From Giesbergeria sp. (GTDB lineage Bacteria > Pseudomonadota > Gammaproteobacteria > Burkholderiales > Burkholderiaceae_C): DNA of 64,000 nt. The position numbers were made by a program, and so were the translations under genes. Each line of letters opens with the position of its first letter. The stretch's first letter is position 1. The notes under the pieces were generated by a model. It was not told the origin of the DNA. It searched no databases and was given only the letters and a program-made list of their open reading frames with translations. Below, one piece after another: positions 1-64,000 of this stretch. Where the stretch lies: positions 62,001 to 126,000 of the forward strand of contig NZ_JAQUCA010000001.1 of NCBI RefSeq assembly GCF_028686475.1. The letters run 5' to 3'.

Positions 1-974
1 GATTCGTAGCCTGTCAGGTGTTGCTCATCGTTTAAAAAAATTTTACCGAGCCAACTTTGGCCTTGCTCTAGCACGGTGTGAACCACCTCAGGTATAGCCA
101 AAGCCCCGACATCGTAGCTGCCGAGTTGGCGCTGGCGGCTAATGGCCACCCGCACGCCATCGACAAAAATAGCCGCCATGCCTTCGGCATCGTCGGGCAA
201 GCTGCCGACCGGAAAAATCAGCTCGCGCATGTGCTCAATCAGTGAAGCATTTTGGTTGAGCAAAATTCCACCGACCAAAATCACATCCGGATTGTCCACC
301 CCCAACGGAAAATGGGCCGCCGCATTCAGCAGCAGGCCGCGCACCGGGGCAGGCGGGGGCGCATTGGCAGCACGCGGGGCCGAAGGTGGCAACGCAACTT
401 GGGCCAGTTGGGGAAACTGCGGCGAAAACGCAGCCAGTTCTGCTAATTCAAAGCGCTCGTAGGCGGCGTTGGTGACACCAATTTGCGCTTGCCGAACGAC
501 ATACGATGTGCTGGGCAAACGGCTACCGCGCTGCAAGCCGGTGCTAGAGGCAATCACGGTGCCATCGGATTGGGCAATCAGCAAAAAATTCAGTCCGCCC
601 CCTTTGGCGGCGGTATTCAAGGCTTCGTTGATGTCGGCTTCGGGGGCGCGTTGGCTAAGCAACTGGTTGATCCGTTCGGTATGCACCAGCTGCTCTACGC
701 GCAAGCCCACATCGGTTTTGATTTGGTCTAAATAATTGCGACTGCTGGCCAAATTGCCACGCAGATTAGACAGCAACAGGTGGTTGGCGCGTTCGCCCCC
801 CAGCAGCACCAAAACCCCAATCACGGTCGGAAACACCACCAGCAGGGGCATCAGCCCCAGCGCTAACAGCCGAAAGCGTAAAGAGGCATTCCAAGCCTGC
901 CGCCAGCGCTGCACTAACGGCAACAAGGCACCAGCAGGCGCAGAGGCCGAAGGGGGCAAAGCAGAAGGGGGCAT
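1..974 (-). CDS. Membrane-anchored sensor protein, N-terminal part (cut by window edge)
   Basis: The frame is open from an ATG at 974 down to base 1 (324 codons) with no stop, so the C-terminal output domain lies outside the window. After a short Pro/Ala-rich cytoplasmic head comes a hydrophobic transmembrane segment at about residues 36-58 (LRFRLLALGLMPLLVVFPTV), then a long extracytoplasmic region of about 250 residues with alternating polar and hydrophobic segments (for example LLIAQSDGTVIASS), which looks like a Cache-type ligand-binding sensor domain. Such proteins are usually histidine kinases, chemoreceptors or diguanylate cyclases; which one this is cannot be seen here. It is divergent from the periplasmic binding protein at 1064, which makes a shared signalling role possible but unproven. 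Confidence 0.7.
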   Translation of the reverse strand, partial: MPPSALPPSASAPAGALLPLVQRWRQAWNASLRFRLLALGLMPLLVVFPTVIGVLVLLGGERANHLLLSNLRGNLASSRNYLDQIKTDVGLRVEQLVHTERINQLLSQRAPEADINEALNTAAKGGGLNFLLIAQSDGTVIASSTGLQRGSRLPSTSYVVRQAQIGVTNAAYERFELAELAAFSPQFPQLAQVALPPSAPRAANAPPPAPVRGLLLNAAAHFPLGVDNPDVILVGGILLNQNASLIEHMRELIFPVGSLPDDAEGMAAIFVDGVRVAISRQRQLGSYDVGALAIPEVVHTVLEQGQSWLGKIFLNDEQHLTGYE

Positions 975-1063
975 GGTATGCAGGGCAAGGGGCGCTAAAT
1001 TGTATCTAAATGATAAAATGGACAAGGCGCAATCTGCTTTTGGGTGCAATTTTGGGAGTTAGC

Positions 1064-2182
1064 ATGTCTTTTTTGCAGGGATTGCAGCGCGGGTGCTGGG
1101 TCATATTGGCTATTTTTTTGGCTGCCTGTGGGCCTAAGCCAGCCATCCAAATAGGATTTATTGGTGGCCTGTCCGATCGTAATTCGGATAATGGTCAAGC
1201 CGGGCTGCATGGGGTGATTTTGGCGGTAGAGCAATTTAACCGTGCCGGGGGAGTGGATGGCCGCATGGTAGAGCTGCTGCCACGCGACGATGCCCAAACC
1301 AAAGAAGTGGCCGCGCGCTCGGCGCAAGAGCTGGTCGATGCCCAAGTAGAGGCCGTGATTGGCCCTTTTACCAGCAGCATGGCCGAAGTGATTGTGCCTA
1401 TCACGGGCAAGGCGGGTATTTTTCAGGTCAGTCCTACCATTACCTCGATGGCGTTTTATGGCCAAGACGATAACCTGTTTCGTATTAACCGCACCACCAG
1501 TGACAACGCGCACGACTATGCCCGAGTGATGTTAGGCCGTGGGCAGCACCATATTGCCGTGGCTTACGATTTACGCAACCGCAACTTTACCGAATCATGG
1601 CTGGCCGAGTTTCGCCATGCAGTCACCAAAGACAGCCGGGGCCAAGTCAGTGCGGTGCCCTATGATTCTGGCCCCAACACCGATTTTGCCCAAGTGGTGG
1701 CGCAGATGGTGCAAACCCGGCCCGATGCGCTGTTTTTTATCTCGGGGGCTTTGGATGTGGCCCGACTGGCGCAACAGGCGCGCAAACAAGCGCCCCAGTT
1801 GCCGATTGGTGCTGCCGAATGGGCCGCCACCGAGCAATTGGTCGAGTTGGGTGGCGAAGTGGTGAATGGTTTGCTGATTGTACAAAACTACGACCGCGAT
1901 GACACCTCGCCACGCTTTAAAGAATTTACCGAGGCTTACTTCAAGCGCTTTCAGCGGATGCCGGGTTACAGTTCCGTCTCGGCCCACGATGCCGCCACGG
2001 TGGTACTGACGGCGCTGAAAAACCGCCAATCGGGCGAAACCGTCAAGCAAGCGGCGCTACGCAGTAGCCCATTCCAAGGCTTGCAACAGCAAATCACGTT
2101 TGATGCCAATGGCGACACCCAGCGCAAGGTATTTTTTACCGAAATCCACGGCGGGCGTTACGTGCAGGTGCCGGTGAAATAA
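1064..2182 (+). CDS. ABC-type periplasmic substrate-binding lipoprotein (branched-chain amino acid type)
   Basis: This is a type I periplasmic-binding-fold protein of the Peripla_BP_6/LivJ type. After a hydrophobic signal segment there is a lipobox (LAAC) followed directly by the mature start GPKPAIQIGFIGGLS, so it should be lipid-anchored in the periplasm. Family features include GVILAVEQFNRAGGVDGR, the AVIGPF segment, and QVSPTITS. I chose ATG 1064 because GGGAG lies 5 bases upstream and it gives a compact signal peptide; an in-frame ATG at 1010 would add 18 residues. No permease or ATPase gene is adjacent, so it may be an orphan receptor, perhaps feeding the divergent membrane sensor. The ligand is unknown. 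Confidence 0.85.
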   Translation: MSFLQGLQRGCWVILAIFLAACGPKPAIQIGFIGGLSDRNSDNGQAGLHGVILAVEQFNRAGGVDGRMVELLPRDDAQTKEVAARSAQELVDAQVEAVIGPFTSSMAEVIVPITGKAGIFQVSPTITSMAFYGQDDNLFRINRTTSDNAHDYARVMLGRGQHHIAVAYDLRNRNFTESWLAEFRHAVTKDSRGQVSAVPYDSGPNTDFAQVVAQMVQTRPDALFFISGALDVARLAQQARKQAPQLPIGAAEWAATEQLVELGGEVVNGLLIVQNYDRDDTSPRFKEFTEAYFKRFQRMPGYSSVSAHDAATVVLTALKNRQSGETVKQAALRSSPFQGLQQQITFDANGDTQRKVFFTEIHGGRYVQVPVK

Positions 2183-2186
2183 GCGT

Positions 2187-3029
2187 TTAACCAAGCGGTC
2201 GTTGGGCACCACTGCAACGCTCGATGCCTGCCAAATCACAGCGCGATTGCACTTGGCACAGCCCGGCTTGGGACAGCAGCGCACGCACACTGGCGGCTTG
2301 GTCCCAGCCATGCTCTAGCAGCAGCCAGCCCCCCGGTGGTAAATGGGCCGGTGCTTGGGCCACAATGTGGCGGATGTCGTCCAGCCCGTCGGGGCCACTG
2401 GCCAAGGCTTGCAGGGGTTCGTGTTGCAAGCTGGCCAAATGGGGATCACCGCTCGGGATGTAGGGCGGATTCGAGACGATGGCAGCAAAGCGCCCCTCTA
2501 ATCCTTGCAACCAATGGCCGTGCTGAAATTGCACCGCCAATCCCAAGCGCTGGGCGTTGGCTTGGGCCACCGCCAAGGCATCGGTGCTGGCATCCAGCGC
2601 CAGCACTTGGGCATCGGGGCGTTGTTGTTGCAGCGCTAAGGCAATCGCTCCGCTGCCGGAGCCCAAATCCAGCACCTTCGGTGTAGGCACGGCTTGCAAC
2701 ACTTCCAAAGCCCAATCGACCAAAGTTTCGGTATCCGGGCGGGGGTCTAACACGCGCGCATCCACCTGCAAGGGCAAACCGTAGAACTCTTTGACTCCCG
2801 TCAGGTAGGCCACGGGTTCACCGGCAGCGCGGCGCTGGCACAGGGCCAAAAATACGGCACTGGCCGCTGTGGGCAGGGTGTCGGTATCGTGGGCCAGCAG
2901 CCAAGCCCGGTCGTGCAGCGGGCGGCCCACGCTGTGCAGTAGCAGTATTTGGGCGTCGATGCGGGCCAAGCCAGCAGTATGTGCTTGGCGCAGGGCGGCG
3001 GCCACGGTGGTGGGGGCAAAAGCGGACAT
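2187..3029 (-). CDS. prmC: Peptide chain release factor N5-glutamine methyltransferase
   Basis: PrmC (HemK) methylates the glutamine of the GGQ motif of release factors RF1 and RF2. The SAM-binding motif VLDLGSGSGAIAL and the catalytic NPPY motif (IVSNPPYIPSGDP), which positions the target glutamine, are both present, and the roughly 280-residue length is normal. It lies directly downstream of prfA, its substrate's gene, which is the classic arrangement. I chose ATG 3029 (MSAFAPTT); a TTG at 3041 would overlap the prfA stop codon and is also possible. The gene is convergent with the binding-protein gene, whose stop is only 4 bases away. Confidence 0.96.
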   Translation of the reverse strand: MSAFAPTTVAAALRQAHTAGLARIDAQILLLHSVGRPLHDRAWLLAHDTDTLPTAASAVFLALCQRRAAGEPVAYLTGVKEFYGLPLQVDARVLDPRPDTETLVDWALEVLQAVPTPKVLDLGSGSGAIALALQQQRPDAQVLALDASTDALAVAQANAQRLGLAVQFQHGHWLQGLEGRFAAIVSNPPYIPSGDPHLASLQHEPLQALASGPDGLDDIRHIVAQAPAHLPPGGWLLLEHGWDQAASVRALLSQAGLCQVQSRCDLAGIERCSGAQRPLG

Positions 3030-3037
3030 AGCCCGGT

Positions 3038-4126
3038 TCAACCCAATTGGCTGGCTTCGAGTTCGGCCAGTTGTTCGGCCTCGTGGGCGTGTTGTAGCGC
3101 TTGCAGTACATCGCCCAAATCACCTTCCATCACATACAGCAGTTTGTACAGCGTCAGGTTGATGCGGTGGTCGGTCAGGCGGCCTTGTGGGAAGTTGTAG
3201 GTGCGGATGCGGTCGCTGCGGTCGCCGCTGCCAATCAAGCCTTTGCGTAAGGCGGCTTCTTTGGCGGCACGTTCGCTGCGCTCTTTTTCTTGGATGCGTG
3301 CTTGCAGCACTTGCAGGGCTTTGGCCTTGTTGCTGTGCTGGCTGCGGCCATCTTGGCATTCGGCCACGATGCCGGTGGGCAAATGCACTACGCGCACCGC
3401 AGAATCGGTTTTGTTGATGTGCTGGCCACCGGCACCGCTGGCGCGGAAGGTGTCGATGCGTAAATCAGCCGGATTGAGCTTGATAGCTTCGGTTTCATCC
3501 GGCTCGGGCATCACGGCCACGGTACAAGCGCTGGTGTGGATACGGCCTTGGGTTTCGGTGGCGGGCACGCGCTGCACCCGGTGGCCGCCGGATTCAAACT
3601 TGAGCGCCCCATAGACGTTATCGCCCACGATACGTAACACAATTTCTTTGTAGCCGCCCAATTCCGCCGCGTTTTCGCTCACGGTTTCGACTTTCCAGCC
3701 CACGTTGGCGGCGTAGCGCATGTACATGCGTGCCAAATCTCCGGCAAACAAGGCCGATTCATCGCCACCCGTACCAGCACGGATTTCTAAAAAGGCATTG
3801 CGGCCATCGTCGGGGTCTTTGGGCAGCAGCAGGCGTTGCAGTTCGTCTTCTAACTGTACCAATTCGGCGCTGGCGCTGGCGATTTCTTCTTGCGCCATCT
3901 CGGCCATGTCGGGGTCGGCCAACATCTCTTGCGCTCCGGCCCAATCGCTTTCGCGTTGCAGGTAGCGCCGGTAACGGCCCGCAATGGCAGTGACTTCGGC
4001 GTGTTCGCGCGACAGGATGCGGTATTGGGCCATATCGGCCATGATGTCATCGCGCGAGAGCAAAAAGTCCAGCTCGCCGAGGCGCTGGGCATAACGCTCC
4101 AGTTGGCTTCTTAAAAAGGGTTTCAT
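3038..4126 (-). CDS. prfA: Peptide chain release factor 1
   Basis: RF1 recognises UAA and UAG stop codons and triggers peptide release on the ribosome. The sequence has the RF1-type codon-recognition tripeptide PAT ([14 protein letters not shown]) and the universally conserved GGQ loop ([15 protein letters not shown]) that enters the peptidyl-transferase centre. The start [12 protein letters not shown] at 4126 gives 362 residues, the usual length; an upstream in-frame extension to 4177 lacks family similarity. It is cotranscribed with hemA upstream (77 bases away) and prmC downstream, an order seen in many proteobacteria. Confidence 0.97.
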
Positions 4127-4203
4127 CGGGAAAAAATAGTGAAGGCCAAGCACCGATACAGGCGCTGGCGGTAGCAAAAAAATGGGCTGCCTGAACCGGC
4201 CAG

Positions 4204-5505
4204 CTAACGGCGGCCAGTGCCTTGTTGTTGGCGCAAAAACAGGCGCGAGACAGTGCGCGCCGTTTGCTGCCGGGTAGCTGCATCACCTGCGTGCAGCTCG
4301 ACCAAGGTGCCATGCAGTAGCTTGTTGCTTAGCCCCTTGGCCAGTGCATCTAGCACGGTTTGGATGTCTTCGCCCTGCGCCAAGCGTTTGTGGGCGCGGG
4401 CAATTTCTGCCGCCTGCCAAGCTTCGGTTTGGGCGTGGATTTGCTGGATGAGGGGCACGACACCATGCTGTGGGTCGCGCTCGTCCAGCCAGTGCATAAA
4501 GCTTTGCACCCCGGCATCAATAATCGCTTCGGCTTGGGCTACGGCGGCTTGGCGGTTGGCTTGGGCAGTTTGCACCACCGTGGCCAAATCATCGACCGTG
4601 TAGAGATAGACATCTTCTAGTGCCTTGACTTCTGGCTCGATGTCGCGCGGTACGGCCAAGTCCACCATGAACATCGGACGGTGGCGGCGCTTTTTTAAGG
4701 CTCGCTCTACCGCACCCAAGCCCACAATGGGCAAACTGCTGGCGGTGCAACTGACCACAATGTCGAACTCGTGCAGGCGCTCGGGCAAATCGGCCAAGCG
4801 CATCACCTCGCCACCAAAGCGGGAGGCCAACTTTTCGCCGCGCTCAAGGGTGCGATTGGCAATGGCAATGGTTTGCGGGCTGCGCGCGGCAAAGTGCGTG
4901 GCCGTGAGTTCAATCATCTCACCCGCACCGACAAACAACACCTTGGTGCGCGCCAAATCTTCAAACAACTGGCTGGCCAAGCGCACCGCGGCGGCAGCCA
5001 TGCTGATGGAGTGTGCGCCAATCTCGGTCGAGGTACGCACCTCTTTGGCCACAGCAAAGCTGCGCTGGAACAACTGGTTGAGCGTGGAGCCTAAAGCGCC
5101 CGCATCTTCGGCGGCGCGCACGGCACTTTTCATCTGGCCCAAAATTTGCGGCTCGCCCAGCACCATCGAATCGAGGCCGCTGGCGACGCGAAAGGCATGG
5201 CGGGCTGCGGGGCCGTTTTGTAGCACATAAGAGTGCGAACGCAACACATCGGGGCTAACCCCGCCACTGTGGGCCAGCCAGCCAAAAGTGCGCTCTAGCG
5301 CGCGTGCATCGCCCGCGCAGTAAATTTCGGTGCGATTGCAGGTGGACAAAATGGCCGACTCAATGCCTTGCTGGGGGCTGTCGGGGGCCAGCGCTTGGCG
5401 CAGGCCGTGCAGCGTAGGGGCGATTTGATCGAGCGCAAACGCAAAGCGGCCACGCAGGTCGAGCGGCGCGGTGGTGTGGTTAATGCCTAAAGCCCAGACT
5501 GCCAT
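4204..5505 (-). CDS. hemA: Glutamyl-tRNA reductase
   Basis: HemA reduces glutamyl-tRNA to glutamate-1-semialdehyde with NADPH, the first committed step of C5-pathway tetrapyrrole synthesis. The N-terminus ([18 protein letters not shown]) is typical. The catalytic cysteine lies in STCNRTEIY, and the NADPH-binding Rossmann domain starts with VLFVGAGEM. The C-terminal dimerisation helix is present, giving 433 residues, a normal length. It heads the hemA-prfA-prmC operon. A perfect TATAAT lies only 10 bases before the start codon with no visible ribosome binding site, so the transcript could be nearly leaderless. Confidence 0.97.
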
Positions 5506-5515
5506 ATTGGCCGCG

Positions 5516-5521
5516 ATTATA
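5516..5521 (-). promoter_or_regulatory. Candidate -10 box of hemA
   Basis: Read on the minus strand, TATAAT sits exactly 10 bases upstream of the hemA ATG. I do not find a good -35 hexamer at 16-18 bases spacing. If used, transcription would begin only about 3-4 bases before the start codon, and no Shine-Dalgarno sequence is visible. This is pattern evidence only. Confidence 0.35.
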
Positions 5522-5584
5522 AATTTTTGCCGCAGGCACTGTAGCGCGCTGGGGATAGCCGGGTGCTGCTACGCTGTGGGCCGC

Positions 5585-6070
5585 TTACAAAAACCGCTCC
5601 AACAAGCGGCGCGAAGCCTTGTCCAGCGTGTTGGTGTCGTCAATTTTGAACTGCACGCCATCGGCGCTGGCAATCAACAAACGGGTGCGCCCTGCCAGTT
5701 TGCGGATGTCTTCTTCGGCTTTTAGCACCAATTGGGTGGGGCCTCGGTCGGTTGCTACCTGCCAAGTGCTGGGGGTAGAAAAGCCAGAGACAGCGCCAAT
5801 TTTTTGAATGGTTGGCACAAATTCGCGCACCGCCAATTCTGCTTCAATCAGCTGGCGCGGCACAGCGGGTACATCGGCCAAGCGTTCAATCCAGAGCAGT
5901 TCATGGCCGTCGCTGCCCACCAACGACAGCCCCTCGTCGGGGGCGGCAATGGGAAAGGCGCGCACCGGCTGCACATCGGTATGCTGGGTGCCATTGGGCA
6001 AAGTTAAGACTAAACGCCCGTGGGCATTGCGCTCCAGCAAGACGCTGGCGGTAGAAGAAATGCTACTCAT
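5585..6070 (-). CDS. DUF1854 family protein associated with cyanophycin genes
   Basis: This 161-residue cytoplasmic protein matches the DUF1854 family as I recall it, which in Burkholderiales travels with cyanophycin synthetase genes. Segments such as ELLWIERLADVPAVPRQLI and EFVPTIQKIGAVS are family-like. No catalytic motif, signal peptide or membrane segment is visible. It starts 15 bases after the ABC transporter gene, so both are surely cotranscribed, and together they are divergent from cphA' and cphA. The biochemical role is unknown; the context suggests a part in making, moving or using cyanophycin or its precursors. Confidence 0.8.
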   Translation of the reverse strand: MSSISSTASVLLERNAHGRLVLTLPNGTQHTDVQPVRAFPIAAPDEGLSLVGSDGHELLWIERLADVPAVPRQLIEAELAVREFVPTIQKIGAVSGFSTPSTWQVATDRGPTQLVLKAEEDIRKLAGRTRLLIASADGVQFKIDDTNTLDKASRRLLERFL

Positions 6071-6085
6071 AACATGGTGGCTTGG

Positions 6086-8398
6086 TTAGGAATTGCCCGC
6101 TGGGTGGGCTGGGTGAAGCTGGCTGCTGTCAATTACCAGCCCGGCGGCTTGGGCATCTTCTTCGGCGCGGCGCGCTTGGGCTTCGTACAAGCGCCAGTAA
6201 GCGCCTTGTTTTTCCATTAGCTCATCGTGCGGCCCCACTTCGACGATTTCGCCTCTGTCCATCACCACCAACCGGTCGGCCTTGCGTAGTGTGGACAAGC
6301 GGTGGGCAATGGCGATGGTGGTACGGCCTTGCACCAGATTGTCCAGCGCTTTTTGGATTTCCTTTTCCGTCTCGGTATCCACCGCCGAAGTAGCCTCGTC
6401 CAAAATCAGGATGCGCGGGTCAATCAGCAGGGCGCGGGCAATGCTGATGCGCTGGCGTTCGCCACCCGACAAGCCCTGACCGCGCTCGCCCACCAACGAA
6501 TCGTAGCCATGCGGCAGGCGCAAAATGAACTCATGCGCGTGGGCGGCACGGGCTGCGGCCACAATCTCGGCGCGCGTGGCTTCAGGTTTGCCGTAGGCGA
6601 TGTTTTCGGCAATCGTGCCAAAAAACAAAAACGGCTCTTGCAACACCAGCCCAATATGGCGGCGGTAGTCGGCCACCGCCATGCGGCGCACATCGACACC
6701 ATCCAATTGAATCGAGCCATCGCTCACATCGTAAAAACGGCAAATCAGATTAACCAGCGTGCTTTTGCCCGAACCGCTGTGGCCCACCAAGCCAATCATT
6801 TCGCCGGGGCGGATATTCAAATCCAGCCCCTTAATTACTGCCCGGCTACCATAGCGAAAGCCGACATTTTGTAGCGTAATCGCCCCTTGCACTTTGCCTA
6901 CTTTGACGGGCTGTGCTGGGTCGGGCACGTTGCTGACGTGGTCTAAGATGTCAAAAATACGCTTGGCCCCAGCAGCGGCTTTTTGCGTGACCGAGACAAT
7001 GCGGCTCATCGAATCGAGGCGGCCATAAAAGCGGCCAATGTAGGCGATAAAGGCAGTCAAAATACCAACGGTGATTTCGCTGTGGGCTACCAACCAAATA
7101 CCAAAACCCCAAACCACCAACAGGCCCATTTCGGTCAATAAAGACACCGTGGGGCTGAACAAAGACCAAGTTTTGTTCAGCTTGTCGTTGACTTCCAAAT
7201 TGTGTTGATTGGCATCGTGAAAACGCTGCGCTTCGCGTTGCTCTTGGGCAAAGGCTTTGACCACGCGAATACCGGGGATGGTGTCGGCCAGCACATTGGT
7301 GACTTCGGACCAAACGCGGTCAATTTTTTCAAAACCGGTACGCAGGCGGTCGCGCACGGTGTGAATCATCCAGCCAATAAACGGCAGCGGCACCAGTGTC
7401 ACCAGCGCCAGCCACGGGTTGATGCTGAACAAAATGGCGGCGGTCATGAAAATCATCAGCACATCGGTTAAAAAATCCAAGGCGTGCAGTGATAAAAACA
7501 CGTTGATGCGGTCGGTCTCGGAGCCAATGCGCGCCATTAAATCGCCGGTACGCTTGCCGCCAAAATAATCCAGCGATAGCTTGAGCAAATGCTCGTAAGT
7601 GGTGGTGCGTAAATCGGCCCCAATGCGCTCGGACACCAGCGCCAAAATATAGGTGCGCGCCCAACCCAAGCCCCAAGCCGCCAGGGCCGACAAAAATAAG
7701 CCGCCAAGGTACATCAGCACCAGCATCGGGTCGATTTGCTTGCCGTTTTGGAACGGAATCAAAATATCGTCCATCAGCGGGATGGTCAGGTAAGGCGGCA
7801 CCAGCGTGGCGGCGGTAGAAGCCAGCGTCAGGCCAAAACCAGCGGCCAATTGCCAACGATAGGGCCGGGCAAAGCGCCACAGGCGCAGCAGCACCCAAGT
7901 AGAGGTTTTGGCCGGTTGGGCGCGCGCGCAAGCGGGGCACTCTTCGCTATCGGGCGGCAGCGCGGTATGGCAGACCGGGCAAGCGGGCGCGGCCTCGGTA
8001 GTTTGTTGCACCGCATCGCCCGATTGCAAGTGCGCGATTTGCTGCTCAAAGCGCTGCACCAGTTGCAAGGCCGAGGCGTGCAGCCCCATCGTGAAGCGCC
8101 ACAGCGCCAAGCGCTGCTGGGCATCGTGCAGCTCTAGGGTGGCTACGCCGCCATAATCGACCAAACGCAGGCTTTGGCCGGGGGCCAAGGCCCATACTTG
8201 CACCTCGGGGCTATCGGAAGTTTGGGCCAGCAAGCGCTGCTGGGTCAGGAGGATTTGGCCGCTGGCAAAGCGCAGATGGACACTCAGGTCAACCGCCAGC
8301 GCCGCCAAAACGTTTTCATGGGGAGCGAGCTTGGCCCGCAGTTCGGCCCCCAAAGGGCTGCCCGGAGTTTCCGAGCTATTCACGAGAGGATGTGGCAT
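6086..8398 (-). CDS. ABC transporter (exporter-type fusion) linked to the cyanophycin locus
   Basis: This is a 770-residue single-chain half-transporter with three parts. Residues 1-165 form an unusual N-terminal extension ending in a four-cysteine zinc-ribbon-like motif (CPVC, 10 residues, CPAC at about 140-157). Residues 180-490 form a type I exporter membrane domain with about six helices. The C-terminal ATPase has Walker A GHSGSGKST, signature LSGGERQR and Walker B ILILDEATS. The membrane and ATPase parts resemble MsbA-type exporters. The gene is first in a two-gene operon with the DUF1854 gene and divergent from cphA'. The substrate is unknown; the zinc-ribbon head is not normal for this family. 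Confidence 0.88.
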   Translation of the reverse strand: MPHPLVNSSETPGSPLGAELRAKLAPHENVLAALAVDLSVHLRFASGQILLTQQRLLAQTSDSPEVQVWALAPGQSLRLVDYGGVATLELHDAQQRLALWRFTMGLHASALQLVQRFEQQIAHLQSGDAVQQTTEAAPACPVCHTALPPDSEECPACARAQPAKTSTWVLLRLWRFARPYRWQLAAGFGLTLASTAATLVPPYLTIPLMDDILIPFQNGKQIDPMLVLMYLGGLFLSALAAWGLGWARTYILALVSERIGADLRTTTYEHLLKLSLDYFGGKRTGDLMARIGSETDRINVFLSLHALDFLTDVLMIFMTAAILFSINPWLALVTLVPLPFIGWMIHTVRDRLRTGFEKIDRVWSEVTNVLADTIPGIRVVKAFAQEQREAQRFHDANQHNLEVNDKLNKTWSLFSPTVSLLTEMGLLVVWGFGIWLVAHSEITVGILTAFIAYIGRFYGRLDSMSRIVSVTQKAAAGAKRIFDILDHVSNVPDPAQPVKVGKVQGAITLQNVGFRYGSRAVIKGLDLNIRPGEMIGLVGHSGSGKSTLVNLICRFYDVSDGSIQLDGVDVRRMAVADYRRHIGLVLQEPFLFFGTIAENIAYGKPEATRAEIVAAARAAHAHEFILRLPHGYDSLVGERGQGLSGGERQRISIARALLIDPRILILDEATSAVDTETEKEIQKALDNLVQGRTTIAIAHRLSTLRKADRLVVMDRGEIVEVGPHDELMEKQGAYWRLYEAQARRAEEDAQAAGLVIDSSQLHPAHPAGNS

Positions 8399-8513
8399 TT
8401 TCTAATAACGCTGCCAAGGCTTTATACGCTGACACCTGCCATGCGCGCACAATCACTTTCTTGCCCGCCGGGCCTGCAATACTCCCTTCTTCCACTTGCT
8501 TGACGCCGCCCCC

Positions 8514-10739
8514 ATGCCGACATTCAACGACATCCAATTGCTACGTATCAACTATTTGCGTGGCCCCAATATCTGGACTTACCGCCCGGTCTTAGAAGTC
8601 TGGCTAGACTTGGGCGCACTGGAGGACTACCCCTCCAACCTGTTGCCCGGCTTCAATGAGCGCCTGACGACTTGGCTGCCCGCCCTGATTGAACACCATT
8701 GCGGCGTGGGCGAGCGCGGCGGCTTTTTGCAGCGCCTGCAAGAGGGCACTTGGTGCGGCCATGTGCTAGAACATATCGTGATTGAACTGCTGAACTTGGC
8801 CGGTATGCCCACCGGCTTTGGTCAAACGCGCAGCACTTCGCAACGCGGGGTTTATCGCATGGTGTTTCGCGCCCGCGAGGAGCAAGTGGCCCGCGTGGCC
8901 TTGGCCCAAGGCCACCGCTTGATTATGGCGGCCATCAATGACCAGCCGTTTGACGTGCAGGCCGCCGTGGCCTTGGTACGCACCGAAGTGGATGACCGCT
9001 ACCTTGGCCCCAGCACCGCCTGCATCGTGACCGCCGCCGGAGACCGGGGCATTCCGCATATTCGCCTGAATGATGGCAACTTGGTACAACTGGGCTACGG
9101 GGCCAGCCAACGCCGCATCTGGACCGCGGAATCCGAATACACCAGCGCCATTGCCGAAGGCATCGCCAGCGACAAAGACCTGACCAAGAGCCTGCTCAAG
9201 TCCTGTGGCGTGCCCATTCCCGAAGGGCAAATTGTCAACAGCCCGGCAGAAGCCTGGGAAGCCGCCCAAGACATTGGCCTGCCAGTGGTGGTCAAGCCGT
9301 CGGACGGCAACCACGGTCGGGGTGTCACTCTGGATTTACGCAAACAAGAAGACATCGAAGCCGCCTACCATGTGGCCTACCCCGAAGGCAGCGATGTGAT
9401 GGTAGAACGCTACATTCCCGGCGACGAGCATCGCTTGTTGGTCGTGGGGGGCAAGGTGGTAGCGGCTGCACGGGGCGAGGTGGTGGGCATCACGGGCAAT
9501 GGCCGCGACACGGTGCGTGAACTCATCGAGAGCCAACTCAATTCGGACCCCCGGCGCGGCCACGAAGAAGAATACCCGCTAGAGTTGATTGACGTGGACA
9601 GCGATGCCAAGGTGCAATTGGAACTCAAACGCCAAGACCTAAGCGCCGAAGCCGTGCCCGCGGCCGGACAGCACGTGGTGGTGCAGCGCAATGGCAATGT
9701 GGCGGTGGATTGCACCGACGAGCTACACCCCGATGTGGCCTACATTGCCCAGTTGGCCGCCAAGGTGGTGGGGCTGGATATTGCGGGCATCGATATGGTG
9801 GCGCAAGACATCTCCAAGCCCTTGCACAGCCAAGGCGGCGCGATTGTGGAGGTGAACGCTGGCCCCGGTTTGCTGATGCACCTCAAACCTGCCGTAGGCG
9901 CACCGCGTCCGGTCGGGCAAGCAATTGCCGAGCATCTGTTCCCCATCGAAGAAGGCGAAGACGCACCAGCACCGGGCCGTATCCCGGTGGTGGGGGTGGC
10001 AGGTCGCCGTGGCACGGCCACCATTGCCCGCTTGGTAGCATGGCTGCTGCATCTGGGCGGCCACTTTACCGGCTTGGCCTGCCGCGAAGGCATGTTCATG
10101 AACGAACGTTGCGTCGATACCCGCGACAGCGCCCATTGGGCTGGCGCACACCGCCTGCTAGTCAGCCAAATGGTGCAGGCCGCTGTGATTGAAAACGATG
10201 CCCGCGTCATCTTGCAAGATGGTTTGGCCTATGACCGCTGCACTGTGGGTATCGTCACCGACATGGATGGCTTTGACACGTTGGCTGAATTTGACATCCA
10301 AGAGCCAGCGCAAATGACCAAAGTGCTACGCACCCAAGTGGACGTGGTACTAGAGCAAGGCGCGGCGGTACTCAATGCTGCCGAACCTCAAGTGGCCGAT
10401 TTGGCCCCGCTGTGCGATGGCGATGTGATTTTGTATGCGGCCGAGCCTGATTTGGCCACCGTAGTGGCGCACCGCAACCAAGACCAAGGCCGCGCCGTGC
10501 TGCTGCGCGATGGCAAAGTGGTATTGGCCACTGGCAGCAGCGAAAAATCCATTGGTACGCTGGAGCGCCTCACGGCTGGCCGTGAAGCGTTGGCCGCAGA
10601 CGTGCCTACCCTGCTGGCGGCAGTGGCTGCTGCTTGGGCGCTGGACATTGCCCCTGACCTGATTGCCGCTGGTATCAAAACCTTCGAGCCTGCCACACCG
10701 GCCCCCCATGCCGTGCGTGCGCCGGTATTGCCCCTGTAA
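8514..10739 (+). CDS. cphA': Cyanophycin synthetase-like protein CphA' with altered Mur-ligase P-loop
   Basis: It is similar along its length to the CphA encoded next door, with an N-terminal domain, an ATP-grasp domain (VVKPSDGNHGRGVTLD; AIVEVNAGPGLLMHL) and a C-terminal Mur-ligase-like domain. Where CphA has the P-loop GTNGKTTT, this protein has GRRGTATI at about residue 495, losing the phosphate-binding lysine. The ATP-grasp half that adds aspartate looks intact, while the Mur half that adds arginine probably cannot bind ATP normally. I chose ATG 8514 (MPTFNDIQ) over an upstream TTG. Such a second, shorter cphA before cphA is known in Burkholderiales; whether it primes, regulates or complements CphA is not settled by sequence. 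Confidence 0.88.
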   Translation: MPTFNDIQLLRINYLRGPNIWTYRPVLEVWLDLGALEDYPSNLLPGFNERLTTWLPALIEHHCGVGERGGFLQRLQEGTWCGHVLEHIVIELLNLAGMPTGFGQTRSTSQRGVYRMVFRAREEQVARVALAQGHRLIMAAINDQPFDVQAAVALVRTEVDDRYLGPSTACIVTAAGDRGIPHIRLNDGNLVQLGYGASQRRIWTAESEYTSAIAEGIASDKDLTKSLLKSCGVPIPEGQIVNSPAEAWEAAQDIGLPVVVKPSDGNHGRGVTLDLRKQEDIEAAYHVAYPEGSDVMVERYIPGDEHRLLVVGGKVVAAARGEVVGITGNGRDTVRELIESQLNSDPRRGHEEEYPLELIDVDSDAKVQLELKRQDLSAEAVPAAGQHVVVQRNGNVAVDCTDELHPDVAYIAQLAAKVVGLDIAGIDMVAQDISKPLHSQGGAIVEVNAGPGLLMHLKPAVGAPRPVGQAIAEHLFPIEEGEDAPAPGRIPVVGVAGRRGTATIARLVAWLLHLGGHFTGLACREGMFMNERCVDTRDSAHWAGAHRLLVSQMVQAAVIENDARVILQDGLAYDRCTVGIVTDMDGFDTLAEFDIQEPAQMTKVLRTQVDVVLEQGAAVLNAAEPQVADLAPLCDGDVILYAAEPDLATVVAHRNQDQGRAVLLRDGKVVLATGSSEKSIGTLERLTAGREALAADVPTLLAAVAAAWALDIAPDLIAAGIKTFEPATPAPHAVRAPVLPL

Positions 10740-10778
10740 GCGCCTCGCCCCCTTTAGCTGCCGAAAGAAGAACCCATC

Positions 10779-13346
10779 ATGGACGTTTCCCGCATCCGTG
10801 CCCTGCGTGGCCCCAACCTCTGGAGCCGCAATACCGCCATTGAGGCCGTGGTCTCTTGCACCCCCGCTGAGCGTGCGATGGCCCAACTCGATGGCTTTGA
10901 AGCCCGCCTGCGGGCGCTGTTTCCGGCCATTGGTACGCTGCACCCCGAAGGCAGTGACAGCGACATCTCTTTGGCGCATGTGCTGCAATCGGCTGCGTTA
11001 GCGCTGCAAGCGCAGGCCGGTTGCCAAGTCACCTTTAGCCGCACCGCCCACACCACCGACCCCGGTGTCTATCAAGTGATTGTGGAATACACCGAAGAAG
11101 CCGTGGGCCGCAAAGCCTTTGAACAAGCCCAAGCCTTGATTGAAGCCGCACTGAGCGGCGGCCAGTTTGATGGAGTGGCCGCAGTGGCCGAATTGCGCGA
11201 ACTGGACGAAGACGAGCGCCTTGGCCCCAGTACCGGCGCAATTGTCGATGCTGCGGTGGCGCGTGGCATTCCGTACCGCCGCCTGACCCAAGGCAGTTTG
11301 GTGCAATTTGGCTGGGGCAGCAAACAGCGCCGCATCCAAGCCGCCGAGTTGGACTCCACCAGCGCCGTGGCCGAATCCATTGCCCAAGACAAAGACCTGA
11401 CCAAACGCCTGCTGCACGCTGCTGGTGTGCCCGTGCCGCTGGGTCGCCCGGTAGAAAGCATGGACGAGGCTTGGGCCGTAGCCCTCGAAGTGGGCCTGCC
11501 CGTGGTGGTTAAACCGCAAGACGGCAACCAAGGCAAAGGCGTTACCGTCAACATTACCGAGCGCGCCCAACTGGACGATGCCTACCGCGTGGCCGAAGAA
11601 TATGGCACGGTGATGGTAGAACGCTTCTTGCCCGGCCACGACTACCGCCTGCTGGTGGTGGGTGACCATTTGGTAGCCGCCGCCCGGCGCGAGCCACCCC
11701 AAGTGCTGGGCGATGCCATCCACACCGTGCGCGAACTGGTCGATTTGGTCAACTTAGACCCACGCCGAGGCGAAGGCCATGCCACCTCCCTGACCAAAAT
11801 CCGTCTGGACGATATTGCCGTGGCCCGTTTGGCCGCCCAAGGCCTCACGCCCGACTCGATCCCGGCCAAAGGCCAGCGCGTGGTGTTACGCAACAACGCC
11901 AACCTGTCCACCGGCGGCACCGCTACCGATGTGACCGACGATGTACACCCCGATTTGGCCGCCCGCGCTGTGGCAGCAGCACAAATGATTGGCCTGCACA
12001 TTTGCGGCGTGGATTTGGTCTGCGAAAGCGTATTGCACCCGATTGAAGAGCAAGGCGGTGGCATTGTCGAAGTCAACGCCGCCCCCGGCCTGCGGATGCA
12101 CTTGGCCCCCAGCTATGGCAAACCGCGCAATGTGGGTCAGGCCATGATTAACCAGTTGTTTGCCCCCGGCCAAGATGGCCGCATTCCGGTAGTGGCTGTC
12201 ACGGGCACGAATGGCAAAACCACCACCGCCCGCTTGATTGCCCATCTGTTCTCGGCCCAAGGCTTGCGCGTGGGCATGACCAATACCGATGGCGTGTATG
12301 TGAATGGCCGCCAAATTGACAGCGGCGACTGCTCCGGCCCGCGCAGCGCCCGCAATGTGCTGCTGCACCCCGAAGTGGATGCAGCCGTGTTTGAAACCGC
12401 ACGCGGCGGTGTCTTGCGCGAGGGCTTGGGCTTTGACCGCTGCCAAGTGGCCGTGGTCACCAACATTGGCGAGGGCGACCACTTGGGCCTGAACTACATC
12501 ACCACGGTAGAAGATTTGGCGGTACTCAAGCGGGTGATTGTGCAAAACGTGGCCCCCGATGGCTATGGGGTACTCAACGCTGCCGACCCGATTGTGGCGG
12601 CAATGGCCCCGGCTTGCCCCGGCAAAATCATCTTCTTTGCTGCGGACCGCCACCACCCCGTCATGGCAACGCACCGCGCCCAAGGGCATCGCTCGGTCTA
12701 TGTCGATGGCGACTCCATCGTGGCCGCTGAAGGCTCGTGGCGCGAAACCATCCACCTGCGCGATGTGCCCATCACACGCAACGGCAAAATTGGCTTCCAA
12801 GTCGAAAACGTGATGGCTGCCGTGGCCGCTGCTTGGGGCGCTGGCCTGCCGTGGCAAACCATCCGCCGTGGGCTGTCGGGCTTTGTCAATGACAGCGACA
12901 ACGCGCCGGGCCGCTTTAACCTGATGGACTACAAAGGGGCCACCGTGATTGCCGACTACGGCCACAACCCCGATGCCATGCGTGCCTTGGTGGCCGCCGT
13001 GGATGCACTGCCCGGCCACCGGCGCAGTGTGGTGATTAGCGGTGCGGGCGACCGGCGCGATGAAGACATCCGCGCCCAAACCGTGATTTTGGGCGCTGCC
13101 TTTGATGATGTCATTTTGTACCAAGATGCTGCCCAGCGTGGCCGCGACGATGGCGAAGTGATTGCCCTGTTGCGCGAAGGCCTGCAAGGGGCCAGCCGCA
13201 CGCGCCATGTCGAAGAAATCTACGGTGAATTCAAGGCCATTGATGCCGCACTGGCCCGCCTCAACCCCGGCGATTTGTGCTTGGTGCTGGTGGACCAAGT
13301 GGAAGAAGCCTTAGAGCATCTGGCGCAACGCTGCCGCGAGGCTTAA
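10779..13346 (+). CDS. cphA: Cyanophycin synthetase
   Basis: CphA builds the storage polymer cyanophycin by alternately adding aspartate to the backbone and arginine to each aspartate side chain, using ATP. At 855 residues it has the full architecture: N-terminal domain, ATP-grasp domain (VVKPQDGNQGKGVTVN; GIVEVNAAPGLRMHL) and Mur-ligase domain with an intact P-loop (VTGTNGKTTTARL, about residue 475) and the metal-binding region FETARGGVLREGLGFD. It follows cphA' after 39 bases and should be cotranscribed. No cyanophycinase (cphB) or isoaspartyl dipeptidase gene is in the window, so the degradation genes must lie elsewhere. Confidence 0.95.
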   Translation: MDVSRIRALRGPNLWSRNTAIEAVVSCTPAERAMAQLDGFEARLRALFPAIGTLHPEGSDSDISLAHVLQSAALALQAQAGCQVTFSRTAHTTDPGVYQVIVEYTEEAVGRKAFEQAQALIEAALSGGQFDGVAAVAELRELDEDERLGPSTGAIVDAAVARGIPYRRLTQGSLVQFGWGSKQRRIQAAELDSTSAVAESIAQDKDLTKRLLHAAGVPVPLGRPVESMDEAWAVALEVGLPVVVKPQDGNQGKGVTVNITERAQLDDAYRVAEEYGTVMVERFLPGHDYRLLVVGDHLVAAARREPPQVLGDAIHTVRELVDLVNLDPRRGEGHATSLTKIRLDDIAVARLAAQGLTPDSIPAKGQRVVLRNNANLSTGGTATDVTDDVHPDLAARAVAAAQMIGLHICGVDLVCESVLHPIEEQGGGIVEVNAAPGLRMHLAPSYGKPRNVGQAMINQLFAPGQDGRIPVVAVTGTNGKTTTARLIAHLFSAQGLRVGMTNTDGVYVNGRQIDSGDCSGPRSARNVLLHPEVDAAVFETARGGVLREGLGFDRCQVAVVTNIGEGDHLGLNYITTVEDLAVLKRVIVQNVAPDGYGVLNAADPIVAAMAPACPGKIIFFAADRHHPVMATHRAQGHRSVYVDGDSIVAAEGSWRETIHLRDVPITRNGKIGFQVENVMAAVAAAWGAGLPWQTIRRGLSGFVNDSDNAPGRFNLMDYKGATVIADYGHNPDAMRALVAAVDALPGHRRSVVISGAGDRRDEDIRAQTVILGAAFDDVILYQDAAQRGRDDGEVIALLREGLQGASRTRHVEEIYGEFKAIDAALARLNPGDLCLVLVDQVEEALEHLAQRCREA

Positions 13347-13386
13347 AACGCCGTAGGTGCAAGGTGTGCGGCACAATCCGGGCACC

Positions 13387-13881
13387 ATGCACACACTTTC
13401 TTCTCTTTGCTGCCGTAGCGCTGCGGGGCTGCTGCTGGCGCTGGCCAGCATAGCGGCCCATGCCAGTGGCGAAAAAATCGGCACGGTAGATACCGCCTTC
13501 AAGTGGATAGGCCGCGACCACGACATTCTGGTCGAAGCCTATGACGACCCCGGCGCACCGGGCGTAACTTGCTACGTCTCGCGGGCGCGCACCGGCGGTA
13601 TCAAAGGCACGCTAGGCTTGGCCGAAGACCGTGCTGAAGCCTCGATTGCCTGCCGCCAAACCGGCCCCATTAGCTTTCCTAAGCCCTTGCGCCAGCAAGA
13701 AGAAGTGTTTAGCGAGCGCATGTCCTTGTTATTCAAACGCTTACGCATTGTGCGGATGGTGGATCGCACACGCAACACACTGGTGTATCTGACCTACTCA
13801 GAAAAGCTGATTGACGGTTCACCGCAAAATAGCGTCACAGCCGTGCCGGTGGACAGAAGTATCCCGATTCCGGTGCGCTAA
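13387..13881 (+). CDS. creA: CreA family exported protein
   Basis: This 164-residue protein begins with a clear signal peptide (hydrophobic stretch AGLLLALASIAAHAS), so it should be periplasmic. The mature part opens with EKIGTVDTAFKWIGRDHDI and contains FDDPGVxGVTCY-type residues (YDDPGAPGVTCYVS) and the SIACRQTGPI segment, which define the CreA family. CreA has no assigned biochemical activity. I chose ATG 13387 because it starts exactly at a normal signal peptide; the frame is open from a GTG at 13357. It stands alone between cphA and the restriction locus. Confidence 0.9.
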   Translation: MHTLSSLCCRSAAGLLLALASIAAHASGEKIGTVDTAFKWIGRDHDILVEAYDDPGAPGVTCYVSRARTGGIKGTLGLAEDRAEASIACRQTGPISFPKPLRQQEEVFSERMSLLFKRLRIVRMVDRTRNTLVYLTYSEKLIDGSPQNSVTAVPVDRSIPIPVR

Positions 13882-13929
13882 ATACAAAACAACGACCATC
13901 GCGCACAGCGCAAGAGGGGCTAGGCATCC

Positions 13930-15663
13930 ATGCCAACATTGAACTGGATCGGCAAAGATGCCGTTACAAAGCACCATAAAAATGTGCCGTTTCGCCTGCT
14001 AGAGCCAGTGCCGGAACTCTCTTGCGGCCCGGCAGATGCAGGCAACCTGATTGTGCAGGGCGATAACCTGCACGCGCTCAAAGCACTGCTGCCGCGCTAC
14101 GCCGGACAGGTCAAGTGCATCTATATTGACCCGCCCTACAACACCGGCAACGAGGGCTGGGTCTATAACGATAACGTGAATAGCCCTGAAATCCGCCAAT
14201 GGCTGGGCGAGGTGGTGGGCAAAGAAGGCGAAACGCTAGACCGGCACGACCGTTGGCTGTGCATGATGTACCCGCGTTTGGTGCTATTGAAGCAATTTTT
14301 GCGCGAGGATGGATTAATTTTCATTTCGATAGATGACAATGAACAGGCATCTTTGCGTTGGCTGATGGATGAAATTTTTCAGCAAAAAAACTTCGTTGCA
14401 CAATTTATTTGGAATACCGAAGGACATACAGACAATCAGTTTCATGTCAAGGTAAATCATGAGTATATTCTCTGTTATGCTTTAGATTCAGAGAAAGTAA
14501 AATTTGGGCACGTCATTGACCCCAATACCAGAGAAGAAAGCAATCTTTGGGCTGGATTCGCCCAAAATTCAATTACAAAAAATGGGCCTGCCAATCCCCC
14601 CAATGAAATTGAGTTGCCAGCTGGATTTCCACTGTCTGCTGAAACTATAAACCTGCCTGCTAGTGAAATTCCATACGGATTAATTCAGGCAATGGTCAAT
14701 GAAAAACTCTCAAGCAACCCCCTGAAACGGCGCTTTGGAAATGTCCAATTTCCGCTTAGGTTAGACCCAATGGTAGGGAACAATCGAAAGCTCCTAAAGC
14801 CTTGCAGGGTTTTTTCTGGATGGGCTAATTCAAAAAAATTGAAGCGATTTATCGACAACAATTTTTGCCCTTTGGATGATGATGGAGGGCAGTTAAAATT
14901 TTTCCTCTCTGAGAGCGGGGTTATTTATTATCACAGAGAGCGTGGAGAAAAGGCGCGGAACATTCTTTCTGTTTTAAGAGGTTTCAGCACCACAGAAAAA
15001 ATGCGTGCTGAAATAGAAAAAATGGGACTGTATTTCAGCTACCCAAAGCCAAAAGATCTTATCAAATATCTTATAAAAGTAGGCTCTGATGCAGGGGATA
15101 TGGTTTTAGATTCCTTTGCTGGTAGCGGCACAACCGGTCAAGCCATCATAGAATTGGCCGCAGAAGGAGAGAAGAGAAATTTCATACTGATTGAGGTTGA
15201 CAAAAAAACGGCGGAAAAAATAACCGTACCCCGCTTAAAAAATATATCCGATGGATTTATAAATACAGCGGGCGAGCAGGTAAATGGCCTCGGCAGCGGC
15301 TTCCAATTCTGCCGCCTGTCCGCAGAACCGCTGTTCGATGCCAACGGCCACATCCGCAGCGATGTCACGTTTGCTGAACTGGCCAAATTTGTCTGGTTCT
15401 CTGAAACCCAAACCGGCTACACCGGCCAAGCCGATTCACCCCTGTTGGGCATCCACCAAGGCCGCGCCATTTACCTGCTCTACAACGGCATTCTGAAAGA
15501 CCAATCCGTCGGCGGCGGCAATGTGTTGACTGATGCGGTTTTTTATCTTTTACCCAAGTTCTCTGGCCCCAAAGTCATCTATGCCGCTGCCAAGCGCCTG
15601 AGTACGCGCACCGCCCGCGAAGGCATCACCTTCAAGCAAACGCCCTACGCGCTGGAGCTTTGA
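13930..15663 (+). CDS. mod: Type III restriction-modification DNA methyltransferase (Mod)
   Basis: This is a beta-class N6-adenine DNA methyltransferase: the catalytic motif (YIDPPYNTGNEGW, about residue 67) precedes the SAM-binding motif (DSFAGSGTTGQAI, about residue 396). Mod gives the type III system its target specificity and protects host DNA. Between the motifs, at about 14330-15290, the DNA becomes clearly AT-rich while both ends keep the GC-rich style of the neighbours. This is the position of the target-recognition domain, so the pattern suggests domain exchange. At 577 residues it is a normal size. It leads an operon with a zeta-like kinase, a small protein and res. Confidence 0.93.
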   Translation: MPTLNWIGKDAVTKHHKNVPFRLLEPVPELSCGPADAGNLIVQGDNLHALKALLPRYAGQVKCIYIDPPYNTGNEGWVYNDNVNSPEIRQWLGEVVGKEGETLDRHDRWLCMMYPRLVLLKQFLREDGLIFISIDDNEQASLRWLMDEIFQQKNFVAQFIWNTEGHTDNQFHVKVNHEYILCYALDSEKVKFGHVIDPNTREESNLWAGFAQNSITKNGPANPPNEIELPAGFPLSAETINLPASEIPYGLIQAMVNEKLSSNPLKRRFGNVQFPLRLDPMVGNNRKLLKPCRVFSGWANSKKLKRFIDNNFCPLDDDGGQLKFFLSESGVIYYHRERGEKARNILSVLRGFSTTEKMRAEIEKMGLYFSYPKPKDLIKYLIKVGSDAGDMVLDSFAGSGTTGQAIIELAAEGEKRNFILIEVDKKTAEKITVPRLKNISDGFINTAGEQVNGLGSGFQFCRLSAEPLFDANGHIRSDVTFAELAKFVWFSETQTGYTGQADSPLLGIHQGRAIYLLYNGILKDQSVGGGNVLTDAVFYLLPKFSGPKVIYAAAKRLSTRTAREGITFKQTPYALEL

Positions 15664-15667
15664 CCCG

Positions 15668-16189
15668 ATGGCCGAGCGCAAAGTCATCATCATCGCCGGC
15701 CCCAACGGGGCAGGCAAAACCACCTTTGCCCGCGAATTTTTACCCAATGAGGCGGACTGCCCCCAATTTTTGAATGCCGACCTGATTGCGGCTGGCTTGG
15801 CACCATTTGCCCCCGAAAGTGCCGCTTTACCCGCAGCGCGGCTGATGCTGGCAGAACTGGAACGGCATTTTCAAGCCGGGCAAAGCTTTGCCTTTGAAAC
15901 CACACTCTCGGGGCGGGCCTACCTGCGCCACATTGCCCGTTGGCGTGCTGCTGGCTACCGCGTAGAGTTGATTTTTCTACGGCTGGCCAGCGCACAGGAG
16001 GCGGTGGCACGGGTGGCCCAGCGGGTGAAACAAGGCGGACACCATATCCCTGAAGCTGTCATCCGCCGCCGCTTTGAGGCCGGGCTAGACAACCTGAGCC
16101 GCCATTACGCCCCTGCCGTGGATGCGTGGGCGCTGTACGACAACTCGGGCGAAGAACCGATTTTGCTGAATTGGAGTGAAGCCGCATGA
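15668..16189 (+). CDS. Zeta-toxin-like P-loop kinase/ATPase
   Basis: The 173-residue protein has a Walker A motif near the N-terminus (IIIAGPNGAGKTTFA), then LNADLIAAGL and SFAFETTLSGR, which match the zeta toxin/COG4185 family. Zeta toxins phosphorylate UDP-N-acetylglucosamine and block cell-wall synthesis; many chromosomal relatives are uncharacterised. It starts 4 bases after mod and its stop overlaps the next start (ATGA), so translation of all four genes in this operon is probably coupled. A role as a toxin guarding the restriction system is inference. Confidence 0.8.
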   Translation: MAERKVIIIAGPNGAGKTTFAREFLPNEADCPQFLNADLIAAGLAPFAPESAALPAARLMLAELERHFQAGQSFAFETTLSGRAYLRHIARWRAAGYRVELIFLRLASAQEAVARVAQRVKQGGHHIPEAVIRRRFEAGLDNLSRHYAPAVDAWALYDNSGEEPILLNWSEAA

Positions 16190-16407
16190 CCCCTTTCCAA
16201 CCGATTGAGAACGCCAACAATGCCGACTTGCGCGGCTCCTTACTGGCCCTGCAACGCGCTGCCCTGCGCGCCCGGCAAATTGCCGCACAGACCGGCACTG
16301 CCGTGGTGGTGGTGCGTAATGGGGTGCTAGAGCATATCTATCCCCAAGCGGGCCACACCGACAGCGCGCCGCAGGATGCGGCTTCTGTCAACGGAAAAGC
16401 TACATGA
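16186..16407 (+). CDS. Small protein of unknown function within the type III R-M operon
   Basis: It encodes 73 residues and overlaps its neighbours by 4 bases on each side (ATGA at both junctions), which supports it as a real coupled gene. The central part is alanine-rich and probably helical (LLALQRAALRARQIAAQTG) followed by a beta-like stretch (TAVVVVRNGVLEHIY). I do not recognise a family. Its place directly after a zeta-like kinase makes an antitoxin or partner role conceivable, although in classical epsilon-zeta pairs the antitoxin gene comes first. Confidence 0.65.
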   Translation: MTPFQPIENANNADLRGSLLALQRAALRARQIAAQTGTAVVVVRNGVLEHIYPQAGHTDSAPQDAASVNGKAT

Positions 16408-19109
16408 GCGCCTTCACACCCAAACGCTACCAAGAGCAAGTGCTGGAGAGCGTGCAAGCCTATTTCAAGGCTTGCCACGAACTGCCGTCGCCCTCGATAG
16501 CCTTTACCGCCACCACCGAACGCTTATGGGGGCAAGGCAACCCCTACTACCCCTTGACGGGATTTCCGCCGGATATGCCCTACTTTTGCTTGCGTGTGCC
16601 CACCGGCGGCGGCAAAACTTGGCTGGCCGCCAAGAGCGTGCAGCTGGTCAATACGCACCTGCTACGCTGTGAACACAGCGTTATCCTGTGGCTGGTGCCC
16701 AGCAAGCCCATCCGTGAGCAGACCCTCAAGGCACTCAAAAATCGCGCCCACCCTTACCATGCCGCACTGCGCGAGGCTGGCCCTATCACCGTATTGGATT
16801 TGGACGAGGCCAAAAGCATCACCCGCGCCACCTTGGACAGCTCTACCACCATCATCGTGGCCACGCGACAAGCGTTTCAAGTGGAAGAGGAAGAATGCCG
16901 CAAGGTGTACCAGTCCAGTGGCGCACTAATGCACCACTTTGACAACCTGTCACCCGCACAGCGCGATGCTTTGTTACGCGATGGTGAAGGCACAGAGCGC
17001 ACCACGCCCTATTCACTCGCTAACGTGTTGCGCTTGCGCCGCCCGTTTGTCATTGTGGACGAAGCGCACAACAGCCGCACCGAATTGGCTTTTGATATGC
17101 TGGCACGCTTTCGCCCCAGCGGGGTCATGGAGCTTACCGCCACGCCGGATTTGGAACGCACACCCAGCAACGTGCTACACAGCGTGTGCGCCGCCGAGTT
17201 GAAGGCGGAAGAAATGATCAAGCTGCCAGTGCTGCTGCAAACCGAACCGAATTGGCAGCAGTGTTTGGCCGATGCCCTTGGCCGCCGTGAGGCGCTGCAC
17301 CAGCTGGCCGCTGAAGAACAGCGTGCCGGTGCGCCCTATTTGCGCCCCTTGGTGCTGATACAGTCCGAGCCGCGCCGCGCCGGTGTGGAAACACTGGATT
17401 TTGAGCGGGTGAAAAACGAGTTGCTCAGCAACCACAATATCCCGGCCCACGAGATAGTAGTGGCCACTGGCGACGAAAAAGGGCTAGAGCAAATCGAGGC
17501 CGATTACCCATTGGGCATTGCCGACCCAGCTTGTCCAGTCAAGTTTGTTATCACCCAGAAGGCACTGGCCGAGGGCTGGGATTGCCCGTTTGCCTATATT
17601 TTGGTGAGCATGGCATCGTTATCGTCGGCCACGGCGGTAGAGCAATTGCTGGGGCGCGTGTTGCGCCAGCCAGGGGCCAGCCAGCGGCAGGCCAAGGCGC
17701 TCAACCAATCCTATGCCTTCGTGGTCTCGCGCAACTTTGCCGACACCGCTGGGGCTTTGCGTGACCGGCTGGTGGCTGGCGCTGGTTTCGAGAAGCGCGA
17801 GGTGGCAGAGTTTGTCACCGCTGCCAAGGCAGAACAGGCGCGACTGGACTTGGAAGGCCACGCTGGGCGTGTCGTGGTTCGCCCCGTCACCATTACCCTG
17901 CCAGAAAAGCCCAACCTGAAAAGCGTGCCCAAACCTGTGCGCGACAAGGTCAGCTGGGATGGCAAACTCAACACCCTGACCATTAGCACCCCACTGACCG
18001 AGGACGAGGCCGAAGTTCTCAGCGCTTCAGTCACCTCGGAAACTGCCGCAGCGGCCATCGTACAAGCCGCCGAAGCCAGTCGCACCACGGCCATCGAGTT
18101 CTTTCAGACTCCTGCCGAATTGGGGGTGCGCTTTGCTGTGCCGCAGTTGGCCTTGCGTGTGCAGGGTGAGCTGATTTTGTTCGATGACCCGGAGGTATTG
18201 GAATACCCGTGGGACTTGTCACCCTACGATGCGGCCCCCACTGCCGATGAGCTGTTCTTACTCGGCGCTGGCCTGAAAGTGGCCGAAGGTGGGGAGATTG
18301 ACGTGGATAACGCTTCTGGTCGCGTGACTGCGCGTTTTTTGCCTGAACTGCAACGCGATTTGGGGTTGGTCTATCAGCCCGAACACTGGGATACCATTCG
18401 CCTTGCCACTTGGCTTTGCCGCAACTTGCCAGAACCATCTTTAACCCACACCAGCAAACAGGCTTTTGTGGCGGCATGGCTGGTTGATTTGCTGCGCCGG
18501 GAGGGCTTCACCTTAGCGCGTGCCAATGTGCAAAAATTTTTGATACGCCAGCTGTTAGAAGCGCGTATCCGAGACTTGCGCCAGCAGGCGGTGAGCAAAG
18601 CCTACCAGCAACTGCTGTTTGGCAGCGATGTTGCATCGCGTGTAGCGATAACCGACCAGTATGCCTTTGAGTTTCACGCCCAAGCCTACGCCCCCAGCCG
18701 CGATTACGACGGGCGCTTTGGTACCTTCGATTTCCGCAAACATTTTTATGGCCGTATCGGTGATTTCGACAGCAAAGAAGAGTTCGAATGCGCTTGCCAG
18801 CTGGATATATGGGCGCAGCAAGGCCGCATCGAGTTTTGGGTACGCAACCTGGTGCGGCGCGAAGCTTGCTCGTTTTTTCTACAAAAAGCTGATGGCCGGT
18901 TTTACCCAGATTTTCTGTGCCAGTTACCCGGCAACACAGACCACCCAAATGCCATTCTTGCAGTGGAATACAAAGGCGCAGACCGCTGGAATAATGCCGA
19001 AGACGACCGCCTGATGGGTGGCCTCTGGGCCAAGCTGTCCGAAGGCCGTTGCCGCTTCGTGATGCTCAAGGAGAGGCGCTGGGATAGGATAGCAGAGGCG
19101 CTGCAATAA
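16404..19109 (+). CDS. res: Type III restriction endonuclease subunit Res
   Basis: Res is the ATP-dependent translocase and nuclease of type III systems; it acts in complex with Mod. The 901-residue protein has the superfamily 2 helicase motifs: Walker A VPTGGGKTW (about residue 65), DEAH-type IVDEAHNS (about 217), motif III TATPD, and motif VI-like QLLGRVLRQPG. Near the C-terminus a PD-(D/E)xK-like nuclease core is visible (FYPDFLCQL followed by LAVEYKGAD, about residues 832-857). It overlaps the small upstream gene by 4 bases. No frameshift is seen, so the system looks intact. Confidence 0.94.
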   Translation: MSAFTPKRYQEQVLESVQAYFKACHELPSPSIAFTATTERLWGQGNPYYPLTGFPPDMPYFCLRVPTGGGKTWLAAKSVQLVNTHLLRCEHSVILWLVPSKPIREQTLKALKNRAHPYHAALREAGPITVLDLDEAKSITRATLDSSTTIIVATRQAFQVEEEECRKVYQSSGALMHHFDNLSPAQRDALLRDGEGTERTTPYSLANVLRLRRPFVIVDEAHNSRTELAFDMLARFRPSGVMELTATPDLERTPSNVLHSVCAAELKAEEMIKLPVLLQTEPNWQQCLADALGRREALHQLAAEEQRAGAPYLRPLVLIQSEPRRAGVETLDFERVKNELLSNHNIPAHEIVVATGDEKGLEQIEADYPLGIADPACPVKFVITQKALAEGWDCPFAYILVSMASLSSATAVEQLLGRVLRQPGASQRQAKALNQSYAFVVSRNFADTAGALRDRLVAGAGFEKREVAEFVTAAKAEQARLDLEGHAGRVVVRPVTITLPEKPNLKSVPKPVRDKVSWDGKLNTLTISTPLTEDEAEVLSASVTSETAAAAIVQAAEASRTTAIEFFQTPAELGVRFAVPQLALRVQGELILFDDPEVLEYPWDLSPYDAAPTADELFLLGAGLKVAEGGEIDVDNASGRVTARFLPELQRDLGLVYQPEHWDTIRLATWLCRNLPEPSLTHTSKQAFVAAWLVDLLRREGFTLARANVQKFLIRQLLEARIRDLRQQAVSKAYQQLLFGSDVASRVAITDQYAFEFHAQAYAPSRDYDGRFGTFDFRKHFYGRIGDFDSKEEFECACQLDIWAQQGRIEFWVRNLVRREACSFFLQKADGRFYPDFLCQLPGNTDHPNAILAVEYKGADRWNNAEDDRLMGGLWAKLSEGRCRFVMLKERRWDRIAEALQ

Positions 19110-19118
19110 GTAACCACA

Positions 19119-20441
19119 ATGACCACCCCCGACGCCGCTTCAACCACCGCCACACCCAATCCCACCCCCGATAGCCCCTTGATGTCGCTCTACCGCCATG
19201 CCTTGGGGCCGGTGGGCATTGAGCGCAATATCCGGGTGTTCTCCCAGTTTGAGGCCACGGGCCGCACCCGCCCCGGTTGGAACGGGGCCGCTGCCTTTCT
19301 CACCCTGCATTGGATGGTGTTTCACCGGCTGTGGCGGCCAGCGGGTTTGTATGCCTTTTTAGCTGCGCTGCTGCTGGGGCTGTTTTGGTGGGTTGATGCT
19401 GCCACCATGCCCACCTTGGCCTCGGTGCGCTGGTGGCTGTTGTTGGCTTTTGGCGTGGTGGGCACGCTGCTACCGGGCTTGTATGGGGATGCGCTGCTCT
19501 ATGCCCAAACTGAATTGCGCGTTCACAACGCGATTGCCGAAGCACAAACCTTGGCCCAAGCGCGCACCTTGCTGGCACGCCGCGCGGGCAGCAACCGGCG
19601 CATGGGTTGGCAAGCGCTGGCCCATGTGCTGCTACTGGCACTGGGCGGCGTGTTGGCTTTGGTGGGCATGGCTCCCCCACAACAACCCTTGTTAAGCAGC
19701 CAAGCGCCTGAACCTACGATGGCCAGCCCGTTGCCACCCACGCCAACACCAACACCAACGCCAGCTCCAACCCCCATTTTGCCGATACAGGGCGCTACAC
19801 CCACGGTTGCCGCATTGCCACCGACACAGCCAACACCGTCAGCACAGCCGACACCACCGGTATCCGCCCCAACGCCACAGCCGCCGCCCGAAGAAGCCCA
19901 GCGCCTTCCAGCCAAAGTAGCCATCAAGCCCCCACCAGAGCCGCTGCCCAAGCCACAAGCCAAGGTTTACAGCAGCCGAGATGCCAGCCATCCAACACCT
20001 GCGGCCCCAACACCACCCCACCCCGTGCCGGTATTTGTGCCTGCACCAGAGCCAGCACCGGCGCGCCCTAACGCGCCAAGCAAAACACCGGTAAAAACAC
20101 CCGCCAAAACACCGGGCAAGGTAGCGGTACAAACCGCCCGCCCAGCCACACCAGCCGCCAGTGCAGCGGATGAGAAAAAAAAGGAAAAAGACAAAGAAAA
20201 AGACACCGCCACCGGGCGCTTTTTTATCCACGCGGGCACCTTTGCCTTGGCCAGCAATGCAGAAAAAGTCCATGCGCGCATTGAACGCGCGGGCTTGCCC
20301 GCCACACTGCAACACTTTACCAATGCAGACAAAGACTTGATTCGGGTGCGCGTAGGCCCCTTTGCCAGCCGCGCCGAGGCCGACCGCGCCGCTGCCAAGC
20401 TGCGCGCAATGGGCCTAGATGCCATGATTTATGGCCGCTGA
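19119..20441 (+). CDS. Membrane protein with DUF2628-like head, Pro/Thr-rich linker and SPOR domain
   Basis: The 440-residue protein has three parts. The N-terminal region (about residues 20-190) contains several membrane segments and aromatic motifs (WNGAAAFLTLHWMVFHRLWRP) resembling DUF2628. A long Pro/Thr/Ala-rich linker follows (about 200-350), then a short charged lysine stretch. The C-terminus (about 365-440) is a SPOR domain (FFIHAGTFALASNAEKVHARI), which binds denuded septal peptidoglycan. It is therefore probably a cell-envelope or division-site protein. It starts 10 bases after res, but its function looks unrelated. Its 3' end overlaps the convergent transporter gene by 13 bases. 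Confidence 0.85.
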   Translation: MTTPDAASTTATPNPTPDSPLMSLYRHALGPVGIERNIRVFSQFEATGRTRPGWNGAAAFLTLHWMVFHRLWRPAGLYAFLAALLLGLFWWVDAATMPTLASVRWWLLLAFGVVGTLLPGLYGDALLYAQTELRVHNAIAEAQTLAQARTLLARRAGSNRRMGWQALAHVLLLALGGVLALVGMAPPQQPLLSSQAPEPTMASPLPPTPTPTPTPAPTPILPIQGATPTVAALPPTQPTPSAQPTPPVSAPTPQPPPEEAQRLPAKVAIKPPPEPLPKPQAKVYSSRDASHPTPAAPTPPHPVPVFVPAPEPAPARPNAPSKTPVKTPAKTPGKVAVQTARPATPAASAADEKKKEKDKEKDTATGRFFIHAGTFALASNAEKVHARIERAGLPATLQHFTNADKDLIRVRVGPFASRAEADRAAAKLRAMGLDAMIYGR

Positions 20442-21772
20442 ACCAGCGTGGCCTCGGTGGTGGATAAATCGGTCTCGATTAAGGGATTTTCTGGCAAGCG
20501 CGAGGCCAAAATTTTGTCGATGGTTTTGCCATCCATGTCCACCACTTCGAGCTTCCAGCCTTCCCATTGCACGGTATCGGTTTCTTTGGGCAGGCGCCCG
20601 GTCAGCAGCATAATCATGCCACTCAGGGTGTGGTAACGGCCACGCTCTTCTTCGGGCACACTGGCCAAGCCCAGCCGGTCTTTGAGTTCTGGCACCGGAA
20701 TATGGCCATCGAGCAGCCAACTGCCATCTTCGCGCTGCAAGGCCCAAGAGGTTTCGGGGTCACGCGGTTGAAACTCGCCGGTAATGGCTTCAATCAAGTC
20801 TTGCAGCGTGACAATGCCTTGCACCTCGCCGTACTCGTCAATCACAAATGCCATGTGAACATCGGACAGACGGAAGTTGTCGAGCAGCTCCATGCCCGTG
20901 ATGGTTTCGGGCACGTACAGTGCCGCCTGCAAATGCTGGCTAGACAAGGCATGGTCACCTTCGCGCAGGGTGCGCGCCAACCACTGGCGCGCGTTAATCA
21001 CGCCCCGGATGTTATCCATGCCGCCTTGCACCACCGGAAAACGCGCATGGTCAGAATCTTCTATGCGGCGCAGATTTTCTTCAAACGGTGCATCCAAATC
21101 CAAACACACCACATCGCCGCGCGGCACCATCAGTGAGCCGATTTGCCGGTCATCCAAACGGAACACATTGCGTACCATCGTATGCTCGTGCGATTCAATC
21201 ACACCTGCCGTAGTGCCTTCTACCAGCATGGCATGGATTTCTTCTTCCGTCACGGGGCTGCCGCTGGTTTCTTTCACGCCCAACAAGCGCAGCAAAGCGC
21301 GCGTAGAGCCGGACAAAAGCAGCACAAATGGCTTGGTTGCCACCGCCAGCAAATGGATGGGCCGCGCTACCAAGCGGGCAAAGGTTTCTGGATGCGATTG
21401 GCCAATGCGCTTGGGCACCAATTCGCCCACCACAATCGAAAAGTAAGTAATTAACACCACCACCAAACCGGTGGCCGCGTAGCTGCCGTAAGGTTGGGGC
21501 ACGCCCAAATTTTGCAGCGAAACCGCCAAAGGCGCTGCCAAGGCGGCCTCGCCCACAATACCGTTGAGTACCCCAATCGAGGTAATGCCAATTTGAATGG
21601 TCGATAAAAACCGGGTCGGGTCTTCGCCCAATTGTGCGGCAGCTAAGGCGCCGTGGTCGCCCTCATCAATCATCTTTTGTAGCCGGGCTTTGCGCGCCGT
21701 GACCAGCGCAATCTCCGACAAGGCAAACAAGCCATTGAGCAGGATGAGGGCGAAAAGTATTGCTATTTCCAT
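20429..21772 (-). CDS. CNNM/CorC (hemolysin C-like) family membrane protein
   Basis: This 447-residue protein has the order of the CorC/YtfL family: an N-terminal CNNM membrane domain with three to four helices (EIAILFALILLNGLFALSE), a pair of CBS domains (about residues 215-335, including LMVPRGDVVCLD and GIVTLQDLIEAITGEF) and a C-terminal CorC/HlyC domain. Relatives act in magnesium, cobalt or other cation transport; the older name hemolysin is misleading. The N-terminal ATG at 21772 gives the expected start. The gene stands alone and is convergent with the SPOR gene. Confidence 0.92.
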   Translation of the reverse strand: MEIAILFALILLNGLFALSEIALVTARKARLQKMIDEGDHGALAAAQLGEDPTRFLSTIQIGITSIGVLNGIVGEAALAAPLAVSLQNLGVPQPYGSYAATGLVVVLITYFSIVVGELVPKRIGQSHPETFARLVARPIHLLAVATKPFVLLLSGSTRALLRLLGVKETSGSPVTEEEIHAMLVEGTTAGVIESHEHTMVRNVFRLDDRQIGSLMVPRGDVVCLDLDAPFEENLRRIEDSDHARFPVVQGGMDNIRGVINARQWLARTLREGDHALSSQHLQAALYVPETITGMELLDNFRLSDVHMAFVIDEYGEVQGIVTLQDLIEAITGEFQPRDPETSWALQREDGSWLLDGHIPVPELKDRLGLASVPEEERGRYHTLSGMIMLLTGRLPKETDTVQWEGWKLEVVDMDGKTIDKILASRLPENPLIETDLSTTEATLVQRP

Positions 21773-21866
21773 ACAAAGGGAGCCTATTACTCCCTGAAAG
21801 TGGTGAAGCTTTACATTGTATGACTGCGTGCGCGTGCCCGGTTTGCGGGTAAGCGCGCAGACTGGT

Positions 21867-23075
21867 TTAAGCGTTGCGCCCGCGTGGCACTTCTAGCTCA
21901 GACAGGGTACGCAGCAGCGCCCGGTTGACTTCTTCCGGCGGCAGCTCATTTTCTTCGCACAATTGCTGGATGGCAGCGGCGTTGTCTGTCTCTAACAAGG
22001 CGGCCAGTTGCAAACTCGGTGCGTAGGGGCCAGTGCCTTGCACAATCGCATCGTAGATGCGTTCAGACAGCGGAATGCGGTTGAGGATATTGCCGATAGG
22101 CTCGCGCAGTACCAAGTCCAATTGCGAGAACAGCCCACACAAATAGACCTCGCGGCGCAGTTCGTTTTCTACCCCAGCATCCAACAGGCGTGAGGTCAGT
22201 TGCGCGCGCATCACCATCGACTGATAGACCGGGTCTAAATCTGGCTCGGTGCTGGCATGGGGTAACTGGCTGCCCAACCAACGTTGGATGGAACCATAGC
22301 CCATCATCATCAGCCCCCGGCGCAAGGAGTCAATGCCGGTACGCAAGCCCAGTGCCGCCGAGTTGGTGTAGTTCATGAAGCGGTAGGCCAGCACTGGGTC
22401 TTGGCTCAGGATGTCTTCAAAGGTCTCTAGCGATTGCTCGGCATCAATCGCCTGCATCAGCTTGGCGATGGTGGCGTGCGCTGGCTTGGCGTGGCTGTGG
22501 CGCAGGCTGTAAATGACATCTTCGGTCGGCCAACCTACCAAGGCCAAGGCATTGCGCTGGTCTAGGCAGTGCTGCATCACCAGACGGCTGGCGATGCCTT
22601 CGTACATTTGCCCGGCCAAAATAGGGCTGCTGTCTGGCCCGGCGCGCAAGGCGGCCAAAGCCATCTCGGGGCTTAGACTGAGCAAGCTGCTGGTAAAGTA
22701 GCGTGCGACTTCGGCCGGGGGCAGCAGACTCAAATCACCACGCCAGACCAAGCGCTGCCCGCGCGCATGGGCGGCACGCACCTGTTCCAAAATATCGGGG
22801 TTGAGCAACCAGCGTCCCTGCACCTCAATCAAAGGGGCACCGGGGTTGGGATGGCGCAAAAACTCTTGCAGCAAACTGGGTTGCTGCGGGGACAACAACA
22901 CCGGCGGCGAGTTTTCTGACCAAATTTCGCGCAGGGTGCGTAGCAAATGGGGCAGATTGAGCGCCACTGCCTCGTCGCGGGCGTGGACAAACAGCTGCAC
23001 CCCCATCAGCCGCCGGGCGCGGCTCCAGAGTGGCCGATAGCCTAATGTGAGGCTGCCCAGAACCGATTGCACCAT
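21867..23075 (-). CDS. HDOD domain signalling protein
   Basis: The 402-residue protein has an N-terminal EAL-like but degenerate region (about residues 1-190) and a HDOD domain from about 190 (IAKLMQAIDAEQSLETFEDILSQ, then DPVLAYRFMNYTNSAALGL, then a conserved LRRGLMMMG). This is the YuxH-type architecture. HDOD proteins lack HD-hydrolase activity and act in signalling and regulation, often of motility or biofilm. It lies immediately downstream of flgL (18 bases) in the same direction and may be read from the flagellar operon. Confidence 0.85.
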   Translation of the reverse strand: MVQSVLGSLTLGYRPLWSRARRLMGVQLFVHARDEAVALNLPHLLRTLREIWSENSPPVLLSPQQPSLLQEFLRHPNPGAPLIEVQGRWLLNPDILEQVRAAHARGQRLVWRGDLSLLPPAEVARYFTSSLLSLSPEMALAALRAGPDSSPILAGQMYEGIASRLVMQHCLDQRNALALVGWPTEDVIYSLRHSHAKPAHATIAKLMQAIDAEQSLETFEDILSQDPVLAYRFMNYTNSAALGLRTGIDSLRRGLMMMGYGSIQRWLGSQLPHASTEPDLDPVYQSMVMRAQLTSRLLDAGVENELRREVYLCGLFSQLDLVLREPIGNILNRIPLSERIYDAIVQGTGPYAPSLQLAALLETDNAAAIQQLCEENELPPEEVNRALLRTLSELEVPRGRNA

Positions 23076-23093
23076 AAGCGACTAGAACCTTTG

Positions 23094-24500
23094 TTAGGCC
23101 ATGTAATTGAACAGCGAGGTCTTTTGTACCATAGAGTAAGACTTGAGTGCCGCTTCGTAGCCAGTTTGCAGTCCTTGAAATTTGGAAATACCATTGACCA
23201 TGTCCAAATCTTCGGCGCGCGAGCGGTCGGCTTCTAACTGAATCGAGCGATTTTCTTGGTCGCCCATGATGCGGTCAGCGCGGTTGAGTAACTCACCGGC
23301 ATAGCCACGCACGGTATGGATGCGCTCCATCGCTTTATCCAAATTGCCCAAGGCTTGTGCGCTGGCCTGAATGGCCGCATTGTTGTCGGTGGCCCCTTTG
23401 AGTTCGGCAATCGCGGTATCAATCACGCTAAAAAGGCCGCTCTTGGGTTGCAAGGTAAAGGTATCGCCATTGGCGGGGGCCAAGGTGATGGTGCCATCGA
23501 CGGCCTTGGTGGGCGTGGCGTTGATGGTGAATTTCACGCCGGGGATAAATTTGCCCACGGCAGCATCTTCGTTGCCCACGCCAGCAGTGGCCTCGGCGGC
23601 GGCTTGCGAGATTTCGATGTTCAAAGGCTTATCTACCGGAAAATCGGCCAGCGTGACGGGTTCAAATTCCTCGCCCGTGGTAGTGTTGGTTAAGGTGTAG
23701 GTTGCTGTCAGAGTGCCAGCATCGGTGCCGGGGCCAACATTGCTAAACTGAATCGTGTAAGCATCCCCCGTGACAGCGCTCTGGTTCACCACCTCGACCG
23801 TACTGGTACCAATTTTGCGGTTGGGTGTAACCGCTGGGATTCTGGCTTCTGTGCCATCGACGGCACTCGGTGGCAGTTCGGTCAGGGTGCTGGCCTGAAA
23901 GGCCGCATGATAGACACCATCGCGCTCGGACTTGAAGGTAAAAGCGGCATCGCCATCCAAACCAATCGGAATATTGCTGCCGTTGGCGGCTACCTGTCCG
24001 GCCAAGCCGTCAAAGACGTAATCTAAACCCGACGACTGCGGCCCCAGCAGCGGCGATAGCCCACTGCCCAGCGCGGCAAACAGCGGCTGGCCGTTGGTGT
24101 CTTTGCGGCTCGACAGCTCAAACATTTGGTCGCGCAGACTTTGCAGTTGGTTGGCCAAGGTTTGCCGGTCTTTGGGGGTGTGGATGCCATTGCCCGCATT
24201 GACCAAAATTTCACGCACTTCTTGGCTCAGATTGACGGCCTGGCGCAAGGTGGACTCGGCTTGGGCAATTGAGTTGCGTTGCAAATCCAAGGCACGCTGT
24301 TCGGTTTGGATGCGGCTGATGCGTGTTAAAGCGCGTTCGGCTTGGGCAGCGGCTACGGGGTCATCGCTGGGCTTGACCACGCGCTTGCCCGAAGTTAAAT
24401 TTTCTTGCAGGTTGGTCAGTTCGCTGTTGCGCTGGGTAATGTTACGCAAAGCGCTGTCATACTGATTGGCGGTACCGAGGCGGTAGATCGAGGTGCTCAT
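23094..24500 (-). CDS. flgL: Flagellar hook-associated protein 3 (hook-filament junction)
   Basis: FlgL connects the hook-FlgK ring with the flagellin filament. The flagellin-like N-terminal helical region (LGTANQYDSALRNITQRN, TSGKRVVKPSDDP) and the matching C-terminal helix (NGISKFQGLQTGYEAALKSY) are present. At 468 residues it is longer than the roughly 300-320 of enteric FlgL; the extra material is a Thr/Ala/Val-rich central domain (about residues 180-360) that should be exposed on the surface. It is the last flagellar gene of the flgI-J-K-L operon. Confidence 0.95.
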   Translation of the reverse strand: MSTSIYRLGTANQYDSALRNITQRNSELTNLQENLTSGKRVVKPSDDPVAAAQAERALTRISRIQTEQRALDLQRNSIAQAESTLRQAVNLSQEVREILVNAGNGIHTPKDRQTLANQLQSLRDQMFELSSRKDTNGQPLFAALGSGLSPLLGPQSSGLDYVFDGLAGQVAANGSNIPIGLDGDAAFTFKSERDGVYHAAFQASTLTELPPSAVDGTEARIPAVTPNRKIGTSTVEVVNQSAVTGDAYTIQFSNVGPGTDAGTLTATYTLTNTTTGEEFEPVTLADFPVDKPLNIEISQAAAEATAGVGNEDAAVGKFIPGVKFTINATPTKAVDGTITLAPANGDTFTLQPKSGLFSVIDTAIAELKGATDNNAAIQASAQALGNLDKAMERIHTVRGYAGELLNRADRIMGDQENRSIQLEADRSRAEDLDMVNGISKFQGLQTGYEAALKSYSMVQKTSLFNYMA

Positions 24501-24523
24501 GGTGGACTCCGTTCAGTGTGGGC

Positions 24524-26536
24524 TTAGCGGCCTACGGTTTGAATCAGGTTGTCAAAGATGTTTTGCGCGATTTGAATCATCTTGGCCGAGGCTTGGTAGG
24601 CTTGCTGGTATTGAATCAAGCGCGCGGCTTCTTCGTCCAAGTTCACCCCTGACACGGCGGCGCGTTCATTTTCTAAATTACCCGCAATGGTGGTGGACAG
24701 TTGCGCGGCAAATTGGGCGCTTTGGGTGCGGGTGCCAATTTGCGCCATCGCACCCGCAAAACCATCGGTCAGGCTGCCACCATCAAAAATTTTGGCATCG
24801 CGCAGGTTCATCAAGGCTTTGGCGTTGCCCGCATCGCGCACGTAGATGTCGCCATATTGTGGGTCTTTGGCATTGCCCACCACCACGGTGTCACCGGTTT
24901 TTGGCATCCCGTTGAGGGTGATTTCCCAGCCATCCACGCTGATGGTTTGCCCAGGGGTGTAGGTAAACGGGGCGGTCAGTGGGGTGGGTGGGTTGGTAGA
25001 AGTATCTACTGGACTGGCCGTATTGCCGGTCAAGGTAAAAGTAGTCGGCGAAGCTGTGGCATTGAAGGTCAGGGTCACGCCAGTGCCCGTAGGGGGCAAG
25101 GTCAATGCCGGATTGCCTGTGGCCTTGAGGCTCACCAATTGCAAAGAGCCGTCGTTGCTTGGCCCCATTGCGGCATTGATAGCATTGGCTGCAGCCAAAT
25201 CACGTGGCGAAAACCGTGCCGCTTGCATTTGGTTGGCGGCATTTTGCAGCGGGTTAATCAAGAATTGGTCGCCGTCGCTGGCCCCTTCAAAAGCTTCGGT
25301 ATCTGGAGCGGCGGCACCGTTGGTCAGCTTTAAGCCTTGGCCCAGCATCAGGGTATTGAGGTCATCGTTGTCAGTAAAGCTAAACACCTTGCCATCGGCT
25401 TGGCGTGTCACGGTGCCACCACCACCGACAAAGCGCACCACATAATTAGAAGGTTGCAGCTTGCTGGGGTCCACTACCTCCAAGCCCATCGTCAGGTCTG
25501 GGTTTGCATTGCGCTGGCCATTGACGGCATTGCCCAAGGCAATCGGGGTAAACAGATTCTCACCCAAGGCACCATCCAAGGTCAGGCCTTGGCGGTTTTG
25601 CAGGTTCAGGGTTTCACTGATAGAAACGGCCAAGCGCCCCAGCAGGTTGCGCCCTTCGGCCAAATCGTTGTTTTGAAAGCGCATCAAGGCCGATACTTCA
25701 CCGCCGCCCAACACGGCTTCATTGAGTTCGATTTTTTGCGTGCTGCCTGCGGGCGTGAACAACAGTTTTTTCTGTGCGCCGTTGGTGTTAAAGTTTTGCG
25801 GGTCCCCTATCGACAGGCTACCGGCGCGGTCACCCATCACCAGTGGCTGGCTGTTGGCGACAAACAGCGTGACCGAGCCATCATCGGCGGCCACTTGCGA
25901 GGTTTGCACATACTGGTTGATGTCGCGGATGAGCTGGTCGCGCCGGTCGAGCAAATCATTGGCTTGTTGGCCCTTGCCCCGCGCCAAGGTAATCTGGCGG
26001 TTGACTTCGGCCATGTCTTTGGCCAAGTTATTCACCACATTGACACCGTTTTGGGTTTGATAATCCACCGTGGCAGCAATTTCGTCCATACGGCCAGAGG
26101 CATCGCGCATCCGCTTGGCGGTTTCGTCCATGCGCGTTAGCACCACGCCACGCGCGGTCAAATCGTTGGGGGCATTCACCACATCCGAGAGCGCATTCAT
26201 CATGTCATTGATGGCAGCGCCCAAGCCCGAGGTACCGCCCGTAAACACATCTTGCAGTTGCTTGAGGCGGTCTAGGCGCACGGCATCGCCTGCTTGCACC
26301 GAGGCAGCGGCGCTGGCTTGGCGTGTGAGCAATTCGCTGTGGTTACGCAAAATGCCATCCACATCCACCCCGGTACCGATGTAGCCATCGATGGTAGAGT
26401 GGCTGGGCATGGTACGCAAAGACACCGTTTGGCGCGAGTAGCCTTCGGTGTTGACGTTGGCAATGTTGTGGCCAGCGGTCTGGATGGCGGTCTGGTTGAC
26501 CTGCAAGGCGCGTGCGCCAACGTTCAAGAGGCTCAT
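24524..26536 (-). CDS. flgK: Flagellar hook-associated protein 1
   Basis: FlgK forms the first junction ring on the distal hook. The N-terminus (MSLLNVGARALQVNQTAIQT) and the SGHNIANVNTEGYSRQ-type motif (AGHNIANVNTEGYSRQ) are diagnostic, as is the C-terminal coiled segment (VNLDEEAARLIQYQQAYQAS). At 670 residues it exceeds the roughly 550 of E. coli FlgK, with an expanded central domain. A good ribosome binding site (AGGAG) precedes the ATG. It follows flgJ by 25 bases and precedes flgL by 23 bases. Confidence 0.96.
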   Translation of the reverse strand: MSLLNVGARALQVNQTAIQTAGHNIANVNTEGYSRQTVSLRTMPSHSTIDGYIGTGVDVDGILRNHSELLTRQASAAASVQAGDAVRLDRLKQLQDVFTGGTSGLGAAINDMMNALSDVVNAPNDLTARGVVLTRMDETAKRMRDASGRMDEIAATVDYQTQNGVNVVNNLAKDMAEVNRQITLARGKGQQANDLLDRRDQLIRDINQYVQTSQVAADDGSVTLFVANSQPLVMGDRAGSLSIGDPQNFNTNGAQKKLLFTPAGSTQKIELNEAVLGGGEVSALMRFQNNDLAEGRNLLGRLAVSISETLNLQNRQGLTLDGALGENLFTPIALGNAVNGQRNANPDLTMGLEVVDPSKLQPSNYVVRFVGGGGTVTRQADGKVFSFTDNDDLNTLMLGQGLKLTNGAAAPDTEAFEGASDGDQFLINPLQNAANQMQAARFSPRDLAAANAINAAMGPSNDGSLQLVSLKATGNPALTLPPTGTGVTLTFNATASPTTFTLTGNTASPVDTSTNPPTPLTAPFTYTPGQTISVDGWEITLNGMPKTGDTVVVGNAKDPQYGDIYVRDAGNAKALMNLRDAKIFDGGSLTDGFAGAMAQIGTRTQSAQFAAQLSTTIAGNLENERAAVSGVNLDEEAARLIQYQQAYQASAKMIQIAQNIFDNLIQTVGR

Positions 26537-26561
26537 GGTTTAGCTCCTCACGGGTAGGAAA

Positions 26562-27485
26562 TTAAGCCTGATCGCGCTGGGCGCGCAGGGCACTTTGGAT
26601 GGCACCGCTGAGCTTGCGGGCATAGGCTGGGTCGGTGGCGTAGCCTGCTTTTTGCAGCGCGCTGGCATAGGCTTCAGCCGAGCCGGTTTGGGCGCGCGCC
26701 TGCTCATAGCGTGGGCTGTTGTTGATCAGGCGGGCGTAATCGCGGAACGAGTCTTCATAAGAGTCATAGGCGCGGAACTTGTCCACCACTTTGCGCGGTA
26801 CGCCGTCGATGTATTCGGTCGTGACAATCTCTGCCACCTTGCCCGTCCAACCCTTGCCAGCTTTGATGCCAAACAGGTTGTGCGAGTTGCTGCCATCGCT
26901 GCCACGGATTTCGCTTTTGCCCCAGCCAGTTTCGTGGCCAGCTTGGCCCAACATGTAGGCGGCTGGAATGCCGCTTTCTTGCGCCACGCGCTCGGCGGCG
27001 GCTTCGTGGAAATCCACAAAATCATCGCGCCCTTTGGGTGCTGGGCCGGTGTTGGCCACCGCGTTGCTGGCCGCCGTGGGGCGCAAGGCGGCGGCACTTT
27101 GGCTGCTGCGCGCCAAACTCAGGGTAGAGGGCACCGCCAAGGTGGCATCGGCCCCACCCATTTGCCGCGACAGTTGGCGACTAATGGCCTCGGACAGGCC
27201 ACCGGGCTGGCCCGACATCGTGACGGACAATTGCTGATCGAGTAAATCGGTACCCAAATCGGCTTGGCTGCTTTCCATCAGACCCGATTTCATCGTGGCT
27301 TCGCGCATACTCTTAATCATTTCGCGCATAAACAGCGATTCAAACTGCTTAGCGGCCTCTTTGGTGGAGGCAGCGCTGTTGTTACCAGCTTCATATTTGA
27401 GCTGATTGAGCGAGCGCACATCGGCGGCCAGTGCATTGGTGCCCAACGATGTGCCAGCAGAAGAGGGGGTGAGGGCCAGCGCCAT
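26562..27485 (-). CDS. flgJ: Flagellar rod-assembly protein and peptidoglycan hydrolase
   Basis: FlgJ caps the growing rod and clears a hole in peptidoglycan. The N-terminal rod-binding domain is visible (AAKQFESLFMREMIKSMREA), followed by a Ser/Ala-rich linker and a C-terminal glucosaminidase domain with the catalytic glutamate in QAGHETGWGKSEIRG. At 307 residues both domains are complete. It starts 2 bases after the flgI stop and precedes flgK in the same operon. Confidence 0.96.
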   Translation of the reverse strand: MALALTPSSAGTSLGTNALAADVRSLNQLKYEAGNNSAASTKEAAKQFESLFMREMIKSMREATMKSGLMESSQADLGTDLLDQQLSVTMSGQPGGLSEAISRQLSRQMGGADATLAVPSTLSLARSSQSAAALRPTAASNAVANTGPAPKGRDDFVDFHEAAAERVAQESGIPAAYMLGQAGHETGWGKSEIRGSDGSNSHNLFGIKAGKGWTGKVAEIVTTEYIDGVPRKVVDKFRAYDSYEDSFRDYARLINNSPRYEQARAQTGSAEAYASALQKAGYATDPAYARKLSGAIQSALRAQRDQA

Positions 27486-27487
27486 GA

Positions 27488-28633
27488 TCAGATAACCTCC
27501 AATTCAGCATTGAGCGCACCGGCGGCCTTGATGGCCTGCAAAATCGCCAACAGGTCTTGGGGTGTCGCGCCCAATTGGTTCAAAGAACGAATCACATCCG
27601 CCAATTGCGCCGAAGGTGGCACTTGAATCAGTGCGCCCGGCTCTTGGGTAATCTTGATGTCGGTTTTTTCCGTCACCACGGTTTGGCCCTGCGATAACGC
27701 ATTGGGCTGGCTGACCTGCGGTGTCGAGCTGATGGTGATGGACAAATTGCCGTGGGCAATCGCGCAAGGCCCCAGCGTGACGGCTTGGTTCAGTACCACC
27801 GAGCCGGTGCGCGCATTAATCACCACTTTGGCTGCCGGGCTGCCGTTGTCGATAGTCAGCTCTTCTAAATCGGCAATAAAATTAACGCGGCTGCCGGGGT
27901 CGGTGGGGGCTTGCACCTGCACCGTGCGGCCATCCGTCGCTGTGGCCCGGCCAGCGCCCATTTTGTTGTTGATGGCTTGGGCTACCTTGCGCGCGGTTTG
28001 GAAATCTGAACTGTTCAGTCCCAAAGTGATAGAACCGCCTTCGTGCAGCGGCGTGGGGACGGCGCGTTCTACTTGCGCCCCTTGGGGGATACGTCCGGCA
28101 CTCAGGTGGTTGATTTGCACTTTGCTGCCACCTTGAGCGGCCCCGGCACCTCCAACGACTATGTTGCCTTGCGCCAAAGCGTAAATCTCGCCATCGGCAC
28201 CGCGCAGGGGGGTCACAATCAAGGTGCCGCCTTTAAGCGATTTGGCATTGCCCATCGACGAGACGCTGATGTCAATCATCTGACCGGGCTGGGCAAAAGC
28301 GGGCAATTGGGCCGTCACGACCACTGCCGCCACGTTTTTCAGTTGCAACTGTCCAGCGGCATTGGCGGGCAAGCTAATGCCCATTTGTTGCAGGTAGTTC
28401 TGCATCGCTTGGGTGGTGTAGGGCATCTGGGTCGTTTGGTCACCCGTGCCATCTAAACCCACCACCAAGCCATAGCCGGTCAGTTGGTTGCTACGCACAC
28501 CCTGCACGGCAGCCACCTCTTTGATGCGCAAGGCATGGGCGGGCAGAGCGGTACACAGGGCCAACATCAGCACCCCCAGCCAGCGTGGGGCCACCAAACG
28601 TTGGGACAGAGAGGGGGAGGTGACAGCATTCAT
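27488..28633 (-). CDS. flgI: Flagellar P-ring protein
   Basis: FlgI forms the periplasmic P-ring around the rod. The 381-residue protein has a signal peptide (VLMLALCTALPAHA) followed by the typical mature start LRIKEVAAVQGVRSNQL, and the family motif GYGLVVGLDGTGDQT. I chose ATG 28633; an upstream TTG frame extension lacks similarity. It is the first gene of this flagellar transcript. Unusually, flgH and the rest of flgB-G are not upstream; instead a divergent secreted repeat protein gene lies there, so the flagellar cluster is split at this point. Confidence 0.95.
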   Translation of the reverse strand: MNAVTSPSLSQRLVAPRWLGVLMLALCTALPAHALRIKEVAAVQGVRSNQLTGYGLVVGLDGTGDQTTQMPYTTQAMQNYLQQMGISLPANAAGQLQLKNVAAVVVTAQLPAFAQPGQMIDISVSSMGNAKSLKGGTLIVTPLRGADGEIYALAQGNIVVGGAGAAQGGSKVQINHLSAGRIPQGAQVERAVPTPLHEGGSITLGLNSSDFQTARKVAQAINNKMGAGRATATDGRTVQVQAPTDPGSRVNFIADLEELTIDNGSPAAKVVINARTGSVVLNQAVTLGPCAIAHGNLSITISSTPQVSQPNALSQGQTVVTEKTDIKITQEPGALIQVPPSAQLADVIRSLNQLGATPQDLLAILQAIKAAGALNAELEVI

Positions 28634-28770
28634 GCCGTCGATTGTGGAATCAGTCCCCTTGGGCAAAATGGCGGAAAAGCGGGGGGTTGACCGGCTATTT
28701 AATCAAGTTGAGGCACTCATGCTGCGGCTAAAGTGCAGCTAACTTGGGTCTTTCGGCTGAGACCTTAGGT

Positions 28771-28784
28771 AGAACTTAAGTTCT
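28771..28784. promoter_or_regulatory. 14-bp perfect palindrome, possible operator
   Basis: AGAACTTAAGTTCT is a perfect inverted repeat in the divergent intergenic region between flgI and the repeat protein gene. It overlaps the -35 part of the sigma-28-like promoter, a position where a repressor could compete with polymerase. The rest of 28634-28933 has no gene. The bound factor, if any, is unknown. Confidence 0.35.
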
Positions 28785-28802
28785 TACAACACTTGCCGAT
28801 AC
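28776..28802 (+). promoter_or_regulatory. Sigma-28 (FliA)-type promoter of the octapeptide-repeat protein gene
   Basis: TTAAGTTC, 11 bases, GCCGATAC closely matches the enterobacterial flagellar sigma-28 consensus TAAAGTTT-N11-GCCGATAA: 13 of 16 consensus bases with the exact spacing. It points toward the gene at 28934 and predicts a leader of about 125 bases. Neighbouring flagellar genes make a FliA input plausible. A weaker sigma-70-like alternative (TTGGCA, 17 bases, TAAAGT at 28818-28846) also exists. Confidence 0.55.
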
Positions 28803-28933
28803 CAAAGATGGCCTTACTTGGCAAATTATGGTTTGGATGCTAAAGTAAGGCAGACTATCGAACCAACTCCTTCTGTGCTTGGGCTGTTACCGGTCAAATT
28901 TGTACAGAAATTCAGCTCTTGAAAGGAGCATGT

Positions 28934-31723
28934 ATGACTATCGTTACATCATTCACCACCGCCCAAGTCAGAGGGCTAACTCCAACGCAAATCGCTGCTC
29001 TAACCACAGCTGAATTCGATGAGTTGAGTCCCAGTCAGTTAGGTGTACTCACCTCAGGACAGTTGGCAAGCGTCACTACAGCACAGTTGGCTACGCTAAG
29101 TTCTGCGGACATCCCAAACCTCTCTACTGCGGCCATTCCAGGCTTGGTAGCAGGATCTCTGACATCGAACCACACGATCGGGATGATCCCGGCACAGGTC
29201 AAGGCACTGACCTCGGCACAGGTGTCACTGATGAGTACAGCCGCCTTTGACGGCTTGACATCGGCCAACCTGAGCGGTCTGACCTCGGTTCAAACACGGG
29301 CTATGAACTCAGCGCAGCTCGCCACCATCAATTCGGCAGAAATTGCCAGCCTGTCCACCTCGGCCATTAGAGGCCTAGACGCGGCAGCGGCTCCCGGCTT
29401 GGGTTCATCGCAGACCAGCGGGATGATCCCGGCACAGGTCAAGGCACTGACCTCGGCACAGGTGTCACTGATGAGTACAGCCGCCTTTGACGGCTTGACA
29501 TCGGCCAACCTGAGCGGTCTGACCTCGGTTCAAACACGGGCTATGAACTCAGCGCAGCTCGCCACCATCAATTCGGCAGAAATTGCCAGCCTGTCCACCT
29601 CGGCCATTAGAGGCCTAGACGCGGCAGCGGCTCCCGGCTTGGGTTCATCGCAGACCAGCGGGATGATCCCGGCACAGGTCAAGGCACTGACCTCGGCACA
29701 GGTGTCACTGATGAGTACAGCCGCCTTTGACGGCTTGACCTCGGCCAACCTGAGCGGTCTGACCTCGGTTCAAACACGGGTTATGAACTCAGCGCAGCTC
29801 GCCACCATCGGTTCGGCAGAGATTGCCAGCCTGTCCACCTCGGCCATTAGAGGCTTGAACGCGGCAGCGGCTCCCGGTTTGGCTAGCTTGCAGACCAGTG
29901 GGATGAACGAGGGACAGGTTAGGGCACTGACCTCGGCACAGGTGTTACAGATGAGTACGGCCGCCTTTGACGGCTTGACCTCGGCCAACCTGAGCGGTCT
30001 GACCTCGGTTCAAACACGGGCTATGAACTCAGCGCAGCTCGCCACCATCGGTTCGGCAGAGATTGCCAGCCTGTCCACCTCGGCCATTAGAGGCTTGAAC
30101 GCGGCAGCGGCTCCCGGCTTGGGTTCATCGCAGACCAGCGGGATGAACGAGGGACAGGTTAAGGCACTGACCTCGGCACAGGTGTTACAGATGAGTACGG
30201 TCGCCTTTGACGGCTTGACTTCGGCCAGCCTGAGCGGTCTGACCTCGGTTCAAACACGGGTTATGAACTCAGCGCAGCTCGCCGCCTTCGGTTCGGCAGA
30301 AATTGCCAGCCTGTCCACCTCGGCCATTAGAGGCTTGAACGCGGCAGCGGCTCCCGGCTTGGCTAGCTTGCAGACCAGCGGGATGAACGAGGGACAGGTT
30401 AGGGCACTGACCTCGGCACAGGTGTCACTGATGAGTACGGCCGCCTTTGACGGCTTGACCTCGGCCAGCCTGCGCGGTCTGACCTCGGTTCAAACACGGG
30501 TTATGACCGCAGTGCAGCTCGCCACCATCAATTCGGCAGAAATTGCCAGCCTGTCCACCTCGGCCATTAGAGGCCTGAACGCGGCAGCGGCTCCCGGCTT
30601 GGATTCATCGCAGACCAGCGGGATGAACGAGGGACAGGTTAAGGCACTGACTTCGGATCTAATTGCCCAACTTTCTACTCTGGCGTTTAGTGGGCTAACT
30701 CCCGCGCATCTAACCACTGCACAGATCAAGGCGTTAACTGATCCACAGATTGACACTTTGACAACAACAGAACTTGCCACACTGAGTCAAGCACAGATGG
30801 TCGCCTTCACCGATACGCAAAAAGCGGGGATGGATACTGCACAAACCGGTGCTCTCATGTCATCTCCCATTGTGCTTGACTTGAACGGTGACGGCGTGCG
30901 CACTGTCTCGGTGGCCGAGGGCGTGCAGTTTGCTCTGGGCACCGATGGCCTGTTGCGCCAAACTGGTTGGGTGTCACCTGCCGACGGTCTGTTGGTGCGT
31001 GATCTCAATGGCGATGGCATCATCAACAATGGCCGCGAGCTGTTTGGTACCGCCACTGAACTCAGCCCCGGTGTCACCGCCGTAGATGGCTTTGCCGCCT
31101 TGCGCGCCCTTGATAGCAATGGTGATGGCCGTATCACCTCTGCCGATGCCGCCTTCTCTGAATTGGCTGTCTGGAAGGATGGCGATGGCAACGGCATCAC
31201 AGGCGCTGGTGAGCTGGTGAGCCTGCAAGACGCTGGTGTCGCTGCGCTGCATTTGGACGCTAAAGTCTCCACCGAGACAGACAACGGCAACTTGTTGGGC
31301 TTGGTTTCGTCCTACGAAACCACCGATGGCACCCAGCGCGATTTGGTCGATGTCTGGTTTGTTCAAGGGGATGTTGCAGCCGATTCCTTGCGCGCCGCCG
31401 TCAGTGACCTGACCGAATCCTTGGGCAGTTATCTCGACAACGGCACAGGAGGAGCAGCAGGGGGCGGAGATTCGGCTCTGCAAGGCAACAATACGCCATC
31501 CTCCACCTTGGCCGAAGCCGGTAGCCCGAACAACAACGCGCCAGCGACTCCCGCAGCGCTACTGACACCGTTGTCGGACTACTACCGCAGTGCTGGTGCA
31601 GGGTTCGTTCCGGGTTCCGAGGCTGGTACCAATTTGGTCGGCTTGTTGTCCGGTACTGGCTCACAGACCTCGCCATTGTCATCCGCACCGTTGGCAGCGG
31701 TGGATACGATCAAGGTCAAGTAG
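28934..31723 (+). CDS. Secreted octapeptide-repeat protein with calcium-binding C-terminal region (probable type I secretion substrate)
   Basis: The 929-residue protein has no N-terminal signal peptide. Residues 8 to about 640 are almost entirely octapeptides of the form [ST]-[ST]-x-[QE]-[LIV]-x-x-[LM] (TTAQVRGL, TPTQIAAL, TSAQVSLM, NSAEIASL), about 75-80 in all, many arranged in 80-residue super-repeats of ten octads. From about residue 640 comes a domain common in RTX-like secreted proteins, rich in EF-hand-like loops (PIVLDLNGDGVRT, VRDLNGDGIINNG, ALDSNGDGRIT, WKDGDGNGITGAGE), then a Gly/Ser/Ala-rich tail. Lack of a signal peptide, the Asp-rich C-terminus and the HlyB/HlyD genes nearby point to type I secretion. 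AAAGGAG at 28922-28928 fixes the start. Cell-surface adhesin is the likeliest role; not proven. Confidence 0.85.
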   Translation: MTIVTSFTTAQVRGLTPTQIAALTTAEFDELSPSQLGVLTSGQLASVTTAQLATLSSADIPNLSTAAIPGLVAGSLTSNHTIGMIPAQVKALTSAQVSLMSTAAFDGLTSANLSGLTSVQTRAMNSAQLATINSAEIASLSTSAIRGLDAAAAPGLGSSQTSGMIPAQVKALTSAQVSLMSTAAFDGLTSANLSGLTSVQTRAMNSAQLATINSAEIASLSTSAIRGLDAAAAPGLGSSQTSGMIPAQVKALTSAQVSLMSTAAFDGLTSANLSGLTSVQTRVMNSAQLATIGSAEIASLSTSAIRGLNAAAAPGLASLQTSGMNEGQVRALTSAQVLQMSTAAFDGLTSANLSGLTSVQTRAMNSAQLATIGSAEIASLSTSAIRGLNAAAAPGLGSSQTSGMNEGQVKALTSAQVLQMSTVAFDGLTSASLSGLTSVQTRVMNSAQLAAFGSAEIASLSTSAIRGLNAAAAPGLASLQTSGMNEGQVRALTSAQVSLMSTAAFDGLTSASLRGLTSVQTRVMTAVQLATINSAEIASLSTSAIRGLNAAAAPGLDSSQTSGMNEGQVKALTSDLIAQLSTLAFSGLTPAHLTTAQIKALTDPQIDTLTTTELATLSQAQMVAFTDTQKAGMDTAQTGALMSSPIVLDLNGDGVRTVSVAEGVQFALGTDGLLRQTGWVSPADGLLVRDLNGDGIINNGRELFGTATELSPGVTAVDGFAALRALDSNGDGRITSADAAFSELAVWKDGDGNGITGAGELVSLQDAGVAALHLDAKVSTETDNGNLLGLVSSYETTDGTQRDLVDVWFVQGDVAADSLRAAVSDLTESLGSYLDNGTGGAAGGGDSALQGNNTPSSTLAEAGSPNNNAPATPAALLTPLSDYYRSAGAGFVPGSEAGTNLVGLLSGTGSQTSPLSSAPLAAVDTIKVK
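29181..30660 (+). repeat. Tandem 240-bp coding repeats, six full copies plus a partial
   Basis: Copies start at 29181, 29421, 29661, 29901, 30141, 30381 and (partial) 30621. Copies one and two (29181-29420 and 29421-29660) are identical base for base. Later copies differ mainly at a few fixed positions (for example IPAQVKAL versus NEGQVRAL or NEGQVKAL; GSSQ versus ASLQ), and some variants recur in non-adjacent copies, as expected from recombination or gene conversion. Each copy encodes ten octapeptides, so copy number can change without a frameshift. Confidence 0.97.
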
Positions 31724-31741
31724 GCCGAGCTGTGATCCACG

Positions 31742-31763
31742 ACCAGCCACTTCGGTGGCTGGT
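31742..31763 (+). other. Perfect 9-bp hairpin with TTCG tetraloop
   Basis: ACCAGCCAC-TTCG-GTGGCTGGT lies 18 bases after the repeat-protein stop codon. The UUCG loop is exceptionally stable in RNA. It immediately precedes a rho-independent terminator and probably protects the 3' end of the abundant repeat-protein mRNA or assists termination. Confidence 0.7.
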
Positions 31764-31767
31764 TCAC

Positions 31768-31805
31768 AACGGGCTGTACCTTGATCGGGACAGCCCGTTT
31801 TTCTT
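31768..31805 (+). terminator. Rho-independent terminator between the repeat-protein gene and the glycosyltransferase gene
   Basis: AACGGGCTGT and ACAGCCCGTT form a 10-bp stem around a 12-base loop, followed by a T-rich tract (TTTCTTGTTATTTTG). The next gene starts at 31822, only about 17 bases later, with no obvious ribosome binding site or own promoter between. Expression of the downstream gene may therefore depend on partial read-through or on a promoter inside the repeat-protein gene. Confidence 0.75.
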
Positions 31806-31821
31806 GTTATTTTGATTGTCT

Positions 31822-33591
31822 ATGCCTGTATCTTCACTCTCTCTCAATGACCTGATGGCGCAGGCCGATGCTTTGCAACAACAAAAGCTGGTAGATCAAG
31901 CCATTACCTTGTACCAGCAGTGGCTGCTGACACACGATGCCGATCCCTTGCGCTTGGTGGCGTGGTTTAATCTGGGTGTTTTATTAAGTGACAAACAACG
32001 CATTGCCGAAGCCCAAGCAGCTTACGAACAGGCGATACAACTTAACCCCGATTTTTTTCAGGCGCGCTTAAATTTAGCGCATACGCTAGAAAATCAAGGT
32101 CAGCGGCAAGAGGCCATTAAACGATGGCAACAAGTATTAACCGATTTAGAAAAAACCGGTTCATCCGATCAAGCCATACAGCTACATGCTCTCAATAATA
32201 CTGCGCGAGCCTTAGAGTTAGAACATCGCTTTGATGAGGCTGAAGCCTATATGCTGCGTAGCCTGCAAGTTGATCCGACACAATCGCCAGTATTGCAGCA
32301 TTATGTGCATGTAAGGCAAAAACAATGTGCTTGGCCAGTTTATCGGCCCGTAGCTGATGTCACTGTCAACCAGCAGTTACTGGCCACCTCTGCATTGGCT
32401 ATGCAGGCTGCTTACGATGACCCCGCAGTGCAATTATTGGCAGCGCGCGAGTTTGTCCATGCCAAAGTCCAAGCAGCAGCACCTCGTCGGCCACCACGGC
32501 AACGGGCACCTGGCGAGCGCATTCGGGTCGGCTACCTTTCGGGCGATTTGTGTATGCACGCGGTAGGCTTGCTCACCGTAGAGCTGTTTGAACTGCATGA
32601 CCGCCAGCAATTTGAAGTATTTGGTTTTTGTTGGTCGCGTGACGATGGTTCACCTTTGCGCGAACGTATTATCCGCGCCTTTGATCACCATATTCGGATT
32701 GGTCATTTGGATGACAATGCCGCAGCACAATTGATTGCCGCCTGTGGTATTGATATTTTGGTGGATTTACAGGGACTCACTTCTGGAGCGCGGCCTAATA
32801 TTTTGGCCCAACGTCCGGCACCGGTGCAAATCAGCTACTTAGGTTTGCCTGCTACCTGCGGTATGCCTGCTATTGATTATATTTTGGCTGATGCGTTTGT
32901 GTTCCCCCCAGAACTCGAACCTTTCATGACCGAAAAACCCTTGCGGATACCCCACTGCTACCAAGTCAGTGACCGCCAACGCAGCGTCGGCCCTGCCTTG
33001 ACCCGGGCCAGTTGTGGCTTACCAGAAGATAAATTTGTTTTTACCTCATTCAATAACAATTATAAATTTACGCAAGAAATGTTTAGCACTTGGATGCGTA
33101 TCCTCGACCAAGTTCCAGACAGCGTGCTGTGGCTACTGGCGGATAACCCTTGGGCAGAAGCTAACATGAAAAAGCAAGCACAGGCTTGCGGCGTGGATAC
33201 AGCCCGTTTGGTTTTTGCAGCGCGCGCTACACCAACTGAATACATGGCCCGCTTGCAGTTGCCAGACTTATTTTTAGATACTTTCCCCTATAATGCAGGC
33301 ACTACGGCGAATGATATTTTATGGATGGGAACACCTATTTTGACTTATTCCGGAAAAAGTTATATTTCACGCATGTGTGGTAGCCTGTTAACGGCAGTAG
33401 GGTTACCAGATTTAATCACTTATAGCTTGGCAGACTATGAAGAAAAAGCGGTACAACTGGGCATAAACCCACGCAGACTGGCAAGCTACCGGCGTTATCT
33501 TAACGAATTCCGCCAGCAGAGTGACTTATTTGATATACCACAGCTGGTCAAAGACATAGAGCAAGCCTTTCTTTTTAAGGTTCAGTCATGA
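31822..33591 (+). CDS. TPR-containing O-GlcNAc transferase-like (SPINDLY) glycosyltransferase
   Basis: The 589-residue protein begins with TPR helices (about residues 1-150; ALQQQKLVDQAITLYQQWL, QAAYEQAIQLNPDFFQARLN) and ends in a GT41/OGT catalytic domain. Conserved parts are GYLSGDLCMHAVG, DLQGLTSGARPNILAQRPAP, QISYLGLPATCGMPAIDYIL and the C-terminal LPDLFLDTFPYNAGTTANDIL with YSGKSYISRMCGSLL. GT41 enzymes O-glycosylate serine or threonine in proteins in the cytoplasm. The adjacent, Ser/Thr-rich repeat protein is the obvious candidate acceptor; flagellin is another. The stop overlaps the next start (ATGA). ATG 31822 was preferred to an upstream TTG. Confidence 0.9.
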   Translation: MPVSSLSLNDLMAQADALQQQKLVDQAITLYQQWLLTHDADPLRLVAWFNLGVLLSDKQRIAEAQAAYEQAIQLNPDFFQARLNLAHTLENQGQRQEAIKRWQQVLTDLEKTGSSDQAIQLHALNNTARALELEHRFDEAEAYMLRSLQVDPTQSPVLQHYVHVRQKQCAWPVYRPVADVTVNQQLLATSALAMQAAYDDPAVQLLAAREFVHAKVQAAAPRRPPRQRAPGERIRVGYLSGDLCMHAVGLLTVELFELHDRQQFEVFGFCWSRDDGSPLRERIIRAFDHHIRIGHLDDNAAAQLIAACGIDILVDLQGLTSGARPNILAQRPAPVQISYLGLPATCGMPAIDYILADAFVFPPELEPFMTEKPLRIPHCYQVSDRQRSVGPALTRASCGLPEDKFVFTSFNNNYKFTQEMFSTWMRILDQVPDSVLWLLADNPWAEANMKKQAQACGVDTARLVFAARATPTEYMARLQLPDLFLDTFPYNAGTTANDILWMGTPILTYSGKSYISRMCGSLLTAVGLPDLITYSLADYEEKAVQLGINPRRLASYRRYLNEFRQQSDLFDIPQLVKDIEQAFLFKVQS

Positions 33592-34979
33592 TAGAAATTG
33601 TAAGTGCTACCCGTTGGTCAGAAGAAGAATTCTGGAAAAATTCGGCACTTGGAATATCTTTAAGTCGGTTGTTTTTCGATCAACGGATCAAACACTGGAT
33701 TGCCTTTAAAAATAGAAAAGGTTTACCAGAAATATTTAACCAACGCATCCATGCAGAAAATGACATAGAAATTATCGTTTTCATCCATGATGATGTATGG
33801 ATCGACGATTTTTTTCTCGCAGACCGAATTCTCGATGCAGTTAAATCGTACGATATTTTTGGCGTGGTTGGCAACAAAAATAGAAAACATCTACAACCAT
33901 CTTGGGCCTTTATAAATACTTCCGGCACTTGGGACATCCAAGAAAATCTGAGTGGGGCTGTCGCCCACGGAGATATACCTTTTGGCAAGGTAGGTTATTT
34001 TGGCCCATCTCCCGCCGAGTGTGATTTATTAGATGGGGTGCTGATAGCAGTTAGCAAATCAAGCCTCAAAAGAACAAAAATCCAGTTTGACGAAATTTTC
34101 GATTTTCACTTTTATGATGTGGATTTTTGTATTACTGCACAGCAGCAAGGACTGAAAATTGGAACTTGGCCGCTTGCCATCACCCATCAAAGCACTGGAG
34201 GATATGGCATCAATTGGCTCAACGCGTATCAGATTTTTTGTAAAAAATGGAGCATCATTCCGCCAGAATCTGGTACTACTGGTCAAAAAATTTCTTTAGC
34301 ACAAAATATGAAACAAACACCAGCCCACAACCTCATTAACAACGAGTTAATGGCTATGATCCCTGCGGGAACACGTCGCATTGTCGATGTTGGTTGCATG
34401 CATGGTCAAATGGCCCATGTTTATAAAAATATCAATCCCACCGTTCACTACACTGGTATTGATATAGATAAAGACTATGCTGAAGTAGCAAAGCAGCATT
34501 GTGATAATGCCTTCGCAGCAGATATTGAAAAATTAACCCCCTCAGAATGGGATCAACTCTTCCCTTCAGATTGTTGGATTTTCGGGGATTGCCTAGAGCA
34601 CCTACGTGATCCTTGGGCCATCTTGAAGAAAATCAGAAGTTGTATCGATTCTGACGGCTGTGTGCTGGTATGTATCCCTAATGCCCAACATTGGGGAGTG
34701 CAAATGCGTTTGCTATCAGGACAGTTTTATTATGAAGATAGTGGCCTGCTGGATAGAACCCATCTACGCTGGTTTACCAGAGAAACCATGTTAGCGATGT
34801 TTCAGAAAACAGGCTGGGCAGTCACGGCTGGTCTGACCAGAACGTTAGGGCCTTTCTCTGAGCAAGAACCAGTTCTACAAGGCATACGTGCTTTTGCCAC
34901 TGCCTGTGGCCTAGATCCTGAAATGGCTATGGCAGATGCTTTGCCGTTTCAATACATGTTTAAATTGGTTCCTGCATAA
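33588..34979 (+). CDS. Glycosyltransferase-methyltransferase fusion protein
   Basis: The 463-residue protein has an N-terminal GT2-like glycosyltransferase region (about residues 1-235) with an acidic metal-binding motif in IVFIHDDVWIDDFF and a second conserved segment around FHFYDVDFCITAQQQG. From about residue 243 a class I SAM methyltransferase follows (MKQTPAHNLINNELMAM, then VDVGCMHGQMAHVY, and IFGDCLEHLRDPWAILKKI). The methyltransferase half is closely similar to the separate gene that follows, even at its first residues, so the fusion looks like a recent duplication and join. It overlaps the OGT-like gene by 4 bases. The DNA from here to about 38.3 kb is AT-rich, suggesting acquisition. 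Confidence 0.82.
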   Translation: MIEIVSATRWSEEEFWKNSALGISLSRLFFDQRIKHWIAFKNRKGLPEIFNQRIHAENDIEIIVFIHDDVWIDDFFLADRILDAVKSYDIFGVVGNKNRKHLQPSWAFINTSGTWDIQENLSGAVAHGDIPFGKVGYFGPSPAECDLLDGVLIAVSKSSLKRTKIQFDEIFDFHFYDVDFCITAQQQGLKIGTWPLAITHQSTGGYGINWLNAYQIFCKKWSIIPPESGTTGQKISLAQNMKQTPAHNLINNELMAMIPAGTRRIVDVGCMHGQMAHVYKNINPTVHYTGIDIDKDYAEVAKQHCDNAFAADIEKLTPSEWDQLFPSDCWIFGDCLEHLRDPWAILKKIRSCIDSDGCVLVCIPNAQHWGVQMRLLSGQFYYEDSGLLDRTHLRWFTRETMLAMFQKTGWAVTAGLTRTLGPFSEQEPVLQGIRAFATACGLDPEMAMADALPFQYMFKLVPA

Positions 34980-34994
34980 TTATTAGGCATTGCA

Positions 34995-35666
34995 ATGAAA
35001 CAAACCCCTGCACATGATATGGTCAATTATGATTTATTGAACCTCATTCCTGTTACTGCACGCAGAATTGTGGAAGTAGGCTGTATGCACGGACAAATGG
35101 CCAGAGAGTACCTTCTCCGCAATCCTACTGCTAATTATGTTGGTATAGATATTGATCCAGATTACGCCAAGGTTGCAGAGCAATTCTGTACACAAACCTT
35201 CTCAGGAGATATAGAATCGATCAATTCAGAAAAATTTAGCCAACTATTTCCCAGTGATTGTTGGATTTTTGGCGACTGCTTGGAGCACTTGCGGGATCCG
35301 TGGTCTTTATTAAAGAATATTAGAAGCAACATTGACCAAGATGGCTGCTTACTGGCCTGCATTCCAAATGCACAGCATTGGAGTGTGCAATGGCGATTGC
35401 TGTCTGGAAAATTCCACTATGAAGACAGTGGTTTGATGGATAAAACGCACTTGCGCTGGTTAACCCGCACTACTATGGTAGATATGTTCACCTCTACCGG
35501 CTGGAAAATAGAAAATCTCTTTGATCGTATTCCGAACGAAATTCCCTTTCAGGCTTTTGCTCTCAAGGGACTAGAAGATTTTGCAAGAATTTGTGGATTT
35601 GATGTGAATACAGCCAAGCACGACGCTATGCCGATTCAGTACATTTTTAAAGTAGTTCCGGCTTAA
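34995..35666 (+). CDS. Class I SAM-dependent methyltransferase, paralogue of the upstream fusion's C-terminus
   Basis: The 223-residue protein has the SAM-binding motif VEVGCMHGQMAREY and the downstream VFGDxLEHL-type motif (IFGDCLEHLRDPWSLLKNI), followed by CIPNAQHWSVQWRLLSGKF. It begins MKQTPAHDM, almost the same as the internal start of the methyltransferase half of the preceding protein (MKQTPAHNL), so both descend from one ancestor by tandem duplication. The substrate is probably a sugar or glycan, judged by its neighbours. It ends one base before the stop of the convergent gene at 35668. Confidence 0.85.
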   Translation: MKQTPAHDMVNYDLLNLIPVTARRIVEVGCMHGQMAREYLLRNPTANYVGIDIDPDYAKVAEQFCTQTFSGDIESINSEKFSQLFPSDCWIFGDCLEHLRDPWSLLKNIRSNIDQDGCLLACIPNAQHWSVQWRLLSGKFHYEDSGLMDKTHLRWLTRTTMVDMFTSTGWKIENLFDRIPNEIPFQAFALKGLEDFARICGFDVNTAKHDAMPIQYIFKVVPA

Positions 35667-35667
35667 A

Positions 35668-36468
35668 TTAAGAATTAAAAACGGTGTTCCGAATATGAGA
35701 ATAAGCATCTATATATTCTGAAAACCCTTGCTCTTTAAAAGCCATTTTAAGTGCATCACAGACGATGGCTTCTTGCCGAAACTGGCCCAACTTAGTGGCA
35801 GACCATGCAAACTCAAACGGATCTTTGGTCTTGGTTCGCCATTTTTTCTGCATCGTCAATATCAATGAAGCGATTCCCTCCATGATGAATATTTTTCGTT
35901 GTGCATTGGGATAGTTGGTCGCTTGTGTGAGCTTGGCTTTCAGTGGGCTGTCCGCACCCTCACAGATAGAAAAAAGCTGCTCATTAATGAGTAACCATTG
36001 ACGCCAAAAATCAGCCTTAGCAACAAAATAGTTGGAAAAAACAATTTCTCTGGAATCCATAATGATGGCTCTGAGATTGACGTGTATTCCTATAGTGGCT
36101 AAAAACTCCTCACAGGCATCAATTTTCCCGGGATTAAATATTTCACCACCTTCAAACACATTGATAAAAAAAGCGCCAATATCTGGCTGGGGTGAAAAAA
36201 GAAAAACGTCGGCATCATCACTATTGATACTCACAAAATTGAAGACATCCGTGTAACTTAACCCTGTTTTCTGAGAAAATTTTGGAGAAAAGAATCCATA
36301 AAATACATTGTCATCCAGCGGATGATTGAGCAAAAAATGACGAATTGGCCAATACTCAAACCAGTCGGGGCGTTCATTCTTCAAATTATTCAATACAGGA
36401 AACCCCGCAGGGGCCTGTTGCAAGGTTTCAGTGGAATATGCAATGTGGTGTAAGTGAATTTTTTTCAT
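35668..36468 (-). CDS. Unknown protein in the glycan gene block
   Basis: This 266-residue, AT-rich gene encodes a soluble-looking protein without a signal peptide. It starts MKKIHLHHIAYSTETLQQAP and carries aromatic and acidic segments (WFEYWPIRHFLLNH, VFLFSPQPDIGAFFINVFEG). I do not recognise the family for certain; the overall feel is of a glycosyltransferase-like or sugar-modifying protein without a clear DXD motif. It follows the GT2 gene at 36515 in the same direction with 46 bases between, and is convergent with the methyltransferase gene. ATG 36468 was preferred over a TTG at 36471. Confidence 0.7.
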   Translation of the reverse strand: MKKIHLHHIAYSTETLQQAPAGFPVLNNLKNERPDWFEYWPIRHFLLNHPLDDNVFYGFFSPKFSQKTGLSYTDVFNFVSINSDDADVFLFSPQPDIGAFFINVFEGGEIFNPGKIDACEEFLATIGIHVNLRAIIMDSREIVFSNYFVAKADFWRQWLLINEQLFSICEGADSPLKAKLTQATNYPNAQRKIFIMEGIASLILTMQKKWRTKTKDPFEFAWSATKLGQFRQEAIVCDALKMAFKEQGFSEYIDAYSHIRNTVFNS

Positions 36469-36514
36469 CAAAAATCAAGAATTTTGGTTTAACAAATCAA
36501 ATGAAAGAAATTTT

Positions 36515-37453
36515 TTATTTATGTTTTTGTCTAATAAAGATAATTTCTTCAATAAGTTGAGATATATATTTATCAAGTCTTTCGATGGTTGATAAGTTTG
36601 CCAAATGCTGGTATTTCAACTCTTGATTGCCAATAATTTTAATTGGATCGAAAGCAATTTTAAATTCATCCAAAGATGAGGGGTCTTGACCGTAAATCAA
36701 AGAAAATTTGATAATTTCTTCTTTTGATAAATCATAGCCATTACTTCTTATTTCGTTAGATAAATAAATCCAGTGCAGTGCCTCTCCACTAAGTTTGTTC
36801 GACTTCAATGCTATGCTATGAGAGTTTAATAGTAGTTTAGCGATGGCCTGCTCTTTGCTTCGGATTGGTATGTGTGCTAATTTTGATTTGATAGGATATA
36901 TTTCCCATTGACCACCAAGAATAGATTGAATTCGATGGTTTCCGGCCCATACTTGGCAATCTCCGAAGAGGTCTTTAGGAACGATAGATTTATAATGAAC
37001 TACACCTTCAGGATCTCGCCTATGCGTCATGTGGGTGGTAATATTTAAATCTTTGTTAACTGCCTCAAAATTGGGCATATATGTTTTCCAACCTATTCCT
37101 GGATAAAATCCAGCAGGACACATTGCAAGTTCATTGGAGAAATAATTTTTTGATTCTGCATCAATAAATTCATCTGCATCCAGTAAAACACAAAAATCGA
37201 AATTTCTCTCGTCTATGGCAAGTTGATTGATGGCTGCATTAAAAATAATCTCTTGTTGGTGATCTTTCGCTGGGAAGGTTTTGATATCTATGTTTAAACC
37301 TTCGTTCTTCAAGAGTAAAAGAATTTCCAAGGTTTTATCAGTGCTACAGTTGTCAACAACCAAGAGATGATCAAGGTAGTTTAGGTTATGTCTCACAAAC
37401 GATTCAATGATGTCTGCTTCATTGCGTACACAGGTAATTCCAGTAATAAGCAT
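36515..37453 (-). CDS. Family 2-type glycosyltransferase
   Basis: The 312-residue protein has a GT-A fold start (ITCVRNEADIIESFVRHNLNY), a nucleotide-binding stretch LLVVDNCSTDKTLEIL and the metal-binding DxD motif in FCVLLDADEFID. No membrane segment is present, so it acts in the cytoplasm or at the inner membrane surface. The donor and acceptor cannot be told from sequence. The start is only 25 bases from the left end of a decayed IS1-type element, which may have altered its promoter. Base composition is AT-rich like the neighbouring glycan genes. Confidence 0.85.
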   Translation of the reverse strand: MLITGITCVRNEADIIESFVRHNLNYLDHLLVVDNCSTDKTLEILLLLKNEGLNIDIKTFPAKDHQQEIIFNAAINQLAIDERNFDFCVLLDADEFIDAESKNYFSNELAMCPAGFYPGIGWKTYMPNFEAVNKDLNITTHMTHRRDPEGVVHYKSIVPKDLFGDCQVWAGNHRIQSILGGQWEIYPIKSKLAHIPIRSKEQAIAKLLLNSHSIALKSNKLSGEALHWIYLSNEIRSNGYDLSKEEIIKFSLIYGQDPSSLDEFKIAFDPIKIIGNQELKYQHLANLSTIERLDKYISQLIEEIIFIRQKHK

Positions 37454-37477
37454 TTTTAGATTTAATTGTTCTGTTGG

Positions 37478-38289
37478 GTAGTGGTGAAATCACAAATAAT
37501 TGATTATTTTAAGAAATTTAATGATTGAAGAAAAAATTATTTATCTCTGCCGTTCATGCAAAAGTGACAACCTTGTAAAAAATGGGCGCTCCATGAGTGG
37601 AAAGCAGCAGTACATCTGTAAGGCATGTGGATGTAGTGGTGGTGTCAATCCTAAGGAGAAATACAGTGAATAAGAGAAAGAAAAAAAATAATTAACGCTT
37701 ACTTTGAGCGCCCCAGCATGAGAGGCATTGAGCGTATATTTGGCGCAACTCGTCCCACACTCACAAAATGGTTAAAAAAGCTAATCTTGAGCCAGCGATA
37801 GAGGATACATTACAGCCTGCCAAGCACGAAGATGTTTTAGAGCTTGATGTGGTCTGGTCGTTTGTACACCAGCGCACCAATAAACGGTGATTGTGGATTG
37901 CTCTGTGCCGCCGCACTAGTAGGCAGGTGGTAGCCTATTTTATTGGAGACCGTAGCGAACTTAGCTGTAAGGCGTTATGGGAACAAATACTAGAAATTTA
38001 TCGTAAATTGCACACCTATAGTGACTTTTGGAATGCTTACAAAAAAGTTTTTCCCGAGGAAACCCACAGTAGCGTTGGAAAATAATCTGGTGAAACAAGC
38101 CATGTTGAACGCTGGAATAACATCCTACGACAATGGGTTTCGCGCTACACTAGAAAAACTTTGTCGTTCTCTAAATCTGATAAATTTCACAACCTTGTCA
38201 CTCATCTTTTTATACGAAAGTGCAATTTAAATTTTTTATTTAGAAGTTAATAATTTAAAAAATAAAAACATTTGAAATTTTACCACTAC
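37478..38289 (+). mobile_element. Decayed IS1-family insertion sequence
   Basis: The element is about 812 bp. Its ends are imperfect inverted repeats matching at 17 of 20 positions (37478-37497 and the complement of 38270-38289, both starting GTAGTGGT). It holds an IS1-like insA/insB reading path that is broken. I see no clear target duplication. It separates the glycan genes from the type I secretion genes and is a sign of past rearrangement in this block. Confidence 0.8.
37521..38250 (+). pseudogene. IS1-family transposase remnant (insA/insB)
   Basis: The N-terminal zinc-ribbon of InsA is clear (YLCRSCKSDNLVKNGR, YICKACGC), as is the C-terminal IS1 signature (HVERWNNILRQWVSRYTRKT). The reading path is interrupted by an in-frame TAA at 37671, a frameshift in the A-run at about 37681, a TGA at 37888 (replacing a Trp codon) and a TAA at 38083. 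A canonical -1 slippery heptamer A AAA AAG is still present at 37774-37780 just where the reading frame passes from insA to insB, a relic of IS1-type programmed frameshifting. The element cannot make active transposase. Confidence 0.85.
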
Positions 38290-38357
38290 TAATTCTTGAT
38301 GAGCTACAGCATGATAATTTTTAAAAATTTGTTGCAACATATTTTTACTTGAAAATT

Positions 38358-39767
38358 TCAAGGCTCTCGAATTGCTTCATCCAGCCCCCGCATTACCGGG
38401 TACATCACATACGACATCACGGTGCGCTTGCCCACCACAATTTCTGCACTGAGCGACATCCCAGGAATGAGGGGCGCATTGCGTGGCAGGTTGCGTAATT
38501 CATTCTTTTGCAATATGGCCCGGCCCAAATAGTAAGGGGCATTGGCTTGACCGCTCAAGCTGTCTTTGGTGAAGGCATCTTGCCCCAGTTTTTCCAATTC
38601 ACCTTGAATCAGACCATGTTTTTGGAACGGAAAGGCATCAATTTTGAGGCGCACCGGGTCATGCAGTTTGACGTAGCCTACATCCTGTGCCGCAATTTGC
38701 ATTTCTGCTTGCAGGGTTTCGCCCAAGGGCACCAAGGTAATCAGCGGTTCAGCCTCGCGAATCACCGAGCCGGTGGAGCGGGCAGCCACTTCTTGCACTA
38801 CTGCATCGTGGGGGGCAATCAGTTCAATCATGCGGCTGCGGCGTTCTACTTTTTTCAGTTGTTCCGCGATGGTATCGCGCTCGCGGCGCACTGTCACCAG
38901 CTCTTCGGTGGCTTTTTGTTGCCATTCGCGTATGAAGGCATCTTTTTCGGCTTCGGCACCGGCCAGTTCTTTTTTCAGTTCTAAACTGCGGTTGCGGGCG
39001 CTGATGAGTTCGCGCTCGACTTCTTGGCGGCGTTCACGGCTTTCCAACAGTTTCATGTTCGACTGGAATTGCTGCGCCGTGAGCTTTTCGTTCATGGCCT
39101 CAATATCGCGCAACGATTGCACCCGTGCGGTCAGGCTTTGCACGTCATGGCTGTTGGTTTGGATGGCAGCTTTGGCGCGGTCAATGCTTTCATCCAAGCG
39201 CGATAAGCGGGCGCGGTAGCTGGCCAAGCGCTCGTTTTGCAAGCGCCATTGCAGCAGTTCATCGGGGTTTTGGCTGGCTGGGGGTGCCGTAGTTACGCTG
39301 TTTCTGAATCCCGCTTGTTCGCGCTCCATGCGCTGCACTTGGGCCTCTAGGCTGTTAAAGCGGTCTTGGGATTGGGCTAAATCGGCGTTGATAAAGGTGG
39401 GGTCTAACACGGCCAGCACCTGCCCTTTTTTCACGATTTGGCCCGGTTGCACATGCAGGGCGGCAATTTGTGCGGTTTCTAGCGGTTGCAGTACGGTATT
39501 GGGTTGTCCTGTCACCAGTTTACCGCGTGCCGTGACGATTTGATCGACTTCAAACACGCTGGCCCACACAATGGCCGTAACGATTAAACCCAGCAGAATA
39601 TAGATGGTGACCGACATGCCGCCGGGGGGAGGTGTCTTCTCTAGGGCTTCGGCATCGGGCAGAAAGGCCACCGTCCAATCCTGCACGGCGGGTGCAGGTG
39701 CAGGACTGGCCTTGGCTGTGGACGGCACAGCGGCAGGGCTTACATGTGGCTGGTTTGTTGGTTCCAT
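38358..39767 (-). CDS. HlyD-type membrane fusion protein of a type I secretion system
   Basis: The 469-residue protein has one transmembrane helix near the N-terminus (about residues 55-78, VTIYILLGLIVTAIVWASVF), a beta-barrel/lipoyl segment (ARGKLVTGQPNTVLQPLETA), long coiled-coil helices (about 120-320) and a C-terminal RTX-exporter region (LIPGMSLSAEIVVGKRTVMSYVM in the family). It links the inner-membrane ATPase to an outer-membrane TolC-type channel, which is not encoded in this window. ATG 39767 lies inside the 3' end of the HlyB-type gene (28-base overlap), so translation is coupled. Confidence 0.93.
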   Translation of the reverse strand: MEPTNQPHVSPAAVPSTAKASPAPAPAVQDWTVAFLPDAEALEKTPPPGGMSVTIYILLGLIVTAIVWASVFEVDQIVTARGKLVTGQPNTVLQPLETAQIAALHVQPGQIVKKGQVLAVLDPTFINADLAQSQDRFNSLEAQVQRMEREQAGFRNSVTTAPPASQNPDELLQWRLQNERLASYRARLSRLDESIDRAKAAIQTNSHDVQSLTARVQSLRDIEAMNEKLTAQQFQSNMKLLESRERRQEVERELISARNRSLELKKELAGAEAEKDAFIREWQQKATEELVTVRRERDTIAEQLKKVERRSRMIELIAPHDAVVQEVAARSTGSVIREAEPLITLVPLGETLQAEMQIAAQDVGYVKLHDPVRLKIDAFPFQKHGLIQGELEKLGQDAFTKDSLSGQANAPYYLGRAILQKNELRNLPRNAPLIPGMSLSAEIVVGKRTVMSYVMYPVMRGLDEAIREP

Positions 39768-41887
39768 AGCTGTGTGTAGGGTTCGCAACGGCCCAGCAGT
39801 TCTGTGTGGCGGCCTGCATCGGATAAGCTGCCACGTTCAAAAACAAAAATTTGATCCGAATGTACCAAAGTAGATAAGCGGTGGCTGACGATGATGACAG
39901 TACGCCCAGCGGCGATGCGGCCCAGATTGCGAATAAAGATGGCCTCGCTTTCGGGGTCCAGGGCGCTGGAGGCTTCATCCAAAATCAAAATGCGCGGTGC
40001 GGGCAGCAGCGCACGGGCAATCGCCAAGCGCTGGCGTTGACCGCCCGAGAGGTTGGAGGCGTTTTCTTCCAGCAGGGTGTCGTAGCCTTGGGGTAGGCGC
40101 TCGATAAACTCATCGGCCCCAGCGGCTTGGGCAGCGGCCACAATCAGCTCAAAGCTGGCATCGGGGCGGGCCATCGCGATGTTCTCGCGCACGGTGCCTC
40201 GAAACATGAAGTTGTCTTGCAACACCACGCCAATGCTGCGGCGCAGGTGGGCTAGGTCAATTTCGCGGATGTCAATGCCATCAAAGCGAATCACGCCTTC
40301 TTGTACCGCGTACAGCCCTTGAATCAGGCGGGTAAAGGTGCTTTTGCCCGAGCCACTGCGCCCCACCACGCCGACCACGGTGCCGGGGTCTATGTTCATT
40401 TGGATGCGGTCTAGCGCCGTCATGGCTGCGCCGGGGTAGCGGAAGGTGACAGCATCGAGGCCAATTTGCCCCTTGAGTACCGGGCGCAGGCCGCCGGACG
40501 ATTTGCGCTCGGGCGGGTGGTTCATCACTTCGCCCAGCATTTTGACCGACAGCGCGGTTTCTTGGTATTGGTGTACCAAACCCACAATTTGCACCAACGG
40601 CCCGACCACGCGGTTGGACAGCATCTGAAAGGCAATCAAGCCGCCCACGGTCAACTCTAGGCTAAACACATCCATCGCCCCAATGGTGATGATGCTGACC
40701 ATCATTAACTTCTCTAGCAAATTGGTGATGGTGGCGGCAGTGAGCGACATGCGCCCAACACCAAAGTGCATTTGGATGGTGGTAGCGGTGCGCTGCTCCC
40801 AGACTTTGCGCTGTTTGGGTTCAATCGCCAAGGATTTGACGGTACGCATCCCGTGGATGGTTTCAATCAACATGGACTGGCGCGTGCCCTCGGCGGTATA
40901 AAGGGCTTGCAAGCGCTTATTGAAGGGCTTAATCAGCGCCAGCACCACCAAGGCCATCATGACAGAAAAGCCAAACACCACCAGCGCCAGCTTGGTGCTG
41001 TACGAGGCCAGCAGCGGAATAAACAAAATCAGGCCAATGGAGTCTAGCGCGGTAAAGAACAGTTGCCCGGTCAGAAAACTGCGGATAGCTTGCACCTGCT
41101 GCATGTGGCGTGCAATCACCCCGGCGGTGTGGCTCTCAAAATAATCAATCGGCAATGAGAGCAAATGGCTGAAGGTGCGTTTGGACAGGCGCACGTCCAT
41201 GACGTTGGTGGCGTGCAGCAGCAAATATTGGCGCACAAAGCTAAAGATGGCCTCAAACAGCATCACCCCGACGATGGCCACGGCCAACACGGTCAGGGTA
41301 GAGTAGCTTTGGTGTACCAGCACCTTGTCAATCACCAACTGCGAAAAAATAGGCATCCCCAGCCCGAGCAGTTGCAGCATGATGGCGGCAATGGCAATAT
41401 CCCGAAAGGCTTTGCGTTGGCGAAAAATCTCGGGAATAAACCAGCGCAGGCCAAAGGGTTGGTCGGCATCAAGCCAAGCGTATTGGCGTTTGAGCAGCAC
41501 CAAGCTGCCGGACCACAGCGCGGTCAGTTCGGCTTCGCCCCAGAGGCGCACGCGCCGGGCGGGGTCTTGCGGGTCTAGGACGGCGACTTTGCGTTGCTGG
41601 TCGGCGGGGTCGGTCTCTACCCCAGCAATGATGAGCGAATGGCCATCGTGCTTGCGCGCCAGCATCGGAAACACGCCCTGAAACTGTACCAAGCTGGCCC
41701 AGTTGGTTTGTACGGTTTTGGCTTGCAGGCCGATGTCATTGGCCATGCGGCGCAGCAAAGCATCGTCTGGCTCGCTGGCGGGCAAGGCGTACTCGTGGAT
41801 CAGGCGTTCAGGCAGGGCCTGAATACCGTGGTGTTGGGCAACCACTGTCAGGCACTGCACAGTGGAATGGCTATAGGCAACGCTCAT
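39740..41887 (-). CDS. HlyB-type type I secretion permease/ATPase with C39-like domain
   Basis: The 715-residue protein has an N-terminal C39-peptidase-like domain (about residues 1-130), a six-helix exporter membrane domain (about 155-440) and an ATPase domain with Walker A GRSGSGKST, signature LSGGQRQR and Walker B ILILDEASS. In the C39-like domain the catalytic cysteine position is not a cysteine (HSTVQCLTVVAQHHG), so this is the proteolytically inactive CLD type used by RTX exporters, which bind rather than cleave substrates. It is cotranscribed with the HlyD gene. The nearest likely substrate is the octapeptide-repeat protein at 28934. Confidence 0.94.
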   Translation of the reverse strand: MSVAYSHSTVQCLTVVAQHHGIQALPERLIHEYALPASEPDDALLRRMANDIGLQAKTVQTNWASLVQFQGVFPMLARKHDGHSLIIAGVETDPADQQRKVAVLDPQDPARRVRLWGEAELTALWSGSLVLLKRQYAWLDADQPFGLRWFIPEIFRQRKAFRDIAIAAIMLQLLGLGMPIFSQLVIDKVLVHQSYSTLTVLAVAIVGVMLFEAIFSFVRQYLLLHATNVMDVRLSKRTFSHLLSLPIDYFESHTAGVIARHMQQVQAIRSFLTGQLFFTALDSIGLILFIPLLASYSTKLALVVFGFSVMMALVVLALIKPFNKRLQALYTAEGTRQSMLIETIHGMRTVKSLAIEPKQRKVWEQRTATTIQMHFGVGRMSLTAATITNLLEKLMMVSIITIGAMDVFSLELTVGGLIAFQMLSNRVVGPLVQIVGLVHQYQETALSVKMLGEVMNHPPERKSSGGLRPVLKGQIGLDAVTFRYPGAAMTALDRIQMNIDPGTVVGVVGRSGSGKSTFTRLIQGLYAVQEGVIRFDGIDIREIDLAHLRRSIGVVLQDNFMFRGTVRENIAMARPDASFELIVAAAQAAGADEFIERLPQGYDTLLEENASNLSGGQRQRLAIARALLPAPRILILDEASSALDPESEAIFIRNLGRIAAGRTVIIVSHRLSTLVHSDQIFVFERGSLSDAGRHTELLGRCEPYTQLWNQQTSHM

Positions 41888-41981
41888 GGCAGGTAATGTA
41901 GCCGAAAGTGGTGCGTGTCTATCGCAAACTCGGCCACTGCATTACAGTAGAACATCGTTTTGCACCTTGAAGGAGCTTGCC

Positions 41982-42263
41982 ATGCAACGATTTTTTCTGC
42001 GGCTTGCCGCTATTGCGGCCATCAGCACCTTGGCCGGTTGCGTGGTGGCTCCTGCACCCGACCGTGGCACCGTTTATTACCAGCGCACCGCCCCCGCGTC
42101 CTATGAGCAACAAGCGCCCGTTTATTATTACGAGCCTGCACCCAGGGTGGAGTATGTCGGGCCGCCGCTGTGGCCCTTGCTGTGGTTTGGGGCGGCTTGG
42201 CACTGGTCAGGGCATCGGCACTCTGGCTACCGGGGTTACCGTGGCGGTGGGCGGCGGCATTAA
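41982..42263 (+). CDS. Small Tyr/Pro-rich lipoprotein
   Basis: It encodes 93 residues with a lipoprotein signal peptide ending in the lipobox LAGC, then a tyrosine- and proline-rich tail ending in a Gly/Arg/His-rich stretch. AAGGAG at 41970-41975 supports the ATG at 41982. No known domain is evident. It is divergent from the type I secretion operon and could be a small outer-membrane or periplasmic lipoprotein. Confidence 0.75.
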   Translation: MQRFFLRLAAIAAISTLAGCVVAPAPDRGTVYYQRTAPASYEQQAPVYYYEPAPRVEYVGPPLWPLLWFGAAWHWSGHRHSGYRGYRGGGRRH

Positions 42264-42327
42264 AGCGCATGTTGTGCTTGCTGGTTCTCTATGATGGTGC
42301 CCCTGCCTCCATCAGCTACCCTGCACC

Positions 42328-43293
42328 GTGATTCTTCGCCACACTTTTATCCCCCACAACAATACCCGTCTAACGCACCTGTGCGGCCCGGCGGATGCCC
42401 ATCTGCGTACCATCGAGGCCGCCTTGCAGGTCAGCATTGCCCACCGGCATGAACAGTTCAAAATTGATGGCCACAAAGCCCGCGCCACCCAAGCGCTAGA
42501 ACTGCTGCAAGCGGTCTATGAGCTGGCCGACCGCCCCATCACCGAGGACTACCTGCAACTGATGTTGGCAGGCGATAGCGCCATGAACGAGGCCGCCAGC
42601 ACGGCCCCCACCCTGAGTACCCGCCGCGCCGATTTGCGCGCGCGCACCCCCACCCAAGCGATGTACCTTGAGAACATCGCCACACATGACATCACCTTTG
42701 GGATTGGGCCAGCAGGTACGGGCAAAACCTATTTGGCCGTGGCCTGTGCGGTGGATGCGCTAGAACGCAGCAGCGTGCAGCGCATTGTGCTGACGCGCCC
42801 GGCGGTGGAAGCGGGTGAACGGCTGGGATTTTTACCGGGCGATTTAGCGCAAAAGGTGGACCCCTATCTGCGCCCGCTCTACGATGCTCTGTATGAGCTA
42901 ATGGGCTTTGACAAGGTGCAAAAAGCCTTTGAGCGCAACGCCCTAGAGATTGCGCCGCTGGCTTTTATGCGTGGGCGCACGCTCAACAATGCGTTTGTGA
43001 TTTTGGACGAGGCACAAAACACCACCCCCGAGCAGATGAAAATGTTCCTCACGCGCATTGGCTTTGGTGCCAAGGCAGTAGTCACGGGTGATGTGAGCCA
43101 AATTGACCTGCCCAAAGGCGCGATGAGCGGCCTGATTGAGGCCGAGCGCGTACTCAAGCGCGTCAAGGGCATTGCCGTGACCCGCTTTACCAGCGCCGAC
43201 GTGGTGCGCCACCCGCTGGTGGCGCGGATTGTGGATGCCTACGATGCGGCTGGTCGTCCGGCTGCAACCCGTGCGCGCAATAGCGCACTTTGA
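42328..43293 (+). CDS. ybeZ: PhoH-family ATPase YbeZ
   Basis: The 321-residue protein carries the PhoH ATPase domain: Walker A GPAGTGKTYLA (about residue 130), RPAVEAGERLGFLPGD, and Walker B-like FVILDEAQN. YbeZ works with YbeY in RNA metabolism and ribosome maturation, and ybeY follows directly, which is the usual pairing. The start is a GTG at 42328 (encoding M-ILRHTFIPHN); no better ATG is available upstream. Confidence 0.94.
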   Translation: MILRHTFIPHNNTRLTHLCGPADAHLRTIEAALQVSIAHRHEQFKIDGHKARATQALELLQAVYELADRPITEDYLQLMLAGDSAMNEAASTAPTLSTRRADLRARTPTQAMYLENIATHDITFGIGPAGTGKTYLAVACAVDALERSSVQRIVLTRPAVEAGERLGFLPGDLAQKVDPYLRPLYDALYELMGFDKVQKAFERNALEIAPLAFMRGRTLNNAFVILDEAQNTTPEQMKMFLTRIGFGAKAVVTGDVSQIDLPKGAMSGLIEAERVLKRVKGIAVTRFTSADVVRHPLVARIVDAYDAAGRPAATRARNSAL

Positions 43294-43308
43294 ACCCTTT
43301 TTTCTGCT

Positions 43309-43767
43309 ATGTCCTTGCCTGCCCTGACTTTTTCCCTGCAATTTGCCCGCTTTGATGGCGTGGCCCAGCACCGCGCTGCTTTGCCGCGCCACAAAGTGAT
43401 GCGTTGGGTGCGCCACGCCTTGGCCAGCGATGCCGAAATCACGGTGCGGATTGTCGATACCAAAGAAGGCCAACAACTCAACCGCGCTTACCGCGAAAAA
43501 GATTACCCCACCAACGTGCTAACGTTTGACTATGCCCAAGAGCCGGTCATACTGGCCGATTTGGTGTTGTGCGCCCCGGTGGTCGAGCGCGAAGCGCGCG
43601 AGCAAAATAAATCGCTACAAGAACACTATGCCCATTTGCTGGTGCATGGTACGCTGCACGCCCAAGGCTGGGACCACGAAACCAGCGAGCAAGATGCACA
43701 GGAGATGGAAGCCTACGAAACCGAAATCCTGCGCGGCTTGGGCTTTACCGACCCCTACGCCACCTGA
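43309..43767 (+). CDS. ybeY: Endoribonuclease YbeY
   Basis: YbeY is a zinc-dependent single-strand endoribonuclease needed for 16S rRNA 3'-end maturation and ribosome quality control. The metal-binding motif HxxxHxxxxxH is present ([11 protein letters not shown]), preceded by the family segment [15 protein letters not shown]. At 152 residues it is a normal size. It begins 15 bases after ybeZ and ends 1 base before the start of the permease gene. Confidence 0.95.
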
Positions 43768-43768
43768 G

Positions 43769-44536
43769 ATGTGGCCGGCTCTACCGGATGCCCTGTTGCT
43801 GCTGGCGGCAGCCTTTGGTGCCGGGGCGCTCAATGCAGTGGCCGGTGGCGGTAGTTTTTTAACCTTACCGGCTTTGGTCTGGACAGGGGCGCCGCCGGTG
43901 GTGGCCAATGCCACGGGTACGGTGGCTTTGTTGCCGGGCTATCTGGCCAGCGTGTGGGGCCAGCGCCAAGATATGCAGGCCCCGCCGGGATTAAGCCTGT
44001 GGGCAGTGGCATTGTTATCGTTGTTGGGTGGGGCGCTGGGGGCTGGTTTGTTGCTGTTGACACCCCATGCTACTTTTAGCCGCATCGTGCCTTGGTTGTT
44101 GTTGCTGGCCACCGCCTTGTTTGCTTTTGGCCCTTGGCTGCGGCAATGGGCATCAGGAACGGCAGGCACTGCTGGCGCTGCGCCGCGTTGGCGTGTTGGG
44201 GTCGGGTTGCTGGCGGTGGGTGTTTATGGTGGCTACTTCAATGGCGGCTTGGGCATTTTGCTGCTGGCCTTTTGGAGTTTGTGCGGGGCCATGTCGCTGC
44301 ACCAGATGAATGCACTTAAAAATGGGGTTTCCGCTTTGCTGGCGGCGATTGCCGTGGCGGTGTATGCCGCCGGTGGTGTGGTGCAGTGGCCGCAGGCCCT
44401 GCTGATGATGCTGGCGGCTACCGCCGGTGGCTACACCGGGGCGCGGCTGGCCCGGCGCATTCCGGTGCCGTGGTTGCGGGCAGGCATTGTGCTGACGGGC
44501 TTGGCGATGGCGGCGCTGTTTTTTGCCCGAGGCTAA
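43769..44536 (+). CDS. TauE/SafE-family membrane permease
   Basis: The 255-residue protein is almost wholly hydrophobic, with about seven to eight transmembrane helices. It has the TauE/SafE repeat pattern (AGALNAVAGGGSFLTLPAL near the N-terminus, and GVYGGYFNGGLGILLLAF in the second half). Relatives export sulfite, sulfoacetate or related anions; the substrate here is unknown. ATG 43769 is one base past the ybeY stop. It ends a ybeZ-ybeY-permease operon. Confidence 0.9.
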   Translation: MWPALPDALLLLAAAFGAGALNAVAGGGSFLTLPALVWTGAPPVVANATGTVALLPGYLASVWGQRQDMQAPPGLSLWAVALLSLLGGALGAGLLLLTPHATFSRIVPWLLLLATALFAFGPWLRQWASGTAGTAGAAPRWRVGVGLLAVGVYGGYFNGGLGILLLAFWSLCGAMSLHQMNALKNGVSALLAAIAVAVYAAGGVVQWPQALLMMLAATAGGYTGARLARRIPVPWLRAGIVLTGLAMAALFFARG

Positions 44537-44601
44537 AACGGAGGCGCAAAGAACTTTTGCTTCTAGCCTCCCTCTAAGTTACTTTGCAACCTATCTGCAC
44601 C

Positions 44602-44626
44602 AAAAACGCAAACTGTCGCGTTTTTT
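44602..44626 (+). terminator. Possible terminator before htpX
   Basis: AAAAACGC and GCGTTTTT form an 8-bp stem with an 8-base loop, followed by T and G residues. It sits between the TauE-type gene and htpX and could end the ybeZ operon. The stem is AT-rich, so confidence is modest. Confidence 0.45.
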
Positions 44627-44670
44627 GGGGGTGTTGGGCCTAGCTTCGTCCTTATAGAAAAAAATTGTCT

Positions 44671-45546
44671 ATGAAACGCATTTTGTTATTTGTCTTGACC
44701 AACGTGGCCGTGGTGGCCGTGCTGGGCATTGTGGCCAGCTTGTTGGGGGTGAATCGCTATTTAACTTCCGGCGGCCTTCATCTGGGGGCCTTACTGGGTT
44801 ACGCGCTGGTGATGGGCTTTGGCGGGGCCATCATCTCCTTGCTGATTTCTAAGCCGATGGCCAAATGGACATCGGGGGTGCAAATTATTGAGCAACCGCG
44901 CAACCAAGACGAAGCTTGGATTGTCGATACCGTGCGTAAGTTTGCCGATAAATCGGGCATTGGGATGCCCGAAGTGGGCATTTTTGAAGGGGAACCCAAT
45001 GCCTTTGCGACGGGGGCCTTCAAAAATTCGGCGCTGGTGGCGGTGTCCACTGGCTTGCTCCAAAGCATGACCCACGAAGAAATTGAGGCCGTGATTGCCC
45101 ACGAAGTGGCCCACATTGCCAATGGCGATATGGTCACCATGACGCTGATTCAAGGGGTGATGAACACCTTTGTCGTCTTTTTGTCGCGCGTGATTGCTTA
45201 TGCCGTCGATAGTTTTTTACGCAAGGGCGATTCAGAAAATTCTGGCCCCAGCATGGCCTACACCATCACCGCGATTGTGCTGGACATTTTGCTGGGCTTT
45301 GTCGCTGCCATCATCGTGGCTTGGTTCTCGCGCCAGCGCGAGTTCCGCGCCGATGCTGGCGCTGCCCAATTGATGGGCCGCAAGCAGCCCATGATTAACG
45401 CCTTGGCCCGTTTGGGCGGCGTACATCCGGCAGAATTGCCCAAGAGCATAGCGGCTATGGGCATTGCCGGTGGCATGGGCCAATGGTTTAGCACCCATCC
45501 ACCGATTGAAGAGCGCATTGCGGCGCTGCAAAACGCCAGCCACTGA
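44671..45546 (+). CDS. htpX: Membrane zinc metalloprotease HtpX
   Basis: HtpX degrades damaged inner-membrane proteins. The zinc-binding HExxH motif is in [16 protein letters not shown] (about residue 143), with the third ligand region [10 protein letters not shown] further on. Two N-terminal membrane helices ([20 protein letters not shown]) and later helices give the usual topology. At 291 residues it is a normal size. ATG 44671 was preferred over a TTG two codons earlier. It is followed 10 bases later by a LysE-type gene. Confidence 0.95.
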
Positions 45547-45555
45547 GCCACCACC

Positions 45556-46188
45556 ATGGAGTTTTCTACTTGGCTGGCACTGTTTGCCGCCTCCTGGGCC
45601 ATCAGTATTTCTCCGGGGCCAGGGGCGGTAGCCTCGATGAGTGCGGGGTTGAACCACGGTTTTCGCATCGGTTATTTCACAGCGTTTGGGCTGGTGCTGG
45701 GTATTTGGGTGCAAATCGTGGTGGTCGGGCTGGGCTTGGGGGCTTTGATAGCGGCCTCCAATACAGCTTTTGCAGTGGTGAAGTGGCTGGGTGTGGCTTA
45801 TTTGGTGTGGTTGGGCATCCAACAATGGCGCGCCCCGGCGGTGCCGATGGTGGCCAAAATAGAAGGCGAGCGCCCGCAAGCCTCACGTGCCAGCATGGTG
45901 TTGCGTGGTTTGCTGGTGAATATCGTCAACCCAAAAGGCACGGTATTTTTGCTGGCAGTGGTGCCACAATTTATCAACTTGGCCCAACCGCTGCTGCCAC
46001 AGTATGTCGCGATTGGCCTGACCATTGCGTTTACCGATTTGGTGGTGATGGCAGGTTACACCGCCTTGGCTGCCCGTGTGCTGGGCACTTTGACTTCTAC
46101 CGCCCATATTCGGGCCATCAATCGCATTTTTGGCGGTATGTTTGTGCTGGCTGGGTCCTTGCTGGCGCTGTTGAAGCGCGCCACCTAG
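45556..46188 (+). CDS. LysE/RhtB-family amino acid exporter
   Basis: The 210-residue membrane protein has the LysE family N-terminus (ISISPGPGAVASMSAGLNHG) with the conserved PGP motif and about six helices. Relatives export amino acids such as lysine, threonine or homoserine lactone; the substrate cannot be assigned. It is close behind htpX and convergent with hypD, whose stop is 11 bases away. Confidence 0.9.
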   Translation: MEFSTWLALFAASWAISISPGPGAVASMSAGLNHGFRIGYFTAFGLVLGIWVQIVVVGLGLGALIAASNTAFAVVKWLGVAYLVWLGIQQWRAPAVPMVAKIEGERPQASRASMVLRGLLVNIVNPKGTVFLLAVVPQFINLAQPLLPQYVAIGLTIAFTDLVVMAGYTALAARVLGTLTSTAHIRAINRIFGGMFVLAGSLLALLKRAT

Positions 46189-46198
46189 CCGTGGAAAC

Positions 46199-47368
46199 CT
46201 ATGGGAAGGTAGCAGCGTTCGCCATTGAAGCGGCAGGGTTGAGGCTGGGCGCAAGCGCCACCACCCCACGGAAGCGGCCATAACTGTAATGCGCCGCACA
46301 GGCCCCTTTTGACGACACCATGCACGAGCCTATGGGATGCTCAGGTGTGCAGGCGGTGGCAAAAATGCGGCATTGCTCTGGGCGTTTTTCGCCGCGCAAA
46401 ATGGCAGCACATTCGCAGGCTTTGTGGTCTGGCACCGGCTGGTAGGGTGCAACAAAACGTTGTTCGGCATCAAAGGCCGCCCAAGCCGGGCGCAAGCGCA
46501 GGGCCGATTGCACCAAGCTGCCCAAGCCACGCCAGTCAAAAGCGGGGCGCAACTCAAACACCTGCTCCACCAAGGCTTGCGCTTTGCGGTTGCCTTCAGG
46601 TGTCACAGCACGGGTGAACTGGTTTTCCACTTCAGCGCGGCCTTGGTTGATTTGCGCCACCAACATCTGAATGGCGCGCAGCACATACAGCGGTTCAAAG
46701 CCCGCAATTACCACCGGCTTGCCATAGTCGCGCGCAAACGGCACATAGGGTGCGCTGCCAATCACGGTAGAAACATGCGCTGGCCCGACAAAACCATCCA
46801 GCTGCACCCCGGTTGGGGCGGCCAAAATGGCGTGCATGGCTGCCGGAGTCAGCACATGGTTGCACAACACAGAAAAATTCTTCAATCCTTCGGCATGGGC
46901 TTGCAACACGGCCACGGCGCTGGGGGGCGTGGTGGTTTCAAAGCCAATGGCCAAAAACACCACTTGGCGCTCGGGCTGTTGGCGGGCGATTTGCAAGGCA
47001 TCCAAGGGCGAATAAACCATGCGTACATCGGCCCCTTGGCCTTTAGCCCGCAGCAAAGATAACTTGTGCGAAGCCGGTACGCGCAGCGTGTCGCCATAGG
47101 CACACAAAATCACCTGCTGCTCTAACGCCAGCTGAATGGCTTGGTCAATGCGGCCAATCGGCAGCACACACACCGGGCAGCCGGGGCCGTGGATTAGTTG
47201 GATGGAGGGCGGTAACAAATCCACCAGCCCATAGCGCGAGATAGCATGGGTATGGCCGCCGCAAAACTCCATCAGCCGATACTGACGGCCGGGTTGCACT
47301 TCGCGGGCAATGGCTTGGGCCAGCCCTTGGGCGATGTGGCCGTCGCGGAAATCATCCACATACTTCAT
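46199..47368 (-). CDS. hypD: Hydrogenase maturation factor HypD
   Basis: HypD is an iron-sulfur protein that, with HypC, carries the Fe(CN)2CO unit during [NiFe]-hydrogenase cofactor assembly. The conserved motifs are intact: FCGGHTHAISRYG, HGPGCPVCVLP, GFETTTPPSA and the C-terminal cysteine cluster (ACECAAILRG, CRIFATAC). At 389 residues it is complete. It overlaps hypC by 4 bases. The usual next gene, hypE, is absent: a convergent LysE-type gene follows instead. Confidence 0.96.
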   Translation of the reverse strand: MKYVDDFRDGHIAQGLAQAIAREVQPGRQYRLMEFCGGHTHAISRYGLVDLLPPSIQLIHGPGCPVCVLPIGRIDQAIQLALEQQVILCAYGDTLRVPASHKLSLLRAKGQGADVRMVYSPLDALQIARQQPERQVVFLAIGFETTTPPSAVAVLQAHAEGLKNFSVLCNHVLTPAAMHAILAAPTGVQLDGFVGPAHVSTVIGSAPYVPFARDYGKPVVIAGFEPLYVLRAIQMLVAQINQGRAEVENQFTRAVTPEGNRKAQALVEQVFELRPAFDWRGLGSLVQSALRLRPAWAAFDAEQRFVAPYQPVPDHKACECAAILRGEKRPEQCRIFATACTPEHPIGSCMVSSKGACAAHYSYGRFRGVVALAPSLNPAASMANAATFP

Positions 47369-47610
47369 GGCGCGGCCCCTGTGGCAGGGGATGCTGTAGC
47401 CCAGATTTCTCGCAACAGGGCCAGCGTGGCTTCGGCCTCTTCCACATCCAACTTTCGCAGTGCGAAGCCGACATGCACTATCACATAGTCGCCCACGGCC
47501 ACATCGTCCACCATCGCCAGCGAGATGGTTTTACGTACCCCATCCAAATCCACCACGGCTTGGTCTGGGGCAGGCAATTGCACAACTCTGGCAGGTACAG
47601 CCAAACACAT
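47365..47610 (-). CDS. hypC: Hydrogenase maturation chaperone HypC
   Basis: HypC is a small chaperone that binds HypD and the hydrogenase large subunit through its N-terminal cysteine. The start MCLAVPARVVQL with Cys2 is diagnostic, and GDYVIVHVGFAL is the conserved core. It is 81 residues long, a normal size, starts 6 bases after the hypF remnant and overlaps hypD by 4 bases. Confidence 0.96.
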   Translation of the reverse strand: MCLAVPARVVQLPAPDQAVVDLDGVRKTISLAMVDDVAVGDYVIVHVGFALRKLDVEEAEATLALLREIWATASPATGAAP

Positions 47611-47616
47611 AGATGT

Positions 47617-48439
47617 TTATCCTTTTTGCTCGTCTTGTAAGCCAGCGCGTGCTACCCATGCTTGACCCAATGCAATCGCATTGTCCCCGGGGGTCAAGCT
47701 ACGGGCGGTAAGACAGCGCAGTCCGCGTGCGGCACAGTGTTGGCGCATGGCTGCCAACAGGTATTGATTGAACCAGCAGCCCCCGCCCAGTGCCACCGTG
47801 GTAATCCCTGTGGTGGCTATGGCTTGCTCTAGCCAAGCACACAAAGCGGCAGCCACCGTGGCATGAAAGCAGGCGGCACCCCGGCCTGCGTCAGGCTCAT
47901 CAGCCAGTGCAGCCAACAGGGGCAATGAGTTAAGTTGCCCATCGGCTTGCAACTCCCAGCCTTGGGCGAGGGGCACACAGGGGCCATAGGCTTGGGCGGC
48001 CTGCTCTAACGCAATCGCCGCTTCGGCCTCGGTGTGCATGATGCTGCACAGGCCCAACAAACCGGCAGCCGCATCAAACAAGCGCCCCATGCCAGAGGTA
48101 GCCGGACAACGTAGACCCCGTACTAGCAGTTGCGCCACGCCAGCTGCCGCACTGTGTTGAGCAACACGTACTGGAATCTCCGCACCCCGGCCAAAGGCGT
48201 GCAGGGCCGCTGCTGCCATGCGCCAAGGCTCTTGCGCCGCCCGGTCGCCCCCCGGCAAGGCCAGCGGGTGCAAATGCCCCAAGCGTTGGCAACGGCTGCC
48301 GTGGACTTGCAACAGCTCGCCGCCCCACGCCGTGCCATCGTGGCCCCAACCCACGCCGTCTAACGCCAGGCCCAACACCGGCCCTTGCCAGCCATGTTCC
48401 GCACAAATGGCAGCAATATGGGCATGGTGGTGTTGCACC
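47617..48439 (-). pseudogene. hypF: hypF, C-terminal third only (truncated by insertion sequence)
   Basis: The remaining roughly 274 codons match the C-terminal carbamoyltransferase domain of HypF: VQHHHAHIAAICAEHGW at the cut edge, LALDGVGWGHDGTAWGGELL, and near the end VALGGGCWFNQYLL and SLTPGDNAIALGQAW. Full HypF is about 750 residues; the acylphosphatase, zinc-finger and YrdC-like parts (about 470 residues) are missing beyond the IS end at 48440. The open frame continues into the IS but without HypF similarity. Without those parts HypF cannot make the cyanide ligands, so any hydrogenase made here would need another hypF. Confidence 0.9.
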
Positions 48440-49481
48440 GGCTTTGTTGCACAAATCCCCCGACCAGCAGGTAAGCTAACGTCCCATGAGTGAAGCCGCA
48501 CCCGCCAAGACCCGCTACAAAACCACCAACTGGCCCGAGTACAACGCCGCCTTGAAGGCCCGCGGCTCGCTGACCCTGTGGTTCGATCTTGACATGCAAT
48601 GGCTGGCCACCCCAGTGGCAAGCGCGGTCGCCAGCAGATTTTCCGATGCCAGCATCCAGTTTTACTTGAGCATGAAATGCCTGTTTGGGCTGGCCTTGCG
48701 CCAAAGTTTGGGCTTCGTGCAAAGTCTGCTACAGCTATCGGGGGCAAACTGGCCGGTGCCCGATTACAGCACCGTCAGTCGCCGCCAAAAGAGCTTAGCG
48801 GTAGAGCTCATCGCTTACCGCAACCGCAGCGAAGGGCTGCATCTGCTGGTCGATAGCACCGGCATCAAGTTCTTGGGCGAAGGCGAATGGAAACGCAAAA
48901 AGCATGGCCCAGAGTACCGCCGCCAATGGCGCAAGGTGCATCTGGGCATAGATGCCCAAACGCTGGAGATATGTGCCATTGAGGTGACCGACAACAGCGT
49001 GGGCGATGCCCCGATGTTGCCGCATTTGTTGGAGCAAATCCCCCCAGAGCAGGACATCATCAGCGTCAGTGGCGATGGTGCCTATGACACCAAGGCCTGC
49101 CACGAGGCTATTGCCCAGCGTGCAGCACAAGCGATCATCCCACCGCGCAAAAATGCCCAATTCTGGAAAGAAGGCTGCTCCGTGGGAGCCAAGGTACGCA
49201 ACGAGGCGGTCAAAGCCTGCCAACGTTTCGGTCGTGGGCTATGGAAGAAATGGAGCGGTTACCACCGGCGCAGCCTGGTCGAGACCAAGATGCACTGCTT
49301 TAAACGCTTGGGTGAGCGGGTGATGGCGCGCACGTTTGAGCGTCAGGTGGTGGAGCTGCAAGTGCGCGTCGCTTTGCTCAACCGCTTCACACAAATGGGC
49401 CGTCCTGTGACGGTGCCTGTGGCATAAATCCGTCTGGGGTAAGGGGAATGCCGTCTTTTTTCAGATTTGTGCAACAAAGCC
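48440..49481 (+). mobile_element. Complete IS5-family (IS903-type) insertion sequence
   Basis: The 1042-bp element is bounded by perfect 18-bp inverted repeats (GGCTTTGTTGCACAAATC at 48440-48457 and its complement at 49464-49481), which look like IS903-group ends. It carries one intact transposase gene. The 9 bases outside each end differ (TGTTGCACC versus GCTTTGAAC), so there is no target duplication. That points to recombination between IS copies, or adjacent deletion or inversion, not a simple insertion. Confidence 0.93.
48486..49427 (+). CDS. IS5-family transposase
   Basis: The 313-residue DDE transposase is complete. Catalytic regions are visible: VDSTGIKFLGEGEW (first Asp), ISVSGDGAYDTKACH (second Asp) and the C-terminal HRRSLVETKMHCFKRLG, which holds the Glu in the YREK-like region. 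The N-terminal part (RYKTTNWPEYNAALKARGSL) is typical of the IS903/IS1182-like group of IS5. No frameshift is seen, so the element may still be mobile. Confidence 0.93.
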   Translation: MSEAAPAKTRYKTTNWPEYNAALKARGSLTLWFDLDMQWLATPVASAVASRFSDASIQFYLSMKCLFGLALRQSLGFVQSLLQLSGANWPVPDYSTVSRRQKSLAVELIAYRNRSEGLHLLVDSTGIKFLGEGEWKRKKHGPEYRRQWRKVHLGIDAQTLEICAIEVTDNSVGDAPMLPHLLEQIPPEQDIISVSGDGAYDTKACHEAIAQRAAQAIIPPRKNAQFWKEGCSVGAKVRNEAVKACQRFGRGLWKKWSGYHRRSLVETKMHCFKRLGERVMARTFERQVVELQVRVALLNRFTQMGRPVTVPVA

Positions 49482-50944
49482 GCTTTGAACTCGAAACCGC
49501 CACCGTGGCCAGTGAATCTTTGCGCCGCGTGGCCATTGACCCAGTCTCTCGCGTCGAAGGCCACGGCAAAGTCACCCTGCTGCTGGACGAAAACAACAAA
49601 GTGCATCAGGTACGGCTGCACATTGTCGAGTTTCGTGGCTTTGAGCGCTTTATCCAAGGGCGGCCCTATTGGGAAGTGCCGGTGATGGTGCAACGCCTGT
49701 GTGGCATTTGCCCGGTGTCGCACCATCTGGCCGCCAGCAAAGCACTGGATGTGATTGTCGGGGCCAAGCAACTCACGCCCACGGCCGAAAAAATGCGCCG
49801 CCTGATGCACTACGGCCAGATACTGCAATCGCACGCGCTGCACTTTTTTCACCTCTCGTCACCCGACCTGCTGTTTGGCTTTGACTCCGAAGTAGCGCAG
49901 CGCAACATTGTGGGCGTAGCAGCCAAGTACCCCGATATTGCCAAGCAAGGCATTCTGCTACGCAAATACGGCCAAGAGGTGATTCGCCTCACGGCAGGCA
50001 AGCGCGTGCATGGCACAGGTTCGGTGCCCGGCGGTGTCAACCGCTCCTTGACTGGGGCCGAGCGCCAAGAATTGCTCAAAGACAGCTACCAGATGATTGC
50101 TTGGAGCTGCGAGGCCGTCAAAATCATCAAAGAGCTGCACCAGCAAAACCCGGCGCTGTACGACCAATTTGGCAGCTTCCGCTCGCACTGGATGGGCTTG
50201 GTCGCCCCGAATGGTGATTTAGACCTCTACCACGGCGGCCTGCGGGCCAAAAATGCCGAAGGGAAAATTCTGTTTGACCATGTGGACTACCAAACCTACG
50301 ACCGCCTCATCACCGAGGAGGTCAAGCCGTGGAGCTACATGAAGTTCCCCTACCTCGCCCAGCTTGGCCCCGAGCAAGGTTGGTATCGGGTTGGCCCCTT
50401 GGCACGGGTGCAAACATGCGACCACATTCCCACCCCGTTTACCGAGCATGAACGGCGCGAGTTGGCCGCCTATGCGGGCAGCGAGCCGATGCACGCTTCG
50501 CTGGGCTACCACTGGGCGCGCATGATAGAGATGCTGTTTGCGGCTGAGATGATCAAAGAGCTGCTGCACGACGACGACATCGAAGGCAGTGATTTGCTCG
50601 TGACCGGCCAGCGCCAGCGCGAAGGGGTGGGTGTGATTGAAGCACCCCGTGGCACGCTGTTCCACCACTACCAAGTCGATGAGAACGATTTGGTCACGAT
50701 GGCAAATTTGATTGTCTCTACCACCAACAACAACCACGCCATGAACACCGCCGTGCGCGAAGTGGCGAAAAAATATCTGGACGGCCAACAGATTACCGAA
50801 GGGCTACTCAACCATATCGAAGTGGCCATCCGCGCTTACGACCCCTGCCTGTCTTGTGCCACCCATGCACTGGGCAAAATGCCGCTAGAAGTCTTGCTGC
50901 TGGATGCCCAAGGGCGCGAGTTAGACCGCCAATATAAAGCCTAA
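49448..50944 (+). CDS. hoxH: [NiFe]-hydrogenase large subunit HoxH (5' end altered by IS)
   Basis: HoxH is the catalytic subunit of the cytoplasmic NAD-reducing (bidirectional) hydrogenase. Both cysteine pairs that hold the NiFe centre are present: RLCGICPVSHH near the N-terminus and DPCLSCATHAL near the C-terminus, the latter followed by a short tail cut off during maturation. The core (AIDPVSRVEGHGKVTLLLD to the end) is intact. The only ATG (49448) lies inside the IS, 11 codons before its end; a native GTG start at 49505 is also possible. The partner genes hoxF, hoxU and hoxY are missing upstream, where the IS now sits. Confidence 0.92.
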   Translation: MPSFFRFVQQSRFELETATVASESLRRVAIDPVSRVEGHGKVTLLLDENNKVHQVRLHIVEFRGFERFIQGRPYWEVPVMVQRLCGICPVSHHLAASKALDVIVGAKQLTPTAEKMRRLMHYGQILQSHALHFFHLSSPDLLFGFDSEVAQRNIVGVAAKYPDIAKQGILLRKYGQEVIRLTAGKRVHGTGSVPGGVNRSLTGAERQELLKDSYQMIAWSCEAVKIIKELHQQNPALYDQFGSFRSHWMGLVAPNGDLDLYHGGLRAKNAEGKILFDHVDYQTYDRLITEEVKPWSYMKFPYLAQLGPEQGWYRVGPLARVQTCDHIPTPFTEHERRELAAYAGSEPMHASLGYHWARMIEMLFAAEMIKELLHDDDIEGSDLLVTGQRQREGVGVIEAPRGTLFHHYQVDENDLVTMANLIVSTTNNNHAMNTAVREVAKKYLDGQQITEGLLNHIEVAIRAYDPCLSCATHALGKMPLEVLLLDAQGRELDRQYKA

Positions 50945-50952
50945 GCCTACCC

Positions 50953-51405
50953 ATGCCTGCCAACACCTTGGTTTTTGCCTGGGGCAACCCCAGCCGGGGC
51001 GACGATGCCTTGGGGCCACTGTTTGCCGAAGCCGTGCAAGCCATGAATTTGCCGCAGGTAGAGTGCCTGACCGATTTTCAATTGCAGATAGAACACACGC
51101 TTGATTTGGTCGGGCGGCAGCGTATTTTGTTTGTCGATGCTTCTTGTGGCGTGTCGGATGGCGTGCAGCCGCCGTTTCATTGTGCGCCCTTGCACCCAGC
51201 ACGCGATAGCAGCTATACCACCCATGCCATGAGCCCAGCAGCATTGTTGCAGGTTTTTGCTGATGTGCAAGGCCACGCGCCGCCCCCCAGTTGGCTGTTG
51301 GCGATTCCCGGCCAAAGTTGGGAGTTGGGCCAGCCCCCCAGCGCTGCCGCGCAAGCGCGTTTAGCCCAAGCACTGGATTGGGCCGGGCAGTGGTTGCACG
51401 CATAA
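50953..51405 (+). CDS. hoxW: Hydrogenase maturation endopeptidase HoxW
   Basis: The 150-residue protein has the M52-family start (LVFAWGNPSRGDDALGPLF) with the conserved nickel-sensing acidic residue, and VDASCGVSDG further on. HoxW-type proteases cut the C-terminal tail of the large subunit after nickel insertion. It begins 8 bases after hoxH, matching the hoxYHW order. Its target tail is present in the adjacent HoxH. Confidence 0.9.
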   Translation: MPANTLVFAWGNPSRGDDALGPLFAEAVQAMNLPQVECLTDFQLQIEHTLDLVGRQRILFVDASCGVSDGVQPPFHCAPLHPARDSSYTTHAMSPAALLQVFADVQGHAPPPSWLLAIPGQSWELGQPPSAAAQARLAQALDWAGQWLHA

Positions 51406-51438
51406 CGAATCAACATTTTTGTGTCGCCGGAGTCGAAC

Positions 51439-51600
51439 ATGGCATTTTTTTCTGTATCCCACCTGCGTACCCTGCTCGTTGGCGGGCTGGCCTTGGGGCT
51501 GGCGCTGCGTTACCAAGCAGCACGCTATCAGCACTGGACACTGGCGGGCTTGGGCAGTGTGTGCAGCGCAGCTGGGCTGTATCTGTTCAGCCACGTTTGA
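51439..51600 (+). CDS. Small membrane protein, unknown
   Basis: It encodes 53 residues (MAFFSVSHLRTLLVGGLALG at the start, ending GLYLFSHV) with two short hydrophobic segments. GGAG about 6 bases before the ATG supports translation. It lies between hoxW and the peptidase gene. No family is recognised; it could be a real small membrane protein or chance. Confidence 0.5.
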   Translation: MAFFSVSHLRTLLVGGLALGLALRYQAARYQHWTLAGLGSVCSAAGLYLFSHV

Positions 51601-51648
51601 GGCAGCCTCAGCACGCCAAAGTGCTGGTCGGGTAGTATCGAAAATTTT

Positions 51649-52545
51649 ATGACCATGACTTCATCGCCTTCTCCTTGGATACTTCCCTCCATGCAGCGCC
51701 GCACCACCTTGCTGGGGGGCTTGGCTTATCTTGCGCTCCCAACGCTGGCGTTGGCAAAACCTTCGGCCTCCAGCGCTACGGGGGCCGCCGATAGATGGCC
51801 GCGCCATACGCCGGTGCCCGGTGGCATAGCGCGACTCTCGCTCGGGGCGGCACCCCAGCGCCCCGTTGTGCGGGCGGGTGAGGTGCCGGTACTGGTGTTG
51901 GGCGATGCCATTGAATGGACAGCACTGGTGGGCATTGCGCTGGCGGCCAGTCCCGGCAGCGCCCAAATTACGGTGCAACAGCCCAGCGCTGCGCTGCGTA
52001 CCCTGTCTTACGACATCGAACCCAAGCAATACCCCGAGCAGCAACTCAAGGTAGCGCCGCGTACCGTGGATTTAGCCCCCGAAGACTTGGCCCGCCATGA
52101 GCGCGAACGCGCCCACCAGCGCAAAATTATGGCAACCTTCAGTGAACCGTGGCCACAAAATTTGCAAATGCAAGCCCCGACACCAGGGCGACGCTCTAGT
52201 TCTTTTGGTTTGCGTCGGGTATTTAACGGACAACCCCGCGCCCCACACAGCGGCATGGACATTGCTGCCGCCACTGGCACGCCAGTGCTGGCCCCACTGC
52301 CGGGGCGGGTGATTGACGTGGGCGATTATTTTTTTAACGGCGAAACCGTGTGGCTAGACCACGGTGGCGGTTTACTCTCTATGGTGTGCCACCTCAGCCG
52401 CGTGGATGTGCAGGTGGGCGAAAAACTCACGACCGGCCAGCGCTTGGGTGCCGTAGGGGCCACAGGCCGCGCCACTGGACCGCATTTGCATTGGGGCGTG
52501 ATGCTCAACCGCGCGATGGTGGATCCGGCGCTGTTTTTAAGCTAA
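51649..52545 (+). CDS. M23-family peptidase (LytM-like), periplasmic
   Basis: The 298-residue protein has a signal sequence with a twin-arginine-like start (MQRRTTLLGGLAYLALP) and a C-terminal M23 metallopeptidase domain (about 180-295). Zinc and catalytic residues appear in APHSGMDIAAATGTPV and THLHWGVMLN-type ends (PHLHWGVMLNR). M23 enzymes cleave peptidoglycan cross-links or regulate amidases. The frame is open from ATG 51649; a second ATG at 51691 gives a shorter, cleaner signal peptide. Confidence 0.88.
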   Translation: MTMTSSPSPWILPSMQRRTTLLGGLAYLALPTLALAKPSASSATGAADRWPRHTPVPGGIARLSLGAAPQRPVVRAGEVPVLVLGDAIEWTALVGIALAASPGSAQITVQQPSAALRTLSYDIEPKQYPEQQLKVAPRTVDLAPEDLARHERERAHQRKIMATFSEPWPQNLQMQAPTPGRRSSSFGLRRVFNGQPRAPHSGMDIAAATGTPVLAPLPGRVIDVGDYFFNGETVWLDHGGGLLSMVCHLSRVDVQVGEKLTTGQRLGAVGATGRATGPHLHWGVMLNRAMVDPALFLS

Positions 52546-52553
52546 AAATTGAG

Positions 52554-52793
52554 CTAATTTTTGAGTGGGACTGAGCGATCGTAGAGAGTTTCCGGTGCGA
52601 TGTCTAAATCGCCCGGCCAACAAACTGTATCCAATGCAACGTAAGCTTGTTTGAATTTGGATACATCTTTCAGCTGGGTAAAAACACCTCGATCAAGGTA
52701 GGGGCGCGCATCAAACAGGCGGTGTGAGCCATCGTTAAACCAAAGCTCTAGCGTAAAATCGTCTTTGGAAATAACTTTTGTTACCGATTCCAT
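52554..52793 (-). CDS. DUF2442 family protein
   Basis: The 79-residue protein matches DUF2442 (VTKVISKDDFTLELWFNDGS, then RPYLDRGVFTQLKDVSKFKQ, ending CWPGDLDIAPETLYDRS). Function is unknown. It lies 9 bases after the DUF4160 gene. DUF4160-DUF2442 pairs are widespread and resemble toxin-antitoxin-like modules in size and order, but that is inference. The base composition is lower in GC than the neighbours. Confidence 0.88.
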   Translation of the reverse strand: MESVTKVISKDDFTLELWFNDGSHRLFDARPYLDRGVFTQLKDVSKFKQAYVALDTVCWPGDLDIAPETLYDRSVPLKN

Positions 52794-52802
52794 GAAATAT
52801 CC

Positions 52803-53072
52803 TTAGCGTAAAGGGTCAATTGGAAAGAGCGACTGGCCGTTAATTGCTAACTCCCAATCAGCCAATAGATCTTCGCGGCGAATTTCGATCCATGCCTGAA
52901 CTAGACGTACTTTAGATATAGGAATTTCTCCACTGAGGACGGAGCCATCGAGAATAGAGAATGAGGCTGTTTGCCCCTGATATTTTGCATGAATATGGGG
53001 TAAATTATGACGCTCATTATCATAAAAATACAGGCTTATGATAATTCCATAAAACATACTGATGGTGGGCAT
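52803..53072 (-). CDS. DUF4160 family protein
   Basis: The 89-residue protein has the DUF4160 signature: MPTISMFYGIIISLYFYDN, HNLPHIHAKYQG and a C-terminal WELAINGQSLFPIDPL. Function is unknown. I chose the internal ATG at 53072 since family members start MPTIS; the frame extends upstream to 53108 without similarity. It is directly followed by the DUF2442 gene. The 196 bases between it and the gene at 53305 hold no gene that I can support. Confidence 0.88.
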   Translation of the reverse strand: MPTISMFYGIIISLYFYDNERHNLPHIHAKYQGQTASFSILDGSVLSGEIPISKVRLVQAWIEIRREDLLADWELAINGQSLFPIDPLR

Positions 53073-53304
53073 AAGCAATACCCAGTGAATAAAAGTATGT
53101 AGAGCCATGTTGGGTTACGCAGTCATCCAACATGGCCCACACAGATAGCACACCATCAAAAAACTGCCACATCCCCGCAAAACGGTAAAGCCCTTATGGC
53201 CGAATTATTTCGGCTTGCGTGCAACCCGAGCTGCGCGGGTGCGGCAGAACCAGCAGGGGCGTTAGGGCAATTCAAAAGTCAAGCCTAAAGCGGCAGGCTA
53301 GACG

Positions 53305-54723
53305 TTAGTTCTTTTTCCAAATAATACCCATGTTTTTGAAGGCACCATCGGCCCCCATATAACCGAAGTACAACTCTGCATTAAAGTATTCAGCAATGGC
53401 TTGGGGTAAGCCGGTAGGAATACGGAAAGAAGTTTCCGCCGTGGTGGGGGTTTGGTTAATTTTGTAGGCCACCGATAGAGGATTGGGTGAATTTTGCTGC
53501 ATCCATCCAGTGGGTGTGAAAAAGAACCACTCCTCTTCATCATTCATATAAGGAAAGCTGGTCTTAGGCAGCAAAGCAGCAATCCAGAAATTGGTTTTGT
53601 TGGTAGCTACCAATTCAGTGTCAGGGCGCTTCAGTTTGAAGTTGATGACCAAATTTCCAGCGGTATCGGCACTGGGCACATTGTCTAAGATTTGTGCAGC
53701 ATTGGGATCGGCTGGCTGCAAGGTGAGAGTCTCTTCTTTATCACCACAGGTAATCTTGACTGGGGTTTCGGTAGCAACGGTGCCTGTAACACTAAATTTA
53801 GCCGTTTGGCCATCGGAGGGCTGTGACAGGGTGACCAAGGGGCTATTGCTGCTGCAATTGGCAGGCAAGGCGGGGTTGTTGGTGCCCACTGGAGTGACGG
53901 TAATTGACCCACTGTTAGTGCCAATTTTCCAAGTGCTGGGAGACAGCATAATAGCTGTGAGTGTAGGCCCTACAGGTATAGTGCCTTCCTCCACGGGATC
54001 ACCGTCGGCCCCAAAACTTGGGGTTAAAGCATTATAAGCAGTTCTATATTGATCGTGATTCACCTCATAAATAGCACCAAGATTTTTCACAGAGGCTTGA
54101 TTGATAGCACGAATATATAACCACTTCCCCGTAGTTAGTGGAGAGCTAAGTCGAGCGATTCCTGATAAACTAATAGCTCCACTTCCGTCATGAACAAAAA
54201 TTTTTTCTTGGCCCGCTAAAAGCAAATTGAAATCTGTAAATCTATTTTGGGTGCTTTTGTTGGTTTGATACTCTTCTGCCGTAAGGGCTGTAGTTCTAGT
54301 CGGAGGGCTACCAAGCTTTACTGCGACAGCATATTCCGCTGATTGGGGAAGATAACCAGAAGCACCAAAAAATGTAGTGCCAGCAGGGATATAAATTTTG
54401 AATTCTGGATACGAACTATATCCATTTATAATAAATCCAGCACCCCCGTCAACTGTTTGGCACTTATCACGAAATTCTGGATACCCCATAACACATGGAA
54501 TCACCCCTCCAGCACCAGTTGCAGTAGGATTATATTGATCTTTAAAACCAATCAACGGGCTCGTTGTTCTAAAAACCAATTGTCCACTAGCATCTAAAGA
54601 AGATCCGATGTTGTAAACTAAGGGAAATTGGTGAAGCGATAAAAATTCAGCATGTGCTAAACCTGTAGCAGTCAACCCAGCTGCTAACGAGATTTTTAAT
54701 AAATATTTATTAATTTTTTTCAT
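53305..54723 (-). CDS. Exported protein of unknown family
   Basis: The 472-residue protein has a signal peptide (YLLKISLAAGLTATGLAHA), so it is secreted or periplasmic. The mature part is rich in Thr, Ser, Asn and Pro with beta-like segments and a cysteine pair (CNSSNPL-type, GCDxE region), for example ITVTPVGTNNPALPANCSSN and KITCGDKEETLTLQP, suggesting one or more beta-sandwich domains. I do not recognise the family. It is just downstream of another exported unknown, separated by a strong terminator. The gene has a lower GC content than most neighbours. Confidence 0.75.
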   Translation of the reverse strand: MKKINKYLLKISLAAGLTATGLAHAEFLSLHQFPLVYNIGSSLDASGQLVFRTTSPLIGFKDQYNPTATGAGGVIPCVMGYPEFRDKCQTVDGGAGFIINGYSSYPEFKIYIPAGTTFFGASGYLPQSAEYAVAVKLGSPPTRTTALTAEEYQTNKSTQNRFTDFNLLLAGQEKIFVHDGSGAISLSGIARLSSPLTTGKWLYIRAINQASVKNLGAIYEVNHDQYRTAYNALTPSFGADGDPVEEGTIPVGPTLTAIMLSPSTWKIGTNSGSITVTPVGTNNPALPANCSSNSPLVTLSQPSDGQTAKFSVTGTVATETPVKITCGDKEETLTLQPADPNAAQILDNVPSADTAGNLVINFKLKRPDTELVATNKTNFWIAALLPKTSFPYMNDEEEWFFFTPTGWMQQNSPNPLSVAYKINQTPTTAETSFRIPTGLPQAIAEYFNAELYFGYMGADGAFKNMGIIWKKN

Positions 54724-54735
54724 CAAAATCACTCC

Positions 54736-54770
54736 AAAAAAAAGCGAGGACAGTTTAAACTATCCTCGCT
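54736..54770 (-). terminator. Strong rho-independent terminator
   Basis: On the minus strand AGCGAGGATAGTTT and AAACTGTCCTCGCT pair over up to 14 positions (one wobble), followed by eight T residues. It lies 25 bases after the stop of the exported-protein gene at 54795 and before the gene at 53305, so the two genes are mostly separate transcripts. Such a strong terminator fits a highly expressed upstream gene. Confidence 0.9.
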
Positions 54771-54794
54771 CTTACATTTACATCAAATCAGCAA

Positions 54795-56009
54795 TCAACG
54801 TGCGCTGGTGGCGTAAGCCCAAGTGAACTTGTTAGCAGTTTCATCTTTTTGCATATAAGTAGCAATGGCAGGAACACCAAGGCGTCCTACGTTAGTGCTA
54901 TCTGCAGGTGTTACAACTTGCGCTACAGCAGCAGTGGCAGCATCAAATGTCAGGCGTGCCCAACCTTCGGTGAAGTGATTAACCCCATTGTCGGTAAGAA
55001 TATCAGAACCAAAGACCAACCATTGGAACTCTTTCAAGCACTTGTTGGCAGGCAGAGGCGAAAGATTGATAGGCAGGGACTCTTCAGAGTTATTGAAAAC
55101 TTCAGCACTGACGTTAGTGCAAGAATTCTTCCAGTTGTCGGCAGGAGATTCTCTGAAGGCGTACTGGCCGTCTTGACGGTTGTTGTAAGTCAGCTTGGTG
55201 GGGAAGGTGAAAGTTACCAACGACAGCTTGTTATCGCCCACAACGTAAGGCACAGCGATGTTGTTAGTCCACAGAGCTTCCTCTACATCAGCGATAGGGG
55301 TGCGCTGGGTAGGCAAGTCAAAACCAGAAACGTTACCAACAGCAATTTTGTTGTTGTTGTTGTAATCAGCCAAGGCCAGCAAAGGCAAAGTAGCGGCACC
55401 CATGCCAGGGGCGTGGGCAGTCACAGAACCTGTCAGCACGTTGGGAGTTGCATTGACGGCAACCAGTTCAGCAGCAGCTTCGTGTGCGAGAACGATATTT
55501 TCTTTCTTGACACCCGGCTTGAAGGGGGTCACATCGTAAGCGCTACCCATCAGTACTTCAACGTAACCTTGGTTAGGCAAGGGTTGACGGCCAGTGGTAG
55601 CCAACTCATTGACAATCTCGACAGGGTTAGTGGCCGAGGCAAAAGTGTTGCTGTTGACCAACTGGATGCTGTCATCAGCACTGGTGATCACAGACTTAAC
55701 GCAGGTACCTGCTGCATCTGCTGTTTCGCACGACATAGTGCCAGTCCAGACATCGCTAGGGGACAGATAAATCAAAAAGTCCAGCAACTCGGCAGAACTG
55801 GTTTGATCACGGAAAACCACTTTGGCAACTACAGACTGAGTCTTGCTGGTGTTAACAACCTTCAGGTCGGTGGTCATACCGCCACCGATAAAGTAAGCGG
55901 GGGCAATCAGCAAGTCGCCTGTGCCGTCGCGGCTGACTTCAACTGCATGGGCTGCACCAGCCATAGCCAAGGCGCAGGCAGCGGCAGCAACAACTCGTTT
56001 TTTAAACAT
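54795..56009 (-). CDS. Exported, probably abundant surface protein of unknown family
   Basis: The 404-residue protein has a classic signal peptide (MFKKRVVAAAACALAMAGA, cut near AHA). The mature part begins VEVSRDGTGDLLIAPAYFIG and is Val/Thr/Asn-rich with beta-like character and two or three cysteine pairs (MSCETADAAGTCVKS, NSCTNVS, NKCLKEF). GGAG precedes ATG 56009. I recall similar uncharacterised proteins in Burkholderiales but cannot name a family. The strong ribosome binding site, simple codon use and strong terminator suggest an abundant envelope or S-layer-like protein; this is inference. Confidence 0.8.
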   Translation of the reverse strand: MFKKRVVAAAACALAMAGAAHAVEVSRDGTGDLLIAPAYFIGGGMTTDLKVVNTSKTQSVVAKVVFRDQTSSAELLDFLIYLSPSDVWTGTMSCETADAAGTCVKSVITSADDSIQLVNSNTFASATNPVEIVNELATTGRQPLPNQGYVEVLMGSAYDVTPFKPGVKKENIVLAHEAAAELVAVNATPNVLTGSVTAHAPGMGAATLPLLALADYNNNNKIAVGNVSGFDLPTQRTPIADVEEALWTNNIAVPYVVGDNKLSLVTFTFPTKLTYNNRQDGQYAFRESPADNWKNSCTNVSAEVFNNSEESLPINLSPLPANKCLKEFQWLVFGSDILTDNGVNHFTEGWARLTFDAATAAVAQVVTPADSTNVGRLGVPAIATYMQKDETANKFTWAYATSAR

Positions 56010-56065
56010 TCGTTTCTCCAATGAAAAAATTAAACACCACCACGTGGCAATGACCCAAACAGGCC

Positions 56066-56104
56066 CACAACCCCGAGCATCACTTGAGGATTCGGGTTGT
56101 TTTA
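56066..56104. repeat. Inverted repeat in intergenic region, possible terminator
   Basis: ACAACCC and GGGTTGT pair around a loop of about 20 bases, followed on the plus strand by TTTTAA. It lies between the exported-protein gene and the methyltransferase gene, both on the minus strand, where a T-tract would be expected on the other side. Its role is unclear. The other bases of 56010-56259 hold no gene. Confidence 0.4.
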
Positions 56105-56259
56105 ATAGTAGCAGAGAACACTTCCAGCGCCCCTACCCTAGCAAGTGGACAGGCTTCTGAATGCTAAGAAATCAGCAATTTGTTGCACCCATGCCACAAC
56201 CTCTGTTCGTTCCGGGCCAGATGGTACCCGATTGTGGTCGTTTAGCATAGCCAATTGTC

Positions 56260-58251
56260 TTAATTCTCCAACGCTACCAAGGGAGCTGGATGCCGAAACA
56301 AGACTTCGGGTATGTGGGCATGGGCCAAGCCTGACAGGGATGCTGGTGCAGTCTCTGCCCACTCGGCTTCTACACGATGAAGTACATAGAACTGCTGCGC
56401 CAGCTCCGGCAGGGGCACAGGTGGCGCAGGGTTGGCATAGCAGCGCATAGACGGTGCGGTTTCTGCCAGGCTACGCTCAAAATCAGCGGTCAAAATTTGA
56501 GCCTGTGGGTGTTCGCGTGCTACGGTGAACAGCGTTTGCACCGCTCGGAATGCCAGCACTGCACCTTCAGGGAGGTGCAAATGGTAGCGCGCACGGGTGG
56601 CAGGCCGTTGGCCAGGGCTGCACAGGGCTTCAACTTCAGCCAGTGGAACCGTGCGTACCCGTTCGTCTAACTGCTGAAAATCGCTCATCGCTTGGCGTAA
56701 TGCCACCGACGGTTGGGGCGTTTCCAGCAGCACCAGCTCCCAGCCAGCATAAGTTTGCCGCACCAAAGAGAAAAAAGTATCCGTCAGGGCAGATACATTG
56801 CGCGGAGCCAACACCACCGAGACAAATGGGGCTTCACGGGCTGGCGTGGCCAGCGTCCGAACTTCGCTAGAGCTTGGCATCTCATCTGGTACTGGTACTG
56901 GTACTGGTACTGGTACTGGTACTGGTACTGGTACTGGTACTGGTTCAGGTTCAACAACCATCGGCAGGGATGGTGGGACAGCGGCAGTAGCAGCATCTGC
57001 CTGTGCACCATAGCGCAAACGCCGCAGTGCTTGCCACACCGAGGTGGGCAACACGGTACGCGACAAGCCAGTAACACTCAACCAAAGATGGGTTTGCCAA
57101 CTTAGTGGCGGTGGCGGTGGCGGTGGCGGTGGCGGTGGCGGTGGCGGTGGCGGAGGTTCCGGAATAGTTTGAGGGTAAAACTGGGCAAAATAGCGTGAGC
57201 GGTCTTGTGCCACCACATGCTGCTCTAACATCGCAGCAAGGCGCTCGCGCAATTCGGCATTTTCTTCTTTCGCTGCCAGCAGTTTGCGCTGGTCGTCATG
57301 ACCTGCTGCACTACGGCCAGTGCCATTGGCAGCCATCCCGACAGTGCTGGTCTTGGGCGGATTGATGACAGCCACCGACACACCAGCGGCCAAGGTGCGT
57401 AGTTCGTGCGCTGGTAAGGCATCCAGCGCTGCCAAAATAGCGGCATCGCCTGCGTCGGGCTGCCCTTGGCTACTGCGTAGCAAAGCGGCCAGCACGTCCC
57501 CCAAGGGGGTCTGTTGTAACAGCACACGATGCTCAGGCGCTATGCGGTCTAAATACACACTTAAGAACCAGCTCAATGACCATTTGGGGTGCTGGTAAGC
57601 CTCTACACCGCTCCATTGGATGTCAAAATCACGGAACCAATGGCGCAGACCGGTTTCGGTGGCGTTGTAAAAGTGGTGTGGATAGCCATGTTCGGGTTGC
57701 AAAAAAGCGGTGTCGATTTTGGCGATGCCGCCCGGTTGCAGCACGCGGCGGATTTCTGCGGCGGCCCATTCGGGGTATTGCAGATGCTCAAACACGGCTT
57801 GGCTGATCACGGCCTGAAAGGCATTGTCGCGGAAAGGCAGCCGGTCTGCCGTGCAGACCACATCGGTCATGGGAAAGCGGAAGATGTCAATCTGGATGAC
57901 GTTGTCCCAGCGTTGGTGCTTGCCACCAGCGCCCAAATCCAGTACCCAGCCGTCACGGTGGGTTTCGATGATTTCTAACGCCGCTGGGCTGTAAGGATGG
58001 CGCGAGACCGGGTCGTCGGCGGAGACCGTGCCCACCCCCGGCTCTTGCATACTCTCGGGCAGCAAAATAGGCACACCAGCGCGCACTGGATAGACGGCAG
58101 CGCAGCCACTGCATTGCAGCGTTTGGGCTACTGGGGTTTGGGCGCTCAGTTGTAAGCCACTGCCACAACGCGGGCAGGCCAGCAGAGGCAAAAGAGCGGC
58201 CAAACGGGCGGGTGGCGGATGCAGTGCAGTAGGGTCGTCAGTGGTCGTCAT
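56260..58251 (-). CDS. Multidomain SAM methyltransferase / glycosyltransferase-like protein with Pro-rich linkers
   Basis: The 663-residue protein has four parts. Residues 20-55 form a Trm112-like four-cysteine zinc element (ACPRCGSGLQ, CSGCAAVYP). Residues 95-210 are a class I methyltransferase (LDLGAGGKHQRWDNVIQID, LPFRDNAFQAVISQAVFEHL). Then come a polyproline tract (about 366-383) and a valine-proline repeat (about 437-455), both encoded by hexanucleotide repeats. The C-terminal 190 residues resemble a GT2 glycosyltransferase start (FVSVVLAPRNVSALTDTFFS) but lack a clear DxD motif. It starts 15 bases after the giant glycosyltransferase gene, so the two are an operon acting on the same glycan. 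Confidence 0.85.
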   Translation of the reverse strand: MTTTDDPTALHPPPARLAALLPLLACPRCGSGLQLSAQTPVAQTLQCSGCAAVYPVRAGVPILLPESMQEPGVGTVSADDPVSRHPYSPAALEIIETHRDGWVLDLGAGGKHQRWDNVIQIDIFRFPMTDVVCTADRLPFRDNAFQAVISQAVFEHLQYPEWAAAEIRRVLQPGGIAKIDTAFLQPEHGYPHHFYNATETGLRHWFRDFDIQWSGVEAYQHPKWSLSWFLSVYLDRIAPEHRVLLQQTPLGDVLAALLRSSQGQPDAGDAAILAALDALPAHELRTLAAGVSVAVINPPKTSTVGMAANGTGRSAAGHDDQRKLLAAKEENAELRERLAAMLEQHVVAQDRSRYFAQFYPQTIPEPPPPPPPPPPPPPPPPPLSWQTHLWLSVTGLSRTVLPTSVWQALRRLRYGAQADAATAAVPPSLPMVVEPEPVPVPVPVPVPVPVPVPVPDEMPSSSEVRTLATPAREAPFVSVVLAPRNVSALTDTFFSLVRQTYAGWELVLLETPQPSVALRQAMSDFQQLDERVRTVPLAEVEALCSPGQRPATRARYHLHLPEGAVLAFRAVQTLFTVAREHPQAQILTADFERSLAETAPSMRCYANPAPPVPLPELAQQFYVLHRVEAEWAETAPASLSGLAHAHIPEVLFRHPAPLVALEN
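56888..56941 (-). repeat. Hexanucleotide microsatellite (GGTACT)9
   Basis: Nine exact tandem copies of GGTACT encode, on the minus strand, alternating valine and proline. Loss or gain of a copy changes the linker by two residues and keeps the frame. Confidence 0.97.
57105..57152 (-). repeat. Hexanucleotide microsatellite (GTGGCG)8
   Basis: Eight exact tandem copies of GTGGCG encode polyproline on the minus strand. As with the neighbouring GGTACT tract, slippage would alter linker length by two residues without a frameshift. Confidence 0.97.
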
Positions 58252-58266
58252 GGGATGGCGATGGGT

Positions 58267-61200
58267 TCAGGGTTGCAGGCGTGCCGCGCCACGTGGCGGC
58301 CAGGCCAGCGAGAAGTCTTCGGCATCCATCGTGAGGTTGGGGTTGTAGCAGGGGTCGTGCGCCAACAAATGCGGCCAGCGCGCTTGCAGGGTGTCAATCT
58401 CGCGCTTAAAGCGTTGTTGCTTTTCGGGGGTGTCTTCGTAGCCACGCGAGACCGATTCGTGGTGAATCAGCTCGGCATAGGGGGTCCAGTGGTTGCGGTA
58501 ACCAGCTTCATGCACCCGCAGGCAGAAATCCACATCGTTAAAGGCGACGGCCAAGCTTTCGTCCAAGCCGCCCACTTCTTCATAAATGCTGCGCCGCACC
58601 AACAGGCACGCCGCCGTAACAGCCACAAACTCTTGTGCCAGCACGGCCCGGCCCATATAGCCATGCTGGCCGCGTGGCAGGTATTTGTGCGCGTGTCCGG
58701 CCACACCGCACACCAACACCACGCCGCCATGTTGCAAGCGACCATCGGGGTACCAAAGGCGCGCACCGACGCAACCCACGCCGGGTTCCATCGCTGGGCC
58801 GACCATTTCATCGAGCCATTCTGGATGGGTGATTTCAATATCGTTGTTCATCATCAGGATGAACTCACCTTGGGCCGCTTGGCGAATGCCGTGGTTGTTG
58901 ATGGCCGAGAAGTTAAACGGACTGTCGTCACGGAAGACGCGGATTTGGCCGATTGTTTCCCGCTCGGCAAAGAAGGCCAGCGCATCCGGGTCATCGCTGC
59001 CGTTGTCCACCAAAATGACTTCGTAGCGCGGATAGCTGGTCTGGCGCAGGCTATCCAAGCACTGGCGCACCAAGGCTTGGCCATTGCGCGTCGGGATGAT
59101 GATGCTGACCAAAGGCGGGTTGCTGGGCCGTTGCCAGCGGATGCGGTACATGCCGCCCGCTTCGGGGGCTTCTGCTACGCTGCCTTGTAAGCCCCGGCGC
59201 TGCAAATGTTCGGTCAAGGCTTTTTGTCCGGCCAAGAAGGCATAGGATTTGTTGCCGTGACCCGAGGCGGTGCTACCAACGGCGGTGCGCCAGTGGTACA
59301 AAATTTGTGGGATATGCACCACGGCGCCGGGACAATCGCGCAGGGCATCGACGGCGCGCAGGGCTTGGTCGTAGTCTTGTGCGCCTTCAAAGCTGGGGCG
59401 CGGGCCACCGATTTGGTTTAAGAAGGCACGCTCATAGACGGCAAAGTGGCACATGTAGTTGTGCGAGCGCAGTAGCCCCAAGTTGAAGTCGGGCTTAAAG
59501 TAGGGGTCAAAGCGGTTGCCAGCTTCGTCAATTTTGTCTTCGTCAGAGTAGAGGACTTTGGCTTGTGGATGGCTGGCAAAAGCCTCTACGGCACACAGCA
59601 GGGCGTGGGGGCGCAGTTCGTCGTCGTGGTCTAAAAAGCCAACATACTGCCCTCGGGCCAAGGCAATGGCGGTGTTGGTAGCGTGCGAAATATGCTGGTT
59701 CTGGGCATGGAAGGCCAGTTTGATGCGCGGCTCGGCGGCGGCAGTGGCTTCTAATAAAGAGCGCGTGGTGGCATTGCTGGAAGCATCATCACAAATGCAC
59801 AACTCCCAATGCGGATAGAGCTGGGCTTGCACCGAGGCAATGGCACGTTGCAAGTCACGCGCCACCGGGTTATAGACCGGCATCACCAAGGAGACCAAGG
59901 GCGTGGCCGATAGCTGGGCTACGCGCTGGCGCAGGTTTTCTAGGGCGGCAGCATCCAGGGTGTCGTATTGCTGCACCCAGCGGGCATAGTTGCGCTCGTT
60001 GCTGGGGGCTGCTGGGGGGATAAGGCTTGTCTCGGTGGTGGTGGCCGCAGATTCTGGCGCGGCGGCGGGTGCATAAGACGGTGTCTGTAGCAAACGCCCC
60101 GCGCGCTGGCGCACGCCCGCCAGCCCCTCGCGCTGATAGACCTCGGCGGTACGGCGTAGCACTTGGCCTATGCCCATGCCGCGCTGGCGCGCTACCCCTA
60201 AGGCCGCCCAAGTACGGCGCACGTCGCGTACCAGCTTACCTGCTACGCGCACCGGCTTGGACACTTGCCACGAAGTGCTGGACAAAATGGCCTGCACATC
60301 GTTGCGGCTGGCATCCCAAGAGCGTTGCAGGTGGGCGGCGTGGTTGTACGTCAGTTGCAGCTCGGTTTGCAGGCGGGCTACTTCTTGCGCCAATTGGCCG
60401 GTGGTGGCTTGGGCTTGGGTAAGCTCTTGCTCGGTACGGGCGTGGGCTTGTTCGATATGGGCGCGCTGCTGCTCGGTGTGTAACAGGGTTTGGGCTTGGG
60501 TGTTGAGCTGCTGTTGCAAGCGCTGGCGTTCTTGTACCAATTGGTCGTGCAGTTGCTGTAGGTGGTCGCGTTGCTGTTCGACTTGTTGGTGTGAGTGTTG
60601 CAACACGCTTTGCTCTTGCTGCAGTTGGGCGCATTGCTGCTGTGCTTGATCGCGTTGCTGCTCGACTTGCTGGTGTGAGTGTTGCAACACATCGCGGTGT
60701 TGTTGCACTTGGTCGCGGTGGGCGCAGGCTTGTTCGTGCGCTTGGCGCAGGTGGTGCGCTTCTTGGCGTGCTTGGTCGGCAGCTTGCAAAGCGGCCAAGG
60801 CTTGTTGTTGCTCGGCTTGCAGGGCTTGGTTGAGGCTGTGGGCCTCTTGGCCTAGGCGCTGGCACGTTTGCTGCCAATGTGCGGCTGCTTGAGCTTGGTA
60901 GGTCAGTTGGCGTTGGAGGCGGCGGCGCTCGACGGCGCGCCCAATCAAATCTAAAAAACCCGACTCGGAGAGTTGTACGCCCCATTTGGCATACAAACGC
61001 GCTGTTGCTTGGCGTGATTTTTCTGGTTCTACCTGCACCCCGGCACCGGCAGTGGCATGGATACGGTAGGCCGCCGAGACTCCCGGCACAAAAATAAACG
61101 GCGTGTGGCGCTCTAGTTGTAACCAAAAATCCCAGTCTTCGTACAGGTCAAAACTCTCATCGAGCAGGCAACCGGCTTGCACCAAGGAGCGCGCAAACAG

Positions 61201-62424
61201 CACGGCGTGGATGGGCATAAAGTTGCCATAACACAGCTCGCGCGGGGCATAGGCAAAGTCAAACACCTCGCCAGCGGGTTCGCCTTGGTCATTGACGCAC
61301 TCTACTGCCGTGTGCGCGGCTTGGGCCGTGCTGCTTTGGCGCAGGCATTGCACCAGTTTGGCGATATGGTCGGGGTAGAGCCAATCGTCATCGTCCAAAA
61401 ACAGCAGGTACTGGCCGGTGGCTGCTTGCAGGCCCACGTTGGCAGCGCGGGTGCGTTGCAGCCGCTGCCCTTGCGAGACCACGCGCACCGCCAAACCTTG
61501 GGTTTCGGGCGGCAAGGTGGGCAGCCCAGTACCAGCGGCATCTACCAACAAAACCTCTAAGTGGCGGTAGGTTTGCAGTTGCAAAGAGTGCAAAGCCTTG
61601 CCCAAGGTGCTGCGCCCCAAAGTACGCACTATCACCGAGACCAAAGGCATATCTTGCGGCAGCACTGCGATGGCTTGGGAGAGCAGGCGCAGGCGCTCCG
61701 AGCCAATCATCAACGGGCCACCGGCGCGCAAATCCGTTGCGTTGTAGGCTTCAAAGGCTTCGGCCACTTGGGTGTGGGGCTGCAAAGTCAGGGTACGCAG
61801 GTGGTTGAGGGCCGCGATGAAACTGCCATAGGGCAGCTTGGCTTCTTGGCTGGCAAAGGCCGCCATCGCTTGCTGCTTGAGAGGCCACACCGCAGCAATG
61901 TCCAGTAGCCGATTGGGGCGCAAGGCGGCGCTTACTTCGTACAGGTACAGGGCGCAAGGCTGGTTTTGCAGACGGCGCACGGCTTCTAGCGCGGCCATCG
62001 ACGTGGCCACATGGTCGGGGTGCAGCTCCCACGGCGACGGGGCATAGACCAAATCGGCCTGCCAAGTTTGTATCGCCTCTAGCATTTGCGCGATGAGGGG
62101 TTCGCCATACACCACGCCCCGGTCGGGCAGGTACCAGCATTGCGGCGCTGGCAAACCCAGCACGCCCGCCGCCGCTGCCGATTCTTGCAGGCGGTTTTGG
62201 CTATAACTGCCTTGTGGCCCCTGTGCATCGCCGTGGTCGCCTGCCGTGAGCAAAATCACTTGGACTTGGTGCCCCGCTTGCACATGCAGGGCGATAGCAC
62301 CGCCACAGCCAAAGACTTCATCGTCGGGGTGCGGTGCCAGTACCAGCACCTTGCGTACATCAGGCAGGGGGGAGGCGCTGTAAGGGATTAGGGTGGCCTC
62401 GCTGGGATGTATGCTCACACTCAT
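58267..62424 (-). CDS. Giant PIG-L deacetylase / triple glycosyltransferase protein
   Basis: The 1385-residue protein has five regions. About residues 20-200: PIG-L/LmbE-type deacetylase with the zinc motif APHPDDEVFGCGG and HPDHV. About 258-480: GT2 domain (VSVIVRTLGRSTLGKALHSL; DDDDW at about 345). About 505-700: Gln-rich coiled coil. About 845-1090: GT2 domain (VSLVMPVYNPVARDLQRAI; CDDASSN; LDHDDELRP). About 1105-1370: GT2 domain (VSIIIPTRNGQALVRQCLDS; MMNNDIEI). It probably assembles and trims a surface glycan, with the coiled coil organising a complex. No membrane segment is seen. It heads an operon with the methyltransferase gene. Confidence 0.88.
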   Translation of the reverse strand: MSVSIHPSEATLIPYSASPLPDVRKVLVLAPHPDDEVFGCGGAIALHVQAGHQVQVILLTAGDHGDAQGPQGSYSQNRLQESAAAAGVLGLPAPQCWYLPDRGVVYGEPLIAQMLEAIQTWQADLVYAPSPWELHPDHVATSMAALEAVRRLQNQPCALYLYEVSAALRPNRLLDIAAVWPLKQQAMAAFASQEAKLPYGSFIAALNHLRTLTLQPHTQVAEAFEAYNATDLRAGGPLMIGSERLRLLSQAIAVLPQDMPLVSVIVRTLGRSTLGKALHSLQLQTYRHLEVLLVDAAGTGLPTLPPETQGLAVRVVSQGQRLQRTRAANVGLQAATGQYLLFLDDDDWLYPDHIAKLVQCLRQSSTAQAAHTAVECVNDQGEPAGEVFDFAYAPRELCYGNFMPIHAVLFARSLVQAGCLLDESFDLYEDWDFWLQLERHTPFIFVPGVSAAYRIHATAGAGVQVEPEKSRQATARLYAKWGVQLSESGFLDLIGRAVERRRLQRQLTYQAQAAAHWQQTCQRLGQEAHSLNQALQAEQQQALAALQAADQARQEAHHLRQAHEQACAHRDQVQQHRDVLQHSHQQVEQQRDQAQQQCAQLQQEQSVLQHSHQQVEQQRDHLQQLHDQLVQERQRLQQQLNTQAQTLLHTEQQRAHIEQAHARTEQELTQAQATTGQLAQEVARLQTELQLTYNHAAHLQRSWDASRNDVQAILSSTSWQVSKPVRVAGKLVRDVRRTWAALGVARQRGMGIGQVLRRTAEVYQREGLAGVRQRAGRLLQTPSYAPAAAPESAATTTETSLIPPAAPSNERNYARWVQQYDTLDAAALENLRQRVAQLSATPLVSLVMPVYNPVARDLQRAIASVQAQLYPHWELCICDDASSNATTRSLLEATAAAEPRIKLAFHAQNQHISHATNTAIALARGQYVGFLDHDDELRPHALLCAVEAFASHPQAKVLYSDEDKIDEAGNRFDPYFKPDFNLGLLRSHNYMCHFAVYERAFLNQIGGPRPSFEGAQDYDQALRAVDALRDCPGAVVHIPQILYHWRTAVGSTASGHGNKSYAFLAGQKALTEHLQRRGLQGSVAEAPEAGGMYRIRWQRPSNPPLVSIIIPTRNGQALVRQCLDSLRQTSYPRYEVILVDNGSDDPDALAFFAERETIGQIRVFRDDSPFNFSAINNHGIRQAAQGEFILMMNNDIEITHPEWLDEMVGPAMEPGVGCVGARLWYPDGRLQHGGVVLVCGVAGHAHKYLPRGQHGYMGRAVLAQEFVAVTAACLLVRRSIYEEVGGLDESLAVAFNDVDFCLRVHEAGYRNHWTPYAELIHHESVSRGYEDTPEKQQRFKREIDTLQARWPHLLAHDPCYNPNLTMDAEDFSLAWPPRGAARLQP

Positions 62425-62471
62425 AAGAAATCAGGCCGGGGAGGGCGAAGGGTCAATGGCGCGCAGGGCGG

Positions 62472-62496
62472 AAAAAAGCCGCCAAGGGGTGGCGGC
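62472..62496 (-). terminator. Rho-independent terminator of the rdgB-hemW transcript
   Basis: On the minus strand GCCGCC-ACCCCTT-GGCGGC is followed by TTTTTT: a 6-bp GC stem with a 7-base loop and a T6 tract. It lies 61 bases downstream of the hemW stop and upstream of the giant glycosyltransferase start at 62424. Confidence 0.8.
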
Positions 62497-62556
62497 AGTG
62501 CGGGTGTCACGGTCGGTGGCGTGGGGCCAATTCTATCGCTTAGGGCCACCGAGAGT

Positions 62557-63807
62557 TTAGGCGGCTTGGTGCAGAAACAGGGCTTGCAAATCGCTTAAAA
62601 AATCAAAGCCGCGCTCGGTGGGGCGCACGCGCAACAAATCGCGCTCAATCAGGCCCTTGCTTTCTGCTTGCGCTAGGCCACGGGCAATGGCGGTCAGGGG
62701 CAGGCCAGTGCGCTCGATAAAATCTTGCAACGCAAAGCCTTCGCGCAGGCGCAGGGCGTTGAGCATGTATTCAAACGGCAAGTCGGCGCGGCGCACTTCG
62801 TCGTCTTGGGTGATGGCTTGGCCCGCCAAAGCCTGCTGCATATACAGCTGTGGCTCCCGAAAGCGCACTTGGCGCACGATGCGGTGGGCAAAACTCAGTT
62901 TGCTGTGGGCACCGGCACCAATGCCCAAATAATCGCCAAACTGCCAATAGTTGGTGTTGTGAAAACAGGCATGGTCGGCGCGTGCATAGGCGGACACCTC
63001 GTAGCGCTGCAAGCCGTTTTGCCCGGTCAGTTCGGTGATGCGGTCGAGCATGGCATAGGCATCGTCGTCTTCGGGCAGCGTGGGCGGGTGCTTGGCAAAC
63101 CAAGTGTTCGGCTCAATGGTTAGGTGGTAGATGGACAGGTGCGGCGGTGCCAGCGCCAGCGCGGTGTTTACATCTTCGTCCAACTCGGCCATGCTTTGCC
63201 CCGGCAGGGCATACATCACATCGAGGTTAAAGGTGTCAAAGGCTTGTGCGGCTTCTTCTACTGCTGCCAAGGCTTGGGCGCGGTTGTGGACTCGGCCCAA
63301 AGCTTGCAGATGGCGGTCGTTAAAACTTTGCACCCCTATGGATAAGCGCGTGACCCCAGCGGCACGAAAGGCGCGGAAACGGTCTCTCTCAAAAGTGCCG
63401 GGGTTGGCCTCTAGGGTGATTTCGCAGCCCGGCTCTAGCCGCAGGCGGGCGCGGATAGCGCCCAATAAGTGGTCAATCGCCTCTGGCGAGAACAAACTGG
63501 GGGTGCCACCGCCGATAAAAATGCTGTGGACTTGTCGCCCCCAAATCAGCGGCAAAGCCGCTTCTAAGTCGGCCATCAGGGCCGCTATATAACGCTGCTC
63601 GGGTAGCGCGCCTTGGCCCTGCGCCCAAGCGTGCGAGTTGAAATCGCAGTAGGGGCATTTTTTCAGGCACCACGGCAGATGCACATAGAGTGACAAGGGC
63701 GGCAAGCTGCTCAGTTGCAGCAAGCCGGGGCGCATGTAATGCTGAATATCGCGCTGCACCGCCGCTTCAGCGGGCGCGGCTGAAGCCACAGGAATTACGA
63801 CCGCCAT
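62557..63807 (-). CDS. hemW: Radical SAM heme chaperone HemW
   Basis: HemW resembles coproporphyrinogen III dehydrogenase (HemN) but is thought to act as a heme chaperone. The radical SAM cluster motif CxxxCxxC is present (SLYVHLPWCLKKCPYCDFNS), followed by IFIGGGTPSLFS and RLSIGVQSFNDRHLQALGR. Unlike true HemN, it lacks an extended N-terminal arm with a fourth cysteine pattern. At 416 residues it is normal in size. It starts 3 bases after rdgB, a common pairing, and is followed by a terminator. Confidence 0.95.
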   Translation of the reverse strand: MAVVIPVASAAPAEAAVQRDIQHYMRPGLLQLSSLPPLSLYVHLPWCLKKCPYCDFNSHAWAQGQGALPEQRYIAALMADLEAALPLIWGRQVHSIFIGGGTPSLFSPEAIDHLLGAIRARLRLEPGCEITLEANPGTFERDRFRAFRAAGVTRLSIGVQSFNDRHLQALGRVHNRAQALAAVEEAAQAFDTFNLDVMYALPGQSMAELDEDVNTALALAPPHLSIYHLTIEPNTWFAKHPPTLPEDDDAYAMLDRITELTGQNGLQRYEVSAYARADHACFHNTNYWQFGDYLGIGAGAHSKLSFAHRIVRQVRFREPQLYMQQALAGQAITQDDEVRRADLPFEYMLNALRLREGFALQDFIERTGLPLTAIARGLAQAESKGLIERDLLRVRPTERGFDFLSDLQALFLHQAA

Positions 63808-63810
63808 CGC

Positions 63811-64000
63811 TTACAACCAGCGCTCGCGCAGCAAAGCCAGCATCTGCTGGGTGGCACGGCCCCGGTGGCTGTGGGCATTTTTGACCTCTAGCGGCAATTC
63901 GGCAAAGGTTTTGCCAAATTCTGGCAGGTACATCACCGGGTCAAAACCAAAACCATTGCTGCCTTGCGCTTGCTGGGTGATTTGGCCGACTACGCGGCCC
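63811..64000 (-). CDS. rdgB: Non-canonical purine NTP pyrophosphatase, C-terminal part (cut by window edge)
   Basis: About 63 codons are visible. RdgB removes ITP, dITP and XTP from the nucleotide pool. The visible part has the conserved GSNGFGFDPVMYLPEFGKTF segment, AELPLEVKNAHSHRGRA with the SHR motif, and the normal C-terminus. The rest lies beyond base 64000. It is followed 3 bases later by hemW, so they are cotranscribed. Confidence 0.93.
   Translation of the reverse strand, partial: GRVVGQITQQAQGSNGFGFDPVMYLPEFGKTFAELPLEVKNAHSHRGRATQQMLALLRERWL

Follow-up and report, generated by a model that had tools for sequence, protein, structure and literature searches.

The window, meaning the whole 64,000-nucleotide stretch of DNA analysed here, encodes a 929-residue protein built largely of tandem eight-residue repeats (octads), and the next gene encodes an OGT/SPINDLY-like GT41 glycosyltransferase. 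By its sequence, the repeat protein is a member of the catalogued Pfam PF20080 (ALTTAQ repeat) family, and it is likely to be coated with sugar and to be secreted or to sit at the cell surface. We judge the odds to be slightly in favour of a scheme in which cytosolic GT41 adds O-linked sugar to the Ser/Thr-rich octads and the resulting stiff glycoprotein rod then leaves the cell by type I secretion.

The octad array and its predicted fold

The repeat gene carries the following features.
28934-31723, plus strand: octad-repeat protein CDS, stop included (ORF list and sequence; PF20080, 172.4 bits).
28952-30853, plus strand: octad array with about 78 octads; in the modelled part, 30 octads form one short helix each (layout, autocorrelation, AlphaFold2).
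29179-30656, plus strand: 240-bp/80-residue super-repeats, 6.2 copies (Tandem Repeats Finder).
30863-30868, plus strand: Ser-Pro in place of the scissile Asp414-Pro415 of FrpC (alignments; FrpC numbering from passages of PMC7078468).
30866-31360, plus strand: self-processing-module-like Ca-binding domain, predicted to be cleavage-dead (phmmer to 6sjw, E 2.5e-37; Foldseek).
31361-31720, plus strand: C-terminal tail with a few helices in a mostly low-confidence AlphaFold2 model; the putative place of a type I signal.

The open reading frame runs from an ATG at 28934 to a stop at 31721-31723, as an earlier note on this DNA had it. That note counted roughly 75-80 tandem octads. A dynamic-programming layout places 78 and leaves 20 of the first 644 residues outside any octad; its scoring derives from the motif itself and gives no independent count. 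The periodicity is well above chance: residue identity is 0.244 at lag 8 and 0.707 at lag 80, whereas 1000 composition shuffles reach at most 0.138 and 0.149. The larger period, read earlier as super-repeats of ten octads, is real: Tandem Repeats Finder reports 240 bp x 6.2 copies with 94% matches at 29179-30656, so the 80-residue order is limited to the middle of the array and excludes its ends. Super-repeats 1 and 2 agree at 240/240 bases. The proposed motif [ST][ST]x[QE][LIV]xx[LM], read as a helix N-capping box, matches literally at only 10 places. Position 2 is Thr, Ser, Asn or Asp in 66/78 octads, joined in 38/78 by Gln or Glu three residues on.

An AlphaFold2 model of three super-repeats (pLDDT 94.7, pTM 0.88) has 30 helices for 30 octads and bears out, as a prediction, the suggested solenoid of very short helices. 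The octad is not new. The PF20080 profile scores 172.4 bits against a cut-off of 26.4 over 24 stretches, and the solved chain 9zem, 'HeliScrew4', is matched by sequence (single-sequence E 5e-10; profile search E 1.3e-26). These two matches rule out an undescribed fold, and 9zem is a solved repeat of the very kind that the earlier note had named as telling against novelty. It is absent from the best 50 Foldseek matches of the octad model, and no paper naming HeliScrew4 was found in the open-access literature searched. The profile search also returned leucine-rich repeat chains (E down to 6.6e-13), presumably through common leucine spacing. Pfam/NCBIfam matches of the repeats to LepB GAP, arginase, gutA and a heme-binding domain fell below their cut-offs and were dropped.

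The names of some database entries suggest an ice-nucleation or ice-binding protein, and Cereibacter plasmid relatives are annotated 'ICE nucleation protein'. Ice-nucleation octapeptides are beta-solenoids, unlike the octads here, which model as high-confidence helices and match PF20080 and no ice-nucleation family. We give this reading hardly any credence.

A Ca-binding domain predicted to be cleavage-dead

The Ca region behind the octads is, by sequence, an EF-hand-like self-processing-module domain and a relative of the FrpC module. Its model aligns with 6sjw at a Foldseek TM of 0.82 by target length (46% identity, E 7.5e-15); the predicted model has the module fold, and the residues of the Ca-binding loops are conserved in the alignment. 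As a correction to the earlier reading of a Ca-loop region of the type I-secreted kind, it is not an RTX nonapeptide array. PF00353 (the GGxGxD nonapeptide) is not among the matches of the repeat protein, which rules out an RTX array, and its three matches in the genome all lie outside the window.

According to passages of PMC7078468, the FrpC cleavage mechanism employs the Asp carboxylate, and a fifth Ca site uses Asp 478 and 579. Related loci read Thr-Pro at 55 and Ser-Pro at 25 of 80 sites, from 78/80 loci, at the place of the scissile Asp, and none reads Asp-Pro; L104 and L172 have no readable site, three further loose matches read Gly-Leu, and in 4 of the 78 loci octads were not seen directly upstream. 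The D478 place is Thr in the window and Asp in 0/83 pattern matches, and the D579 place is Asp in 76/76; the Asp pair of the fifth Ca site is incomplete. With Ser/Thr replacing the scissile Asp at 80/80 sites read, cleavage is predicted to be lost, and likewise self-cleavage of the window domain. Six similar domains come from plasmid proteins that match over roughly the domain alone; four read Asp-Pro and two Ser-Pro, so loss of the Asp is not unique to the octad family. A phage origin was set aside, as 1 of 50,697 phage records matched, over the domain only.

The homology raises an FrpC-like clip-and-link reaction, in which Ca2+ would trigger self-cleavage before the domain and the rod would be cross-linked to its neighbours. 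The Pro, the Ca loops and the D579 place are kept, and two invariant Trp line up, on inspection by eye, with the two of FrpC (roles of the residues as given in passages of PMC7078468). Set against these are the Ser at Asp414, the Ser/Thr at every related site read, the missing Asp at the D478 place and a published mechanism that uses the Asp carboxylate (same passages). An active reaction is ruled out on residues, and we consider the reading as a whole very improbable.

GT41 enzymes recur beside octad genes

FlgI, FlgJ-like and FlgK genes and one for a flagellin-domain protein lie directly upstream of the repeat gene on the opposite strand. Downstream are the following features.
31741-31799, plus strand: tandem hairpins then a T-run, separating the repeat gene from GT41 and predicted to be an intrinsic terminator (RNA folding energy -38.8 kcal/mol, z -6.1), not reported by a separate terminator scan.
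31816-33591, plus strand: OGT/SPINDLY-like glycosyltransferase of family GT41, with TPRs at its N terminus and its ATG at 31822 (PF13844, 267 bits).
33588-34979, plus strand: glycosyltransferase-methyltransferase fusion (Pfam).
34995-35666, plus strand: methyltransferase (Pfam).
35668-36471, minus strand: 267-aa protein with no Pfam/NCBIfam match and homologues in 10/80 related loci.
36515-37453, minus strand: GT2-type glycosyltransferase (Pfam).
38358-39788, minus strand: HlyD-type periplasmic adaptor of type I secretion (TIGR01843, 284.6 bits, cut-off 208.65).
39740-41887, minus strand: HlyB-like type I ABC transporter with a C39-like N-terminal domain (Pfam; TIGR01846).

The GT41 gene is the only one found in this genome. 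Among 119 genomes, 16 (own included) encode an enzyme with 51% or higher identity to it; these are 16/23 of those with ALTTAQ repeats and 0/96 of those without (Fisher p 9e-15, relatedness of genomes ignored); the next best identity is 45%. In 15/23 genomes an ALTTAQ gene has some GT41 no further than about 31 kb away, against 0.67 expected under random placement. In the other ALTTAQ genomes, GT41s are solely far off (G066) or solely on other contigs (five genomes), and none was found in G037, where a contig edge cuts the octad gene, or in G068, which has one weak octad match. The genomes are related and plasmid near-copies are included, so p values and counts overstate the association.

The link concerns particular GT41s. 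Some GT41 is present in 67/119 genomes, and other GT41 groups occur in many genomes without ALTTAQ. Of 82 GT41s placed in a quick tree, 43 form one group (SH-aLRT 99), made up of 39 near ALTTAQ and four in ALTTAQ genomes on other contigs, with 0/18 controls. A second group of 10 (SH-aLRT 100) lies entirely near ALTTAQ. At 80 related loci from named genomes, with flanks of up to 10 kb, GT41, on which the earlier note was silent, is found in 34 (33/74 where octads sit just upstream of the domain) and was not seen in the stretch read at 46; in 21/80, a same-strand GT41 open frame begins no more than 600 nt downstream. Neighbour families include FdtA-like and DegT-like sugar enzymes and OEP/TolC. 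A class-wide sample has ALTTAQ in 5/276 genomes, own included; of the other four, G323 has a GT41 within about 6 kb, G217 and G277 have GT41s on other contigs only, and G170 has none.

Plasmids carry the same pair. GT41 is adjacent or within about 4 kb at 7/11 fetched plasmid ALTTAQ loci, two of these seven (L196 and L204) being near-copies, and is absent from the stretch read at 4/11. Plasmid pA of the laboratory strain Cereibacter sphaeroides 2.4.1, one of the seven, has the octad gene, GT41, a type I exporter and dTDP-rhamnose genes in one stretch. Roseobacter biofilm plasmids are reportedly linked to a rhamnose operon; no claim here rests on this. In the reverse direction, of the plasmid GT41s fetched, 6/7 with coverage of 85% or more have octad frames within 10 kb, as do 0/5 with lower coverage.

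The flagellar genes upstream suggest that GT41 and the sugar genes could instead serve flagellin glycosylation, with the octad protein a bystander between flagellar and sugar genes. TPR-containing glycosyltransferases acting on flagellin are known, and a Pseudorhizobium flavum plasmid locus also has flagellin genes upstream. However, homologues of the window's FlgI/J/K (at least 60 bits) occur in 0/80 related loci, against GT41 in 34, and GT41 keeps company with the octad gene on plasmids too and in Alpha-, Beta- and Gammaproteobacteria alike. We regard the flagellar explanation as unlikely.

Proposed type I export

The type I secretion neighbours expected from the earlier note are present, beginning 6.6 kb downstream of the repeat gene. 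The adaptor scores above its family cut-off; the transporter's best NCBIfam match, TIGR01846, reaches 643.9 bits, under the cut-off of 725.55. The catalytic Cys of its C39-like domain reads Ser (translation, by eye). The notion that octad genes always sit beside type I genes does not survive the wider comparison, in which a type I-kind ABC homologue occurs in only 20/80 loci within flanks of up to 10 kb. No type I genes were found beside the octad genes of rhizobial members, and export may therefore differ there.

The HlyB/HlyD genes would also suit an adhesin or matrix rod secreted by type I without being glycosylated, with the sugar genes part of a surface-polysaccharide island that often receives such insertions. 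FdtA, DegT and rhamnose genes occur in polysaccharide loci too, and 46/80 loci lack GT41 in the stretch read. This reading sits poorly with an association that is specific to certain GT41 groups, often in immediate adjacency, rather than to sugar genes generally, and with 20 GT41 loci of genomes without ALTTAQ, none of which shows a type I ABC-HlyD pair among the neighbours listed. It is the most plausible of the alternatives, though we doubt it. One 376-aa frame at those 20 loci resembles the window's other ABC transporter.

A proposed glycosylated rod

What the sequences show is the anatomy and family of the protein, its predicted fold, its gene neighbours and how these associate across genomes; glycosylation, export and function are inferred. 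In the scheme we favour, GT41 would glycosylate octad Ser/Thr in the cytosol, most likely at position 3, where each short helix has just begun. Transferases and methyltransferases encoded nearby could lengthen or cap the sugar. Gene order and family suggest that the HlyB/HlyD-type system exports the protein with no N-terminal signal. Outside the cell, Ca2+ would fold the module-like domain (the fold by homology, the trigger by analogy); because its scissile Asp is Ser, this domain would be unable to cut and would act as a Ca-dependent folding domain and no protease. The product may be a stiff filament coated in sugar, located on the cell surface or within the matrix, for attachment or protection. 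Unequal recombination between near-identical 240-bp units could alter copy number.

Among octads chosen by a pattern permitting nine residues at position 3, Ser/Thr occupies that position in 87% of 11149 beta/gamma and 77% of 1342 alpha octads. HeliScrew4, by contrast, has Pro there in 11/13 octads printed. Composition by itself argues little, since a Ser/Thr at position 2 caps the helix structurally and one at position 3 would in any case fit the beginning of a helix. Several observations count against the proposal: the predicted terminator between the repeat gene and GT41, the adjoining flagellar genes, the presence of type I genes at a minority of loci and the lack of GT41 at 46/80 genomic and 4/11 plasmid loci.

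More broadly, we put at even chances a portable proteobacterial system with its own OGT-family enzyme, dedicated to glycosylating a giant solenoid of eight-residue helices before export (type I in several lineages). Nearly every helix would offer a Ser/Thr acceptor, sugars would be spaced helix by helix, and the rod would end in some lineages in a self-processing module disarmed because its cutting Asp is gone. We recognised no paper joining octads, GT41 and type I secretion among titles and abstract openings in the open-access literature. If true, the system would provide a concrete substrate for bacterial OGT/SPINDLY-like enzymes, tie cytosolic O-glycosylation to type I secretion and make sense of a repeat family in which some members bear names such as ice nucleation protein or heme utilization. 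For protein design, the octad rod offers a simple scaffold as well.

Comparison with known systems

The protein shares its octad sequence with PF20080 (172.4 bits, 24 stretches); the match line for that entry carries a name without a function, whereas this member adds an 80-residue super-repeat and the module-like domain. HeliScrew4 (9zem) has tandem octads of the LTPEQIAA kind, a likeness of sequence only, but is 120 residues long and has the Pro-rich position 3 described above. Mesothelin, the best Foldseek match of the octad model (E 4.3e-5), is likewise a right-handed solenoid of short helices. It differs in being ARM/HEAT-like, with no strict octads reported in the passages of PMC10035497 consulted, and at a TM of 0.38 and 14% identity we claim no kinship. 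The FrpC module (6sjw, 6sjx) has the same fold and Ca loops (TM 0.82, 46% identity) but sits inside an RTX exoprotein, whereas the window module is placed behind octads, with Ser for the scissile Asp and Thr at the D478 place. The neighbouring enzyme resembles OGT and SPINDLY in its PF13844 catalytic domain and TPRs. Well-studied GT41 members modify many nucleocytoplasmic proteins, according to the abstract openings of published accounts, whereas in the present case a single GT41 group goes with a single repeat family.

The octad gene and its fold

The earlier note had placed an octapeptide-built protein at 28934-31723, with periods of 8 and 80 residues. The reading frame is as claimed and encodes 929 residues, and both periods are real, with an identity of 0.244 at lag 8 and 0.707 at lag 80, each above all 1000 shuffles. 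The first 644 residues accommodate 78 octads in a layout whose scoring we built from the motif, hence a motif-dependent count; the motif as first printed was over-strict and yields just 10 matches. A 240-bp unit recurs in 6.2 copies at 29179-30656. Copies 1 and 2 are identical, which points to a recent duplication.

The array had further been proposed to be an undescribed repeat that folds as a solenoid of very short helices. It is the ALTTAQ repeat of Pfam (PF20080) and also matches by sequence a solved chain named HeliScrew4 (9zem), compared through its name and alignment alone, so the first part of that proposal fails. The name HeliScrew4 is absent from the open-access literature searched. 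The second part is supported by an AlphaFold2 model of three super-repeats (pLDDT 94.7, pTM 0.88), computed from 46 rows (4 from the window and 42 from related loci chosen for regular octads), in which each octad is predicted to form one helix of 4-6 residues. The top Foldseek match of the model is mesothelin (TM 0.38), likewise a solenoid of short helices (PMC10035497).

Gene neighborhood in the window

The octad gene is followed by a predicted terminator, which is missing from a consensus terminator scan, and by a gene of the OGT/SPINDLY-like glycosyltransferase family GT41, the sole GT41 found in the genome.

28934-31723 (+), octad gene
31741-31799, tandem hairpins and T-run directly after the octad gene, predicted terminator (z -6.1)
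31816-33591, GT41 gene downstream of the predicted terminator

Next come a glycosyltransferase-methyltransferase fusion, a methyltransferase, an unnamed 267-aa protein, a GT2, HlyD and an HlyB-like ABC transporter. These type I genes begin 6.6 kb beyond the octad gene, and no TolC (OEP) match was found among the subset of window ORFs run against Pfam. Flagellar genes lie upstream on the opposite strand. Elsewhere the window carries the following features.

6086-13346, a pair of cyanophycin-synthetase-like genes and, oriented divergently from them, an ABC transporter gene
13930-19109, a run of genes for a DNA methylase, a Zeta-toxin-like AAA protein and a ResIII helicase, similar in make-up to a type III restriction-modification locus
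37519-38195, visually identified IS1-type insertion-sequence remnant whose frames are broken, lying between the GT2 and type I genes
56886-56944 (CTGGTA x 9.8) and 57105-57153 (GTGGCG x 8.2), perfect hexamer repeats in a 663-aa minus-strand ORF (56260-58251)
60512-60736, 84-bp tandem repeats within a 1385-aa minus-strand ORF (58267-62424)

Octads and GT41 across genomes

PF20080 was matched in 23 of 119 genomes, the window's own included. Sixteen genomes, all among these 23 and none among the other 96, carry a GT41 with 51% or higher identity to that of the window; the best identity below this set is 45%. In 12 of the 16 it lies on the same contig within ~31 kb, and in four (G007, G020, G041, G060) on another contig. 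Some GT41 is present in 67 of the 119 genomes, and therefore subgroup and place are what matter. Counting any GT41, 15 of the 23 ALTTAQ genomes have one within ~31 kb, five on other contigs only, one far away (G066) and two none (G037, G068). Random placement predicts 0.67 genomes versus the 15 seen (maximum 7 in 200,000 simulations); the surveyed genomes are related, so these numbers give direction rather than exact odds.

Loci were then compared for the best 80 of 513 relatives from named genomes, with flanks of up to 10 kb, many ending at contig edges. GT41 occurs in 34 of them, a type I-like ABC transporter in 20 and HlyD in 18, and 44 have GT41 or type I genes; flgI/J/K homologues occur in none of these flanks. 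A same-strand downstream GT41 frame is present in 27 of the 80; in 21 of these, less than 600 nt separate its start from the end of the octad frame. Adding 28 stretches from relatives (some genomes twice) gave 108 loci, whose neighbor clusters include GT41 (38), ABC (21), HlyD (19), FdtA-like (10), DegT-like (10) and OEP (6), the last three each named from a single representative. Two GT41s near octad genes lie in open frames of more than 1000 codons (L142:10953-14252 and L148:2543-5623), perhaps domain fusions.

A quick tree of 82 GT41s contains one group (SH-aLRT 99) of 39 enzymes near ALTTAQ plus four from other contigs of ALTTAQ genomes. None of 18 control GT41s from genomes without ALTTAQ falls inside it, and the gene listing shows no type I pair around the controls. 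A second group (SH-aLRT 100) comprises 10 enzymes, all near ALTTAQ, and four more near-ALTTAQ rows place elsewhere.

Plasmids and other classes

Among 11 octad-bearing plasmid records hand-picked from 171 with a match, GT41 adjoins the octad gene or lies ~4 kb off in seven, two of which (L196 and L204) are near-copies. In Niveispirillum it lies about 4 kb away, behind type I genes. The order in Cereibacter sphaeroides 2.4.1 is octad gene, GT41, ABC, HlyD, methyltransferase, kdsA, sulfotransferases and dTDP-rhamnose genes; Pseudomonas asturiensis has a row of three octad genes followed by GT41, TolC, HlyD and ABC. The reverse test started from GT41 in 12 of 56 plasmid records, hand-picked with already-seen ones excluded. 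Octad frames lie within 10 kb in six of seven records with at least 85% query coverage (exception L208; the octad frames of L205, counted among the six, end oddly) and in none of five with lower coverage. On a Pseudorhizobium flavum plasmid (L199), two flagellin genes lie on one side of the octad gene and GT41 on the other, a second flagellar neighborhood after that of the window.

A calcium domain predicted not to cut

Residues 645-809 are homologous to the self-processing module of FrpC (E 2.5e-37; Foldseek TM 0.82 by target length). According to PMC7078468, FrpC is cut at Asp414-Pro415 by attack of Asp414 on its own carbonyl, and D414, D478 and D579 bind the fifth calcium. The window's domain, in contrast, has Ser in place of Asp414. 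Among the best 80 of 513 relatives, 78 loci gave 80 sites (Thr-Pro 55, Ser-Pro 25) and two had no readable site; four of the 78 lack octads just upstream (L113 at a contig edge), leaving an octad-linked set of 76 sites in 74 loci. The initial pattern demanded Pro; a looser one without this requirement found no Asp-Pro in the same 80 loci, and added only three Gly-Leu matches. At these loci the place of D478 holds Asp in 0 of 83 matches and that of D579 in 76 of 76. Because Asp414 is replaced by Ser or Thr and Asp is missing from the 478 place, the module is predicted from its residues to fold with calcium without cutting. Six plasmid proteins whose match is confined to about this domain have Asp-Pro (4) or Ser-Pro (2). 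Ten alphaproteobacterial plasmid octad proteins (L194, L196-L204) contain no FrpC-like domain, and the Cereibacter and Niveispirillum proteins end at an octad resembling the one that precedes the domain in beta members.

Octads as candidate glycosylation substrates

These GT41s are constantly paired with the octad array itself, whether or not the calcium domain is present and whether or not type I genes are visible. Ser/Thr occupies octad position 3 in 87% of 11149 octads and in 77% of 1342, selected by a pattern permitting nine residues there. HeliScrew4 differs in having Pro at this position in 11 of 13 printed octads, so Ser/Thr at this place seems dispensable for an octad fold. On these grounds we lean slightly towards O-glycosylation of the octads prior to export; we infer the glycosylation, its site, the donor sugar, the export and the role alike.

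Neither the GT41-ALTTAQ pairing nor the systematic loss of the module's cutting Asp was recognized in the open-access literature searched, a collection with few subscription journals and no bioRxiv preprints. The components themselves are already known: the ALTTAQ repeat, the self-processing module, GT41 and type I secretion.
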